Below are positions 1 through 64,000 of a stretch of 64,000 nt of DNA, in pieces; the stretch's first letter is position 1; each line of letters starts with the position of its first letter. The notes under the pieces were generated by a model. The model saw nothing but the letters and a program-made list of their open reading frames with translations. It was not told the DNA's origin and searched no databases. This DNA is from Ceratodon purpureus (Eukaryota > Streptophyta > Bryopsida > Pseudoditrichales > Ditrichaceae). The position numbers and the translations under genes were made by a program. The stretch lies in assembly GCA_014871385.1 (NCBI GenBank), contig CM026429.1, positions 10,817,640-10,881,639 on the forward strand, given 5' to 3'.

Positions 1-2338
1 TAGAGTGGCGCACATTGAACAATACCAATTTGTAATAAGAGAGTACTTGTTTCAATAGTACTTTACTACTCCAATGTAAACAAACAAACATATATAAAAT
101 ACGTGGACAATAAATGATTTCCCCTTGAAACATGGGAGTGTTAAATCCATAAATAGGAAATAAAATGGCTATTTATCTGTACGTCTACTGTAATGTGGTC
201 ATTTTGTGACTCTGTGAGGCTGGTTGGCATTGCCAACATAAATTTGAGGTTGACTCTGTTGTAACAAATTTGAGTACAGATGATTTATTGTTGTTGGTTG
301 AATTGAGATTAAATTGAGGTTACAGTATGTGTAGAAGTCATGATAGTGCAGATTTCAGTACAAGTGTAATTTATGCCGCATGAAAGAGGACTGCACACAC
401 TGTATACACACGTGAGAGTAGGTAACAGAGTAAGTCCGTAACCGTCAGGCTTGGGCTGCACAACTGTACCATGATTTATAATTGTGCATTTCTCATGCCC
501 AGTGTTCTGTGAAGATCCACGTCTATACTTGCAGAGTACTATCAATGCAACATTTGCTTATATTGCAGAGACATCACAATGGATGAATTCAGCAGAATGG
601 GTCTATATCACCAGACAAAAGTACAACAATCTCTCATCATCAGAAACCTCAAAATAATTACTTGACATCAAACAACATTAACATGGCATTTTAATACCTA
701 AAGACACTTTGGTGTTTTTGTTGCCAAAACTGCAAAAAACATACCCCTACAGAAACCTAATGTTTTCTATATTAAGATGTGGGATAGAATATTTTACCAT
801 TGCATCTTGTAATTACCTTATCCAAAAACGTGCATACAAACTTTGAGGACAATCCACCGTACAATTGCAAGATTATCACATTTGAAGTCACTGCAAAAGA
901 TTTTCTCAACAATGTCTTGAGAGTATACCTAAGTTTTGATGCCCAAAAACTATACTTTACAGATACATTTGATCTATGGAGGGTCATCAATTCTATTAGG
1001 TATGGAAGTTAGGTATAAGCTCACAAAGTTTGAGCCTCATGTCGGCTTGGGAAGGGGAAAAAATCCTTGATTTTGTGAAAGCGGGTGTGATGAAAATTGC
1101 CTTCCATTCTCCAAAATTAAAACTACTTAAAGGATAATTTAAACATTTCCAATTAGAAATCTGAACGGTGGAGTATGTTGAGGTCAATGAAAGAAAGAAC
1201 CACAAAAAATTTCAACTAAATTGGAGTAGACCTCAAATTTCTAGAATTTTTGGAAGTGTGAATTGTATATTTTCTTTTTATTTCAAAGGGCAGTTTTGAT
1301 AATAGAGGGTCATGTAGATACTAGATGAAATTTGGATTAATTTTGGATGAAAATGAAGATTGGATGAAATCTTTTATGTGGATGGAAAAAGTACTTTGGA
1401 TGCAAAGTGAATTATGGATGATAATTAATATTTGGATGAAAATTTTCAGCAACCCCTCTAGATAAACAATGAGTTAGATGAAAAATGTTTATTGGATGAA
1501 AAATGTTTATTGGATGAAAATTGTTATCAATGGGTATGGAATCTGGATGGAAAATATTGGACCATTATTTTGCAAGTGCCCACCCTTTGAAATTTAGTCT
1601 TGTCACTTTCTGCCCTTATGAATGACGGGCAATTTGGGCAAAAAATGGGAGATTATGATTGCTTATTGGCTGCCTAAATTTTCAACAGATTCTTTTAAAA
1701 TTCACAATTTTTGTATCATAACTCCAAATGTTTTGAAATTTGCGCCATTAGAGAGCTACCGTTGAAAGGTATGTGTAGTAAAAAATTCAAAAATAATTAA
1801 ATTTTAAGATCTTAGAATAATTTGCCTAGAAGTGCCATGATCACAACATGTTCTCAAGGGTCTTTAGGGGTTAAATCAATAAAATAGTCATTGTGTCATT
1901 TTCATATCATTCTCACTTGTATTTTGATTGCACCATTTAAATTTCTCATTCAAAATTAATTTTTACACTGGTTTGATTTATGTCATTTTGATGTTGCCTA
2001 CATGTCATTTTTTTTATCATTTTGTGCACTTTGAATGCAAAGATAACATCAAACTAATGTTGGATCCTTAACTTCTTAATTCAATATTCAACCCTATGTC
2101 CAAAGGTTACCAGCAGATTAGGCAAAAAATAATTATTTTTAGGTCTGCCTAAATTTTTATGGAAATTCTTGACTTTGTCTACCAACTTTGAGATATTATA
2201 ATCCAACTTTGGGATATTATTTGCCCGACTTTGAGAAATTATTGCTCTATAATACTTTGAGAAATTTAAAAATGCTGAACTTTGAGATATTATTTTTTGA
2301 ACTGCCTAACCACTTTTTGCACTTTTAATCCCTAAATT
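1..2338. other. gene-free AT-rich stretch
   Basis: I see no supported coding region on either strand; open frames are short and lack family motifs. Between about 1320 and 1545 a degenerate motif TTGGATGAAA recurs many times, including a clean 18-bp tandem step near 1494-1530. A CTTTAGGGG-TTAA end lies at 1862-1874 and resembles the right end of the TTAA-flanked elements described elsewhere, but I could not find its left partner. Around 2160-2300 the phrase ACTTTGAGATATTAT is repeated four or five times. Confidence 0.6.
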
Positions 2339-3257
2339 TCCTTGTGTTTTTGAGAGCTTGAATCCTCAAAACTGCGATTTTTTACCACTATGCCATCCCA
2401 AGGATATGAAACAAATTTTTTAACTTTTTTTGGAATTTCAACCGTAAGATCTTGTACCTAACCCTACTTAGAAGAACCGATCCAAATTTCAACCGTTGGA
2501 TGTTTTTCATTAGTGAGATCATAGTGTTCAAAGTTTCAGCAGATATTTTTTTGGGCCTTGGCCGAGAGGCATGGTGCAAATGGGCCAAAGGGAGACTTGA
2601 TGATTATTACTTCAAACATTTTGGTCACATTTTTTTCCATGTAGCTAACTAGGTTAGGTATGCTCATGCAGAATTTTAGGGACTTCATATGCTTTTTACA
2701 CCATCATAAAAATTATTTCCTATAAGAAAGTATAAAATTGACAAAATAGTAAAACATGCGTTACAAAAACAATTTGTGAGTTAAAGAAAAAGTGAACAGT
2801 GAGTAGGTACCTTTATAAATGTGTGATTTTCTGAAAAACCAATTTTTAAAAAACTCAAAAATCTCAAATTTTGACAAATTATTAAAGGAAAAATTCAAAA
2901 ATTACTAAAAACTTTGAAGCTTGTTCTTGTAAGTTTTGGAGGCTGCCCTTGTTAAATTGGTAAACTTTTTGACTTGGGTCACTGTGGAATTCGAGTAGTG
3001 ATTTGGTTATGAACATATTTTAATTTTTGTGTTTTTTAAAAGACCTAATTTTAGACTGCCCGTTCTGGACTTGAAACCTAAAATTTCTGGATGAAGGTTC
3101 TAAAATTGGAATTTGACTTTAAATTTTTTACCACATTGACCTTACCGTAAAGGGAGCATCTAGTAAAAATCTTGAAAAAAAATATTGCTTTTAACCTCCC
3201 CATCTAGGCTGCCCGAATTTGCAAAAACCCATTTTGGGTTTTAAGGATAGTTAGGGG
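2339..3257 (+). mobile_element. TTAA-flanked non-autonomous DNA element (divergent copy)
   Basis: The stretch begins TCCCTAAAT just after TTAA (2335-2338) and ends AGTTAGGGG just before TTAA (3258-3261), giving imperfect terminal inverted repeats and a TTAA duplication. Inside it carries the motif AACCGTAAGATCTTGTA, then CCGTTGGAT and GTTCAAAGTTT, shared with the copies at 14500 and 20818 although the rest is strongly diverged. No transposase is encoded. TTAA duplications with CCC/GGG ends are typical of piggyBac; a PIF/Harbinger origin (TWA duplication) cannot be excluded. Confidence 0.5.
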
Positions 3258-6200
3258 TTAATTAATTATTAGTCAAAAGAGTGCCCAAGCTGCTAGTAAC
3301 CTAAGGTACATGGGAAATTTAGTGATGGTTCTCTTTCTACATTTTTTTTGGCAAGAAGGCTCCACCTTAAGATGTTTACATTGTGCCACCAAACTAATCT
3401 TCATGAAACCAGTGTGAAGACGTAATTGCACAGCCCATCAAAAAGCTGATACTTTGAAGCCATGATCTTGAGAGTGCTGTTATACAATGGGAATATCAAC
3501 TAAACTGAGTGCTCTGCAAAGCTCCAGAACCATGGCTTTCTTGCTATTGCATTGCTTTTAAGGGGTCTTTTGAGCACTGAGTTCGAATATTCTTCATTCA
3601 CACCGACCTCAAAAGAGGCTGCCAGATTGAGTACTAGAAGACACATGGCTAGAAAGCTTTGCAAGGTTAGCATGCAAAATACTTCCAATTAGGTATGTGA
3701 CGAGTTAGATTTATAAAGCCATTGGGAGACTCGCACGTGGCTAAACGGACTAAGTAAGCAAAACCTTTACAAAGAGTTGGGCTGTATTGCCGCACAGAAT
3801 GATCATCCATAAGATTTACAATCATAGAGAATCATGGACAATTCACTCAGGGTACTCTTCAGGGAGGTATGATACTAAAGCAGACTACAGTCCAAGCACT
3901 TGAGTTTCAATTGTAGTCATAGACGTTGAACTGAGCTTTTAGCACTCCTAGACAGGCATTTGGGAAGCAGATGATATCTCATTGGTACAATTGTGGTCAA
4001 AAAAAGTGTACACATAACAGTGCTCAGTCACAACCATTGTCTCATAGCGTATAACTTTTAGTCCAGTGCTTCTTCACAAATGAAAAATGACATGTGTTTG
4101 GTTGTGGTGAGCCTGTACCTAATTTGTACTATCAACTTCTTACAAGCTAAAGTTATTCCAATCTCTCATGCTTCATACACTATTTGTTAATTCATGGATC
4201 ATGAATCATGGATCATTTGAATTCCGGGCAGGAACTGTTTTATGGGCACTTCACACTGTGACTGAATTGAGAGGCCGACCATCAAAACTTCCACCCAAAT
4301 GACGGTGGGATTCTCATTTCTTGGGTTGAAAAATTACATTTAAATATATAAATAAAGCCTTTGGCTGGTCGTAGTGTGAAGCCCCAAAGATCAAGTCCAA
4401 AGATCATGTTCAGAGGCCAAGCTCTATACCATATCAAAGAATCTAATCATTTCTCACTGTACATAAATGGATAAGATTTATGAAATTCCTCTCATTTACT
4501 CTTTAATCATAGATTCTAGACCGGATGCATTCTCTTCTTACTTTTAGTTTTCATGGTCATGAAACATGTTATTGTAGGCATTTTGACAAAATGTTCAAAT
4601 GGTGATAATCACAATATTTACCATAAATGAATGGAAGGTGAATTTTAAAAAGTTTTGTTGAGAATTTTGAAAGTATCAAGGATATTTGGAAGATAGTTTT
4701 ATGAGGCCATAATTGAAGAGAGAACCTCAAAAGCAAATGAGGATGGGTTCCTCTACGTTTGGATGTTTGTGTAATCTTTCAATATTTTTTTGGAAGAAAA
4801 ATGATACATATGTTGGAAAAAATATTACTGCTAATCATAGGCTGTAGTAACACTTTTTTGATTAGCAATGAGACATTTGTTAGTCATGATTGGTAATTTA
4901 TTTGGAAATGAATTGAATATGTATTTGATGATTTTGATTGAATGTTGTGAAGCTATTCATATGCATCCACAATAGTTGGTTTTTAAAAAACCAACACTTG
5001 TAAAAATGAAAAATGCTACTTTCAAATTTGTAGCATTGTATGGAATTCAATACATATTAAAAGCATTAGATGCAGTTGTATTCCTACATTAATATTGTTT
5101 TATTATTCTATTGTATATCATTGTAGAAAAGACTATTATTTGTGTTTGCCGGAAGGGGTTGAAGATGAAGATTCCAAATGTTAAGACTATAATTTTGGAT
5201 GGATTGGATGGATTCATGATTGGCCATTGTTTGAAAATCTAAAATTGATTTAAAAAGAACTATAAGAAGTTCACTTTCACCTTTTTAATTTCTTGATAAT
5301 ACTATGTATCCTATGTACATTTAGCTTTATTTACCATTCAAGGGGGCAAAGGGATGTTTTGCTTAAAAGAAAAGATTATTGGAACTTAATTGAATTGAGC
5401 ACTCGTATGGTTGCCGAAAGGATATTTGACATTCTTAAAATTAGTTGGTGCATGTTATAAAAATAAAATAAAAACTGCCATTGTAGAATGTACCAAATAT
5501 AATTATTACAACCTTGTACAATTTCTATACAATATAAAATGACAAATTTCATAAGGAATAAATAAAAGATGAAGATAAAAAGTTCCAAAGAAGCTAATAG
5601 ATCTTTAGCCACTAAAATCCTTAATGGTATTTTGCCAAAATTGTCAAAAGTGACTCCTTCCTACTTTAGGTTTCATAAATTTCAATCTAGGTATAATTTA
5701 GAAAGTTCAACCATAGTATCTTAAAACTAACTTGATATACTACTCAATACTAAAATTTGACCGTTGATTCTTCTTCATTTAAGAGATCGTAATGCTTTCA
5801 AAGGCTGTTGAAATGTTTTCACCCATTGTAGAAGTATTTTTATTTTTTTTTATTAAACTTTGAAACCTTGCCTTGTAAAATTGATGTATACCGTACTACA
5901 ACTTTGGTCAGTTGGCAATTTGGATATGAATTTGGTTTAAAACTTATAACAAAAAAAACTTGATTTTTTGTTTTGAGGCGCCTTATTTGGACTCTCGAAG
6001 TAAAAAAAATCATAATTCCTAAACCTTGAGTCTTCCTTTTGTAAAAATTAGTTTCTCACAAAGCTCTTTGAATTCTTCATATTCATTTTAAAATTTGAAG
6101 ATGGAAGAATAAAGATCGGTACTTCATCTTGACTGACCAAAATCTCCTAAACTCAAACCAGATTTAAATGAACTGTAGGGGCTAGATAATATGACCGTCT

Positions 6201-9200
6201 TGATACTACCATCAGTCTAAGGCATTATAAAACTTGCTCTCTTGCTGATTGTTGTCAGAAACACCATTTGCCAAGTATAACGGCCTTTCTACATGGGGTC
6301 TATGAATGGTTGATTCAGCTAAGTGAGTTTGATGAATTACTGAGCCCTAGTCTTGGATGTAAGGATGTCCTCGTGTATTGACGCCACCTGAGCATTCCAA
6401 CTTTTGTGGTAGTGGTTGTAGTCCTTAGCAAATATAATCTGGCAAGAGCTTGCAATGTACTCCCTAATGCTCATTGAGGGCTACCTAATCACTGTTTTGT
6501 ACATTTCACTTTTGAGTGATAGACATGGATTGTGTCCAAGCTCTACTTGAAGTGAATGCTTGGAGTAGACTGCAGGTGTGGGTGTAACTGTGGAGAACTT
6601 CAAAGGATTTGTTTTGAGCTTCTAAACTCATGTAGACTGGACATACTATGAACAAGCAAGAGAGCTTGAGAAAGAACAGTGTAATCTTGTACTGTACTGT
6701 TGCTTGACGTTTATCAAATTGCTTAAATGTAAGGTGAGAGTTTGTTTGAAGGATGGCTCCAGCGAGTAGTGTTGGTGGATCCAGTCTGTAGATCAACTTC
6801 TTGTATATGGTATTGTGTCCTTTATGCTCAGTGCCACAATCTTACAGTCTGTTCCTTGTGCAGTTACACTTCTGCAAATACACCTCCCAGCCATTGCTGA
6901 GCCATGCGCACACCGGCACTCAATGTTTCTACAAACTAGATCAAGATCTGGAAATTCTCTGCAAATATTTCCCTTGTAAAATCAGGCCATCACTCTTCCC
7001 GGCAAGGTTTCTGCAAGGTTTTGCAGACACTCCAACACAAATCCTACTCCACCATAGCTGATCGATCCCCTCCCTGCCTAATCTCACACTCTCCTGTCCC
7101 ATCTAGTTTCCATGATTTGTGTTTTTCCCACTCTGACTAATAAAATTGTCCACTCTGATGGCAGTCTGATCAACACACATACCACAGTGTAAGTTTATAA
7201 TGCTTGTTCTTGGGAGTCAGTACCAGTATTCTGGGTTTCCATACCACAGCAAGTGAATGTTACTTTAGACTTGGAGTAGTCAAAAGCAAGGACTCCCTTC
7301 CGTTTGAATAATTCCACTGTTTTAACATTCCATCTCATCATAGCAAGTGAGTGTTACTTTGACTTGGACTGTGCATGTGACAATGACTCAATGAGGACTA
7401 AATACAAACACAAATCCCATTTAATAGACAACACACTAAATATTTTTTCAGAAATGGGTGATTGTCATCGCTATTACAAAATATGCAACAAGTGAAAATA
7501 GTACCTCAGGGTGAGCTTATGGAGGAATAACCATTGCAAGTGCCATGGTCAGCCATCACCTCAACATTTTCAGTAATTTCCAGCAAGATTCTTCAAGCTT
7601 GATGAGGTTATTAATCAATTTCTGTATTGAACTGTCGAATGGACGAATTTAAATCCACGTACACGTTTACAGACATGAAAGTATATGTGGTTACCGAAAG
7701 GTGCTCACATGCCCAAGTTTTCAATATTTTTTCATTAAAGTATAGCATCCACAAGCATCAAGAAAGATCAGCCTGTTGTACAGAGTCACAAGATTTTGAA
7801 AGATATTCATTGCTATTGCTCTCTGCAAACTCTTCCAATATGATCTCTTCATCTAAGGTAGGGGTACCTATTCTGGATATAAGCAATTTTTCTTATAAAA
7901 AACATGATGTAGTCAAAAAATGACTTGCATGTGTTAGCATTTAGAAATGGAGTTCAATCCAAGTGATTTCAAAATGTTTGGAGCTCATATGAATAAGTTA
8001 TAAATTGTTAAAACATAAAATTCGAGCGGTCACATTGTAAACAGTAGGGATATCCAAAACGGACATTATAATCTCATACATCCAACGGTCGAGAATCAAG
8101 ACTATAGCTCATGGGAGGGATAAATGTAGGTACTATCACAACCATTTAAGGTTGGATGGTATCACAACCATTTAAGGTTGGATAGTAGGGACCATTTCAG
8201 ACGACCCACCACATTGGGTACATCTTCCTTAAAAGGTAATTCAGGTGCCATTTGAAGGAGTGGATGCCGTAGACAAGGAAGATATTCAGTTGGTAGCACC
8301 ACATATCCTGTCATGGGCCTTCAAAGGACAGATGACAAATGTATTTTGTTTGTACACATATCCTGTTATGGGCATTCCAAGGACAGGCAAGGAAAAGAGA
8401 TGTGAAGAATTCTTTGAAGGTGAACTGTTCAAACAGGGATTGGATTGAACCTTAAAATCTAGCTCTAATCATGTGAATTGGTTTCGAAGAACTCCACAAG
8501 TTTCACAATTATCAACCACTTCATTATGTAGCACATGACACAAAATCAAAAATATACTTAATTTAATATCAATGGAAAACTCTTGTTTCTAATTGCCAAA
8601 CGACACAATACTTTTCGTAACGTTCTTTGAAATCTAATCTCTGTGTCCATTTCCACTTTTCATGAAATATGGAATTGGACACTTCAGTATGGTTATTTAG
8701 GGATAAAAGAAAATGATGCATAAAGCCCCTTATTTTTAAATCTATTTAGTAAAACACCCACATTTTATCTCTACAGCACTATCTTGAAGGTGCCCAATTC
8801 AGCCTACCAAGCTCTGACCATGCTCCTCTCCGACATACAGTCTACTGCAACTGTCTTAGTGTGAACAAGTGCTAGATTCTAATTCATCTTGTTGAAGTGT
8901 CCCATCCATAGAAACAAGTTAAGTGTGAACCAAAACAGTGTAGGGATGCCAGCATGGAAAGTCTCCCTAATTCAATTAACTATACCCTCAATGCTAATTC
9001 ATTCATTATCAAACCATCATTTCTCAATCACTAACAAAAGCTTTTTCATTCATTTGACACTGCAATTCTTTTCGTTGATTAGCAAAGAATCATTGTCTAC
9101 TACCAATCAAAGTAACGCTTCATATTGATTCATGAAATTTGGAACTAGCCATTTAATTACCTGTTAATTGGAAGTAAATAAACATGCTGGGATATGTTAT

Positions 9201-9365
9201 GCAGGCGTTTGAGGTGGACGAGGACACAGCAAATTAGCAATCCATCTCGTTTCCAAGTCAGACTGTTTGCTGGCCTCGCTCAAAAGTGCAGACTTGAATT
9301 CTTGGCCTGCAAGGCTGCAACCGAATTGTGAAGACTTGTAAACGAGTAGTAGCAATTGATTCATC
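3258..9365. other. gene-free stretch with small repeats
   Basis: No coding region can be supported. Base composition is patchy: about 3300-4500 and 6150-7650 are less AT-rich than the rest but show only short open frames. About 5640-6060 contains a weakened version of the 'ACCGTAAGATCTT ... CCGTTGG ... GATCGTAATG' motif block of the TTAA-flanked elements, probably an old copy. At 8134-8187 a 27-bp unit beginning ATCACAACCATTTAAGG is tandemly duplicated. Confidence 0.55.
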
Positions 9366-10714
9366 TCAAATGCATCTGGAACATTCACATCGTAACATCT
9401 GACCAATGCAATCATGGAATGAAAGGTGCAAAAAATAACTAGAAATATTACAAACAGATTGAACTCAGAAGAAAAATCAGTTTAACAGATTGGATGATTA
9501 AATTTCCAAAACCCATCGAAGATGAAACAGCAAGTGAACAAGAAAGCTTGAATGATCAAGCTGTGCAAACTCTAGAATTCCATTTGAAAGCACATAGGAT
9601 GATGGAATACTAACTCAAAATGACCTAATCGAGATTCTATCTATTGATCGTTTGACCTGGAAAATAGATAATCAGACACACCTGAGACTGAGTTAGCTCC
9701 ACCAAGCACATCCCGCCTGCTCCCACAAAGGAATATTCTGCGCAAGTTATTTCAACGAGCAAGTAACAGCCTGAAAAGCATGTTCGAGATTTCAGAACGG
9801 AAAAATAAACGATCGAGTAGGCACAATTCAGAATCTAAAGACTGAAATGGACTCAGCTTACACGCCTTTGTCTCAAATGCAAGTTGAGGAAGCATGAGCA
9901 CGTGAAACCAATCAGATAATAGTCCTGGTCCCTGATCAGTGTGAGGAAAGAGTTGCAAATTCTGTCGTCACTGAGTCAACTTAGACTAATGCTGCAAATG
10001 ACGACCCTCACGACCCATTTCATAAAACTCCCAAGAATGACTCCCTACAGACCCTAAATTCTCCCTAAGTCTTGAGCAGTTATCGTGCATTTATAAATTC
10101 AGCCGCAAACGAAGATGAATCGACCTTGTCGTTTGCAATTAAAAACAGAGAAGGTGAAAATTCTCTACGTATTCCGTTTCGAAAAGAGAACTTCACCCAA
10201 GTAAGAATAACGTGCAAAATTTAGTTAAAAACCCTACATGGAAATGTGTCACATCCACATCACCTCCAATTCCCAACAGGGATTAAATATACGCTAACAA
10301 TGCATACATCCGATCACTCAAAAAAATTCAACAAGCTTAGTTGATAGTCTTAGACAACAAGCTTGATAAACATGGTTTGATATTTATTTCCTGCTATGCC
10401 AGCATGAGGGCGTGGTGGCTGACTATCATATCATAATCTCTTCAAAACATAATCCCTAATTGAGATTCAAGACTATCAACCACATCTGAAGCCAGAAAAC
10501 TAAAGCTCTGGCTGCTACTGACGCCACAATTCAGAAGGCAGTAGAATAAGCAGAAACATCACCTAAAGTATGCACATCAGCCTGTCTGCAAACTAAGAGT
10601 TGATTGTAAGTGCCAAATGATCGCGATTCTAAACTTGCACCTAACTTACACATATTGGAAGCAGCTTGAGAGAGCTTCCTGAGACGTCACCACTTGTGAT
10701 GCCTCTCCATTCAT
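9366..10714 (-). CDS. possible small multi-exon gene, unknown product
   Basis: Reading the minus strand, five short segments join in one open frame through plausible GT-AG introns: 10714-10650 (starts MNGEASQVV, donor GTAAGT), 10585-10563 (23 nt), 9924-9862 (LLSDWFHVLMLPQLAFETK, donor GTAAGC), 9770-9682 (CCYLLVEITCAEYSF, donor GTGTGT) and 9398 to about 9366 (short tail to a stop). All four junctions keep phase, giving about 90 residues. I do not recognise the protein. It starts only about 130 bp beyond the dyskerin stop on the same strand, so these could instead be spliced pieces of a dyskerin 3' UTR. An open frame at 9415-9197 (DAFEMNQLLLLVYKSSQFG) may be an alternative last exon. Confidence 0.3.
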
Positions 10715-10846
10715 TTCGATGGCACCATCTGGAAAATTGCCTCGTCATTCCTAGAACCAAAATTCTCAGGCCAACTTGTTCCTATTACTAAAAAATAAAT
10801 TTAAACAACAAAAAAGGGAGTAAAAAATGGGTGAGGGGAGAAAAAA

Positions 10847-12502
10847 CTATTGCACAGCTTCGGATTTCTTCTTCTTTTTCTTCTCGCTCTTCTCTACAGT
10901 AGGAGTAACCTCCACTGCAGCATCCTCCATCTCCACATCCGCCGATTTCTTCTTCTTTTTCTTCTTTTCTGTCGTAGCTTCTCCATTAGGAGCTGCTGCT
11001 GGCTCACTCGCTTCTGCCTCAGATTCTGCCTTCTTAGCCTTCTTCTTCTTGGGGGCAGTCTCTGGAGTTTGTTGGACAGGGCTCGATACCTCTTTGGATC
11101 GCTTCTTCTCGCTTTTTGAACCGTTCTCTGCGTCCTCTCCGTCCTCAGCTTTGGTTTTCTTCTCCTTCTTCTCCTTCTTCGGCGTGACTAGTTCGCCTCC
11201 TTCGCTGCCGTCGGTAATTGCCTTGGGCTCCTCATCCTGGACCGGCTTCTTGGGAGCAGAATCAAACACCGGCACTCTGAGCCACTCCGCGGGTGTCTTC
11301 TCGTTGGGCTTACCGTGCTTGTCTAGCAGACCATCGTTAATCATTTTCTTCTTGGTGGTGGCGCGAGGACCCAATCCCCACTTCCTGGGATACGTGTCTC
11401 TCTCCATCACAACCCTCTTCACCTTGGCTACCACACCATGGTCACATGTGGCCATGACAGACGTGGTCATCTGGGCAATGCCGAGTGCTATGGCCTCTCC
11501 CTTCGTCGTCATCAACACAACCTCTTCACCCACCTCAATTCCTTGCTCGTATCTCAGCAACCCAGGTATCATGAGCTTGGCGCCGTAACAGATAGCATTC
11601 ACAGCGCTATCTTTCACAACGCACCTCTTGTAACTAGTGAGCAGAACCTCAAGAGGCATGATCACGCGCCTCAAGTAGCTCTCGTCCTTATGATTGTCGT
11701 ACACCCATTGCGCATCCAGCACATCGTGCATTGTCACGAGGTTATCTTTCTCTCCCAGAATACCCGACCTCACCCTACGCAACTCCTGCATGTGACCGCC
11801 CACGCCCAACAACAGACCCAAATGCACGCACAGAGTTCGAATATACGTTCCCGCCTCGCAAGATACCCAGAACACCACCAAATGCCGCTCAGCATCATAC
11901 TCCAGCAACTTACTCTCATAAATAGTTCGAATACGCAGCTGCCGCTTGACAGCAGAGATCAAAGGCGGCCTCTGGAACAACGCACCCGTCAGCGTCTCGA
12001 TTGCCTGCGCAACCTTGGCAACAGACTCCACCGCGGAATGCAGCCTCGCAACACACACATACTCCTTTCCAGCTCCCTGCTGCGCCTTCACAAGACGAGT
12101 CGCCCTGTCCACGCACACAATCAAACTCCCCGTCACCTTAGGATCCAACGTCCCACTGTGCCCCGTCTTGTCCACCCTCAACATGCGCCGAATCCATGCC
12201 ACAACCTCATGAGACGATGGATTCGCCGGCTTGTCCAGGTTGATCACCCCATAGCGCACATAGTCATGCAGCGGCCTCTTCAACGGCGTGTGCCCCGTCG
12301 GAAGCGGCGTGTAATGCCCCGTCCTCACATTCAGCTTGTCGTAATTCTTCAGCAGAATTGGCCACTTGGACGTGTCCAACGGCGGCGTCGTCGCCTGCGG
12401 CTTGATCAGATAATCCGTCTCCGCTTGCTCATTCTTCCCCGCATCCCCCTCCTGCACTCCCTTCTCTTTCCTCTTCTTCTTGCTGCTCTCCGTCCCCGCC
12501 AT
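10847..12502 (-). CDS. NAP57/CBF5: dyskerin, H/ACA snoRNP pseudouridine synthase
   Basis: Catalytic subunit of the H/ACA ribonucleoprotein, which isomerises guide-selected uridines in rRNA and snRNA to pseudouridine and also supports telomerase RNA; it acts in nucleolus and Cajal bodies. The frame is intronless, as in other plant dyskerin genes known to me. Counting from the ATG at 12502 (551 aa), the N-terminal dyskerin-like segment ([19 protein letters not shown]) is followed by the TruB core with the catalytic loop [13 protein letters not shown] (catalytic Asp about residue 120), then [30 protein letters not shown] and a PUA domain at about 300-375 ending [12 protein letters not shown]. 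The C-terminal ~150 residues are rich in Lys/Glu with several KKKKK runs, the usual nucleolar tail. An in-frame ATG ten codons upstream (12532) exists; I prefer [12 protein letters not shown] because family members start near that basic run. Confidence 0.95.
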
Positions 12503-12796
12503 CCCTCCTCCCAACTCAATCCAAATACCCAAAACTCAACCCAAATGTCCAAACCTGAGCTCCAAAACGCGAAACTCAAAACTTAACCCAAAAACCTTCC
12601 AGAGACGAAACAGAGTGTACAGTAGAGCAATATCAGGGTTATGAGAAAAATATCAGGAGGGCGGCATGGGCAACCCTACGAGGGCATGCAGGAATGAGAA
12701 GCGTTGGAGGGGATGGAAGGGCTCTGTTGTGAGGGCATGGAGGTCCCAGACACACAGCGTGCGAGGTTGGGCAGCTCTGGAGCCTGAGGGTGTGAA

Positions 12797-12814
12797 TTAG
12801 GGTTTAGGGTTTTA
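12797..12814 (-). promoter_or_regulatory. telo-box pair upstream of dyskerin
   Basis: On the minus strand the stretch reads AAAACCCTAAACCCTAA, two overlapping telo boxes (AAACCCTAA) about 300 bp upstream of the dyskerin ATG. Telo boxes are common in promoters of plant ribosome-biogenesis and translation genes, which fits the gene's role. The surrounding 12503-13020 is less AT-rich than the flanks and probably holds the 5' UTR and promoter. Confidence 0.6.
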
Positions 12815-13461
12815 GCAGCTGTGGGGAGGACGAGGACGAGGACTGCGCCATCCCAGCCGTCTATCTGTGAGCGCCCCCTTCCCTCTTTGGAGGTCCCACT
12901 TTGGAATGGTATCCTTCTCTGGTTAGCAGTTAGCACCTCCAGGGGCCTCATCTGGGGTTTTGGGTTAGGGCACACTGGGAGTGGTTTCTATCGGGTTTTA
13001 GTCTTTGGGTTTTAAGATAAAAGATTTTTGGATTCTATGTCAGTTGTTGGTTATTGAGTTTTTTTGTTTTTGTGAGTTGAGGTGTACGTTTCTGTGGAGA
13101 GATATTAGAGTCAATGTAATAAGCATTCTAGAAAATTAAGGAGGTTTGATATTTATGAGTTACGTGACATTTGATTCATAGAGCTTGGTTTGGTGATTTA
13201 GGAGTGTTTAAAGTATGGTGTTTTATTAGATTTTTGTGATTATTTTTGAAGAGATGTCTTTTCAAAGATCTTAGTTTGTTTTTCTAAATGGGAGTTCACA
13301 AAGGACACATGTAAGCCTCATTTGAATTGTAAGAAAACATGTAGGCCTCTCTATAGTATGGATCATGCTTTAGAGTTGTTTGTGGCATTAAACAAAACTG
13401 GACTAATGGATTAGATGAAGGTATGGTGTTGTGACCACTAGAAAAACTTCTGTAATCACAT

Positions 13462-13592
13462 TTATGGAAAAATAGTTGTAAAGTCTAATCATATTAAATG
13501 TCTAATCATATTAAACCTATGGAAAAGTCTAATCATATTAAACGTTTAATCATATTAAACCCGTGGAAAAGTCTAATCATATTAAACCTGTG
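13462..13592 (+). repeat. short tandem repeat, TCTAATCATATTAAA units
   Basis: The phrase GTCTAATCATATTAAA occurs about five times in 130 bp, separated by CCTATGGAAAA or CCGTGGAAAA, giving a degenerate tandem array of roughly 18- and 36-bp steps. No coding potential is seen. Confidence 0.7.
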
Positions 13593-14499
13593 ATTTTATC
13601 TAGGAGTGGAAGCACTATGTAGTAGACAGTGTATAAGGAAAATACAAATGCTTATTTAGTTTTCACATTTATATGTATATTTTTGTGATATTAAAGTACA
13701 CTTCTCCAGCATTCAACGCAATTTAAAATTCCCAAATTCATCAATTTTTGAGCAAGTTCGTGCATTCCAAAATTTTCCAGTTTTTTCATTGTATTACAGA
13801 GTACGACTAGGATTTGTAAGCAATGTGTAGCCCACTATACAATGATGTGATGAAAGGGATAGTGGAATATGGTAGATCATTGATAAATAAGAAAATATGA
13901 ATCACATGAATACCTCAAGTGCTACATAATTTGTTTGCTCAATTGCCTACATACAACAATCATTTATTAACTTCTTCTAAAAATCCAAAAGATGAGTCCC
14001 TTATAAACAGTAGCTCAACAAACACATTTGGTTCATACCATAACCAGCTCTCCATTTCAACAAAGTGCAAACAAGCCAAGTACATGCAAGTAGATCAATT
14101 TAAAATTTGAATTTTTGGAAATAATTTTGGAATGAATTAAGGATTGCATTTAATTTGGAAAAAAACTGAAAGATGAGTTTCACTTGGAATAAATTCAAAA
14201 AATAAATTTGATTTGATAATGAATTGGAAATGAATTTGATTTGAGAATTTTTTGGATTTTTTTTTTTATATGGAAACAAAAACATTGAATTAAATTGATT
14301 TAGATTAGCAACATTGCTATGTTGTGACTAATATGCAATTTCTAGCTAAAAATCTAGTATATTTATTAAAGTATTTGTAAATACTAATAAAACCTTTGAA
14401 CAAACGTATATTCATACTACTTTAATTACACTACACCTACGTAGTTATTACCCCTACATATTAATATTAGACATTCATATTGCATATTGCATACTTTAA

Positions 14500-15360
14500 C
14501 CCCTAAAGTTCTGAGGGTATTTTTCATCAAAACTGCCTGAAAACAGCCCCTCTTCAAATCAAGGTGGATTTTGCTAAGTTGGGGTCTTAATTAGTACATC
14601 TAACCGTAAGATCTTGTAGCTAACTTCTATTTCTACATGTCCACCAAATCTTAGACACTCATTCTTCACCAATTGCAAGATCATAACGTTCAAAGTTGAA
14701 AATCAAGTTTTTTTTCCCTGTGCAAAAAGGGAACAGCAGAGTTTTGAAGGCCCAAAAAACCATTTTTTTGCATCATAGATTTTGGCAGTTTTGATGCACA
14801 TCAAAGAAGACTGAGTTAGCTAATTCTACTATAAAAACCATATTCAAAAAAGTTGTGGAAGGTTGCCAAAAAAATCATTTTCCGCTAGGGGGTATACTGG
14901 AATTCACAAACAAAGACTGTTTTTTGACAATAAAAATAGCATACGGAAAAAATTTGGATTAAAAATCCGAACGGTGGGAACATGCTCTACTGCCTTCTCT
15001 ATACATAGAAATTTTTATTTTTGAAAAATATCAAAATCTCAATTTTTGGTGGAATTTCAAAGTTTTGTCTTTGGGCAGATTTTGGTAATTTTGGGCAGTT
15101 TTGGGCAGTTTTGGGCAGAATTTGCTGCATTCACTGTCATTCTCATTGGCTAACTGACTGCCCTTGGAGGAGCTTTTGCGGTTCAGAGGTGAATAACTTT
15201 TCACTCCGACATTGGAATTGAGAATAAAAAATACCGACACGAAGCTCTCACCAAGGCCTACTTTCATTAAAATTTTCATAAATTTTGAATTCAAATTGCA
15301 TCCGTAGGTACATGCCCAAACTCCAAAATAGCCCCATTTTGCCACATTGTCCTTTAGGGG
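14500..15360 (+). mobile_element. TTAA-flanked non-autonomous DNA element, copy 1
   Basis: The 861-bp unit begins CCCCTAAAG directly after TTAA (14496-14499) and ends CTTTAGGGG directly before TTAA (15361-15364): perfect 9-bp terminal inverted repeats with a TTAA duplication. It shares most of its sequence with 20818-21652 and, inverted, with 28545-30622. It encodes no transposase; its open frames are not shared intact by the other copies. TTAA plus CCC/GGG termini suggest a piggyBac-mobilised MITE-like family; PIF/Harbinger (TWA) is the alternative. The terminal repeat contains CCCTAAA, the plant telomere unit, probably by chance. Confidence 0.7.
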
Positions 15361-18300
15361 TTAAACAAATATGTCTAAGTCCCTGTTAATTTACGCCATA
15401 ATTTTGGCCTACGATGAAGAAATTAGTTCTAAAAAAAATATACATCAATTAAAAAAAATACAAAATACAGAGTTTTAAAGAATATAAATACAAATTTATT
15501 TTGTATATGAAATTTTAAAAATGATAAAAAAATATTGGATTATAGACCATATAAATGCACAATAATCCATGCAATATATATATATATATAAATACACATA
15601 TGAATTGCCATGCATTATACTATGAAATACATTAAGATTATATTAATCAATGATATAAATTTACTCATAAAAAGATACATATACTAATTTTAAGCATAAT
15701 AGTAACACAATTGTTAATAATAGAGTATGTAGAGATAATAATTTTAATAAATACATTAAACACAATTAGTACATTCAAATAAAATTAATTGATTAAATGT
15801 GGTACATATAATAAATCAATAAATATAATAGTTACAAGGCATATAGAAAATGTTTACAAGAATACCAAATAGTGACTATATAAAATAAAAAACCATATAC
15901 TAAATCATGGTATAAACATTAAAAATATATATCATACCATAAAATGCAGTTTTAATATTAAGTATATGATATATGCTAAATATAAGATACACATGAATAT
16001 AAATCAAAATATTATATATATATTTAAATTATAAATTTAGTCAATATATAAAATAAAATATATATGATAAGCGTAATAAATAAGTACATAATAATCTTAT
16101 TTTCCATTTAAAAAATATAGTATTCATTTTTTAATTTTAAATTAAGTTGTTTTATTCTTTTTTGATGATATATATAACTTTGGTATAAATAATATTTGCA
16201 TAAATTAAAGGCCCTTTATTATGTAAAATGATGTTTGTAGGCCACGTGGCCTACTCAAATTCCTCTTGGAATTAATGTCCTCTTTTGGTGGTAAGGCTAT
16301 GTAAGAATTGTTTAAATTGCTATACTTGTAACTATTATTGGGCAGGTATCTTTTCTATGTTTTTTTACTATTTTATTTGTTTTGTAGATGTGTTTTTTTA
16401 CGAGTTATAAGCCTCTGTCGTGTTTTGTGTAAGGCTCTATGTGTTGTGTATATTGTGTGCGTTGTTTGTAGTGTCGTATGGTGGACTGAGTATTCGGCCA
16501 TGGTGATTTCCTTCCGACCTCTTTGGTATCATTGGATTGTTGAACATTACCTTGGTCCTTGGGACGTAATACTTAAATGCGGTTATATCGTCGCCGACTT
16601 TGGTGGCGCCCGAAACTTCAGGTTTGGCAGGTTTGCATATCATTGTTTGCAGGGATTTTACCTATAAAACTACAATGTATCTTTAAAAAATGTAAAATGT
16701 TGAATTTGAAGTATGAATAAACTTTGATTGCAAAATATACTCAATAAAAATAACTATTGAAATCACTTTTCAACATAATTAAAAACCTTTCAATAGCGCT
16801 TCTATGCATCGATGTCTTTAGATCTTATAAATGCAAAATATGATTCAATATTTGTTGAAAATATTTAAAATAAAAAAAATGATTTGTCTCATATGTTTGC
16901 CAAAAGCCACTTATAATAATTGTCACTAATTCTATGTACTAAAAAATAACATATTTTATACTTATGAAAGTTTATTTTAAATGTTTATATCATGCTTCGG
17001 CCTTACAATCTCAAGACAAACAAGTAATTGATATAAATCTGTTTGCAAAAGGTTTAAATTTTTTTTTTGAGAATTATATCTTTAATTGATTAATACTTCA
17101 GTTATACCTTCAAATATTTCAATCACTTCATCGAAAAATCATAAAAATTATTCTTATTAAATTTATCGAATATGGTCAGTAAATAATTAAATCTAAAGAA
17201 ATCTTCAATAATAACAAGTACATATTTACTATGTTTTTTAGTAATTAACAAGAACGTAAGTAAATATAGACTCAAATAATAATTCTTATTGATATTACAA
17301 TTCATTCTATTTAATAAATTATGATTTTTTTTTGTGGTAGAATTCAAATGAAATCTTAATTTTCAAGGTGCAACTTTGTTGTCAGCTTTACTTCGATTTT
17401 GATATGTAAGCAATGCGCCTTCTGTTCTTTTTCAAGAGGATTTCAACGGTACAATCATCTAAGGAAATCCAATCATCTGCAGGTACAAATGCCGCTCTTT
17501 TCTTTCCAAAAATGATCTATAGCTCGTTTTCTAATTCCTCACCATTTAAAAGTTATGGCAATTTTAAGTTGCATGTATATTTTTTGATAACTTCATTTTC
17601 ATTTCTTCTTGGGATTGAGAATTTTTTTCTCTTATCTTGACTGATTTTACAAGGTGCTTTTGATAGTATCTCTCTCATTTTTAAATCATCATAATAAAGA
17701 AGTTGAGACTGTTTAAAAATTGCAGATTTTAGTGTTTTGGCTGATTTTTCAAGGTAGTAGATTGTGTTAAGATTGGCTTTTACTTCAACTTGCAAGTAGT
17801 ACATGTTGTGTGTTTTTCCAAGAATAATCTATTGGTGTAAAATAAATGTTCAACTTTTCTACCACCAAAATGTTATGTATGTTCAAAATTGATTGATTTT
17901 GCAAAAAAAATTGAATTTTTACTTAGATAATGTTTCCATATGTTTTCAAGGCAGTTATAGAAATCAATAAGAGCCGTACGGATGATATTTAAAACTTGTT
18001 GCAATCTTAATTGCAAACATTTCAATATCTATATTATGACTTTAAGCATTGAGTTCTTTAATCATATAGTAATTGCTATATATTAATTTTCATCTACGTA
18101 AACTCTCAATCATTTATTTGCACGGAGTGAAAATATTGAGGTATTTCATGAGTTTATAACGTTGCAAACTTGTTACAACTTTAAATTTACAATTCCACCA
18201 TACAATTGAATCCTTGATAACTATGGCTTCACATACGAAAACTAAAATTAGTTCACTGCCTAGAGCTTATTCCTCTGAATTTGCTTATTCAACCTTTTAG

Positions 18301-18736
18301 CTAACCACTACTCATTCTGATTTTCTTATTAAAAAGAATTCTTCCTATTCTTTGAACACTCTTAAAAAATCCGGCTCTTATTAAAACTACCATTCTCATT
18401 TTCTTCCGAGAATATCGTTTATTAAGCTTATACATACCAGGAGATTCGCGGGGATGTACAAATCTGCGCGTGCGAGAGTTGACGCGAGAACTAGAGGACA
18501 ACATGATGAAGTGAGGGATGCGAGAAAACATGGAGCCATTTCATCAATTCACTTGGCGCCATTTCCAGCACACCCTATATTACAATTCTCGCGGGAAGCA
18601 ACGCTGGCGCACCGACGTTTCATCTTCTCTACTCCGGATCAGGATTGTGGGCTGGTAACCTACTGTACCTGCAAAAGACGTGGGCATCCTGTACGAATCT
18701 CCCCTAGTCCGTTAGAGAATACCCTGACCTGGCCAT

Positions 18737-18772
<36 letters not shown>

Positions 18773-20817
18773 AATGACTTTCCTAGTTTTCAATTAGGAT
18801 CCTCATTGTGTCTACTTACTTTATTCTAAATTAATTTTCTTGATCACTAGTAGCTCATCTTTGACTTAATTTCCATTTATTATTTGGTGATCTTTTAGGA
18901 CTAAAAAGTCTTGCTGTGTGTGGCAATTTTTAAAAATAAATATATTTCTGAATGCATTTCATTACAAAATATATCATTCTGCCTAAAATAAACTTTGTGG
19001 CTGCATATGTGCTTTGCGCATATTATTGCATGGTTGAAAAATCCATATACTAAAGACCTCCAAAGCTTTCTTAAAATTTTAGCACAGGACCTTGTATAAT
19101 CTAACCACAAGACAAAATCATATGTTAGGTTTTTTTTTCAACTCACACGAAGTCAATATCTAAGATATGAATAAAGAAGATGAACATTCAATAAAATGAA
19201 AAATACGTTTCAACGATAAAAATATGCTTTAAATAAACCAAAATATCATTTAATTTGTATGCGATAAACTTTTGAAGACTTTATTTTAATCTCGTTGAAT
19301 GAATGGAGTAATTAGTGGTAAATCTGCTCCAATTCAATTAAGCGCATTCTTTAGCCCTTTTAAACCACACTCATCATCAAGTATTATGTTATGAAGAATG
19401 CAAAAATTAGAAATATAAATACAAAATCTGAATTTCCTTTTTGCTTCACTCGCGCCAGTAAATGCGAATTAGATTTTCAAAACTTCAAAACACCTTTCAA
19501 CATCCTTGCTGCAAAATTCCTATAATTTTACAAAAACATTCTTCTTCAAGGTGGTGAATGCTTTAAGCAAAGCAATTTCATTATGGATAAATACCGTTTG
19601 TAAACATAGTTTTACTTTGGATCATTAACTTTCAATGTTATGTCACATGCGGTAGTGGAATACATATTTTTGATCAACGCAGATTGATCTAATACATTCA
19701 GGTCATTGTTTGAATCTGAGAGTTCTAAAAAATGTATTACATATACAAGCTATGATTTACCATAGTTTCCAGAATAATGGATTGTATGACTTCCATGTCT
19801 TCAAAATCACATTGCCAAGATATAAGGCAACTCTTCCATTCATAATGCATACAACCTAAAGAGCCAAACATGCAAGGGAACCCACGAGCAATATTAATTA
19901 TGAGTTGTTGGTAATTTATACATGTGGATTTCTTCAAGTAATACTCTTCAAACTCTTCTCAAAGTATAATACAAAACCTCTTAATGCAATTCATGGATGT
20001 AAAAACACAAATCTTCCAATTATCATTATAGTATTTGCACATACATTAAGCGCAAACATCCACAATGCATTGGCTATTTTTTAGCGTGAAAACACTAAAA
20101 GGAAAAAGACATAAGGAAAAGTTACTAGAAAGGGGAGAAAGTTAGAAAATATGGAAGTTAGAAGGATAAAAAGTTAGAAAGAGAGATGAAAAGTGGCGCA
20201 TGGCGCTAGCAAAGGGAGTCCATGGCCAAGAGCGATTGGTATAATGGCCGGGCTTGTCACCATTATCCGCCAACTATACTGGTCATTTTATCTCATGTTG
20301 TTGTTGCCATGAAGTAGAGATGCCTTTAGTACAAAAAACATTATCAAAAGAATAATTAAGAATCTACATTTTTAAAATTTTGGAATATAAATAAATATAA
20401 CATAATAATGATAATGATTTCAATGCCATTCTTGACACATTACATTTTTATGGTTTTTTGTATCTATTTACTTTCAAATGATGTTGGAATTTTTTGTAAA
20501 TATTTAATTAGAAAAGATTAAGCAATAGGATCTCAGCTCCAAAATGTCAATAACATAGTATAAAATCAAATTTTGATATCAAATTGTAAGGTTAAAATTT
20601 TAAAATATTACTTGTATTTTACACATGTAGTATTCTAAATATCTTAAATTTATTTTTAACTTTTTTTTTTTCTAAATTAATGATTTCTAAATTCAAGAAA
20701 ATTTCTTTTTCTTGAGTTGAAAGACTACCAAACTCTAACAAACCTAATGATTCGTTCAATGAAAAGGCTACCAAGCTTTTATGTTCCTAATTGTTATTTG
20801 AAGAAGTAAAAACTTAA
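15361..20817. other. gene-free, very AT-rich stretch
   Basis: About 15400-16200 is extremely AT-rich with a short (TA)n tract near 15577-15590. No coding region is supported. 18440-18738 is an island of higher GC content with several CG dinucleotides and ends at the poly-C tract; it carries an open frame (18454-18777) that reads into the poly-C and has no recognisable motif. 19100-20800 shows nothing beyond AT-rich single-copy-looking DNA. Confidence 0.55.
18739..18770 (+). repeat. poly-C homopolymer of 32 bases
   Basis: An uninterrupted run of 32 C (G on the other strand) follows GGCCATTG and precedes AAAATGACTT. Such a run can form G-quadruplex or i-motif structures, and its exact length is unreliable in most sequencing data. 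Confidence 0.95.
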
Positions 20818-21652
20818 CCTCTAAAATTTCTGAGGGTATCTTTCATCAAAACAGCCTCAGAACAGCCCCTCTTCAAAGCAAGGTGCATTTTGCAAACTTG
20901 GGGTCTTAATTAGTACATCTAACCGTAAGATCTTGTAGCTAACTTCTATGTCTACATGTCCACCAAATCTCACACACTCATTCTACACCAATTGCAAGAT
21001 CATAACGTTCAAAGTTGAAAAACAAGTTTTTTTTCCTGCGCAAAAAGGAGACATCAGAGTTTTGAACGCCCAAAAAACCATTTTTTAAAGTAGATATGGA
21101 ATGAGTCTCTCCACATTCTTGTTCCTAAGTGAGTTAGGGACATGTCCAAGATATATCATATTCAAAAAAGTTGTGGAAGGTTGCCAAAAAAATCATTTTC
21201 CGCTAGGGGGTATACTGAAATTTACAAACATAGGCCGTTTTTTGACAATAAAAATAGCATATGAAAAAAAATTGGATTAAAAATACGAACGGCGGGAACA
21301 TGCTCTACTGCTTTCTCTATGCATAGAAATTTTTATTTTTGAAAAATATCAAAATCTCAAATTTTGGTGGAATTTCAAAGTTTCGTCTTTGGGCAGATTT
21401 CGGTAATTTTGGGCAGTTTTGGGCAGAATTTGCTGCATTCACTGTCATTCACATTGGCTAACTTACTTTGCAAACTTGCCCTTGGAGGAGCTTATGAGGT
21501 TCAGAGGTGTATAACTTTTCACTCCAACATCGGAATTTAGAATAAAAAATACCGACACGAAGCTCTTACCAAGGCCTACCTTTATTAAATTTTTCATAAA
21601 ATATTAGTATAAATTGCATTCGCAGGTACATGCCCAAATTGTCCTTTAGGGG
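20818..21652 (+). mobile_element. TTAA-flanked non-autonomous DNA element, copy 2
   Basis: The 835-bp unit starts CCTCTAAAA after TTAA (20814-20817) and ends CTTTAGGGG before TTAA (21653-21656). It is colinear with copy 1 at 14500-15360 over nearly the whole length, with a replaced segment around 21080-21160 and many point differences. The left terminal repeat has decayed by two bases. No protein is encoded. Confidence 0.7.
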
Positions 21653-22167
21653 TTAAGGTAAGAGAAAAAAGTAAGTTCATTAGAATTATCCTTAAAGTTG
21701 TTTTGAGTTTTAAAAAACGTTATGAGTTATTCTCTATTGTGTAATTTTTTTTATTTTATAAATAGTTGGAAGACATGGAATAGCTCAGTGGTCTCACTGT
21801 ATTTGATGTCAAAAACCTTGGTAGTCTCAAAAGTCAAAAGAATTTATTTTTGTCATCATTTTATCCTTAAAATCTAATGAGACCACCAAACTCTTTCATG
21901 TCAATTAGCTATTTAGAGTGATCAAATAAGATCATGTTTAATCAAAACTTATGGTATCTAAATCATGTACTGGATGCTTTTACAAATAATTATATTATGA
22001 TGGTATTTCAGCTCACTTTTAAAATAGCTCCAATGTAGAAAAGCATTTTATAAGTCATTTATCTGAATCTGTTGTGCTACCAAGGGAATCATGCTAATAG
22101 CCATCCTTATTTCAGCTCAAGATACTGTATTTAGAAGCTGAAATGTTTATCTTACCAAATTTCTTTG

Positions 22168-22232
22168 AATCACCTCCTACAGTAGTGAGTTGAGAAAATC
22201 CGTTTCAAACAAACACTAGTAGGAGAGGTGGT
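22168..22232. repeat. imperfect inverted repeat with CACTA-like arm
   Basis: The left arm CACCTCCTACAGTAGTG and the right arm CACTAGTAGGAGAGGTG are near-complements about 30 bp apart and could fold into a hairpin. The right arm begins CACTAGTAGGAG, which resembles a CACTA terminus, and lies where base composition changes from AT-rich flank to the GC-richer transposon region. It may be the left end of the outer CACTA element, but no matching right end with a 3-bp duplication was found. Confidence 0.35.
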
Positions 22233-23101
22233 TTATGTGACCAAGAAGTTTGACCGGGATAAATCGTGGTCACCAGAAAATGTGGCAGGCTTCTCTGATT
22301 GGACACTGCGCTTAGAGTGCGTTGGCGGGTCCCGATGAACGTCCGAGTTCACACTGATTCAGTTTATTTTGGGTACCTCGAGGTCCAGGTGGAAGATTAT
22401 TCAGAATCTGTAATTTTGACTTTGTCAGAAATGGTCCAGTACTCAATGGAGTTACCCCGCCCTGGTTTTGAATGTAAATTAGTGTGACGTGGATCTACAT
22501 GCGAGAGTAACTGGCCAGTGAAATGCATACCCATGAATAATACCCGGGTATGTGCAAGTTCCCGGATGATATCATGGCCCGATGGAATACTGACGAGATG
22601 ATGTTCGTCGTCCTTTCTTCATTCAAAGAGTTCCACCTGGCAGACCCACGGTTCACTATCGTAGTCGCGGTGGTAGGTAAGGTTCTGTCTGTGACGTTCC
22701 ATATTTAGTAGCATCACTGTATGAAACAGGACATACACTTCTGACTTGTGTCATGGAAATCCTCGATTACAAAGAACGGCAAACAAAGTTCATATTTTTC
22801 AACACATGCCGGAGCAAGTTTTCCTACATACTTCAAAATTGAGAGCTTCTCGGTCTAGGTTTAAGTCGAGTAACAACCTCTTCGCTGTCAATGTCTAATT
22901 CATGTCATCCTTGGAAGTTCAGAACGCACGTCTACTAATTTGTGTTCATGACAGCATTGTAAGTATGATCAAACTAAAAGAAGCAAAGTGCTACAAACGT
23001 ATCCACTATGTACAGGTCAAGATTCAACAGAATAGTGATGTAGAACGCCAGTGGGTGGAGCTTGGCAGACTCAGTAGGGTCGATTACACTCCATTGGTCA
23101 G

Positions 23102-24436
23102 TTAGGAACGCATGTACTGACTCGGACTTTTCAGGAAATTTATCAAGGCGTCGATCTCTGCAATGTCTGCCTTCACCCATCCTGTTGTTTCTTTTGCCTT
23201 CGCCTTTGTGTCCTCGTACTTTGCATCCGCAAGGGTGACGAGTTCAAGCTGTGCTGATACATCTTCCTGTAGATGTTTCACGCGGGAGTGGACAAAAGAG
23301 TTGTTGTTCTTCATCAATGATATGACGTCCTCACATAATTTAGTCTCTGTATTGGTGGAAGTTATGCCTCGGCCTTCGGAGTGAGAGGTCCCGCCGTCCT
23401 TCGCAGTAGGATTGGTGCCCTGCCAGATAGACGTCGCACGGTCTTGGAAACTATTCACTTGGAGAAGGTTGTCTTCCCATACTTTGAGCTCTGATTTCAA
23501 AGAATCCAGCTTTTCCTTCGATTTCTCAAGCTTCCCGGATGCCACGCGCTGTTGATGTTTCCACAGGTTTCCCTCGTCGCAAAGAGCGTCCCTTCGACTC
23601 TGGGCTGCCTTGGTTATGGCGTCTGTCAATTTGGCTAGCGCTGAGAGAATCAAGTCGCCGCGGTCGTCCACGTCGGAGGATAAGTCAGCAGAGAACCAAG
23701 TCCCGGATTGCCCGCCTGTCTCGCCTGGCGATTTCACTTCCTCCGCGGTCTTCTGTAGTGCATGCATTCCTGATCGTTTACGGCGGGGCACTGTTGTCGC
23801 CTCATGCATGGGTACCTGAACAGGGGGTATTCCACATTAGACATAGCCAGAACTGTGACATTGTCGGACCCCAATGAAAACAGTCCACGTAGTGAGTAAA
23901 TGACGTTATCGTTTAGAGAAGAAACCAATCAATGGGAGTTTAGTCCTTATACATTGTATGGAGAGTATGTAGTAGAGAAAGTCACTGACCAGGGGGGTGG
24001 AATCGCCCGTAGGGTTATTGGGTTCTGGCGTCACGTGTGTAAAGGGGATAGGGCGGCGGAGATTACTGTATTTTTTCAGCGGCTTCATCCTCGCGTTACG
24101 CTTCGCGCCCCTGCGATTTCCCGCAGCATATTGGGCCCAGTCAACCTGGATTCCGTCCTCCTCGGCGAGCAGACCTCGAGCAAAGTGCCACGGAAGCATG
24201 TCAGACGGATATAACTTCTTCTGGTGGACTCTCTCGTAGAGCTCCTTCACGTACTGCACGTACTCAAGTCCGCCGCGATGACGCCATGGATATGCTCCCA
24301 CGCTATTTGGACTACCTAGGCGTTCACGACACTCAGTCTTCGGGTAGAGGTGGCGTTCTCCCTTGCTGGGCAGAAACCCATCGCTCGAGAGGCATAGCGT
24401 GTCCCGATACCATTGCCTTGTGCATTCCGGCGCCAT
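23102..24436 (-). CDS. coiled-coil protein of the outer CACTA element, unknown function
   Basis: Two exons join cleanly: 24436-23990 and 23815-23102, with a 174-bp intron (donor CTG|GTCAGT, acceptor TTCAG|GTACCC), both in phase 0, giving 386 residues from MAPECTRQWYRD. The first ~110 residues carry motifs such as YPWRHRGGLEYVQYVKEL and YPSDMLPWHFARGLL that I do not recognise. About residues 206-271 are a charged heptad-like helix (KLEKSKEKLDSLKSELKVWE), with more helix near the C-terminus, so a coiled coil is likely. It lies on the same strand as, and on the far side of the inner element from, the transposase at 51035-55346, where a TNPA-like accessory gene is expected. Base composition matches that gene. 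The start is uncertain: the frame is open upstream and may join the exon at 25031-25192. Confidence 0.6.
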
Positions 24437-24767
24437 TGTGAAGCCCGCGCGCTGTTCTCTGCTGGTAACGAGGAGAGAAATATGAGCGTGGATGGAGAGG
24501 GAGAGCAAGTCTTATGAGACACATCCTAGAAACATTGAGACATACATGGAGAAGACGTAATTAGGTTGGTTATGGGCAAAGCGGCTGTACCGTCTCAGAC
24601 GTTAATGATGATGGGATCGGGTTTAGGGCCTTGCAGAAATCCCTATGGGCATGGAAGGCCCAAGGGACTCCATCGCCATGGCTCCATAAATGCCCCCCTC
24701 AAAAAATTGGATTTTCCATCATTACTATGATCCGATTCAGATTATCTTTCGACCTGTTCATAAATGT

Positions 24768-24945
24768 ATTAGCAACAAATGACTTAATGCATGCACCCCA
24801 ATTGACATAGCGCATGTGGAGGCAGACGTCACTGATACTAGTCTGGAATGGGAAGCATTAGCAACAAATGACTTAATGCATGCACCCCAATTGACATAGC
24901 GCATGTGGAGGCAGACGTCACTGATACTAGTCTGGAATGGGAAGC
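24768..24945 (+). repeat. 89-bp direct duplication
   Basis: A unit beginning ATTAGCAACAAATGAC and ending CTGGAATGGGAAGC occurs twice in tandem (24768-24856 and 24857-24945) with no visible difference. It sits inside the presumed intron between the exons ending at 25031 and starting near 24453. Confidence 0.85.
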
Positions 24946-25030
24946 CTAGGAAATTTATAGTGGTGGAAGTGGATGATGTACTTGTCAGTGACAAAATTTT
25001 CTACAACAAAATCAGAGCGACCTCACTTAC

Positions 25031-25192
25031 CTCGTAAATGGAGGTGTCATATTCGAGCAGCCCTGATTCTAGGCGTTGCACACCTGTGCGGCTGTAATCG
25101 CAAACTCCAAGCAGCATGGAGCGGCTGATGTCACTGGCAGGCCTGTCATCGCAGCCTCCTCGACCTATGAAGCGCCAGAATGTCTTGAATTC
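25031..25192 (-). CDS. upstream exon of the outer-element minus-strand gene
   Basis: A 162-nt segment (54 codons, EFKTFWRFIGRGG ... LLEYDTSIYE) is open on the minus strand and bounded by an acceptor ACAAAG|GAA and a perfect donor GAG|GTAAGT. It has the same strand and composition as the coiled-coil gene just downstream; an acceptor at GAACAG|CGC (about 24453) would keep phase 0 into that gene. No family is recognised. It lies only about 350 bp from the left end of the inner CACTA element, so the rest of its gene may be on the other side of that insertion. Confidence 0.45.
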
Positions 25193-25547
25193 CTTTGTCG
25201 ATTAGACAAAAACGAAGGGCAAGTTTACTTTGAATATTTAAGTTAATGTTGGATTATTACTCTTTCAACAACTCACAGGATTAAGAATGAAAAGGGTGTT
25301 TGTTCGCATTGTGTACTACTAGTACAAAAGTTGACGTCATTACTACTGCGATGCAGGTCTACGGTGTGTCTCATACATGTTCGGTGATAACAACTTGCGG
25401 CATTCCTTCGTCGTCTACTCCATTCCAGTCCGTCCTTCTTCATCAGGACCATCTTCATCATCTTCGTCTCTTTGAGTTTCCCCATGTTCCACGTCCATGC
25501 ATGGGTCATTCCCCATCTTCAGCCCCTGAACAGAATCCACATATTAT

Positions 25548-25560
25548 CACTACAAGAAAA
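25548..25560 (+). repeat. left terminal inverted repeat of the giant CACTA element
   Basis: CACTACAAGAAAA, identical to the inverse of 49505-49517. Preceded by TAT at 25545-25547. Confidence 0.85.
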
Positions 25561-26097
25561 TCCTTGAAATTTAAAGTGGAAAACAAGAGAAGTCTGTTGT
25601 CTAGTACAGACTGTCTCCGTTTCAGTTGTTCCGAATTTTCTATCAAGTGGCTGATTTAGGTGCGAGTTCGTATCAAGTGAAGTCTGTCAAAAGCAAGTGG
25701 TTTTTCGTTTCAGGCTCTGACGTGTCAGAGTGCGTGGAAGACGGAATGCCAGTTGGTCTACTTCAGTGCAGGCGGTGCAATACCCTAATTTTTACTCGTA
25801 CATGTTCTTACCTAGGTTCGGTCTTAGTAAAACTGTTGAGGAATTTTTTTGAATCTCGTAATTTCGGCACCAATCACTTTGCGCTACAAGTAACCACAAG
25901 TAATTTTTTCAAAATGTATATTTTATTATCCTAGTTGTTCCCTTAATAACAGGAAGCTTACAAGTGAGCTACTCAAAAACATGCTCATTTCTAGAGAGCA
26001 GTACGACACATGTACTGTATGGATTGGGTCACGTAAAGTTCCAAAATAGGTACACCCTTGCTTCTGTAAACATTACTTTATCCCTCATATACTATGA

Positions 26098-26166
26098 AGT
26101 ACCGGGACATGGGTGTGCTGGCAGAGTCGGTAAACAAAGTTTACCGGGACATGGGTGTGCTGGCAG
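26098..26166 (+). repeat. short direct repeat
   Basis: A ~25-bp phrase starting TACCGGGACATGGGTGTG occurs twice, about 42 bp apart, within the left subterminal region of the giant element. Confidence 0.7.
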
Positions 26167-26284
26167 CTAGTGCTCCCACTTCGTCATTTTACCCTGTAGT
26201 TTTACGGGCTCAGTTTTAATTCCCAAGTTAAAGTGGGAAGTGAATATTTCACAAGAACAAAATTAATTAATTCAAAAGTGCAAT

Positions 26285-26630
26285 AAGCAGATCATCAATT
26301 CAGCTCACCACGATTGTGACGCGGGTTTAAACCCTGGCTCAAGCCCCTCCTTCGGAAAAGCGAAGGTTAAAGTTTTCAGAAGATCTAACACAGCCCTCCA
26401 AGGGCGTGCCGCGGTGGAGGTTCGAACTCTGCACCTGCCCGATGCCAACCGTGTAGCCTCGCTGCATCAATCCATCAGGTTTTGAGTTTCTGACGACGTC
26501 CTGCGGGCCCTCCCCAGGGTGCCATAATTCGATCTCAAGTCGCATGCATACTAAGGAGTTTACTGTTACGACTAGATGGATTTTCTCGGTTTTGAACTCT
26601 GAGACGCAGTTCATACCAGGGAGCACTCGG
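26285..26630 (-). mobile_element. SINE-like (tRNA-derived) fragment, tentative
   Basis: On the minus strand the region carries a pol III B-box-like GAGTTCGAACCTC and, downstream, the palindromic GGGTTTAAACCC preceded by GAGCCA. These are the kind of motifs seen in plant tRNA-derived SINEs. No clean A box, poly-T tail or target duplication was identified, and no complete tRNA cloverleaf can be drawn. Confidence 0.25.
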
Positions 26631-26735
26631 TGTCTGCTAATTTGATTTTTAAAGTATATATATAAATAGAAAGATTCAATGTATAATTCAATGTTTTCAC
26701 TTCACTCTTCTATAGGTTCTAAAACCATAATTTCA

Positions 26736-28268
26736 TCAATTTTCCCAACTTATTGGTGTTCCCTCTATTAATTGATTTTTAAATCGGGTAATTGCCCAAC
26801 TTTTATTCACCAACGCTACCCCTAGCTTGAAATCTTTTAGTGATAAGGAATCCATATCAAACTTGAGCGTGCCATGGCTAAGATATTTGCTGAGCACAAA
26901 TATGCCAGCACCGTTATTGTTATCAAATTTTAAACCATGTTGGAAAACACCAAAATATCCTCCTCTTGGAACCCCCTCTGTATACCATGTTATCAAAGAG
27001 GCCTCAGCATCTGATCTGTCAATATGAGGCATAATATAGGAGTTCTTCGATACGTGTTGTTGATGTACGCATGTCTCAAATCCCTTCAAACCAATCGCTA
27101 AGGGAGTCATCGGTTCAATCTGATTTTGAAAAAACGTTCTAACCGAATCTCCAAATATATTTATTTCTTCCCAAATTGCTGAGGCAATAGTATCCCCTTG
27201 CCTTCTGATAGCCTCCTGCAAAGTCTCCGATATATTTTTCTGAGCATACCTTACCATGTTTCCAAGAGAAGTATCTCCTCCGTGTGCCGTGAAACCATGG
27301 CTCACAGATTTGTACCTCCCTCTTTTGGGATCTTTTTGATTTTTCTTCGCTTCGAAAGGGGAGCTTTCATAGTGCATGTTGACTGTAGACACCATTGTTG
27401 CATACATAAAAGGTGACTTCCAAATCTTTGGTATATAAATTAACAAGATATTTTGAAAAAATAGCCCATCTAAGCTTCTTATGTTGTGATTTGATATATA
27501 GTCTCCATCTATCAATAACATCGCTGATTTTGTTTTAGGAAAAATAACTTCATTCTCATATATATCTTCCCAAGTGTCTTTGTACTTATCATTTTGCCAG
27601 AAAGGCATTTTTTTTTGGTTTTTCTTCGCGCAATTGGGGACGTTTGTATATCCTATAAGACATCTCATATCAATATGTATACCAAATTTTTTTAGGATTA
27701 ATCTTTCAAAATATCCCTCCGGAACAAATGTAGTCTGGAAAACAATATACTTGGATAATGAACTTTTCTTCTTGGATGTAGACGGGGCTCTCTGATCAAG
27801 ATAATTGGTAAATTTGCCAAATAAGTCATGATACTCCATCAGAGATTCTATCTCAAACCCCTGTGCTATTGATATATCAAATACATCTTTGGTTTTCTTG
27901 CTAAAATCATAATCTTTTGGTACTGTGCATATTGGACAGGATATGCGGTTCTCATTCTCTGAGGCAAGTGCATCCAAACAAACTTTACAAATTCGATGAC
28001 ATGAATTCACATAGACTTGTTGTTTTTCTGAAATACCAATTTCGGATGTCTGTGATGGGTTAGTGAAAATACTCATAAAATATTCATGCTGCAAGGTTTT
28101 CTTACATGGTACCACATACAGCCTGTCGACCAGTTTCTGTTTATGGTTTGGAGTTTTACAACCCTTGATTGGGGAGTTGTATGCTAATTCCAAAACGTTG
28201 TATTGATCAAGAAATTTTAAATCCACCACCTCCTGGTATTTTCGCTTTTTGGGGATTTCTGACCCCAT
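26736..28268 (-). CDS. RING-like / 2OG-Fe(II) oxygenase (TET/JBP-like) protein
   Basis: A single uninterrupted frame of 510 residues starting MGSEIPKKRKYQ, inside the giant CACTA element. Residues 88-114 read NSCHRICKVCLDAL ... ISCPIC, the second half of a RING zinc finger (Cys90, His91, Cys94, Cys97, Cys111, Cys114); the first Cys pair is not evident. The C-terminal third fits a double-stranded beta-helix oxygenase: PHIDRSD supplies the iron-binding HxD (His415, Asp417), GGYF follows at 436, SHGT gives the distal His465, and Arg495 in ITRFKN is placed to bind 2-oxoglutarate. The HxD ... GG.F ... HGT pattern with RING-type fingers recalls transposon-borne TET/JBP-like proteins, which oxidise methylated bases in DNA. 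Substrate is not shown here; another 2OG oxygenase class is possible. Lack of stops or frameshifts suggests recent function. The coding region is more AT-rich than the transposase genes. Confidence 0.6.
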   Translation of the reverse strand: MGSEIPKKRKYQEVVDLKFLDQYNVLELAYNSPIKGCKTPNHKQKLVDRLYVVPCKKTLQHEYFMSIFTNPSQTSEIGISEKQQVYVNSCHRICKVCLDALASENENRISCPICTVPKDYDFSKKTKDVFDISIAQGFEIESLMEYHDLFGKFTNYLDQRAPSTSKKKSSLSKYIVFQTTFVPEGYFERLILKKFGIHIDMRCLIGYTNVPNCAKKNQKKMPFWQNDKYKDTWEDIYENEVIFPKTKSAMLLIDGDYISNHNIRSLDGLFFQNILLIYIPKIWKSPFMYATMVSTVNMHYESSPFEAKKNQKDPKRGRYKSVSHGFTAHGGDTSLGNMVRYAQKNISETLQEAIRRQGDTIASAIWEEINIFGDSVRTFFQNQIEPMTPLAIGLKGFETCVHQQHVSKNSYIMPHIDRSDAEASLITWYTEGVPRGGYFGVFQHGLKFDNNNGAGIFVLSKYLSHGTLKFDMDSLSLKDFKLGVALVNKSWAITRFKNQLIEGTPISWEN

Positions 28269-28544
28269 TCTTAGAATATATTTTCTGTAACTAATACTTG
28301 GTGAGAATTAGCCTCTCTAGCTTATTAGATTGTATGATATATATTTATGTATAAATATCTCATCAAATATTATATACAACTAATATGGAATTTAACTTTT
28401 ATTTTTAGATGTAAGCAATGAATTAGTTAATTCAAACTTCCAAGTAAAAAAATCTTTAACCTTTTGACTTGTATAAAAGGATGAAAGGTCTAATAAAATC
28501 ACACTACAAATTAAATTATATCTAAAATAAATATGATTAATTAA

Positions 28545-30622
28545 CCCCTAAAGGACAATGCGACAAAAAAGGGCTATTTTAGAGTTCGGGCATGTACCTG
28601 TGACTTCAATTGAATTCGAGATTTTATGAAATTTTTTATGAAAATAGGCCTTGGTGAGAGCTTCGTGTCGGTATTTTTTATTCTCAATTCCGATGTCGGA
28701 ATCAAAAGTTATTCACCTCTGAACTGCAAAAGCTCCTCCAAGGGTAGGAAGTTAGCCTATGAGGAAGTGACAGTGAATGCAGCAAATTCTGCCCAAAACT
28801 GCCCAAAATGGCCAAAATCTGTCCAAATACGAAACATTGAAATTCCACCAAAAATTGAGATTATGATATTTTTTCAAGAAAAAAAATTTGTATGAAACAT
28901 TCCTTCTGGAAAATTGGATTTCTCCAATAATGATTTAAAATTAGCTAATGCCTCTATACCAACATATATGTCAACAGTGTTGTCTGAACTTGATCCAGAA
29001 ACAGACAAGGCATTTCAATCGTGAGCCATTTTCTATCAAGAGTCTCTATTTGTATTTACTTACTTCATCTACAATGAAGTCATTGAAGTTACATTACTTT
29101 TTCATAACATAAAGCAACTAGAAATTCAATGCATTTTGTTTTAATTTGTTTTGTTTTTTTCAAGGAAGTACCGGTATGTTCTATATAAATTTCTGATATA
29201 TTTGTCTAAATTTGAAAAGAAGTAACTCATATTTAAAATTTTAAAATTTTCTCACTTATATTGAAAATCTGAATAGAATTTGTTCATTCTTTATCTGTTT
29301 GCATTCCATGTATTTGAGCTTTTACAAAGAAAATGAAAATCAAATTTAGCAATACATTATTAAAATAAACTGAATATCAATTTTTTAAGAAACAATTCTA
29401 AGAATCCCATTCATTCTGTAATTATAATATAAATATATTGAAATAAAAAGAAAACTTTGTTTTTAAAGAATGTTTAAAACTGCAAAACCATAAATTTGTG
29501 TTCATTTTAATATTCAAAAATTTCAAAATCGTGTTCAAAAGACATTTTTATTGTGATTTATAGAAATTATCATTAGACAATTAAAAATATAATGGAATGG
29601 AAAAGTACAAAATTATGTCGACTACCTATCTTTATGAATATAATTCTTCATTTTAATATATACATATATACATGCAAAAGGTTGAATTGACAGAAAGATT
29701 GTATTGAGTGATCTTCTATTATTTTCAATTTAGTATATTCTTTTTTAAAAGGATAAAAAATATTTTAAAATAAATATGAAAATAGGTTACAGGATGTACA
29801 ACCCATTGGTGCTATAGACGATTCAAATACATTTCATAAATTCAATTTAAATTATGAATTAATAAATTAATGTATCTTTTATGCTTCATTGTATTTTTTT
29901 CATTGACTAATGGAAACTAAAGATTATATTCATTTCCAGATGCATCAATTCTTATATCATTTTGATGATATATTCTAGCAAAACCGTATCATTAGAAAAA
30001 TACTTTAAAAAAAAATAAAAAATAAAAAATAAAAAAAATAAAATCATGCAATCACGAATTCTTTTTGAATCATTTTCTTCAAACAAATAAAAATCAAACA
30101 ATTAACTCATCGAAATATAAATATCGTAAAAATATGTATAGGCAAGGCAGTAGAGCATGTTCCCACCGTTCAGATTTTCAATCCAAATTTTATCAATATG
30201 ATATTTTTATTGTCAAAAAACGGCTTTTGTTTGTGAGTTTCAGTATACCCCCTAGCGGAAACTGATTTTTTGGGCAACCTTCCACAGTTTTTTTGTATAT
30301 GCTATTTTTTGGACATGTACCTAACTCACTTAGAAACAAGAAATTGGAAAGACACATTCCATATCTACTTTAAAAAATGGTGTTTTGGGCCTTCAAAACT
30401 CTGCTGTCCCCTTTTTGCGCAGGGAATAAAAACTTCTTTTTCCAACTTTGAATGTTGCGATCTTGCAATTGGAGAGGAATGAGTGTGTGATTTTTGGTGT
30501 ACATAGAGACATACAAGTAAGCTACAAGATCTTACGGCTAGATGTACTAATTAAGACCCCAATATTGCAAAATCCACCTTGCTTTAGAAGAGGGTCTGTT
30601 TTGAGGCAGTTTTGATGAAAAA
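28545..30622 (-). mobile_element. TTAA-flanked element, copy 3, inverted and interrupted
   Basis: Starts CCCCTAAAG after TTAA (28541-28544) and runs as the inverse complement of copies 1 and 2. Homology stops near 28890 and resumes near 30133 (TATGTATAGGCAAGGCAGTAG), so about 1.24 kb has been inserted. The far end fades at about 30622 (GCAGTTTTGATGAAAAAT) without a TTAA partner, so the element has lost its last few bases. Confidence 0.65.
28895..30132. mobile_element. 1.24-kb insertion within copy 3
   Basis: The insert is flanked by TATG on both sides (28891-28894 and 30133-30136), possibly a 4-bp target duplication. No clear terminal repeats. Its first ~130 bases are open on the plus strand and read like the end of a real coding exon (NIPSGKLDFSNN ... 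LSELDPETDKAFQS, stop near 29024); the remainder is AT-rich and featureless. It could be a captured 3' gene end or an unknown element. Confidence 0.4.
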
Positions 30623-30760
30623 TTTGATTTGTTTGTATTAAACAAAAGTTACATAATTTGCAATAATAACATATAATGTCTATAAGATGAGTTAAAAAAA
30701 TCTCTTTTTTAAAAAAAATGTTTTTTGTAAAAATAAAATGTTATTAAGCATATGTTTGTC

Positions 30761-32200
30761 TAATAAAAGAAAATGTAAACATATACTTATATGATTCTAA
30801 ACACCATATTATAAAAAATAAAATCATTCAATGTAAATTCCTTTTAGAATGCAACAAAATAAGATTGAATATTTACTTTTAATTAATTTTAAGAACTTGA
30901 GCTCCAAGAGTTCCTATTGATGCTCCATCACAAATAGCAGCCGCACCCAATAGCATTAATCTCTTAATCTGTTATCCAAAAATAAAATGAAAACTATAAT
31001 TTTGAAATTTTCAGCTCTTTTCTTCAATCATGATGAAATTTTAAATTTTGATCCATTCAAAATTATAATAATATTTTTCAAGATTGAATTAGATTGTGCA
31101 GATATTATGGTCAATACCTGTTGTAAGTATATGTGCATTTGCTGGTTGTTATAATATAATCCATTCACTTGGGCATCCCAAGTAATAAAAGAAAATGTAA
31201 ACATATACTTATATGATTATGAACACTATATTATAAAAAAAAAATCATTAAATGTAAATTCTTTTTAGAATGTAAATTTTCTTCAATTGTGATGAAATTT
31301 TAAATTTTGATCCATTCAAAACTATAATAATATTTTTCAAGATTGAATTAGATTGTGCAGATATTCTGGTCAATACCTGTTGTAAGTATATGTGCATTTG
31401 TTGGTTGTTATAATATAATCAATTCACTTGGGCATCCCAAGTAATAAGAGAAAATGTAAACATATACTTATATGATTATAAACACTATATTATAAAAAAA
31501 AATCATTAAATGTAAATTCTTTTTAGAATGTAAATTTTCTTCAATTGTGATGAAATTTTAAATTTTGATCCATTCAAAACTATAATAATATTTTTCAAGA
31601 TTGAATTAGATTGTGCAGATATTATGGTCAATACCTGTTGTAAGTATATGTGCATTTGCTGGTTGTTATAATATAATCAATTCACTTGGGCATCCCAAGT
31701 AATAAAAGAAAATGTAAACATTTACTTATATGATTATAAACGCTATATTATAAAAAAAAATTCATTAAATAAAAATTCTTTTTAGAATGTAAATTTCCTT
31801 CAATCGTGCTCAAATTTTAAATTTTGATCCATTCAAAACTATAATAATATTTTTCAAGATTGAATTAGATTGTGCAGATATTAGGGTCAATACCTGTTGT
31901 AAGTATATGTGCATTTGTTGGTTGTTATAATATAATCAATTCACTTGGGCATCCCAAGTAATAAAAGAAAATGTAAACATATACTTATATGATTATGAAC
32001 ACTATATTATAAAAACAAATTCATTAAATGTAAATTCTTTTTAGAATGTAAATTTTCTTCAATCGTGATGAAATTTTAAATTTTGATCCATTCAAAACTA
32101 TAATAATATTTTTCAAGATTGAATTAGATTGTGTAGATATTATGGTCAATACCTGTTGTAAGTATATGTGCATTTGTTGGTTGTTATAATATAATCAATT
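30761..32200 (+). repeat. five tandem ~238-405-bp bodies with junction motifs (~259-bp period)
   Basis: Five bodies starting TAATAAAAGAAAATGTAAAC follow each other. Bodies 2-5 are about 240 bp; body 1 is longer because it keeps about 150 bp that includes Bax inhibitor-1 exon B. The palindromic motif CTTGGGCATCCCAAG stands at each of the four junctions (starting about 31168, 31427, 31685 and 31944; spacing 258-259 bp) but neither before body 1 nor after body 5. The bodies fill the captured Bax inhibitor-1 intron. Confidence 0.85.
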
Positions 32201-32391
32201 CCTTGAACATATAAAATGGACAATAATGTATAATAAATTACGTCATATTCAATTATTGGAAGACTGATAAGTAGCCACGTGCTAAACAAAATGAACACTA
32301 TAAATGTAATGATTCCTCCAATATTCAATAAAGTATGAATGTATACTCCAATTGTTGATAAGAGCAGAGTAATAGCCAAAGTCGTGTAAAC
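30882..32391 (-). pseudogene. BI-1: captured Bax inhibitor-1 fragment (two exons)
   Basis: Exon A (32391-32242, acceptor ATTATAG|GTT, donor GAC|GTAATT) encodes 50 residues beginning VYTTLAITLLLSTIGVYIHT and containing LLNIGGIITF. Exon B (30968-30882, acceptor GATAACAG|ATT) reads IKRLMLLGAAAICDGASIGT. Joined in phase 0 they give EYD-IKRLMLLGAAA. This matches the N-terminal half of plant Bax inhibitor-1 (TMBIM family), an ER membrane suppressor of cell death: the VYLTL, WNIGG, PYEE.KRL and EGASIGPL landmarks appear in order. The first exon and all following transmembrane segments are missing, and exon B runs into a stop (30879-30881), so no full product is possible. The intron between the exons holds the 259-bp repeats. 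The position inside the giant element points to transposon capture of a host gene fragment. Confidence 0.8.
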
Positions 32392-32520
32392 CTATAATGA
32401 AAATGTAGATTGAATGCTATGTTGACAAGAACAAAATATTCGGGGTTACGACTCCTTTTAAAAATAATTAAAAACACATATTCGACATCAAGGACATTTA
32501 GGGTTGAGACTCCTTTTAGG

Positions 32521-33500
32521 GCATCCCAAGTACTCACTTGGGGTGCTTGGGCATCCCAAGTACTCACTTGGGGTGCTTGGGTATCCCAAGTAATCACTTG
32601 GGGTGCTTGGGCATCCCAAGTAATCACTTGGGGTGCTTGGGCATCCCAAGTACTCACTTGGGGTGCTTGGGCATCCCAAGTACTCACTTGGGGTGCTTGG
32701 CCATCCCAAGTAATCACTTGGGGTGCTTGGGCATCCCAAGTAATCACTTGGGGTGCTTGGGCATCCCAAGTACTCACTTGGGGTGCTTGGGCATCCCAAG
32801 TAATCACTTGGGGTGCTTGGGCATACCAAGTAATCACTTGGGGTGCTTGGGCATCCCAAGTAATCACTTGGTGTGCTTGGGCATCCCAAGTAATCACTTG
32901 GGGTGCTTGGGCATCCCAAGTAATCACTTGGGGTGCTTGGGCATCCCAAGTAATCACTTGGGGTGCTTGGGCATACCAAGTAATCACTTGGGGTGCTTGG
33001 GCATTCCAAGTACTCACTTGGGGTGCTTGGGCACCCCAAGTAATCACTTGGGGTGCTTGGGCATCCGAAGTACTCACTTGGGGTGCTTGGGCATCCCAAG
33101 TAATCACTTGGGGTGCTTGGGCATCCCAAGTAATCACTTGGGGTGCTTGGGCATCCCAAGTAATCACTTGGGGTGCTTGGGCATCCCAAGTACTCACTTG
33201 GGGTGCTTGGGCATCCCAAGTAATTACTTGGGGTGCTTGGGCATACCAAGTAATCACTTGGGGTGCTTGGGCACCCCAAGTAATCACTTGGGGTGCTTGG
33301 GCATCCCAAGTACTCACTTGGGGTGCTTGGGCATCCCTAGTAATCACTTGGGGTGCTTGGGCATCCCAAGTAATCACTTGGGGTGCTTGGGCTTCCCAAG
33401 TAATCACTTGGGGTGCTTGGGCATCCCAAGTAATCACTTGGGGTGCTTGGGCATCTCAAGTAATCACTTGGGGTGCTTGGGCATCCCAAGTAATCACTTG
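32521..33500 (+). repeat. 30-bp minisatellite, about 32 units in perfect register
   Basis: The unit combines ACTTGGGGTGCTTGGG with CATCCCAAGTAATC. About 32 consecutive units show no insertion or deletion; variation is almost confined to TAATC versus TACTC plus a few point changes. Each unit contains two inverted repeats (CTTGGG-CAT-CCCAAG and CCCAAGT-AATC-ACTTGGG). The first is the same palindrome that marks the junctions of the 259-bp repeats just downstream. Because 30 is a multiple of three, long open frames appear on both strands; these are artefacts of the repeat. Confidence 0.95.
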
Positions 33501-33744
33501 GAGTACTAGGAAAATCATATACAAAGTCCTAACTAATCAATATAGAATATGAATAAATTAAAAAAAAAAAAACCATTATTTGGGATATTTGAGCTTAAGA
33601 AAGAGGACTAGAGGAAATGTACTTGAATGCATCATTGAAGAGTATATAAAGACTTATGACTTATTTCATTTATGTTAATGTTTTTTTTTGGAAGTCAAAT
33701 TTTCACTTATTTTTTTTGAATGTTAAATTTTCACTTTTTTTTTT

Positions 33745-33950
33745 TTTTTAATTTTCCATTTATGATTCTTGATCTTCCATTTAAGATTTTTGATCTTCCA
33801 TTTATGATTTTTGGTCTTCCATTTACGATTTTTGATCTTCCATTTTTTGTTTTTGATCTTCCATTTATGAATTTTAATCTTCTACTTATGATTTTTAATT
33901 TTCTATTTAAGATTTTTAAGTCTTCATTTGTAATTTCAATCTTTCATTTA
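33745..33950 (+). repeat. 21-bp degenerate minisatellite
   Basis: The phrase GATCTTCCATTTATGATTTTT recurs about nine times with substitutions. An open frame across it is a repeat artefact. Preceded by poly-T tracts. Confidence 0.75.
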
Positions 33951-34759
33951 TAATAAATCAAACTTTCAATTATGTGAGGTGCTTCAAGTATTGTGCTCAA
34001 AGCCTTAAGATTTTTATTATAAAAATTACAGTTAAGTATGCTGGACAAGCTAAGCTACATTTGAGCTTATGTTAAACGTGATGTGAGTGCCCATAAACCT
34101 CGGAAAATAAAAATGCATATTCATGCACGTCGGATTTCTGATATCGGATTCTCAATTATCCGCACCATTTTTGTTTTTATAAAATATCAATAATCCTCGT
34201 ATCGGAATCGTTATCAGATGTTACCAGAAAAAATACATGACAAATGTCGTGTTCTCAATATGTCAGCGAAACAGTAAGTATCAGCCATCTTGGAACAAAT
34301 GTACAATCATCGCGACTACTCCCGGGAGCGCTCTAAAATTCCTGGGAGTTGATCCGTAATACAGACAGATGGCGTGCAATATTAGACGCTCACAACTTCT
34401 CCGACGATGAGAGACTCAAAGGTAATACTACACTTGGCGCAATAACAACGTGACTGGGAATCTATGGTAAACAAAGCTCCAGGTAAATTAATACGACTTA
34501 CTAGGTTACTGTGGCCAAAGCGGGTGCAATGGGGAGGCGGATACTGGGAGCTGGAAGGCCAACTCCCCGACCAACACCTGGGAGCCGGCGTTTCTTCTTG
34601 TGTTCTGTCCAGTTTAAAACACTTTTGTGGACAACATGAAATAATAAGCAGAAAGCAATAAAACAGAGCAATAAAACATGGATTCTGTTCCGCCTTCTTC
34701 ATGTACAGAGTAAGAGTTCTAAAAGAACAGCCTACACTACTTCCATGTAAAAGTCTGTA

Positions 34760-37700
34760 CTACTCCTCCTCCGAGGACTCCCCTACGTCTCTGTCGTATA
34801 CATCAGCAGTTTCCTGTTCAACCGTACCATAGAACTCTTCAACACGTAATATCCTACCCCTGTTTTCTTCTACTCCATTCACTCCGTCGTCTTCAACCCC
34901 AACTCTCAGACCTTCAAACTCAATATCCCGCCCATGTCGGAAAAGTTCCCCACTGTCCTCCTCTACAGTGTTTCCCACAACCCTTCTACCCCTCGGTTCG
35001 GTTCGGATCACTATTTTCCATCCGGGAGCTTCTGAGCAATCCACGTAGAAAACCTGCTGTATCTGTGAAGGAAAGGCAAATGAGTCCTCTCCAAACTCAA
35101 GGATGCGATTGAAATTTGCAATTGTGAATCCCCATCTATCACGCTTAACTGTTGCGTTAGCCCCCCTGTAATTTGCACGTACCCAGGAGCCGATAAGGAC
35201 AGTCTGACGAAATGCCCCGTAGTCTAACTCTACAATCTCATCAAGATATCCTACATACTCCAGTGCTGCCAAAACCGGGTTCCTGTCTTGAAGACCGAAT
35301 CTGCATGGTCGCACAAAGGTAGCCGCGATGCCAGAATCACAAGTCTTCAGAGACGTCTCAACGCTCCGAACTCTCAAGTGGTACCCAAATGCGTACAGAC
35401 TTCGATATTTTCTAGCCCTCCTCGCTGGGAATTTCGATGCAGATTCTAATGTAGGATCAATATCTGCACCAACCTCTTTCTCTGACTGCACTGTTGACTG
35501 TAGCCACTCCGGAAATTGTTGAATCTCTACCAGTTCCGGGGGATAATTAGGAGCTCGTGCTCCATTCCGACCCTGATGGCGAGCCCTCCATCGCTGTCTT
35601 GCTAACGTCCTGTCTTCAACGACGGATTGGTATCTACTGCAACAATCAGCAATACAAGACATGTGAAGTGCGGGAAGCTGAACATAGTACATAACATTTA
35701 TTCTTGCGTTATTAACAAGAGCTATCAAGCAACACACGAAACACCATACTCTGATTACTTCCGTCCATCATACTGAATAAAACTTTTTTGTTACTCTTAT
35801 AACATAAATGGACTGTAGTACATTCAGTAGAAACACAATGAGAGTTTAGAGATGCAGACTTACTCCCGGTAAGGCTCGGTGATATCGACATTGTCGATGA
35901 CAAATGAATGCATTTGTCGCCAGAGTGTATCATCCAAATCCCTGAATTTACCCTTGCCCTCCAATACCAAGTCCGTCATAATGGGATCCTCGTCGCTGTC
36001 CCACACCTTCCTCATAAATTCTTGTCCACCGCCAAAGTACTCTGTGACAAAACCGCATGCTTCCTCCACCTCATACCCTTTTGCCATGCACCCCTCAGGT
36101 TTGGCCATGTTGCGTACGAATCCTTTCAAAGTTTTAAAGTAACGCTCGTACGGATACATCCATCTCACGTGAACAGGTCCACATATGAAGAGTTCTTCTA
36201 CAAGATGAATTGTTAAATGGACCATTACATCAAAAAATGATGGGGGAAAAATTTTCTCTAACATACAAAGGGTTTCAGCACATTCTTCAAACATCGCTTC
36301 CCTTTCTTGAATGTCAACCGTCTTCGCACAAATCCTTTTAAAGATCCTGCTAATCCTAATGATTGTTGACGTCAACGCATCATTGTCTACGTTCCTTAAG
36401 CAAGCTGGCATTAAGTCTTGCAGAAGAACATGATAATCATGGGATTTTAGGCCAGACAATTTTCCCTTACTGATCTTCGAATGTAATGAACTACAGAAAT
36501 GTGTGGGCATTTTTATTGATTTCAGGGTGTTCAGAAAGAGTACTCGAGCTTCTTTGGTCAGAACATACCCTGCATCCGGCATGAAAGCACGCCCCTCTTG
36601 ACCCCTAACCCTCCTGAGCCACAACGGCCTTCGTATGTTTCTGTTCTGCAAGTCCAATCGCACCTTCGGTCCATCCTTCTCTCCGAATATAGTTTTCAAC
36701 AGGTTCTCCGCAAGATTCTTCTCACAGTGCATTGGGTCGACCAAATTCCGAATGGGCAATTCCTGGGATAACAAACACAAAACAGTTGGTCAATACTCAA
36801 TGGATTTATGGTTCATGAGGCTTAGCATGCCATTTTCAAAATAAGTTCTCAAAACGGTGATCTAGCACAACCTCGACAGAAAGTACGACGAACATTCTAG
36901 ATCCAGTAAGAGGCACTGTTGTAGTAGCTATAACTGTCATAAACTGTTTAAATATTACACAAGACCAGACAGGGTATACTTTGGCTAAGTAACACGAAAG
37001 AAAGGAAGGTGGAGTTCCCAGATTGTTTAGGATTATAAAAGCCATAAGAATCGTTGACACCAGAGTTTGCTGTACAAAGGGCAGAAGAACAGGACAGTCC
37101 CAAATTATTGCCCTTAAGCTTAAACAAAGTAATCTAAATCAAAAACTATTAAAGTAATCAAAATCAAGTACAAAAACTAGGAATGGACCAAATAGCTCCC
37201 TTGAACAGTAATATACGTTTAATCTAAAGACCAATGTTGCAGACGTCCAACAACCTTTGTTACTTAGAAACAATATACTGTAAAAAAATTAGATGTAACC
37301 ACATAACTCGGCAGAGTAACGAATCATATATGCGGACAGAATACTTTCCTTCTCACGATGTTATGCTACAGCTCATCAATTCCAATGTATTTGACAAAAA
37401 CGCGAAAACAACTAAAACAACAGACATAATGAGAACTCAAACATTATTGAAGTTCACAATTTCACACAGTAAAGTACAAAATTAGTGTTTTCCAAGTATG
37501 GCGGCTCGTAGCATCCGAAATGGTCTGAATCCATTCATGCAAAACGGAGATAGGAACTACTTACAGCCACAATTGGGTAAGGATCATACAACAAGAATTC
37601 AGCAACCATCATAGCACCACCCGATAATATTAAGTTAAGGCAGCACAACATGTCACCGAAGCATGGACACAACTGAAATAAACCAATGAGCTGATTTGAT

Positions 37701-39469
37701 ATGCGTACTCACTTTCCAATACGGCAGAGCATATAAAATACTTGCTCTTTTAACACCGTGGATCTTCACAGGGTCTGCATCGGAGTCCTCGATGCCACCA
37801 TCTCGCAGCCAGGCTGCACGATCACGACCCTGCTCCAATATGTCTGTACCACTACGACGACGTGGGTAATTCATCTCCTCTGTCTCGTTATTGAAGGCTC
37901 CTCTGGATCGACGGAATCTGTGATCACTTGTAAGAAACCTCCTCCCCCCCATGTATACCATTTTATTTAATATCCTGGAGTGCTCGGCGCATGTTCCAGG
38001 TCCGCATACTGGACATGCGATGTAACCTTTCACCGTTTGCCCAGAGACCAAACCGTACGCTGGGAAATCGTGGACTGTCCACATTAAAATCCCCTTCATT
38101 AAAAAAGACCTATTCCCTTCATCTTTTGAGAAATTCCTCGCTGGAACTCCGTGCCAGAGCTGTAAGAGATCTCTAACAAGAGGTTTTAGGTAGATATCTA
38201 TAGTATCGGAAGTCGGGGCTTTTGGTCCGGGAATTAAAATTGAAAGGTTAAGGAAAAAATTCTTCGTAGCAAGCCACCCCGGGAAATTGTATATGGCTAT
38301 TAAAATAATCCATGTAGAATGCTTCGACGACTGATTACTGTGCGGACAGACTCCATCAGCCACCAGAGCGAAACGCAGATGTGTGGCAAGATTTTGAAAT
38401 TCAGGGTACATCCTGTCTATCTCCCGCCATTGCAAACTATCTCTAACGGACGACATTTTCTGGTTATCTACACTAATGTCGGAGTAATGCTCTAGAAGAC
38501 TCGCCAACTTTGGGCACTTATATATCCTCTTCAGTTTTTTTATAAGTGGAAAATAACGCATGACCGCTGAGGGAATTGAAGTGGATCCAGCGACGTACCT
38601 CGTTCTACCACAAACCGGGCAATTAAGTAACTCCCCATTGACCTCTCCTTCGTAGAGAATGTGTCCCTCCGGACAGCAATGGATCCTGTCATGCTCTAAT
38701 CCTAACTTTCGAATCATTGATTTAAGTTCGTACGATGTTCTGGGCAGGCAGTTAGATCTAGGGAGTAAAGTCCCGGCAAGGTAGTTTAGGAGAGCTGTCA
38801 GGAAATTGTCCGAAACACCAAAGACCGTCGCCAAAGTCATGAGTACGATACCTGCCTGCAATCTGTTTTGTGTGGAGCCGTTATAAACTGGATCAACGCA
38901 TTCGTTGATGGTGTTTTGGAAGTCCACTCCGTCATCTTCGGTGTCATTGTCATCGGACCCTCGAACATCCGCCCTAGGCGCATCCTGAAATGCTTCTCGC
39001 TCCAGATTGTCTGCTCGCCCATATGCATCATAAACCATTCGACGAAATTGAACTCCTGAATCTGCGGGCCAGTTCAAGTTTTGTTGACCCTGCTCTCGTT
39101 CATCGCGTGCTCTGTATGGCTCTCCGTCTTCGTCACTTGCCTCAGGACCTTGTAAGCCTCTTCCATCCACCGTCTGCCAAAAACATGTGTTGTAATCTGT
39201 TCCTATTAATTAAGGCTCGAAAACGGAACCATTCTGCATGCACACAAGTCATCAATAAAAAAATAATGTATTGCACGGAAAATTACCAGAATCGGGTGGG
39301 GTAGATAATTGTCTCTTCCGTATCTGCGATGGTGTTTTGATACTGTTGCCGAACTCCTCACTCTAGCACCTCTACAACGACAACAAGCACATGGGTACCC
39401 GGGTAGCCCCATGCGGTTCGCAATTGACCTTTCAATGTGATAGGCTGCTGATAATCTCCTTTGCCTCAT
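34760..39469 (-). CDS. CACTA transposase of the giant element (TNPD/TNP2-like)
   Basis: Four exons join in phase: 39469-39287, 39173-37713, 36762-35864 and 35633-34760 (donors GTAATT, GTGAGT, GTAAGT; acceptors GGCAG, CCCAG, AGTAG), giving 1138 residues with no interruption. Order of domains: an N-terminal Cys motif (YPCACCRCRG) like the transposase-associated domain; Transposase_21 in exon 2 with a probable catalytic ADG (Asp about 334) and HDFPAYG (Asp about 430), and a CPVCG pair at both 245 and 450; the exon 2/3 junction YALPYWK-ELPIRN ... PMHCEKN, a hallmark of the family; DUF4218 in exon 3 (HLTIHLVEELFICGPVHVRW); DUF4216 in exon 4 (YLDEIVELDYGAF, QQVFYVDC). It binds the element ends and catalyses excision and insertion in the nucleus. 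The outer transposase has the same intron positions but is clearly diverged. The first ATG could be preceded by a non-coding exon. Confidence 0.9.
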
Positions 39470-42400
39470 CTCAAGTTCGTTGATTTCGCTGGGAAGTTAT
39501 ACTGCATAGGACAGCGGGCCAATACCGATGGATGATGAGTGAGTAAACATAAGGAAAATGTATATTCGTTGTACTACATATAGAGACACTAATCTTCAAG
39601 ACTATGACATATATACGTAAAGCGTAACACTTTTCGATATCATTTTGGGAATAAGGCCAGTAACATTTAAGTTCTCAAAGTTGTGACATGGAAACGCGGA
39701 CTACTCAAATGGTGCCTCTCTGTCGACAAAAAGGCAACTTCGCAATATAAAGCCGTACTCATAACTGCAGGTAAACTACTTGGAAGAGCTCACCAGTAGT
39801 TGTAGTGGAGTTGAATTAGAGATTCTCCGGGTTGTGGCCCGGATGATACATCGATAATCAATCACATGAATATGTTGCCGAAATGTGGCTATCCATCTTT
39901 ATGCCGGCGATGAGGCACCGCGATAGAACCTGCATAAATATAAACAAATATTAATTTCGGAAAAGTAGGTATGGCCCGGTCTTACATTAGTGTAAGCCAA
40001 ATTTTTATATGTACAGAATGAGTGACAGTCATGCCTGTACCCAGATCATTTACTAATAACAAGAACAGTCTAGATCCTTAACCCTAAGTTTGAGTAGGAT
40101 AAGAGACATAGCCGCGTATTGTGTACAGTTCCGCCGAATAGACGATGACGGTGCTACATTGATCCTAACTACGACAAAAGCATGAGTAGTTCCCATAGAA
40201 CTCGTCGACTACAAGCAGTGTTGGATACGAGTATGGGGTGTTTCTTGCATTGAACATCACCTTTTTTGTCTAGATGATTGGTAGATGTTCCAGGTGCTCC
40301 TCCTCTATTAACAATGTTCCCTAACATTAGGAAACCATCCACTGTCCACAATTGGCTTAGGCGCCGTTCCTACGCAGGTAGTGCCACAGCATATGTTCAA
40401 GAAGAACCATTCTGGACACTAAAGGTGGGAGATGTTCAGAAGGATAAGGAGGCTTCATACCACGAGCACATGGAATATGAAACCCTGGAAGAATAGCGTT
40501 ACTTCCACTCACGGAATGGAATTGAAGCGAAACAGACACTTAGGTTACAAAACCAACATACACACCGCATATGTTTCTTCTCCCTCATTTACTCTAAATG
40601 GAACATCGCATTAGGGTCATTACTGCGTAGTGAACTACGTTCACAGAATTAGGGGCTACATATCTACAATGCTAATTATGTATGTATGAGCAAACACCCA
40701 CTTGGAGAAATCCAGAAGGTTATATCGAATCTTTAAAAAAAATGCGTACCGTACCTAGAAAGTTTGTCCTGATTTCAACTCTTTCTGACAATTGTATCTC
40801 TGTTTCTAGTGTAGTCTCCAGCGACCTCTGCCATAGAACTTCAACAACAAATGTCATGTCCCCATGCGCAACAACACCGTTTCACTAAAAATCAAAGAAA
40901 CAGCGACGATGACTGTAAGAGAAGACCACAAATCGACATAGGGATACAGAGGGGAGTATATGGAAGGAGAAGTACCTTGGAGGATTGAAAGCGGAAGGCC
41001 AGGCGCTTGGTAGTCCAGGAGTAGTCACAATAGATGTCCTCCCGTGGTCTACGAAGGGCACGGGGAACGTTACAACCCTACTGGAAGAGAAGCTCATGTA
41101 GTGTTTTCATGAGTACATGTGTTTCCTCGTAGGGGTGAGTTGCATGTGTTTGAAGTGGACGTGCCTCGGCTCACCCTGGACGAAAACCTCGCGTACAGGA
41201 ACTCACGACATCTTAGAACCCTAATGACCACAACAGTGCCTCTTTCTCCAAAGACTACATCGCATGTCCCTCTGCCGCCACATATGGTGTGCCCCTATGG
41301 ATGGCGTTCCATGTCAGAAACTCTTTAGGAATTGTTTTGAAGAATTGTCGTTGGCGTACCACGGACACGCGTGGGACTGTGTAAGGAGAGTTCTTTCTAG
41401 TTTCGGTGATCTTATTTTCGTTCCTTTAGAGAAGTTAAATTTCCGGCTCTCGGTGGTTGCTGGTATGGTGGCGCTGAAGTGCTTGGCGTGGACGCTGTCT
41501 TCAGATCAATCGTCTGAAGTACATGGCTGCAAATTACAACCGTAACGGAACGTTGCAATGCTGGACATGTACATGTCTACTTCCAAGCAACGACTGCTGT
41601 TGGTATGGCAATGTAGGGTAAGCCATGAAAGCACCATGGTTTTTGTTTGCATTGTAGTCTAAGTGAATACATTTGTTGGAGGAGGCGCTTAAAGAAGCAC
41701 ATGCGCAAGAAGCATCAGCGTCGCCTCTGACCTAATGCTATTCACGTAAACTGCTGATCATTAATACACTATGCTACTTCTCTGCACGTTTGCGCTTACT
41801 GTTCTGTACTTCTAAGAACCTGTTAGAAGTAATTGATTAATTCAAATGCCTCAATGCACCAAAATGATATGCTACTCACTGGAGTCCTTCTCCTCCACCG
41901 CTTCAACCGATATGCTCATGCCGGAATTACAGGATCAGATATCGGTCCACGTAGTTTTTCAATTGTGGTAAGTTGTTGTTGGAACCGTAGAAGTAGGCGA
42001 GGGACGTGTGGTCCAGCACGATGTGATCCTATCTTTTACTATTTTTTTCTAAAACAACCTCTACAATGCTCGAAATGTATGCGACTTCACCCCGAGTGTC
42101 ATGCACAGCATGCAGGCACCGTTGCCAATGTTCTCGGAGTCGAATGTACGCCGTAGGATATGATATTTATCCATTTATTTCTATTATAATGGACTTTGAT
42201 AATTCATTACGCCTCCCTCTTCGATGTAGGTGGCTTAATTTGGCCTCTAGTCTCCAAGGGCCGTCAGCAAGCAACTCTTATCTTTAATTTTGTTGGCGAT
42301 TCTTGGACGTAGTGGCAGTATGTACGTAGTGGCTCGATGGCCGCCTTACCCACCACAGAATGCGACCCCAGTCCGCCATGTCTCGGAAGGCGGCTTAGGG

Positions 42401-42563
42401 TTTCAAGAACTGCAGCCATTTCCCAGCGCTTTGTATTTCGACCAAGTCCCAGAGGTACTATCTCCTTGCAACCAGCTCCCTTTGTGAGTGTTCTTGGTCT
42501 TTGTCCACACTCCTTTCTATCTCCAAACTTGAGGTGCATTAGATTCCCCCTTTTTTACGCATC
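39470..42563. other. interior of the giant element without a supported gene
   Basis: Composition stays transposon-like, and short open frames exist (for example 41264-41545), but none carries a recognisable motif or a convincing splice pattern. The first copy of a mosaic duplication (40702-42209) lies here. Confidence 0.5.
40702..42209 (+). repeat. mosaic segmental duplication, copy 1 (blocks a, b, c)
   Basis: Three blocks recur in the same order and orientation at 43336-44709: a (40702-40752), b (41582-41826, 245 bp) and c (41828-42209). Here b and c are adjacent, while 829 unrelated bases separate a from b. Blocks b look identical to copy 2 by eye and c differs at only a few bases. Confidence 0.85.
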
Positions 42564-42947
42564 ATGTCGAAGGAAACAACGGAGCATGTCTGGAAGGTCT
42601 TAATGGACGTAGATAGTGATGGGGAGCCAATCGAGAAGGCGCTATGGTATAGCAAGCAGAGGGTGTTCTCGGCTCCTGAAAGAGAAGCGACTGGATTTCT
42701 GAATGAACTGCCCCTGGAAATTGTCCGTTCCATATGGAATCGCATAATGAGCGATGGCACCGTGTACACGAGCTTTCTGCACTGCACCCTCATCCGCGCC
42801 GTCTGCAAGTCGTGGCAGAGACATGTCGACGCCCAGCCAGAATGGACGCAGGGTATGCGTGCGTGGTTTCGACACTGCTTTAACGAGGAATCTGAAAGCG
42901 ATGAGGAGTGGGTCGACAGTGAGGCCCGTCGCAGATTCTATAGATAG
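42564..42947 (+). CDS. small F-box protein
   Basis: An intact 127-residue frame starting MSKETTEHVWKVLMDVD. Residues 44-88 fit an F-box: FLNELPLEIVRSIW followed by LIRAVCKSWQRHV. F-box domains bind Skp1 in SCF ubiquitin ligases; the usual substrate-binding repeats (LRR, Kelch) are absent, the tail being acidic (ESESDEEW). It lies between the two copies of the mosaic duplication in the giant element. It could be a captured host fragment or a genuine element protein; further exons cannot be excluded. Confidence 0.5.
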   Translation: MSKETTEHVWKVLMDVDSDGEPIEKALWYSKQRVFSAPEREATGFLNELPLEIVRSIWNRIMSDGTVYTSFLHCTLIRAVCKSWQRHVDAQPEWTQGMRAWFRHCFNEESESDEEWVDSEARRRFYR

Positions 42948-43335
42948 GGGTACTGAGCATGCTATACGTAGCATAGTATTATAGGAAGTCCACATCGTCG
43001 ATACGAGCTGAAGACATCGTTCTATCTGTCGACAGAGGATGCTTGGTCGACGCACACTACTGCCTCGCTTCGATCTAGTAACCCTACATCTCCAGAGTGT
43101 GATATAGGTTGCGCGGATGTAACTTCCTTGTTTTCAGTTGAATATAAGTGTGTCTCAAAACTCGAACGGCCACATTTTCGATATCCACTTGTATCTCCAA
43201 TTCGATTTGCTTGTTCTCTGTTGTATCAGCATGGCACGTCCAGGATGTGATAACATAATGCCGCGGCGATGCACTAACTTACCAACTTTCAAAATTCATG
43301 CCGATGCAGGTAGTAACATACACCACAATGTTATA

Positions 43336-44709
43336 TTGGAGAAATCCAGAAGGTTATATCGAATCTTTTAAAAAAATGCGTACCGTTGTTAAAAAATCCA
43401 AGCAACGACTGCTGTTGGTATGGCAATGTAGGGTAAGCCATGAAAGCACCATGGTTTTTGTTTGCATTGTAGTCTAAGTGAATACATTTGTTGGAGGAGG
43501 CGCTTAAAGAAGCACATGCGCAAGAAGCATCAGCGTCGCCTCTGACCTAATGCTATTCACGTAAACTGCTGATCATTAATACACTATGCTACTTCTCTGC
43601 ACGTTTGCGCTTACTGTTCTGTACTTCTAAGAACCTGTTAGCTCGAGGTCACCAAAACATTTCATTCCCGTACTCTTGATAGGGCATGTCCATAATCTAT
43701 TAGTACAGGGTACTCAAATCATCTTCTTTCCCGATGTTCTCTAGATATGTAGCGCATTAATAGAGAAACTCCTGAAACGTGAGCTGTGGATGCGCGGTGG
43801 AAGGGTGGGACCTAATGAATTCTACGTGACCCTCGCACTTCCGCTTCTTGTCACGGCAGGTATGTGGTGAGACATGTCCAACGGACGTCCGTCGAAGGAT
43901 CTGTTTGTCTGCAACTGCCTCGTCCTGGTCACTGTCGCCATCAGTGGAACCCGGCTGAACAATCTCCTTTTCCACGGGTGGAGCGTCCTCGGCAAGGTGG
44001 GAGATGCAATGGACCAGCATGTCTTCGACTGCTGCTTTACTGCGACACAATAGCAATCACGTTCTAATCATCGAAATGAGGTACAACATGTCTAATCACA
44101 ACATTTTATATTCCATAGTAAGATTTTCCAAATACAACTAGTGCTCAATTTAAAACTCAGAGCGGGATATTGTGGTCACCTAGACGGAGAGATTGTTGAA
44201 ATATCTATCTCCATTAAGTCTTGGTAGAAGCGTAAGAAGGCCGTGTAACATGCGTAAGGGTGCGGCAGACGCTGTCCATACTCGTCCATTGTGTGAGCAA
44301 CCACAAGAGTAGTGAACGTCCACGGTTGAGTAATTGATCATTCAACTGCCTCAATGCACCGAAATGATATGCTACTCACTGGAGTCCTTCTCCTCCACCG
44401 CTTCAACCGATATGCTCATGCCGGAATTACAGGATCAGATATCGGTCCACGTAGTTTTTCAATTGTGGTAAGTTGTTGTTGGAACCGTAGAAGTAGGCGA
44501 GGGACGTGTGGTCCAGCACGATGTGATCCTATCTTTTACTATTTTTTTCTAAAACAACCTCTACAATGCTCGAAATGTATGCGACTTCACCCCGAGTGTC
44601 ATGCACAGCATGCAGGCACCGTTGCCAATGTTCTCGGAGTCGAATGTATGCCGTAGGATATGATATTTATCCATTTATTTCTATTATAATGGACTTTGAT
44701 AATTCATTA
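43336..44709 (+). repeat. mosaic segmental duplication, copy 2 (blocks a, b, c)
   Basis: Blocks a (43336-43386) and b (43397-43641) are only 10 bp apart here, but b and c (44329-44709) are separated by 687 bases missing from copy 1. That extra segment contains a minus-strand open frame (44056-43757) rich in acidic residues (STDGDSDQDEAVADK) that I do not recognise. Confidence 0.85.
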
Positions 44710-45510
44710 TACCTTTTCTTTCGGTCCAGTTGGGAGAGTCACTGCTGTGTTAATATCAATCATGTTTCACACCTTCCAAGATACATCACAGCGGTGGAGC
44801 AGGGCTGGAGGTAGAGGCGTGATGGTTGTCGTTATGGAGGCGAGGGTTTCCTTGTTTTGAAAGTAGACAGAATTTTGGTGGTGTAAGTTGATTCGTGGCT
44901 AGAATATGGGATGAGGCAACTTTGTGGACTTCAGGTACTGTTCTGCATCTATGTTATTAAAGTTTTTTAATGTTTTAGAGGTACAATGAGACGTTTATTT
45001 GAGGATTACTGTGTGCTTCCTTGTTTTCTCATGCACTTGTGGGTAGCTCATGCGGGGTGGAGTTGATGAAGGCGTTCTAATCATATAGCAGTACTGGATA
45101 GGGATTTGACCATTTCCAAATACAGTGGACGTAAATCCTTTCAGTCTTTTATGTTTTCCTTTCAATACTCTGCGGTGAAAACAGTACGTAAAGGAGTGAC
45201 AACAGGATAATTACGTCGTCAACTTGCACACATATCGTTAAATAAGTGAGTGTTCCAACTAGAGCTTCTCCACTACAGGTACGTCCCGGATGCATTCTTG
45301 AATGTCATATGAGGGTGAGCAGAAATGTACTTAGTAGAGTCCCTGGAAATTTCTGTAACGTGCTACTATAGAGGATGGCCACCATATGACATTCCCTCCA
45401 CATTAGAGTAAAACTATGAGTTGGCGGAATTCTATACTGTCAAGGAATCCAAACAGAGTATTAATACATAGTCACGAAGTTTTTTTCCTGGATGTAGAAT
45501 CAAAGTGAGA
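44710..45510. other. gap upstream of the TNP1-like gene
   Basis: No coding region is supported. The stretch should contain the promoter of the plus-strand gene starting at 45511, but no TATA box or repeat stands out clearly. Confidence 0.45.
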
Positions 45511-48048
45511 ATGGCACCTGCGACAAAGGGGAGGCGACAGCCTGAGCCATGGAAGACAGGGAGAGGAAAGGCGAGACTTGTAGTGGAAACTCTAGGGCAT
45601 CCCACTTTGGATACGGCTGCCCTCGGTGGATGTGAAGTTCCTGATCAAGCGCAAGTGCAAGAGACTTTGACTGTTAAACGGCCGGTAGGACGGAAAACCA
45701 AGAAGAAACCTCCACCAGGGCCGGACGCAGCAACGTCATTGGAAGATGAATATTTCAAAATAACAGAATCCAAGAGGGGATGTCCTATTCGAGGCAAAGG
45801 AAGCCTAGGCGTTGTGGTCGAAGATACTCCTGGTGTTGCATCGGGCAGTACAGGTTACGATACGAGTTATTTATTTAAACGATCTCCAGAATATGTATGC
45901 CAGATTGAAGGAAACCATATTTATATAATCATGTTATTGTTTGGCCCAGCATGTAAGAGTATTATGTCATTTCAATAGTATACTAACATATACTAATATA
46001 CCGAATTGCACAGGTAAAAATATGGAGTCGCGAAGGGAGGACGGTAAGATCACAGTAGACAATGATGAAGATACCACAGTGCCAGTGGCTGCAGACAAGG
46101 AAAGAATAAAACTACCTTCGGCAGGAGCGTCCACCGGAGGTCGAAAGGACGTGGAGGAGGAGCGTGCTGGCCGCCCAGTAAATCGAGCGTCGTCTCGGGA
46201 GGTATTGTACACTATATCATCGGATGAAGATGATACATATACCGAAAAACGCCGAGAGCGCAGTCGAAGTCCACGTCGGAGGTATAGATCGCCGTCATGG
46301 GGACGTGAAAATGTGTTCTCTGAGGTAAGTCATAAGTTAAGAGCTTCTGCATATGTTATTGCGACATAATGATCACAGGTGCATTTCACTACAACACTGC
46401 TCATTTCTGTATTGTGCAGTTGTAAGCTGTGAATTACCTGTTTATGTTGGACATTGTATTAATAAATAATAATCTAATGCCGCAGAGGTCCCCCATGTAC
46501 GTATCGGAAATGCGGTACAGAGCGCACAGGCGTGGACGGTCGCGATCGATTTCAGCAGAAATCGATGATATAATAAAAAGACATCACTCCGGTTCTTCTA
46601 GCCACAAAAGAAGTGGTAAGGATTTTCGTGAAATGAGCTCAGAGGACATGCGACATAGAGGATACGGTCGCCTTACTAGTGGTCGCAGGAATGCATCGGA
46701 CGACAGGGGAATGGAATCACCAAGGAGCCGAGGGCAGAGGCAATCGGCGTCTCCAAGAACACCGCCTCGGCGACCAAGGAGGGACGTGCATGGCTTTGTG
46801 GATAGCAGCACGTCAAAGAGGTACAGAGTGAAGGAAGAGGGGGAAGTCGAGGAAGTAGATCATGGGGAAGGATTTGAAATGGCACCGGCCACGAAAAAGT
46901 TTCTGCCAACATTGTCGCTGAATAAGGAAACCATGATGAGAAGGAATCGTCGGCAGAGGGAGATAAGTAGGGAAGTAGATGATGATCGGCGACGACAGGA
47001 AGGTGAGCGGCGTCACTACATCAACGTCAACGAGGACGGGAAGCCCTATGGCTTGGGAATCTCCGTATGGAACGACACAATTGGGAAGCTGGTGAGAGGT
47101 CTTGACCCGTCGTTTATAGATATACGACAGCAGCCGTTTCACCTAATGGAGGTTTTAATGGAAAGACTCAACGACGATTTTGAGTACAGTGGTAAAGTGA
47201 ACAGGGCTTGGTTACGTACAAGAATTGGGAACTCCTTGTCTTCTTATCGGCATGAGCTAATGAGGCTAATTCAGGCCAAAAGTGAACGCCCACCCTGGGT
47301 GAAGGAGGCCATATGGACGAGACTAACAGAGCTTGAGGGCTCTGAGAAATACCGCATGAAATCACAGCAGATGCGTTATGCGAACGCGTGCCGAAAAACA
47401 AAAGGACGGACTGGCCCGATTGGGGAGGCAGGAGTAGCAGAAAGACTTCGCATGCAACTAGGAAGATACCCCGATCCTGAGGAAGTGCAGGAAGAAATGA
47501 ATAGAGACAAAGGTTATTCCGGCAGAGTTAGGAAACCAACTCTCCCACAGGTGAAGATCAGCGAGCAAGAGAAGGTGTTGGAGGAGGAGGGACTGCAATA
47601 CAAGGAGTCTTCTTTAGGCTCGGGAGAATCACGTGATCACATTTCCCCGTTATCCACTAACGCTCCTGCAGTCTTGGAAACAGGGGTGTACATGTCTGTA
47701 GAGTCTTGCACGGTGGCAGATAAAGACAGTGCCCACTATGATGGAAAGGAGGAGGGGCATCACCCTTTGGCAAGGATAATCCTGAAACAAATAGACGATC
47801 TGCGTAGCGCCGAACATGTAGATGTGGCTGAAGTCGAAATGGTAGTGAAGTCCCTAATGGAGCAGGTGAGAGCACTCGACACTCGAAAAGTAAATTCATC
47901 TGAGACGGGGCCATTGCACAGTGCTCTTAAAAACGTTGTGAAGGACACGACAATCAGTACACCTGCAGTTATTATAGACATGCCAGCAGTTGCAGCTGTA
48001 AGATTCACTGAACATGACCTACTCAATTATAATTGTTGCCAGATGTAG
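45511..48048 (+). CDS. TNP1/Transposase_24-like accessory protein
   Basis: Three exons join in phase: 45511-45853 (donor ACAG|GTTACG), 46014-46324 (acceptor GCACAG, donor GAG|GTAAGT) and 46486-48048 (acceptor CCGCAG), giving 738 residues from MAPATKGRRQPEP. The first ~380 residues are rich in Arg/Ser (RRERSRSPRRRYRSPSW, SPRTPPRRPRRD), like a nuclear RS domain; MAPATK recurs near residue 350. About 395-560 resembles the plant Ptta/En/Spm accessory family (Transposase_24): GKPYGLGISVWNDTIGKLV, then NRAWLRTRIGNSL, W..LT.LEGSEKYRMKS and RTGPIGEAGVAERLR. Such proteins bind subterminal repeats and assist the transposase. It is divergent to the transposase gene. A donor-like GCT|GTAAGA at 48000 may splice to further exons downstream, so the C-terminus is uncertain. 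Confidence 0.65.
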
Positions 48049-48573
48049 TCAAGTCATGTCTCCCATAGGGATGTTTCTCAATATACAGTGTTGCGCCTTA
48101 TTTAGTTTGTGAGAATCTATCTGAAGGTCCTTAAATATGAGGATTATTCAAGAATAACAAACCAAATGTGGGATTGTAATGCAAGGTGGAGGAGCCGAGA
48201 ATTGTTGAGCCCTTGGAATCACAATCTAAGTCGACGAGGGTGGCAGAGCCTGGGAAGAGTAAAAGTGGCAGAGTATACAAGACAAAAAAAAAATGTAAGA
48301 TTTCACCAAACATATACGGAGGTATAACTGTTTGTATCGCCCCACGTAAATGGTGTTTGTGATGCAATTCATGATACCCCGAGGAAACGATAAGTTTCAA
48401 CCTGTAAATCAAGCAATATTCGGTTCTGGGTGTGAGAGTAGGCCAATAAAATCTAGAACTTCAACTAGGCTAGTTTAATGTAACTATGGTCATGGAGGTT
48501 CACCGGCTGGAAATCTTTAGTGATGATGCTCACTTTGACTTTTGGTGGTGTGTGCAGATTAGCAAAGAAAATT

Positions 48574-49471
48574 TTAAGAAGATAGGGGACATCCGATTGG
48601 AAGTGCATTTGTCCTACATATCGAAGATGTTGTTCGTCCTATCGATGCACCGATGGCATCGAATTTTTATACATTTGAATTTAACGTGATGCTGCATGGT
48701 TTGTGTAGGTTTTTATTACCAGTAATAGAGATAGATAACGGATATTCGTTTCGTTCTCCGCAATGTCTGCACTCTACAAGCCGCAGAAGCATTGAATCCA
48801 AATTTTCAATTCTGAGTAGCTTACATGCGGAGGTGAAGCAACAACAATTATATGTATCAAATTTTGAGCATAATGGAATACACCAAGTGGAGTCCCTTTC
48901 AGAATCGAGGATTATTTTACGGGTATGTGATTAAAATCCCGGATTGTGCTTATTTAAGCAATGTCCACAACGGATGCCGTGGACACCCGCTTGCAATACA
49001 ATAAACATTTGAATATGCAATTAATTAAAAAACGGACACAGAATATTATCATTATGCCATGTGCAACGATGAGGAGGACACCCACGTGTTTAAAATCGAC
49101 GGTCCACATAACTCGAACACCTGGTTATATTTGGAAGTTCACCAATGCACAAGTCCCAGGTGTCATGTCACCGAAACAGCGGAGGCCAAGTGGTCATGTG
49201 GGAATAAACACTCAACGTGATCCTCGACACTTAATTCGGGAGTTTATTTTTTGACTCAGAATCCTCAAATATCGCAGAAGTTGTTACGGTGAACAATATT
49301 GACGATGGTGAAAACCAGATTAACTTCTCCGCTTAGCTGTCTGCCGAGGTGGACTTTGATGCCAACGTGGACATCCTGATTCGGAAGCAATTCGCTGAGA
49401 AAGTGAAACAACTGAAACCTGTCCATGGTCGCCGAAACAAGACAGCCGAACCAAGAGATGATAACAACTGA
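48574..49471 (+). CDS. probable downstream exons of a plus-strand element gene
   Basis: Three segments read like real protein in the plus direction: about 48581-48922 (HPIGSAFVLHIEDVV ... ESRIILR, donor CGG|GTATGT), about 49049-49215 (YHYAMCNDEEDTHVFKIDG, HQCTSPRCHVTETAEAKW) and about 49339-49471 (LSAEVDFDANVDILIRKQF, ending in a stop about 35 bp before the terminal repeat). Acceptors CACAG and GCTTAG precede the last two. I could not make every junction keep phase, so the exact model is open. They may be the 3' part of the TNP1-like gene or a separate gene. No family is recognised. Confidence 0.35.
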
Positions 49472-49504
49472 AAACTGTTGAGGTTTAGTTGATTACTGCC
49501 AAAT

Positions 49505-49517
49505 TTTTCTTGTAGTG
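49505..49517 (-). repeat. right terminal inverted repeat of the giant CACTA element
   Basis: TTTTCTTGTAGTG, the exact inverse complement of 25548-25560, followed by TAT at 49518-49520. Confidence 0.85.
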
Positions 49518-50057
49518 TATGAACACGTCGTTATGGAAATTTCAAGGAAACTGTTCACTTAAACGAAAGCACAAACAAATATAAACAATGACGGGATCAA
49601 ATGCATGAAGACCATGCGCAAAGACCGTTATCAATGCGGCATCCACCAGTACCTTCTCCTCACTGGGAAGCCTGAAGCACTTGTGTAATACCTTGTTTCT
49701 TCATTCCAGATATGGACAGAGAGGATTTCTTCATCTCCTTCATTAACCTTGGTTTATATTGTTCCGGCACAGCTACCTCAATTTCTTGAAACGCCAGGTT
49801 CAAGTGAGGCGGGGGACGGTGAGGCATTTACACTTTCAACTGCGCCTTCAAAATCGTTGAAGGCTGACCACTGTGAACAGCAAAGGGTACTTCAGGAACC
49901 TCTAATTTGAATAACAAATCAATTACCGAGCTGAACACCATCAATACAGTAACGACTTTTTTATAGATGTTGATCGAGAGTTGGAGTGTGTAATACCTAA
50001 TGAATTCTAACTAGAAATTTCCGCGACAAGCAGTGTGAAGGTGGTCTATAAATTTAC

Positions 50058-50660
50058 CTGCTTTTCCCACGACGCAGATGGCAGGTGATGATAGGCGTAC
50101 AAATGTCTGCTGAGGATGTCATGAGTATTTCATGAAATCGAGGAATACAAAATGCGTCTTTCATTTATCCGAGCCCCGGAAGATGAGAAGTATTCAACCT
50201 GTACATGAAGTGTACACTAATAATTTCAACACATTCAGGTACTTCATAAATTAAGAAGAAAAAGAACCTCAGAATAGCATAGGAATATTGAAGTAAGAAG
50301 ATGAAAGACTGTACAAGGAAAACAGAACGTGTTCCCAACAACAAGAACGTCTGTCACATCTTTCCACTAAAATGGAAGAATAGCTGAATGGGCCTCGCGT
50401 GTGTAATGTTTAAATCGTAGCAGCTGAAATAACGAAAAGAAGAATATTAGAGGAAGGTACATACGTGATTTGAGACGACGGTTCCCTCACTGATTTAGGA
50501 GCAAAACATGAGACCGCTTCACCAGATAGCGCAACCACTACATGCAGTTTGATCCGGAGGAGGAAAACAGGGGAAACTCTTCCTTCAGGGGAGACGAGGA
50601 ATTCCTTTGCCTTGAAGCTCCTCTTGTCCAAGCAATGAAGAGATTTGTGTGAAGTTGACC
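50058..50660 (-). CDS. exons of the outer-element minus-strand gene, right of the insertion
   Basis: About 50660-50468 is open (STSHKSLHCLDKRSFKAKEF ... VSCFAPKSVREPSS), preceded by an acceptor TTGCAG and followed by a donor CAC|GTATGT. A shorter segment near 50105-50058 ends at GCAG|GTAAAT. Strand and composition match the outer-element exons at 25031-25192 and 23102-24436, on the far side of the giant insertion. I infer that they belonged to one gene now split by about 24 kb. No family is recognised. Confidence 0.35.
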
Positions 50661-51034
50661 TGCAACAAAATTATCTGTGCGGCGTGAGTTCGCAGTTCAA
50701 CAACCACAGTAACATAGAGATGCAGGATGAAATAGAACCAACATCGTGGCAGTCATTACAGAACATGAATGACCTAGTAATCACGAAAACGTAGTGGAGA
50801 ATTCCTTGTCACAGAGGTCAAGGTGACGAAATAAAAATGATTCCACTGGATATCATATAGGTACCGGATCAACATTTCTTCTACTTGAAGTACATTCAGA
50901 GTTTAAGGGGATGTGAAGTTAGAATCCGTACCTCCCATTGGACGCTTCACAGAACATGATGACAGGGACGCATAGAACACTAGAAACGGTTGTCCTGCTG
51001 TGGGCTCCATTCCCTTCAACAACGGCATGTTCGC

Positions 51035-54000
51035 TCACTCCACATACTGCAACGCGATTTCGTCTTCGTAATCTGCATCGTCAAGGAAATCATCTTCGTT
51101 GATGAGTCCGTGCTGCTCCTCGAGCACCTGCACATATTCTGTGCCCAAGGGAGCCTCTTCTACAGGATTTGATGCTGCGTAAGGGGGAAATTCATTCTCT
51201 GAAGTTACTCCGCCAGTGGGTGGAGGGAAACAGTCGCCTGCGGAATCAAACTCAGGGGTGTCTTTCTCTTCCGTCACTCTGCGGCTGCGGGGGTCATGGC
51301 GGAGAACGACTTTCCAGCCCTCATGGACCCCGTCATCCATGAAGTATACTTGGGAGATGCTGGCAGGGAACACGTAAGGGTTCAATCGTGGTCCTCTATC
51401 TCTAGCATTGAAGAGAACAGACCAGAATCCAAGACGATCCTTCTTTATAGCGGCCCTTCCTTGTTCGGTCGACTTTATCCAGTCCGCTTGCAAAACCACA
51501 CAGTTCACCTTTCCATACGTGATGAGCAAAATCTCCTTAAGAATTCCGACGTCGAGGGTGGAGGCGTCAGGAGACACCGACGCGACTCCAGAATCAAAGC
51601 TGACAAAACTCTCCTCAGATTCCGGGTTGCAACGATAGTGACACCCGAAAGCCCACATTGCTTTAAATGAGAGAGCAATGTGGCTTGGGGGACAGTGAAG
51701 CTCTATCAACTCAGCACTTACAGGAAATCCTTCATTTCGTAGGGTACGTACCTGGCTATTAAGCCAGGATGCGAAGCTGGGAAACGATCCTGCCAACTGC
51801 TCAGGGTATGGATACGTCAGGGGACGTCGACGGCCTCCTTGATGCTGCGCTCGGAACTCCTCACGCCGTAAGTGCCAGTCACTTTCCTCTTCGACCCATG
51901 CGCTGCACATCCAGTTCAAACGTTCAGTTCACCTACGGCATGGAGTACCGGTACTTGATAATCTCTCATCATCAAGGCCAGTAACCAAGCCCGCTGATCA
52001 TGTTAATATTGGATACAACAGACTTACCTCAGAAGCTCTGCGGTGTAAACACTGTGTCGAATCACGTAGTCGTGGATCTGCCCCAGCTCCACAGGCGTTA
52101 GTCTCTTATGCCGCGGATTGCCGACTAGCAATTCACCAGCATCGCGCATCTCTTCCTCTGCGTCCCAAACCCGCCTTCGTGTGTGTTTGAATAGTTTAAA
52201 ATACTCAGTGCAGAATCCAAGACTTTCGTCTACCATGTACCCTGTAGCAATACCCGCCTCTGGCTTCGCTTTGTCCCTCACATACTTCGTCAACTGTCCG
52301 AGATAGCGCTCAACAAAGTAGCACCACCTAGAGTGCACGGGCCCGCAGATCTCAAGCTCCCGCACTAAATGAATTATCAAGTGGGGCATTATGTCAAAAA
52401 ACCCAGGTGGGAAATGCATCTCCAGCATGCACAGTACCTCCGCACTATCAGTGTACATTGCGGGAAGTTCAGATCTTCGAATAACCTTCGAGCAGATTTT
52501 TTGGAAGAGCTTCCCCAATCTGACGATGGTATCTCTTACACCAACGGATAGAGAATGTCTGATCGCAGCAGGTAAGATTTGTTGAATTAATATGTGATGG
52601 TCATGGCTTTTTAGAGCTGAAAGCCTCATCTCTCCAACATGCCTTATTAGCGTGGAGCTGTACCCAGACGGCACCCGCGTTTTGGACACTACAGCCAGAA
52701 AACGCTCTCTCTCAGTTGACGTAAATACGTAAGGTGCTTTGGGCTTGATGAAATCCCCGTTACCTGTAGGTATGAGGTGCAGATTTTGAAATAGCCCCGC
52801 CTCTTCCATGTCCCGCCTGAGAGCAGGGGTGTCTTTCTCTCCAAGAAGGTGCCTCAGAACATTGTCTGAAATATTCCTCTCGATGTGCATGACATCGAGG
52901 GTATGCCTTATGGGAAGCTCCTGTACAGGAAAATTTGAGCTACGATTTAGTAACCAGAATACGCCTCACAAATTATTTGATAATGAAACTCAGCATCCGG
53001 GATGGACTGAATTGGAGGCACAGGTCGATGCTTGCTCGTGGACTTACAGTAAGCTTCCAGATTACAATAGAGGCTGTTGTTCAGAGTCGGCAATTCAAAT
53101 GAAAGGTATTATGAGATTACTAACACAGAATATATGGAAGGTTCTACTCAGAGTGAGACAGAGCACCATGAAAGCACGACAGCGACATTCGAGTACAGGG
53201 AGTTCACGGAACCTACCGACCAGTAGGGCAACGAATACAACGCCGACACTCTTTTGATGCCGAACATTCTGGCCGGATCCTCTGACCTAGGGATGCCACC
53301 TCTCAAGGTAAATGCCTCACGCAGCTGCCCCCACCTGAGTATCTCCGCCACCTGTATTGGCTCCGGGGGGCCGCGGAGTTCCACCTCGCCATTAAAAGCA
53401 GCCAGATTAGTGCGCCATGGGTGCCCTTCCGGAAGCCAGCGACGATACTGGGAGTCGTAGACATTTTTCTTCAAGGCTGTAGATCGTCGTGATATGGTGT
53501 TTTTCCCACATATTGGGCATCCTTTGTAACCTTTCGTTACACAGCCCGCTACTAGGCCATAGGCCGGGAAATCGTGCGAGGTCCACATCAACATAGCCTT
53601 CATTATAAAACTAGATGATCCCTTGTAAACAGCAGCGTCCTCTGTGCGAACTCCTTCACTCCATAGCAGTTGAAGCTCCTCCACTAAAGGTTGTAAATAA
53701 GTATCAAAGCATTCCCCTGTAACTGAGCGCTTTCCCGGAATAATGAGGCTCAGAATTACAAAATGTTTTTTTGTTGCCAACCATGGAGGGAGGTTGTAGT
53801 TGAAGATAAGCACTGGCCAAGTGCTATGAGTCGAACGCTTGATGGAAAATGGGTTTACCCCATCTGTTGCAAGTCCCAAACGCAGATTTCTGTCCTCTTT
53901 GGCAAAGTCATGCCACCATCGCCAATTTATGAACCTCCACTGGTGTGAGTCATAAGCACCTCTCATTGCATCGTCTGTGCTAGCCAGCCTCGCATGAGCT

Positions 54001-55346
54001 GTCATGAACGAAGCCTGTAATGGCGTGCTGAACCCACGCTGTAACCTTGGAATCAAAGGGAAGTGTCTTAAAACTTTACAGGGAATTTTTGACTTACCAA
54101 CCTTCCTGTACCTCGCTGTCCCGCACTTTGCACATCTGTCCAGTAACGAATCCACTGGACCTCTGAAGAGCATGCATGCTCCCGGTCCTGGACATACATG
54201 GATAGTGTTGTAAGCTAGACCCAGTTGCTTAAGTATCTTCGAAGCAGAGTACTCTGAGTGCGGGAGGGAATTAATATCAGGCAGTATGCTCTTAGAGAGA
54301 AGTTGGAAAAGTTCGTTCACTAAGAGATTGGAGGCCCCGTGAGTCCTTAAGCAGTTGAGCAGCAACAATGTGGAACTTAACTGTGTGAGCTTCGCACCGG
54401 CATAGAGAGGGGTTCTAGAGCTCTCTTCCAGTAGTTCCCTTTCGCTGTTCAGATCTGCCTCCATTGCTGGTACATCATCGTCCTCATCGTCGTCGCTAGA
54501 AGAAGGTGAAGCAGTACCATTCGCTACACCTACCGGAGACTCAGACAGATTTTCGGTGTGGCCCGCCATAGCTGAACCGTCCGGCACTTCATGCCCCTCC
54601 GGGAAGCCTACTTCTGCCGACGATGCATCCTGCCCCGGATCCGTGCCCTCATCTTCGTCTTCCCCATTTACATCCGGGTCTGGCACAACTCCAATTCTAC
54701 CTGCTATACCATCGTAGATGCGGAATGCGTGCTGGACAAGGTCGGGCATTTCCATGTCCTGGTCCAGCGTTGAATTAAACTGCCCTAAAAATCTGGATGC
54801 CCTTGTTCCGAAGCCCTCCCGTATGTGGGAATCCCACTCCCCGTCAGAGTCTTCCTCTGGCCATCCCTAAATAGAGAATATACAATGCCCATGTTACAAT
54901 GCAGACTCAAGGAGAAACCAAAGATTCCATTCAATCACCCGAACATCCCATCTTCCCGGCATCCCGAAATAGGCAATGTACAGTTCCCCCACTTACAATG
55001 TAGCCTCCACGAACCCGTAGCTCCAGACGAACACCCCAATTATCCAGCATCGAAGGGACAAGTAAGAAAAATACAGGGTTCAAACAAAAAGTGCAATAGA
55101 ACGAGGTCGTTGAATGGGACGTACCTTTGTTCGCCCTCGGTGGTATGGGTGCCTCCCGTACGTGGCGAGGTGAAACCTAACTGTGCCTCGTGTTCTCTTC
55201 GATCGAGTTTGTCCCAAGCAGATGTTGCATGGACAGAGACGATGGGTCCTACCGCGCCGAGTTGCCAATGCCTCTTCCCTCGCCTCTAGTTTCTGATCTC
55301 TCCTATCAACTCTGGCCTGGCTGTGGATGCTGTCTGGGGCCTCCAT
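51035..55346 (-). CDS. CACTA transposase of the outer element
   Basis: Four exons keep phase: 55346-55125, 54866-53217, 52920-52028 and 51902-51035 (donors GTACGT, GTAGGT, GTAAGT; acceptors TTTAG, TACAG, TGCAG), giving 1210 residues from MEAPDSIHSQARVDR. Landmarks in order: Cys motif LCPCNICLGQ with TVRFHLATYGR; acidic Ser/Asp linker; Transposase_21 with ATDGVNPF and HDFPAYG; junction LPYWS-ELPIRHTLDVMHIERN; DUF4218 (HLIIHLVRELEICGPVHSRW); DUF4216 (ILKEILLITYGKV, SQVYFMDD). Intron positions equal those of the transposase at 34760-39469, but sequence identity is modest by eye, so these are two old lineages. No disabling mutation is seen. The frame is open upstream of the chosen ATG, so an additional 5' exon is possible. 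Confidence 0.88.
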
Positions 55347-55873
55347 GTGGAGCGACGAAGTCCGGCACCGTTGCGGCAGCAAAACTTGGAAATGCAAGCG
55401 TTCCCTACAACTATTTTCTGTGCATGAAACCCCCTAGCAAGAAAACGATACTGGAAACGTGTGAAGTCGCCTTACGTGAACAGCCCTGTGGACAGTGACG
55501 ATGCCAGAAATATCGACAGTGGCCGGGTGGACAGCGAAATGACAAGCCTTGGTCCTCTAGCTCCTTCGGGCCGTGGATTACGTCGAACTAAGACGGAATT
55601 CCTGATATTCCGCAGTCCATAACACTGTCCATGTGATCACATGATACACCCTCAACAAGCCATTATTCCAGAATCACAACCTTTGCAACATGTGAGATAA
55701 AACGTGAACGTTATCATTTATTGATCACCTGTAAATTTGTTCACACGTATCTCATAGGTCAGTACATGGTACTTCCCAGCATCCTTCCAAACTAATTTCA
55801 GTGCCCCTACGAGGTGAAATCTGGCGCTGCCTGAAGATTGTCTACCCAACTGTCCTTTGCATAATCAATCTGC

Positions 55874-56245
55874 CTAATCCCAACTCAGGTAGAAATTGAG
55901 AATCATGGCGTACACCTGGTCCCATAGCTCTTCAATTTCCGCTAGCTGTCTTCCATGGTCCAAACCAACTCGGATGAGGAGGAGCGTCGTCAATACGCTG
56001 GCGTTCACCTCCGCAACCTCGACATGAAAGGGCTTCTCCATTCCAAAAAACTCCGGTCCAAATTGAAACATGTCCGCCATTTCTGCCTTCCCCCAGCATT
56101 CTTCCGACTCTACATCTTCCTCCGGAGCACCTTCAATTCCATGGCTCTTCCCACTGTGTAAGGGGCTGATCCGTCCGTCCATATCCTTCAACGTAGCATG
56201 TACTGAAACACCTCGTTTCCTTAAACTGGAACGCCACTTCTTCAC
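55874..56245 (-). CDS. probable 3'-terminal exon, unknown protein
   Basis: The minus strand is open for about 123 codons (KKWRSSLRKRGVSVHATLKD ... EIEELWDQVYAMILNFYL) ending at a stop; there is no ATG at the 5' side, so an upstream exon is expected. It sits between the transposase start (55346) and the unknown ORF at 57458-58375 on the same strand, and may be the last exon of that gene. Not recognised. Confidence 0.3.
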   Translation of the reverse strand: MKKWRSSLRKRGVSVHATLKDMDGRISPLHSGKSHGIEGAPEEDVESEECWGKAEMADMFQFGPEFFGMEKPFHVEVAEVNASVLTTLLLIRVGLDHGRQLAEIEELWDQVYAMILNFYLSWD

Positions 56246-56249
56246 TCTC

Positions 56250-57457
56250 TAGTACTATATCGGATCTCAGAAAAAAAGCTTAAGTAAGACCTTCGCAATT
56301 TTGCAAAAGCCCAGCACACACTGGAAGTGCTTCACTGCAGGTGAAGGGGGTCCTCCGCGGACAATGATCACTCACCTCGGTTTCTGGGATATCTCATGTG
56401 CCCATGCAGTGTTGTTCTATATACGCCGCAGCAGTTCTATTACAGCCGCTTACAGAGTGAATGTTCTGACGAATACTGCTGAGATGGTCGTCTCACAATC
56501 CAGAACACCAAGACGACATTGTTCAAAGTAGCCCACGGATACTGCGCGGAAATAGAGGTATATGTCAGACCTCCAATAACTGCATCATATGTCGTGCCCA
56601 TGGTACGTGTTCCCGTTGCGGACGAAATGAAGATGCCGCCATTACCACCGGATAGAATCAAGTCGACATTAGTGACAGATCAGGACCTCACACAGCAGTC
56701 ACTTCCTCGAGAAGACTCCCCTTGTAAAACACCCCACCCCTTGCCAGGTAGCTCAAGCCCGGAAAACGTAGTACAGGAGAACAGTGAATCCATCCGGGTT
56801 AGTACAACTACAAGACAAATAGTATAACAGAAGGAGTATCACTCAAGGGCTCATCCACCGCGAGGATATCATCACATAACCTGCTTGACAGGGCAGACAG
56901 TCCACCACATTAGTAAGAAGCCCATCAAACCTTGAATTCGGATTGACGATGTAATGGAAATAGCCCATATCGCACACTCAAGCCCAATACATGGACTGCA
57001 TCAAATGAACAGACACACGGCATACAGATCACAGGGATTCAACCTTCCAACTAAATGACAAGGAGGTACCACACTATCATTTACAACACAAGACTCCACA
57101 TTGACATGAAGATACAACAGAATTTTTTTAGAACCATCCATTCTTCATATTAAACAGGAGGGCTCAACAAGTACATCCGCAACACGCATAATCGGCCAGG
57201 TAATATCTACAAAATTTCCAAAGTTCTGGAGAGTTGATTCGCAAGGACTTATCATCGGTGCCAGAATGTAACAGGAAACACCGGCACCGTTAGAGAGAGA
57301 ACCTCAAGTAACCCTATTCTCTCAACACTCAGAGTTCTGCAAGCGGTTTAGTTCCGAGAATGAGGTCATGAAGACTATGTCACCGCCTTCCACAACGATA
57401 TCCTTCATTTGTCAACCAGCACAGGAAACAAAGCCACCAAATTCACTTCTTCACTTT
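56250..57457. other. gap within the outer element
   Basis: No gene is supported. A plus-strand frame at 56519-56827 (VRPPITASYVVPMVRVPVAD) looks mildly protein-like but has no neighbours in phase and no recognised motif. Confidence 0.4.
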
Positions 57458-58375
57458 CTACTGATTCGGCGCAGTGAAGTGCAGATGGCCCAGGCGTGCA
57501 GGCTCGTATGCGGACCCATCGGAATCAGAGGAATCGGAATCGGAGGTATCGGAGTATGGCACAAGGGCGATCGGTGACGTAACATCGGCCTTTCGCTTTG
57601 CTCGAATATCCTTTGCAACAGCCACCACCTTGGTTCCATCAGGATAGAGAGGCTGGAGCACTCGCAGATTGGCGACGCCATCTCCAACTGCAACTGAACC
57701 AGCCAGTGCACTAGGGCGAGGATCGTCGAAACCAGAAGAACCTCCACCACAGTGCTGGTCTCCATTACGACCAAGTGACTCTGAGGAGCTCACAACCACC
57801 TTATCCTTTCCCTTTCGACAAAGGCTCCGTTTTCTGGTCACAGGATAATCACCGGAAGAATCTGGGGCTGGCACGGAGGTAGCATCAGAATTCAGCTGAA
57901 CGGAGTTATTCGCAGGACGGACGACACCAGTTCCCGGATCTACAAGCACTGGAATGACTCGGTTCATCAGATACTCGTGGAAGCTCACCCCAGTTAAGGC
58001 TTCCAAACGCCGAATGTCTTCCCACACCGCGGGATTCCAGCGGGGACGGACCATGGACGTTGTCATCAACAGGCGGCCCAGAGCAGGGGTGGCTGGGTAA
58101 CGCATATTTCTCCGTTCCAGGACATAATGCACATGTGACAACCATCCACAAAGATTACCCCGACCATCAGCCATTGTGCTGCACAGACTCACCAAAGAAC
58201 AACCTCTCACGGAGACAACATCGTCCCCAACAGCGCAAGATTCAACACCACGATTAACAACATAGAGAGAGGAAGCTCTCCACTTCCCCTGTAACATATC
58301 TGCAGGTCCGAAAGCAGAGGAGAGACGACGCAGAACGATGGGCGCATCATTTCCAGAGCCAACTGTAATGGGCAT
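57458..58375 (-). CDS. unknown outer-element protein with acidic Ser/Asp tail
   Basis: An open frame of 305 residues from MPITVGSGNDAPIVLRRL. The first half is globular-looking (CGWLSHVHYVLERRN, NPAVWEDIRRLEALTGVSFH); the second half is low complexity with a basic patch (RKRSLCRKGKDK) and an acidic stretch (YSDTSDSDSSDSDGS), which would suit a nuclear DNA-associated protein. Same strand and composition as the outer transposase, so I place it in that element. An acceptor-like CATTACAG overlaps its start, so it may be an internal exon. No family is recognised. Confidence 0.4.
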   Translation of the reverse strand: MPITVGSGNDAPIVLRRLSSAFGPADMLQGKWRASSLYVVNRGVESCAVGDDVVSVRGCSLVSLCSTMADGRGNLCGWLSHVHYVLERRNMRYPATPALGRLLMTTSMVRPRWNPAVWEDIRRLEALTGVSFHEYLMNRVIPVLVDPGTGVVRPANNSVQLNSDATSVPAPDSSGDYPVTRKRSLCRKGKDKVVVSSSESLGRNGDQHCGGGSSGFDDPRPSALAGSVAVGDGVANLRVLQPLYPDGTKVVAVAKDIRAKRKADVTSPIALVPYSDTSDSDSSDSDGSAYEPARLGHLHFTAPNQ

Positions 58376-58659
58376 GCAATACAACCCAAGACGTCAAATC
58401 TGTAATTGAAATCAGCTACAACCTCACTCTCCCTCCTTCCCTTCATTATGTCTCTTCCTGGAAAGATGGGATTTCAAGCGTAATAGTACTCAACAACCGG
58501 CAGAAGACGTCACCCAGGTTTGGCAAAGTGACATCTTGGTGAAGCAAGCGTCCCAGTAGTCATATCATAGGCAACAGAACTTGTCCTGCAGGTTCGGCTT
58601 AGTCAACTCAAGATGCCGCCACTAAGTTCTGGGTCTCTGTCCCAGGACTCATTTATTTA

Positions 58660-58760
58660 TTTACAATGATAACCTTCGTCACCAAGGGATCGAACCCCCT
58701 GGAACGTGACCCCTTTCCCACTGACGGCAGCCACAACAATTTCAACTTCTATTGAATGAT
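58660..58760 (-). mobile_element. tRNA-derived SINE-like fragment, tentative
   Basis: On the minus strand the stretch reads AAAGGGGTCACG, then a good T-arm/B-box-like GGGGGTTCGATCCC, then TTGGTGACGAAGG. This arrangement resembles the internal promoter region of plant tRNA-derived SINEs. It lies at the border between the outer element and the AT-rich flank. No complete tRNA and no tail or duplication could be defined. Confidence 0.3.
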
Positions 58761-58779
58761 ATATTAATGATACAAATCG

Positions 58780-61700
58780 TCAATAACCTTTCATCACCGT
58801 CCCTCTTTTCAATAATGTCAGTACATAATTCTATTAGTGGTGGAGTATTTGATGTAATAAGTATGTCTAATTATTGAAAACTTACATTCTATTTTAATGA
58901 AATACATCCGTTTTAATTATATTAATTCAGTATGAAGAATGTACACTTATTGGTTAAATCCATTTGCGTGTGACACGTAGGGCGCCATTCATGCGAACAG
59001 TGGAAAACACATATTACAATATCAATAATAATGTCGTGTAGTGTCGTTCCATTTTATACAAGGGACGTTTGAGACATCATGTGTGCTCTGTAGTATATGT
59101 AAAATATAGTACAATCTTATTTTCAATTCAAGGGATAGTTGACTAAATGGATTTTGGTTAATGAAGTAACATGCTATGGTGCTCATGAAATGTACCAGGA
59201 AATATTGTATCTCGTATGTATGGTCATTCTACATTTTACTTTGTACGCTATGTTTGTTACATTTTTTCAGGTCTACCAATGTAAATGTTTTTTTTAGATT
59301 ATTCTAAATATAAAGAACATAATGATTGGAGAAACATATACCTACGGTCGGTAATCATGACGGGGTGAATTGCGTTCTCAACTACTTCGAATTGTTTGAC
59401 CGTAAGACCTAGAATCTAATTAATCTCAATAATTTCTGTAAGAAATTCCACCGTTGGATCTTTACTAACAGTGAGATTATATCGTTCAAAGTTGATGTAC
59501 TTTTTTTAGGGCCTTCATTTTATTCTTTTCCAAAATGAGGTATAGATAATTGAACTCATTATTTCGTCAAAGTTAGAAAATGTTAAAGGCACTGGGTTCT
59601 CATTAAACTGAACGTTAGAGTTTTACATTTACGAGTTTCTTAAATGTACTACCATTGAATTTTGAATGAATCTCATATATCAAATGTAGTCCTTTCCGAA
59701 AAAGGATAAAATGCACAATTACAATAAAATAAGAAATTAGTTCAAGTACTTTATGGAAGCTGCAATAATGAAAGTGGTAGATTTTTTGACACGTGTCACT
59801 TTGAATAGTGCGTACTGGTTTGGCTAATTACATATACCTTATTTGAATTGGCTTGGGAAATCCTTTTTAGAAATTCCCCAAAGATCACTGGGACTTAAAA
59901 TACCTAGGTCAAAGTTCTGAAACTGGAGGTGCAATCTGGGAATTTTTCAACGCACACATTGCGGTAAAGGCGACATTCTGTAAATAAATTTGGCAGGAAT
60001 ATTACTTCTAGCCTCTTCAGATGAGGCACCGAAAAATCAAAATTCACATTTTACTTTTCTTGGCACTTAAGGGTTCTTTATGGTAATGTGACCACAATTT
60101 CAAAAAACATAAGAGTTCCAACGTGAAGTGGAATAAAACAATTCCCACATCCTTATTGTAATTGTAAATTTTATCCTATTGCACATTTTATCTTATTTTA
60201 AAAAATGACAAAAAAATACTATTGCACATTGTATCCTACTGTCAATAGTATATTTAAAACTATGTTACTATACTATTGTACATTTTATCGTATTGTACAT
60301 TTTATCCTTTTGCCACATATTATAGAATAAAATACTATTGTTACATATTTTTAGATATAATGCATCCTACAAAAGAATTGCGTCCGCATTTGGTACCTAG
60401 ATAACATAAACATTTTATGTGTATCGTGAATTGCGGTGACGCCATATAGGGTCAAATTAATTACTGCAAATGTTTTTTTTAAAATTATAAGAGGATTTTA
60501 ATTTATTTTAGAAAATTGCTTCATGTATAGGGGAAAAAAATAGCACTGGCATTAGACATGGTACGGATATACCGGATATGTAATGCCATCTGCAGAACAA
60601 ATGTTGGTTTATTAAAAATACGCTCCAAATCATGGCAGAAGATTCGTTTCATTTAAAATAATAGTTCCAACGAATTTGTCAATTATATCCTCATATCTTC
60701 TAGAAAAGCGGTACACGTAGTTCATTAAAATAGCAACAGATCCTACATGATTTCGAGCAATCACCAATTACTGAGAACTACGAAGAACAATTTAATTAAC
60801 GTTGAATTTTTGGTGTGTAGCTTAGTATGTGCTGCAAATGCCTAAGGACATGGAATACAGCAGTTTCAGGCAATTGCAACAAATTTTGCCGTTACGTGTA
60901 AAATATTAATTGAGCGTGAATTTGAATGAGGAAATTATTTAAACGCCCTCACATACGTGGTATTCCTCTTATGTTTTAGATGATGGTGCTTATGCAATTT
61001 TATATTGCTTTTCTCTTCAGCTGCATTTTGTCTGGGTGGGGGGGAGGGGGTTCATGTTGAGGGAATTGGTTGGTTCAATGATTGGTGCTCTAATTATAAT
61101 TTAAAAAATTAAATGTTTGGATGTAAACTTGTATTAAACAATTTTCACATGTGAGTGCCACCGGATTTGTTAATTACTACGTCCGCTGAACATGTGAGAA
61201 ATGTTTTTTCAGGCGTGTAAATTACATAAATAACTAAATGGAGTTGAACAAAAACGGAACACGCTTACGAAATTGTACATCGGTCACCATTCTAGTCATA
61301 AATTACATTTAATTTAGCAAATTTTTCCACTACTGTTTGAGTAAGGCATTTCGTAGGCGCATAACTTTCTTCTAACATAAAATCCTCACTTTACAAACTT
61401 TTTTTCGGTCCATACATTCTTGAAATCAGACACTAGTCACACTACTAGAGGAAATGTGAGGGAATGAACTACGAGAAAGAACGAAAGAGTTGAAGGTGTT
61501 GTTGAATCAGCAGAACTAATAGTATTCACCACCTTTACATGAGTACAATACTATATGATAGTGCGTTCATGAGCTCTCGACCTTCCAAGACGCAACTTTT
61601 TGTGCAAAGAACCGCTTACGTGTCGCACAACGACTAAATTATCCCAATTGATAATTGGCCTACAAAACCCTGCCATCTGTTCTGCATGTTTCTCTAGTAA

Positions 61701-64000
61701 AGAGAAAGCGAAACTGATGAAATCGTGATATCCAACTGCATATGGAAGAAGCCCAATGAAGGTGAGGACAGTAGAGTATTGTCATCTATATATTATATAC
61801 GTGATTTTAATTTCCTTGAATGAATATATTACATTCTATGTAATTAGGTTTGCAACATTTATATGCGTTTAATTAAATATATAGAGCAATATATTCTCTT
61901 ACGTTTGGAGATCGGAGTGTGGATAGAGGTCAGGTAACAGGCACTTGAACACTCACCGATACTGTACCTGTATTCTATTTTGTCAACCTCATTTAATTAT
62001 GTTAGTAAAAAATAATTTTAAGCTATTAATAAAAATATACTACTAAATTAGCACGTGGAACAATTCTTTTTCGAAACTATCAAAGGCATTATTAAGTATG
62101 GATTTTAAAATACATAAAAGCTTCATCAAAATACCAAATATTGATATTCATCATTATTTTTCTTTATATTGGTCTCTCAACACATCAACATTGCAACTAG
62201 GCTTCTCACAAATACCCAACTACATCCATCCCTACAATCACCAATGCGGAAAGATATTGCACAAACAAACAAACACTTCTCTCTACCTCTTCTTATTTAC
62301 AACAAAGTGAACATTATTATTGTTACATCTTGAATCACTCGATGTACAAGAACTCAAAACAACCAAAACACCAGAGAAATCGACCTTGATTTCAAAGGAC
62401 TGAGGAAGGGCGAGCATTATTGAAACATTGACCGAAAAGATTTGCATCGCAAATCACACCCTCAAACTCAGAGGTGGAGGAGGTGGATAATCGACTTTTC
62501 CATTCATTTACTCATCCTCCTCTCATCAGAGGTGGAGGAGGTGGATAATCGACTTTTCCATGTACTCATCTTCCCATCATTGTTATGGCATCGTAATCCA
62601 TCTTCCTACGCGTCCAGTCATCCTTATCGCATTATATACCCCTCCAATTATTTGTAAAAAAACGTATGATTTGCACATTAAACTAAATTTGGAATGTTAT
62701 CCATTAAATTTTTGTTAAGATCCAATTGGAAAAACTTTGAGTAATGACAGCTAATATTATTCTCACATTTCATTCCTATATGATAATTAATTTTTTATAT
62801 TATGTAACAAGTTTAATTTTATTTACAATTCTCAATACCAAATTTTTGTTGCTTTTTTTAATGAAAACAAACATTGTACACTACTTATGTAAATAAATTT
62901 CCCATGTAGGAATTTACAAGTAAATTTAGCGTTTCAAATACAAACTTCATTTTTTTAACCAAATTAACTACAAATATTTAATACACTTTGAGCACTAGTA
63001 CATGAAAAAAGTAGTATTTGCAAATCTGCATGTTAAACGTCAACAATGGAATTTATATCCTCATCCGTCAAAATATAACCATAAGACTGAATTATAACAC
63101 ATTACTAGATTTGGTTTTCGTCTGCCAATTTATAGCATTGTATTTAATCTGAAGTAAAAAAATTCAATTAATTGACGGAGTCGTGAAATAATTATTCTTC
63201 TCCATATTTGAATCCTAAATCTTCCTGTATGTTGTTCCAATTAGTTATCAATTGGTTTTTTACCCAAATAAATCTTCTATATTCTATGAATCCCATCTAT
63301 TATCACTCACATTTCCACAATGACTTCAATGGACGGCTTCCTGAACTCTCTCGCTCGATTTCTCGTGACGTCTTCATGATTTATGCTCGCAGAGACGTGC
63401 ATAAATTCCTACCACGCTATGTCTGTATGGAACGATCGCTTTTCTATTGCCATGCTGTTGTCGTTGGATGCTCGATCTCGGTTTCAATTGGAAACCTCTG
63501 TAGACAAAAGGACTTGTAGTTGTGGGTCATGAATAAGAAACATGATAAACAAAGGGTTAAAATCAGGAATATTCGACTGCACGAAGGTGCGAGGAGCTCA
63601 TCCTTCACTTCTTATAGCGCCGTCATAAACAACGTTAATATGTTTTCTAATCTCCTCAGTTGCATTTCATACATATCTTCATACATGTTTTTAAAGTGTG
63701 CAAATCAGAAACATGTACGAAGGTAATTGTAGATTTTACGAGTTCAATACTCACCGGCACTTCATCGATGTGGATATGCTCTAAATTACCAAAATCAAAC
63801 TGAACCCTAGAATTTCTTAACAATGGTTCACCAATTAACCATTGGGAGCTGCCCTTTATAATGTAAATAGCATAAATATTAAAGAGAAATAACCATAATT
63901 AAATATTAACCGTAAAAGCTCAAACAATTTTTTTCGGAACTATAGAACCCAGAGAATTTCATAATAATTGACTGTAGAGATTAAAAGATTATAGCACTTG
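58780..64000. other. gene-free AT-rich stretch
   Basis: No coding region is supported. About 59395-59520 carries a diverged block of the TTAA-element motif (GACCGTAAGACCTAG, CACCGTTGGATC, CGTTCAAAGTT). 60160-60310 repeats a TTGCACATTTTATCCTA-like phrase. A G-rich run (GGGTGGGGGGGAGGGGG) lies near 61035-61051. At 62470-62583 a 57-bp unit starting AGAGGTGGAGGAGGTGG is duplicated. Confidence 0.55.

What the first reader, a model, noticed from the sequence alone, without database searches (positions are those of the whole stretch)
26736..28268. TET/JBP-like 2OG-Fe(II) oxygenase with a partial RING as CACTA cargo
Seen: an intact 510-codon frame with HxD (415/417), GG.F, HGT (His465) and Arg495 plus a CHxxCxxC...CPxC finger. 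Known: TET/JBP-type enzymes oxidise methylated bases, and related proteins are carried by some eukaryotic transposons. Inferred: the element may encode its own DNA-demethylation or base-modification activity to escape silencing. This would be an unusual self-de-silencing strategy for a plant DNA transposon.
Basis: partly seen in the sequence, partly recalled or inferred. Interest (0 to 1): 0.85.

Follow-up and report, generated by a model that had tools for sequence, protein, structure and literature searches.

The report
CMD1-like DNA-modifying oxygenase inside CACTA transposon
An intact gene inside a plant-type jumping element appears to encode a distant relative of enzymes that chemically alter methylated DNA bases; whether it helps the element escape silencing, or is only a passenger, could not be settled.

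Summary
Its length is not chance. It lies inside a CACTA element bounded by CACTACAAGAAAA inverted repeats and a TAT duplication, 25548-49517. No Pfam oxygenase model matched. The carboxy-terminal domain has one listed match in the PDB, the algal TET homologue CMD1. E 1.1 is not significant alone. But all three iron ligands, the 5mC-binding Asp350 and Trp358, which in CMD1 takes the 2-oxoglutarate space, are in register. A divergent TET/JBP-type domain is therefore probable, nearer CMD1 than TET, but not proved: single-sequence AlphaFold models failed (pLDDT 31) and the 2OG-binding Arg is not confirmed. The cargo claim is weaker. The gene sits in an AT-rich block with a Bax-inhibitor-1-like exon relic, a diverged repeat and tandem arrays, perhaps captured host DNA. 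Other copies could not be examined because the genome search did not complete (23 calls). TET/JBP genes in CACTA-type elements are known in fungi; my searches listed no plant case.

The parts
26736..28268 (-). P0001, intact 510-aa frame without intron, candidate TET/JBP (CMD1-like) oxygenase
26802..27056 (-). oxygenase core, residues 405-489: H415xD417, D420, W428, GG436-437, H465, K481
   Evidence: residues 405-468 align with CMD1 335-400; positions
27927..28001 (-). half-RING finger, residues 90-114 (CHRICKVC...CPIC)
   Evidence: Pfam zf-RING_2 E 0.0041, below its cut-off; TRIM32 in PDB E 0.037
25548..25560 (+). left terminal inverted repeat CACTACAAGAAAA of element E1; TAT duplication at 25545-25547
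49505..49517 (-). right terminal inverted repeat CACTACAAGAAAA of E1; TAT duplication at 49518-49520
34760..39496 (-). E1 transposase gene, several exons (Transposase_21, DUF4218, DUF4216) with GT..AG signals at the junctions looked at
   Evidence: E 1.7e-61, 5.2e-36, 1.6e-6; the last just below its curated cut-off; junctions
45472..48048 (+). E1 second gene (168-, 146- and 540-aa stop-free stretches); the 168- and 540-aa ones had no Pfam match; a role as TnpA-like partner is inference
26650..34200 (.). AT-rich block (borders by eye from GC) that holds P0001; looks captured or nested
   Evidence: GC steps; CpG values; no convincing border repeats
28541..30623 (-). dispersed repeat (pieces 83-88% identical to copies outside E1), split by about 1.24 kb, starting about 270 bp upstream of P0001
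30878..32391 (-). two exon-like relics (about 32242-32391 and 30878-30968, edges by eye) resembling Bax inhibitor-1, with a 259-bp tandem array between
   Evidence: Pfam Bax1-I E 0.035, below its cut-off, on the joined pieces; array; sequence

Best explanation
P0001 is an intact gene without introns for a divergent Fe(II) oxygenase of the TET/JBP class, closest among solved structures to the algal 5mC-modifying enzyme CMD1. It lies inside one 24-kb CACTA element. Inferred action: the protein binds DNA, a base (most likely 5-methylcytosine) flips into the pocket, Asp420 reads its N4, iron held by His415, Asp417 and His465 activates oxygen, and the methyl group is altered. The co-substrate may be ascorbate, as in CMD1, or 2-oxoglutarate. 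The half-RING would be a small zinc-binding contact module rather than a working E3. Shown: the frame, the motifs, the alignment and the element ends. Inferred: fold, substrate, co-substrate and any benefit to the element. I think it somewhat more likely that the gene came in with a captured AT-rich segment than that it is an old, selected part of this element family.
For: The only PDB sequence listed below E 10 is CMD1, in two overlapping queries (E 1.1 and 1.0). Aligned: 16 of 64 residues identical with one 2-residue gap, including H345/H415, D347/D417, D350/D420, W358/W428, GG368-369/436-437 and H397-G-T/H465-G-T. The local score of 66 was not reached in 5000 shuffles of P0001 (maximum 56) or 5000 of the CMD1 piece (maximum 60); of 270 stop-free stretches of the window, P0001's own included, the next best scored 38. 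CMD1 paper, abstract and passages (PMC7854593): H345, D347 and H397 bind Fe; D350 bonds the 5mC N4; W358 occupies the place of the TET2 Arg1896 side chain. The element ends are identical 13-bp inverted repeats with a TAT/TAT duplication, and GTTTCAGTTGTT recurs near both (the recurrence was not tested against chance).
Against: E 1.1 is not significant, and the matched domain alone has i-Evalue about 9. Chance matches of that order do occur here: residues 120-374 hit a poly(A)-binding protein at E 0.5, and the two-sequence profile hit MmoD at 1.3. The shuffle test took the best PDB match and is not corrected for the 177,635 sequences searched. An 84-aa query cut to the core gave no PDB match, nor did the whole protein list CMD1. 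Pfam Tet_JBP and 2OG-FeII_Oxy_6 did not match P0001 at E up to 10, although a CMD1 piece reaches 0.051 and 0.012. The two-sequence profile found no other TET. AlphaFold without relatives gave pLDDT 30.8 and 31.3. No Arg stands where the 2OG-binding Arg is expected, and counterparts of CMD1 Arg244, Phe245, Phe416 and Arg418 were not found. No relative was found in the collections searched, so there is no evidence of selection.
Confidence: 0.55

Rival explanations
1. Self-de-silencing cargo: P0001 is a fixed gene of this CACTA family and modifies 5mC on the element so that host methylation silences it less, as proposed for fungal TET-carrying transposons. (This and the next reading are about role, not enzyme class, so they can hold together with the best explanation.)
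For: Intact frame inside complete element ends, same strand as the transposase. Fungal EnSpm and other DNA transposons carry TET/JBP genes (PMC12730594). Of the window genes compared, its codon usage is most like the E1 pieces (correlation 0.64-0.76, against 0.30-0.60 for the others).
Against: 6.5 kb of AT-rich, CpG-poor, gene-relic-bearing DNA separates it from the transposase. Its third-position GC is 0.356 against 0.437-0.500 in three E1 transposase pieces. No second copy was examined.
Confidence: 0.3
2. Passenger: the AT-rich block is host DNA, or a nested mobile element, caught in E1, and P0001 is a host or foreign gene with no role for the element.
For: BI-1-like exon relics, an interspersed repeat with copies outside E1, tandem arrays and low GC in the same block; CpG o/e 0.31 in 28268-34200 and 0.55 in P0001 against 0.80-0.85 in the rest of E1. 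CACTA elements with captured gene fragments and satellite arrays are described in angiosperms (PMC8978399, passages).
Against: No convincing target duplication or inverted repeat at the block's borders. P0001 is intact while the BI-1 relic is broken. Codon usage is nearest to E1's genes. Flanking DNA outside the elements varies widely in CpG (0.33 to 0.88), so CpG does not mark host origin.
Confidence: 0.5
3. Another Fe(II)/2OG oxygenase class (AlkB-, prolyl-hydroxylase- or JmjC-like), or no oxygenase at all, with a chance resemblance to CMD1.
For: No Pfam oxygenase model matches. HxD occurs in 54% of shuffles. Chance PDB matches at E 0.5-1.3 occur with pieces of this protein. A Lys rather than an Arg is nearest the expected 2OG site.
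Against: The one listed PDB match is a TET-type enzyme with all iron ligands and the base-reading Asp in register; 0 of 10,000 shuffles reach the score.
Confidence: 0.2

Closest known systems
CMD1, 5mC-modifying enzyme 1 of Chlamydomonas reinhardtii (PDB 7cy4-7cy8)
   Same: Three Fe ligands, 5mC-reading Asp350, Trp358 and GG...HGT align in register.
   Different: Only 16 of 64 residues identical; no CMD1 match from residues 120-374; half-RING added; carried in a transposon; activity untested.
Fungal TET-carrying DNA transposons (PU, AG, PE types; Kojima 2025, PMC12730594), including EnSpm/CACTA families
   Same: A TET/JBP-type gene inside a CACTA-type element with its own transposase.
   Different: Those are fungal families. 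Here the host looks like a green plant, one copy is seen, and the nearest solved enzyme is algal. HxD is kept, unlike the HxE of the PE type.
JBP1/2 and TET1-3 / NgTET1
   Same: HxD...H iron site; a base-reading Asp or Asn after it (Asp234 in NgTET1, Asn1387 in TET2; PMC7854593, passages); that it lies three residues after the iron-binding Asp there too is recalled.
   Different: No Arg at the 2OG C5-carboxylate place; no sequence match listed; CMD1-type Trp present.
CACTA elements with captured gene fragments and satellites (PMC8978399, passages; soybean Tgm-Express, PMC1947982, search listing only)
   Same: Gene relics and tandem arrays inside CACTA ends.
   Different: P0001 is a complete frame, not a fragment.

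Membership tests
TET/JBP oxygenases | HxD...H iron triad in a recognisable sequence context | tested here: met
   In register with CMD1 H345/D347/H397
TET/JBP oxygenases | Significant match to the family profiles Tet_JBP PF12851 or 2OG-FeII_Oxy_6 PF20515 | tested here: not met
   No match at E up to 10; a 66-aa CMD1 piece itself reaches only 0.051 and 0.012
TET/JBP oxygenases | Double-stranded beta-helix fold | tested here: inconclusive
   AlphaFold single-sequence pLDDT 30.8 and 31.3
TET/JBP oxygenases | Asp/Asn that reads the N4 of the flipped cytosine | tested here: met
   D420 aligns with CMD1 D350 (role from PMC7854593)
TET (2OG-using) subgroup | Arg that binds the 2OG C5-carboxylate after the second iron His | tested here: inconclusive
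   K478/K481 at +13/+16; R495 only at +30; region not aligned
CMD1 subgroup (ascorbate-using) | Trp358 in place of the 2OG-binding space | tested here: met
   W428 aligns with W358
CMD1 subgroup (ascorbate-using) | Arg244/Phe245 and Phe416/Arg418 base-binding residues | tested here: inconclusive
   Outside the aligned stretch; no CMD1 match upstream
CMD1 subgroup (ascorbate-using) | Ascorbate-dependent 5gmC formation | not testable with these tools
   Needs purified protein
RING finger | Eight zinc ligands, C3HC4 or C3H2C3 | tested here: not met
   Only the second half matches, below the Pfam cut-off
CACTA/EnSpm transposon | CACTA inverted repeats with 3-bp duplication | tested here: met
CACTA/EnSpm transposon | tnp2-type transposase | tested here: met
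   Transposase_21 E 1.7e-61
TET-carrying transposon family | Oxygenase gene shared by several copies of the element | not tested
   The genome search did not complete (23 calls)

The most novel reading that the evidence does not exclude
A green-plant CACTA transposon carries its own CMD1-type enzyme that uses ascorbate to glycerylate (or otherwise modify) 5-methylcytosine on its DNA. It would be a plant counterpart of fungal TET-carrying transposons, and a CMD1-like enzyme outside the few green algae where such proteins are reported, used to dodge methylation silencing without needing ROS1-type demethylases.
Probability: 0.12. Interest if true: 0.92.

Novelty: new variant of a known kind. Interest (0 to 1): 0.62.

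Why it matters
The review passages read here describe active demethylation in plants through ROS1-type glycosylases (PMC11065753). [quoted passage not shown] A CMD1-like gene inside a plant-type transposon would be a new place to look for 5gmC or oxidised cytosine. It would also be a direct test of whether transposons outside fungi arm themselves against methylation.

Tried and rejected
Plus-strand reading: full of stops. Relatives: none confirmed in IMG/VR (4 scans), GTDB genomes, phages, plasmids, PHROGs or NCBIfam. The six IMG/VR pattern hits look unrelated: the best BLAST E was 0.038, over the stretch that the pattern itself selects. Structure: two AlphaFold jobs without relatives gave nothing usable, so no fold search was run. 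Nested-element borders: no convincing inverted repeat plus duplication around the AT-rich block. Inverted repeats for the second CACTA-type transposase region: none convincing, so 'E1 nested in a second CACTA' stays a guess. Rfam and tRNA scans of the window: nothing. Recalled JBP1 and NgTET1 iron-ligand numbers could not be checked by the two searches made (no paper); NgTET1 and TET2 Arg numbers were later seen in PMC7854593. The Bax-inhibitor-1 call rests on Pfam E 0.035 plus a remembered Arabidopsis protein. Absence of a plant report rests on searches of an open-access library. Their lists were capped (for example 20 of 1,089 and 10 of 3,179 papers), and 'tet jbp' found nothing in the papers listed. 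Two papers I wanted (10.1093/nar/gkt573, 10.1073/pnas.1321818111) are not held.

Full report
What is there. A single frame of 510 codons runs from ATG at 28268 to TGA at 26736 on the minus strand. Simulated 64-kb sequences of local or window composition never gave a stop-free run above 220 or 215 codons in 100 trials each. GC at the three codon positions is 0.41, 0.34 and 0.36.

Where it sits. Identical 13-bp ends CACTACAAGAAAA stand at 25548 (plus) and 49517 (minus), each flanked by TAT, giving a 23,970-bp element, E1. Of five matches to that 13-mer with up to two mismatches, these two are the exact ones. GTTTCAGTTGTT recurs near both ends (not tested against chance). E1 carries a tnp2-type transposase on the minus strand (Transposase_21 E 1.7e-61, DUF4218 E 5.2e-36, DUF4216 E 1.6e-6, the last just below its cut-off). 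The exon junctions looked at show GT..AG signals. A second gene lies on the plus strand at 45472-48048; the two of its three stop-free stretches that were scanned had no Pfam match. P0001 ends 1,188 bp inside the left end and starts 6,492 bp beyond the transposase stop.

What surrounds it. P0001 lies in an AT-rich block, about 26650-34200 by eye from the GC steps. The block holds a 259-bp array and a 30-bp array. It holds a copy of a dispersed repeat of about 0.85 kb, split by about 1.24 kb, its pieces 83-88% identical to two copies outside E1. By eye the copy at 14.5 kb has inverted ends TTAACCCCTAAAG..CTTTAGGGGTTAA, less exact in the others. The block also holds two exon-like stretches resembling Bax inhibitor-1 (Pfam Bax1-I E 0.035, below cut-off). 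CpG observed/expected is 0.31 in 28268-34200, but 0.49 and 0.70 in two array-free parts (28269-31017, 33502-34200), 0.55 in P0001, and 0.80 and 0.85 in the rest of E1; outside DNA ranges from 0.33 to 0.88. Third-position GC is 0.356 in P0001 against 0.437-0.500 in three E1 transposase pieces. Codon-usage correlation is highest with E1's genes (0.64-0.76) and lower with the others compared (0.30-0.60, dyskerin 0.38). That last result goes against a purely host origin. On balance I read the block as captured or nested, but no convincing border signature was found.

What it encodes. Pfam gives only a sub-threshold RING (zf-RING_2 E 0.0041, 17.8 bits against 27.3), lacking the first cysteine pair. 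No oxygenase model matched the whole protein or three pieces at E up to 10. The lead came from PDB sequences. Residues 375-500 have one listed match below E 10 among 177,635 distinct sequences, the Chlamydomonas enzyme CMD1 (E 1.1), and residues 387-510 give the same match (E 1.0). Against this: an 84-aa query trimmed to the core gave none, the full-length protein did not list CMD1, and chance matches of similar strength occur. Residues 120-374 hit a poly(A)-binding protein at E 0.5 and not CMD1, and a profile of the two pieces, besides CMD1 by construction, hit only MmoD at E 1.3 and no other TET. What gives the match weight is which protein it is and what lines up. In the alignment 16 of 64 residues are identical with one 2-residue gap, including CMD1 H345, D347 and H397 (iron), D350, W358, G368-G369 and the HGT at 397-399. 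Score 66 was reached by 0 of 5000 shuffles of P0001 and 0 of 5000 shuffles of the CMD1 piece. Among 270 stop-free stretches of the window, P0001's own included, the next best scored 38. These controls are not corrected for CMD1 being the best of a database search.

What the residues mean. In the CMD1 paper (PMC7854593; abstract and passages), H345, D347 and H397 hold iron, H345A and D347N abolish activity, and D350 bonds the N4 of flipped 5mC. W358 takes the place of the TET2 Arg1896 side chain, so that 2-oxoglutarate would not bind properly and vitamin C is used. P0001 has the same residue at these five places. Counterparts of four other residues that matter for 5mC (Arg244, Phe245, Phe416, Arg418) were not found; they lie outside the aligned stretch. 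In CMD1 Arg410, which aligns with the 2OG-binding Arg of TET2 and NgTET1, is 13 after His397, so Lys478 or Lys481 would be nearer; this region is not aligned and stays open. CMD1-type, ascorbate-using chemistry is therefore a fair guess and 2OG use is not excluded.

What was not possible. AlphaFold on one sequence gave pLDDT 30.8 (whole) and 31.3 (residues 375-500), with no usable fold. The genome search did not complete in 23 calls (listed in Tried and rejected), so no second copy, no selection test and no host name are available. No relative was confirmed in four IMG/VR scans, two GTDB scans, phages or plasmids (46, 118; 48; 62). These are virus, prokaryote and plasmid collections, so absence there says little.

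Known background. Kojima 2025 (PMC12730594; abstract, passages and sections 3.4 and 4.2 read) describes TET/JBP genes in eleven lineages of fungal DNA transposons, EnSpm/CACTA included, with function not experimentally validated. [quoted passage not shown] PMC8978399 (passages) describes captured gene fragments and satellites in plant CACTA elements. My literature searches listed no plant transposon with a TET/JBP gene. They cover open-access text only, their lists were capped, and I opened only a few of the papers listed.

Verdict. The escape-from-silencing story is plausible by analogy with fungi but rests on one copy in an odd, host-like block.

Noticed in passing
51035-54866 (-): A second tnp2-type transposase (Transposase_21 E 1.4e-64; DUF4218 and a below-cut-off DUF4216) just right of E1, same strand. 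With the GC-rich left flank at 22.2-25.5k it suggests E1 may have jumped into another CACTA element, but no convincing end repeats were found.
   Followed up: partly
23102-24511 (-): Two open frames (235 and 200 aa) without a Pfam match above cut-off left of E1, perhaps the second gene of that other element; an 89-bp exact tandem duplication lies at 24768-24945.
   Followed up: no
14496-15364, 20814-21638 and 28541-30623: Dispersed repeat of about 0.85 kb with TTAACCCCTAAAG-like inverted ends (by eye), perhaps a non-autonomous DNA transposon; the copy near P0001 is split by about 1.24 kb.
   Followed up: partly
32519-33501: About 33 head-to-tail copies of a 30-bp unit (95% matches) that leave long open frames on both strands; these are probably repeat artefacts, not genes.
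   Followed up: no
10847-12535 (-): Dyskerin (Cbf5-like) gene as one open frame with DKCLD, TruB and PUA domains, the clearest host gene seen in the window.
   Followed up: no
41582-44709: Near-identical duplications inside E1 (245 bp at 100%, 382 bp at 98.7%), recent by their identity.
   Followed up: no
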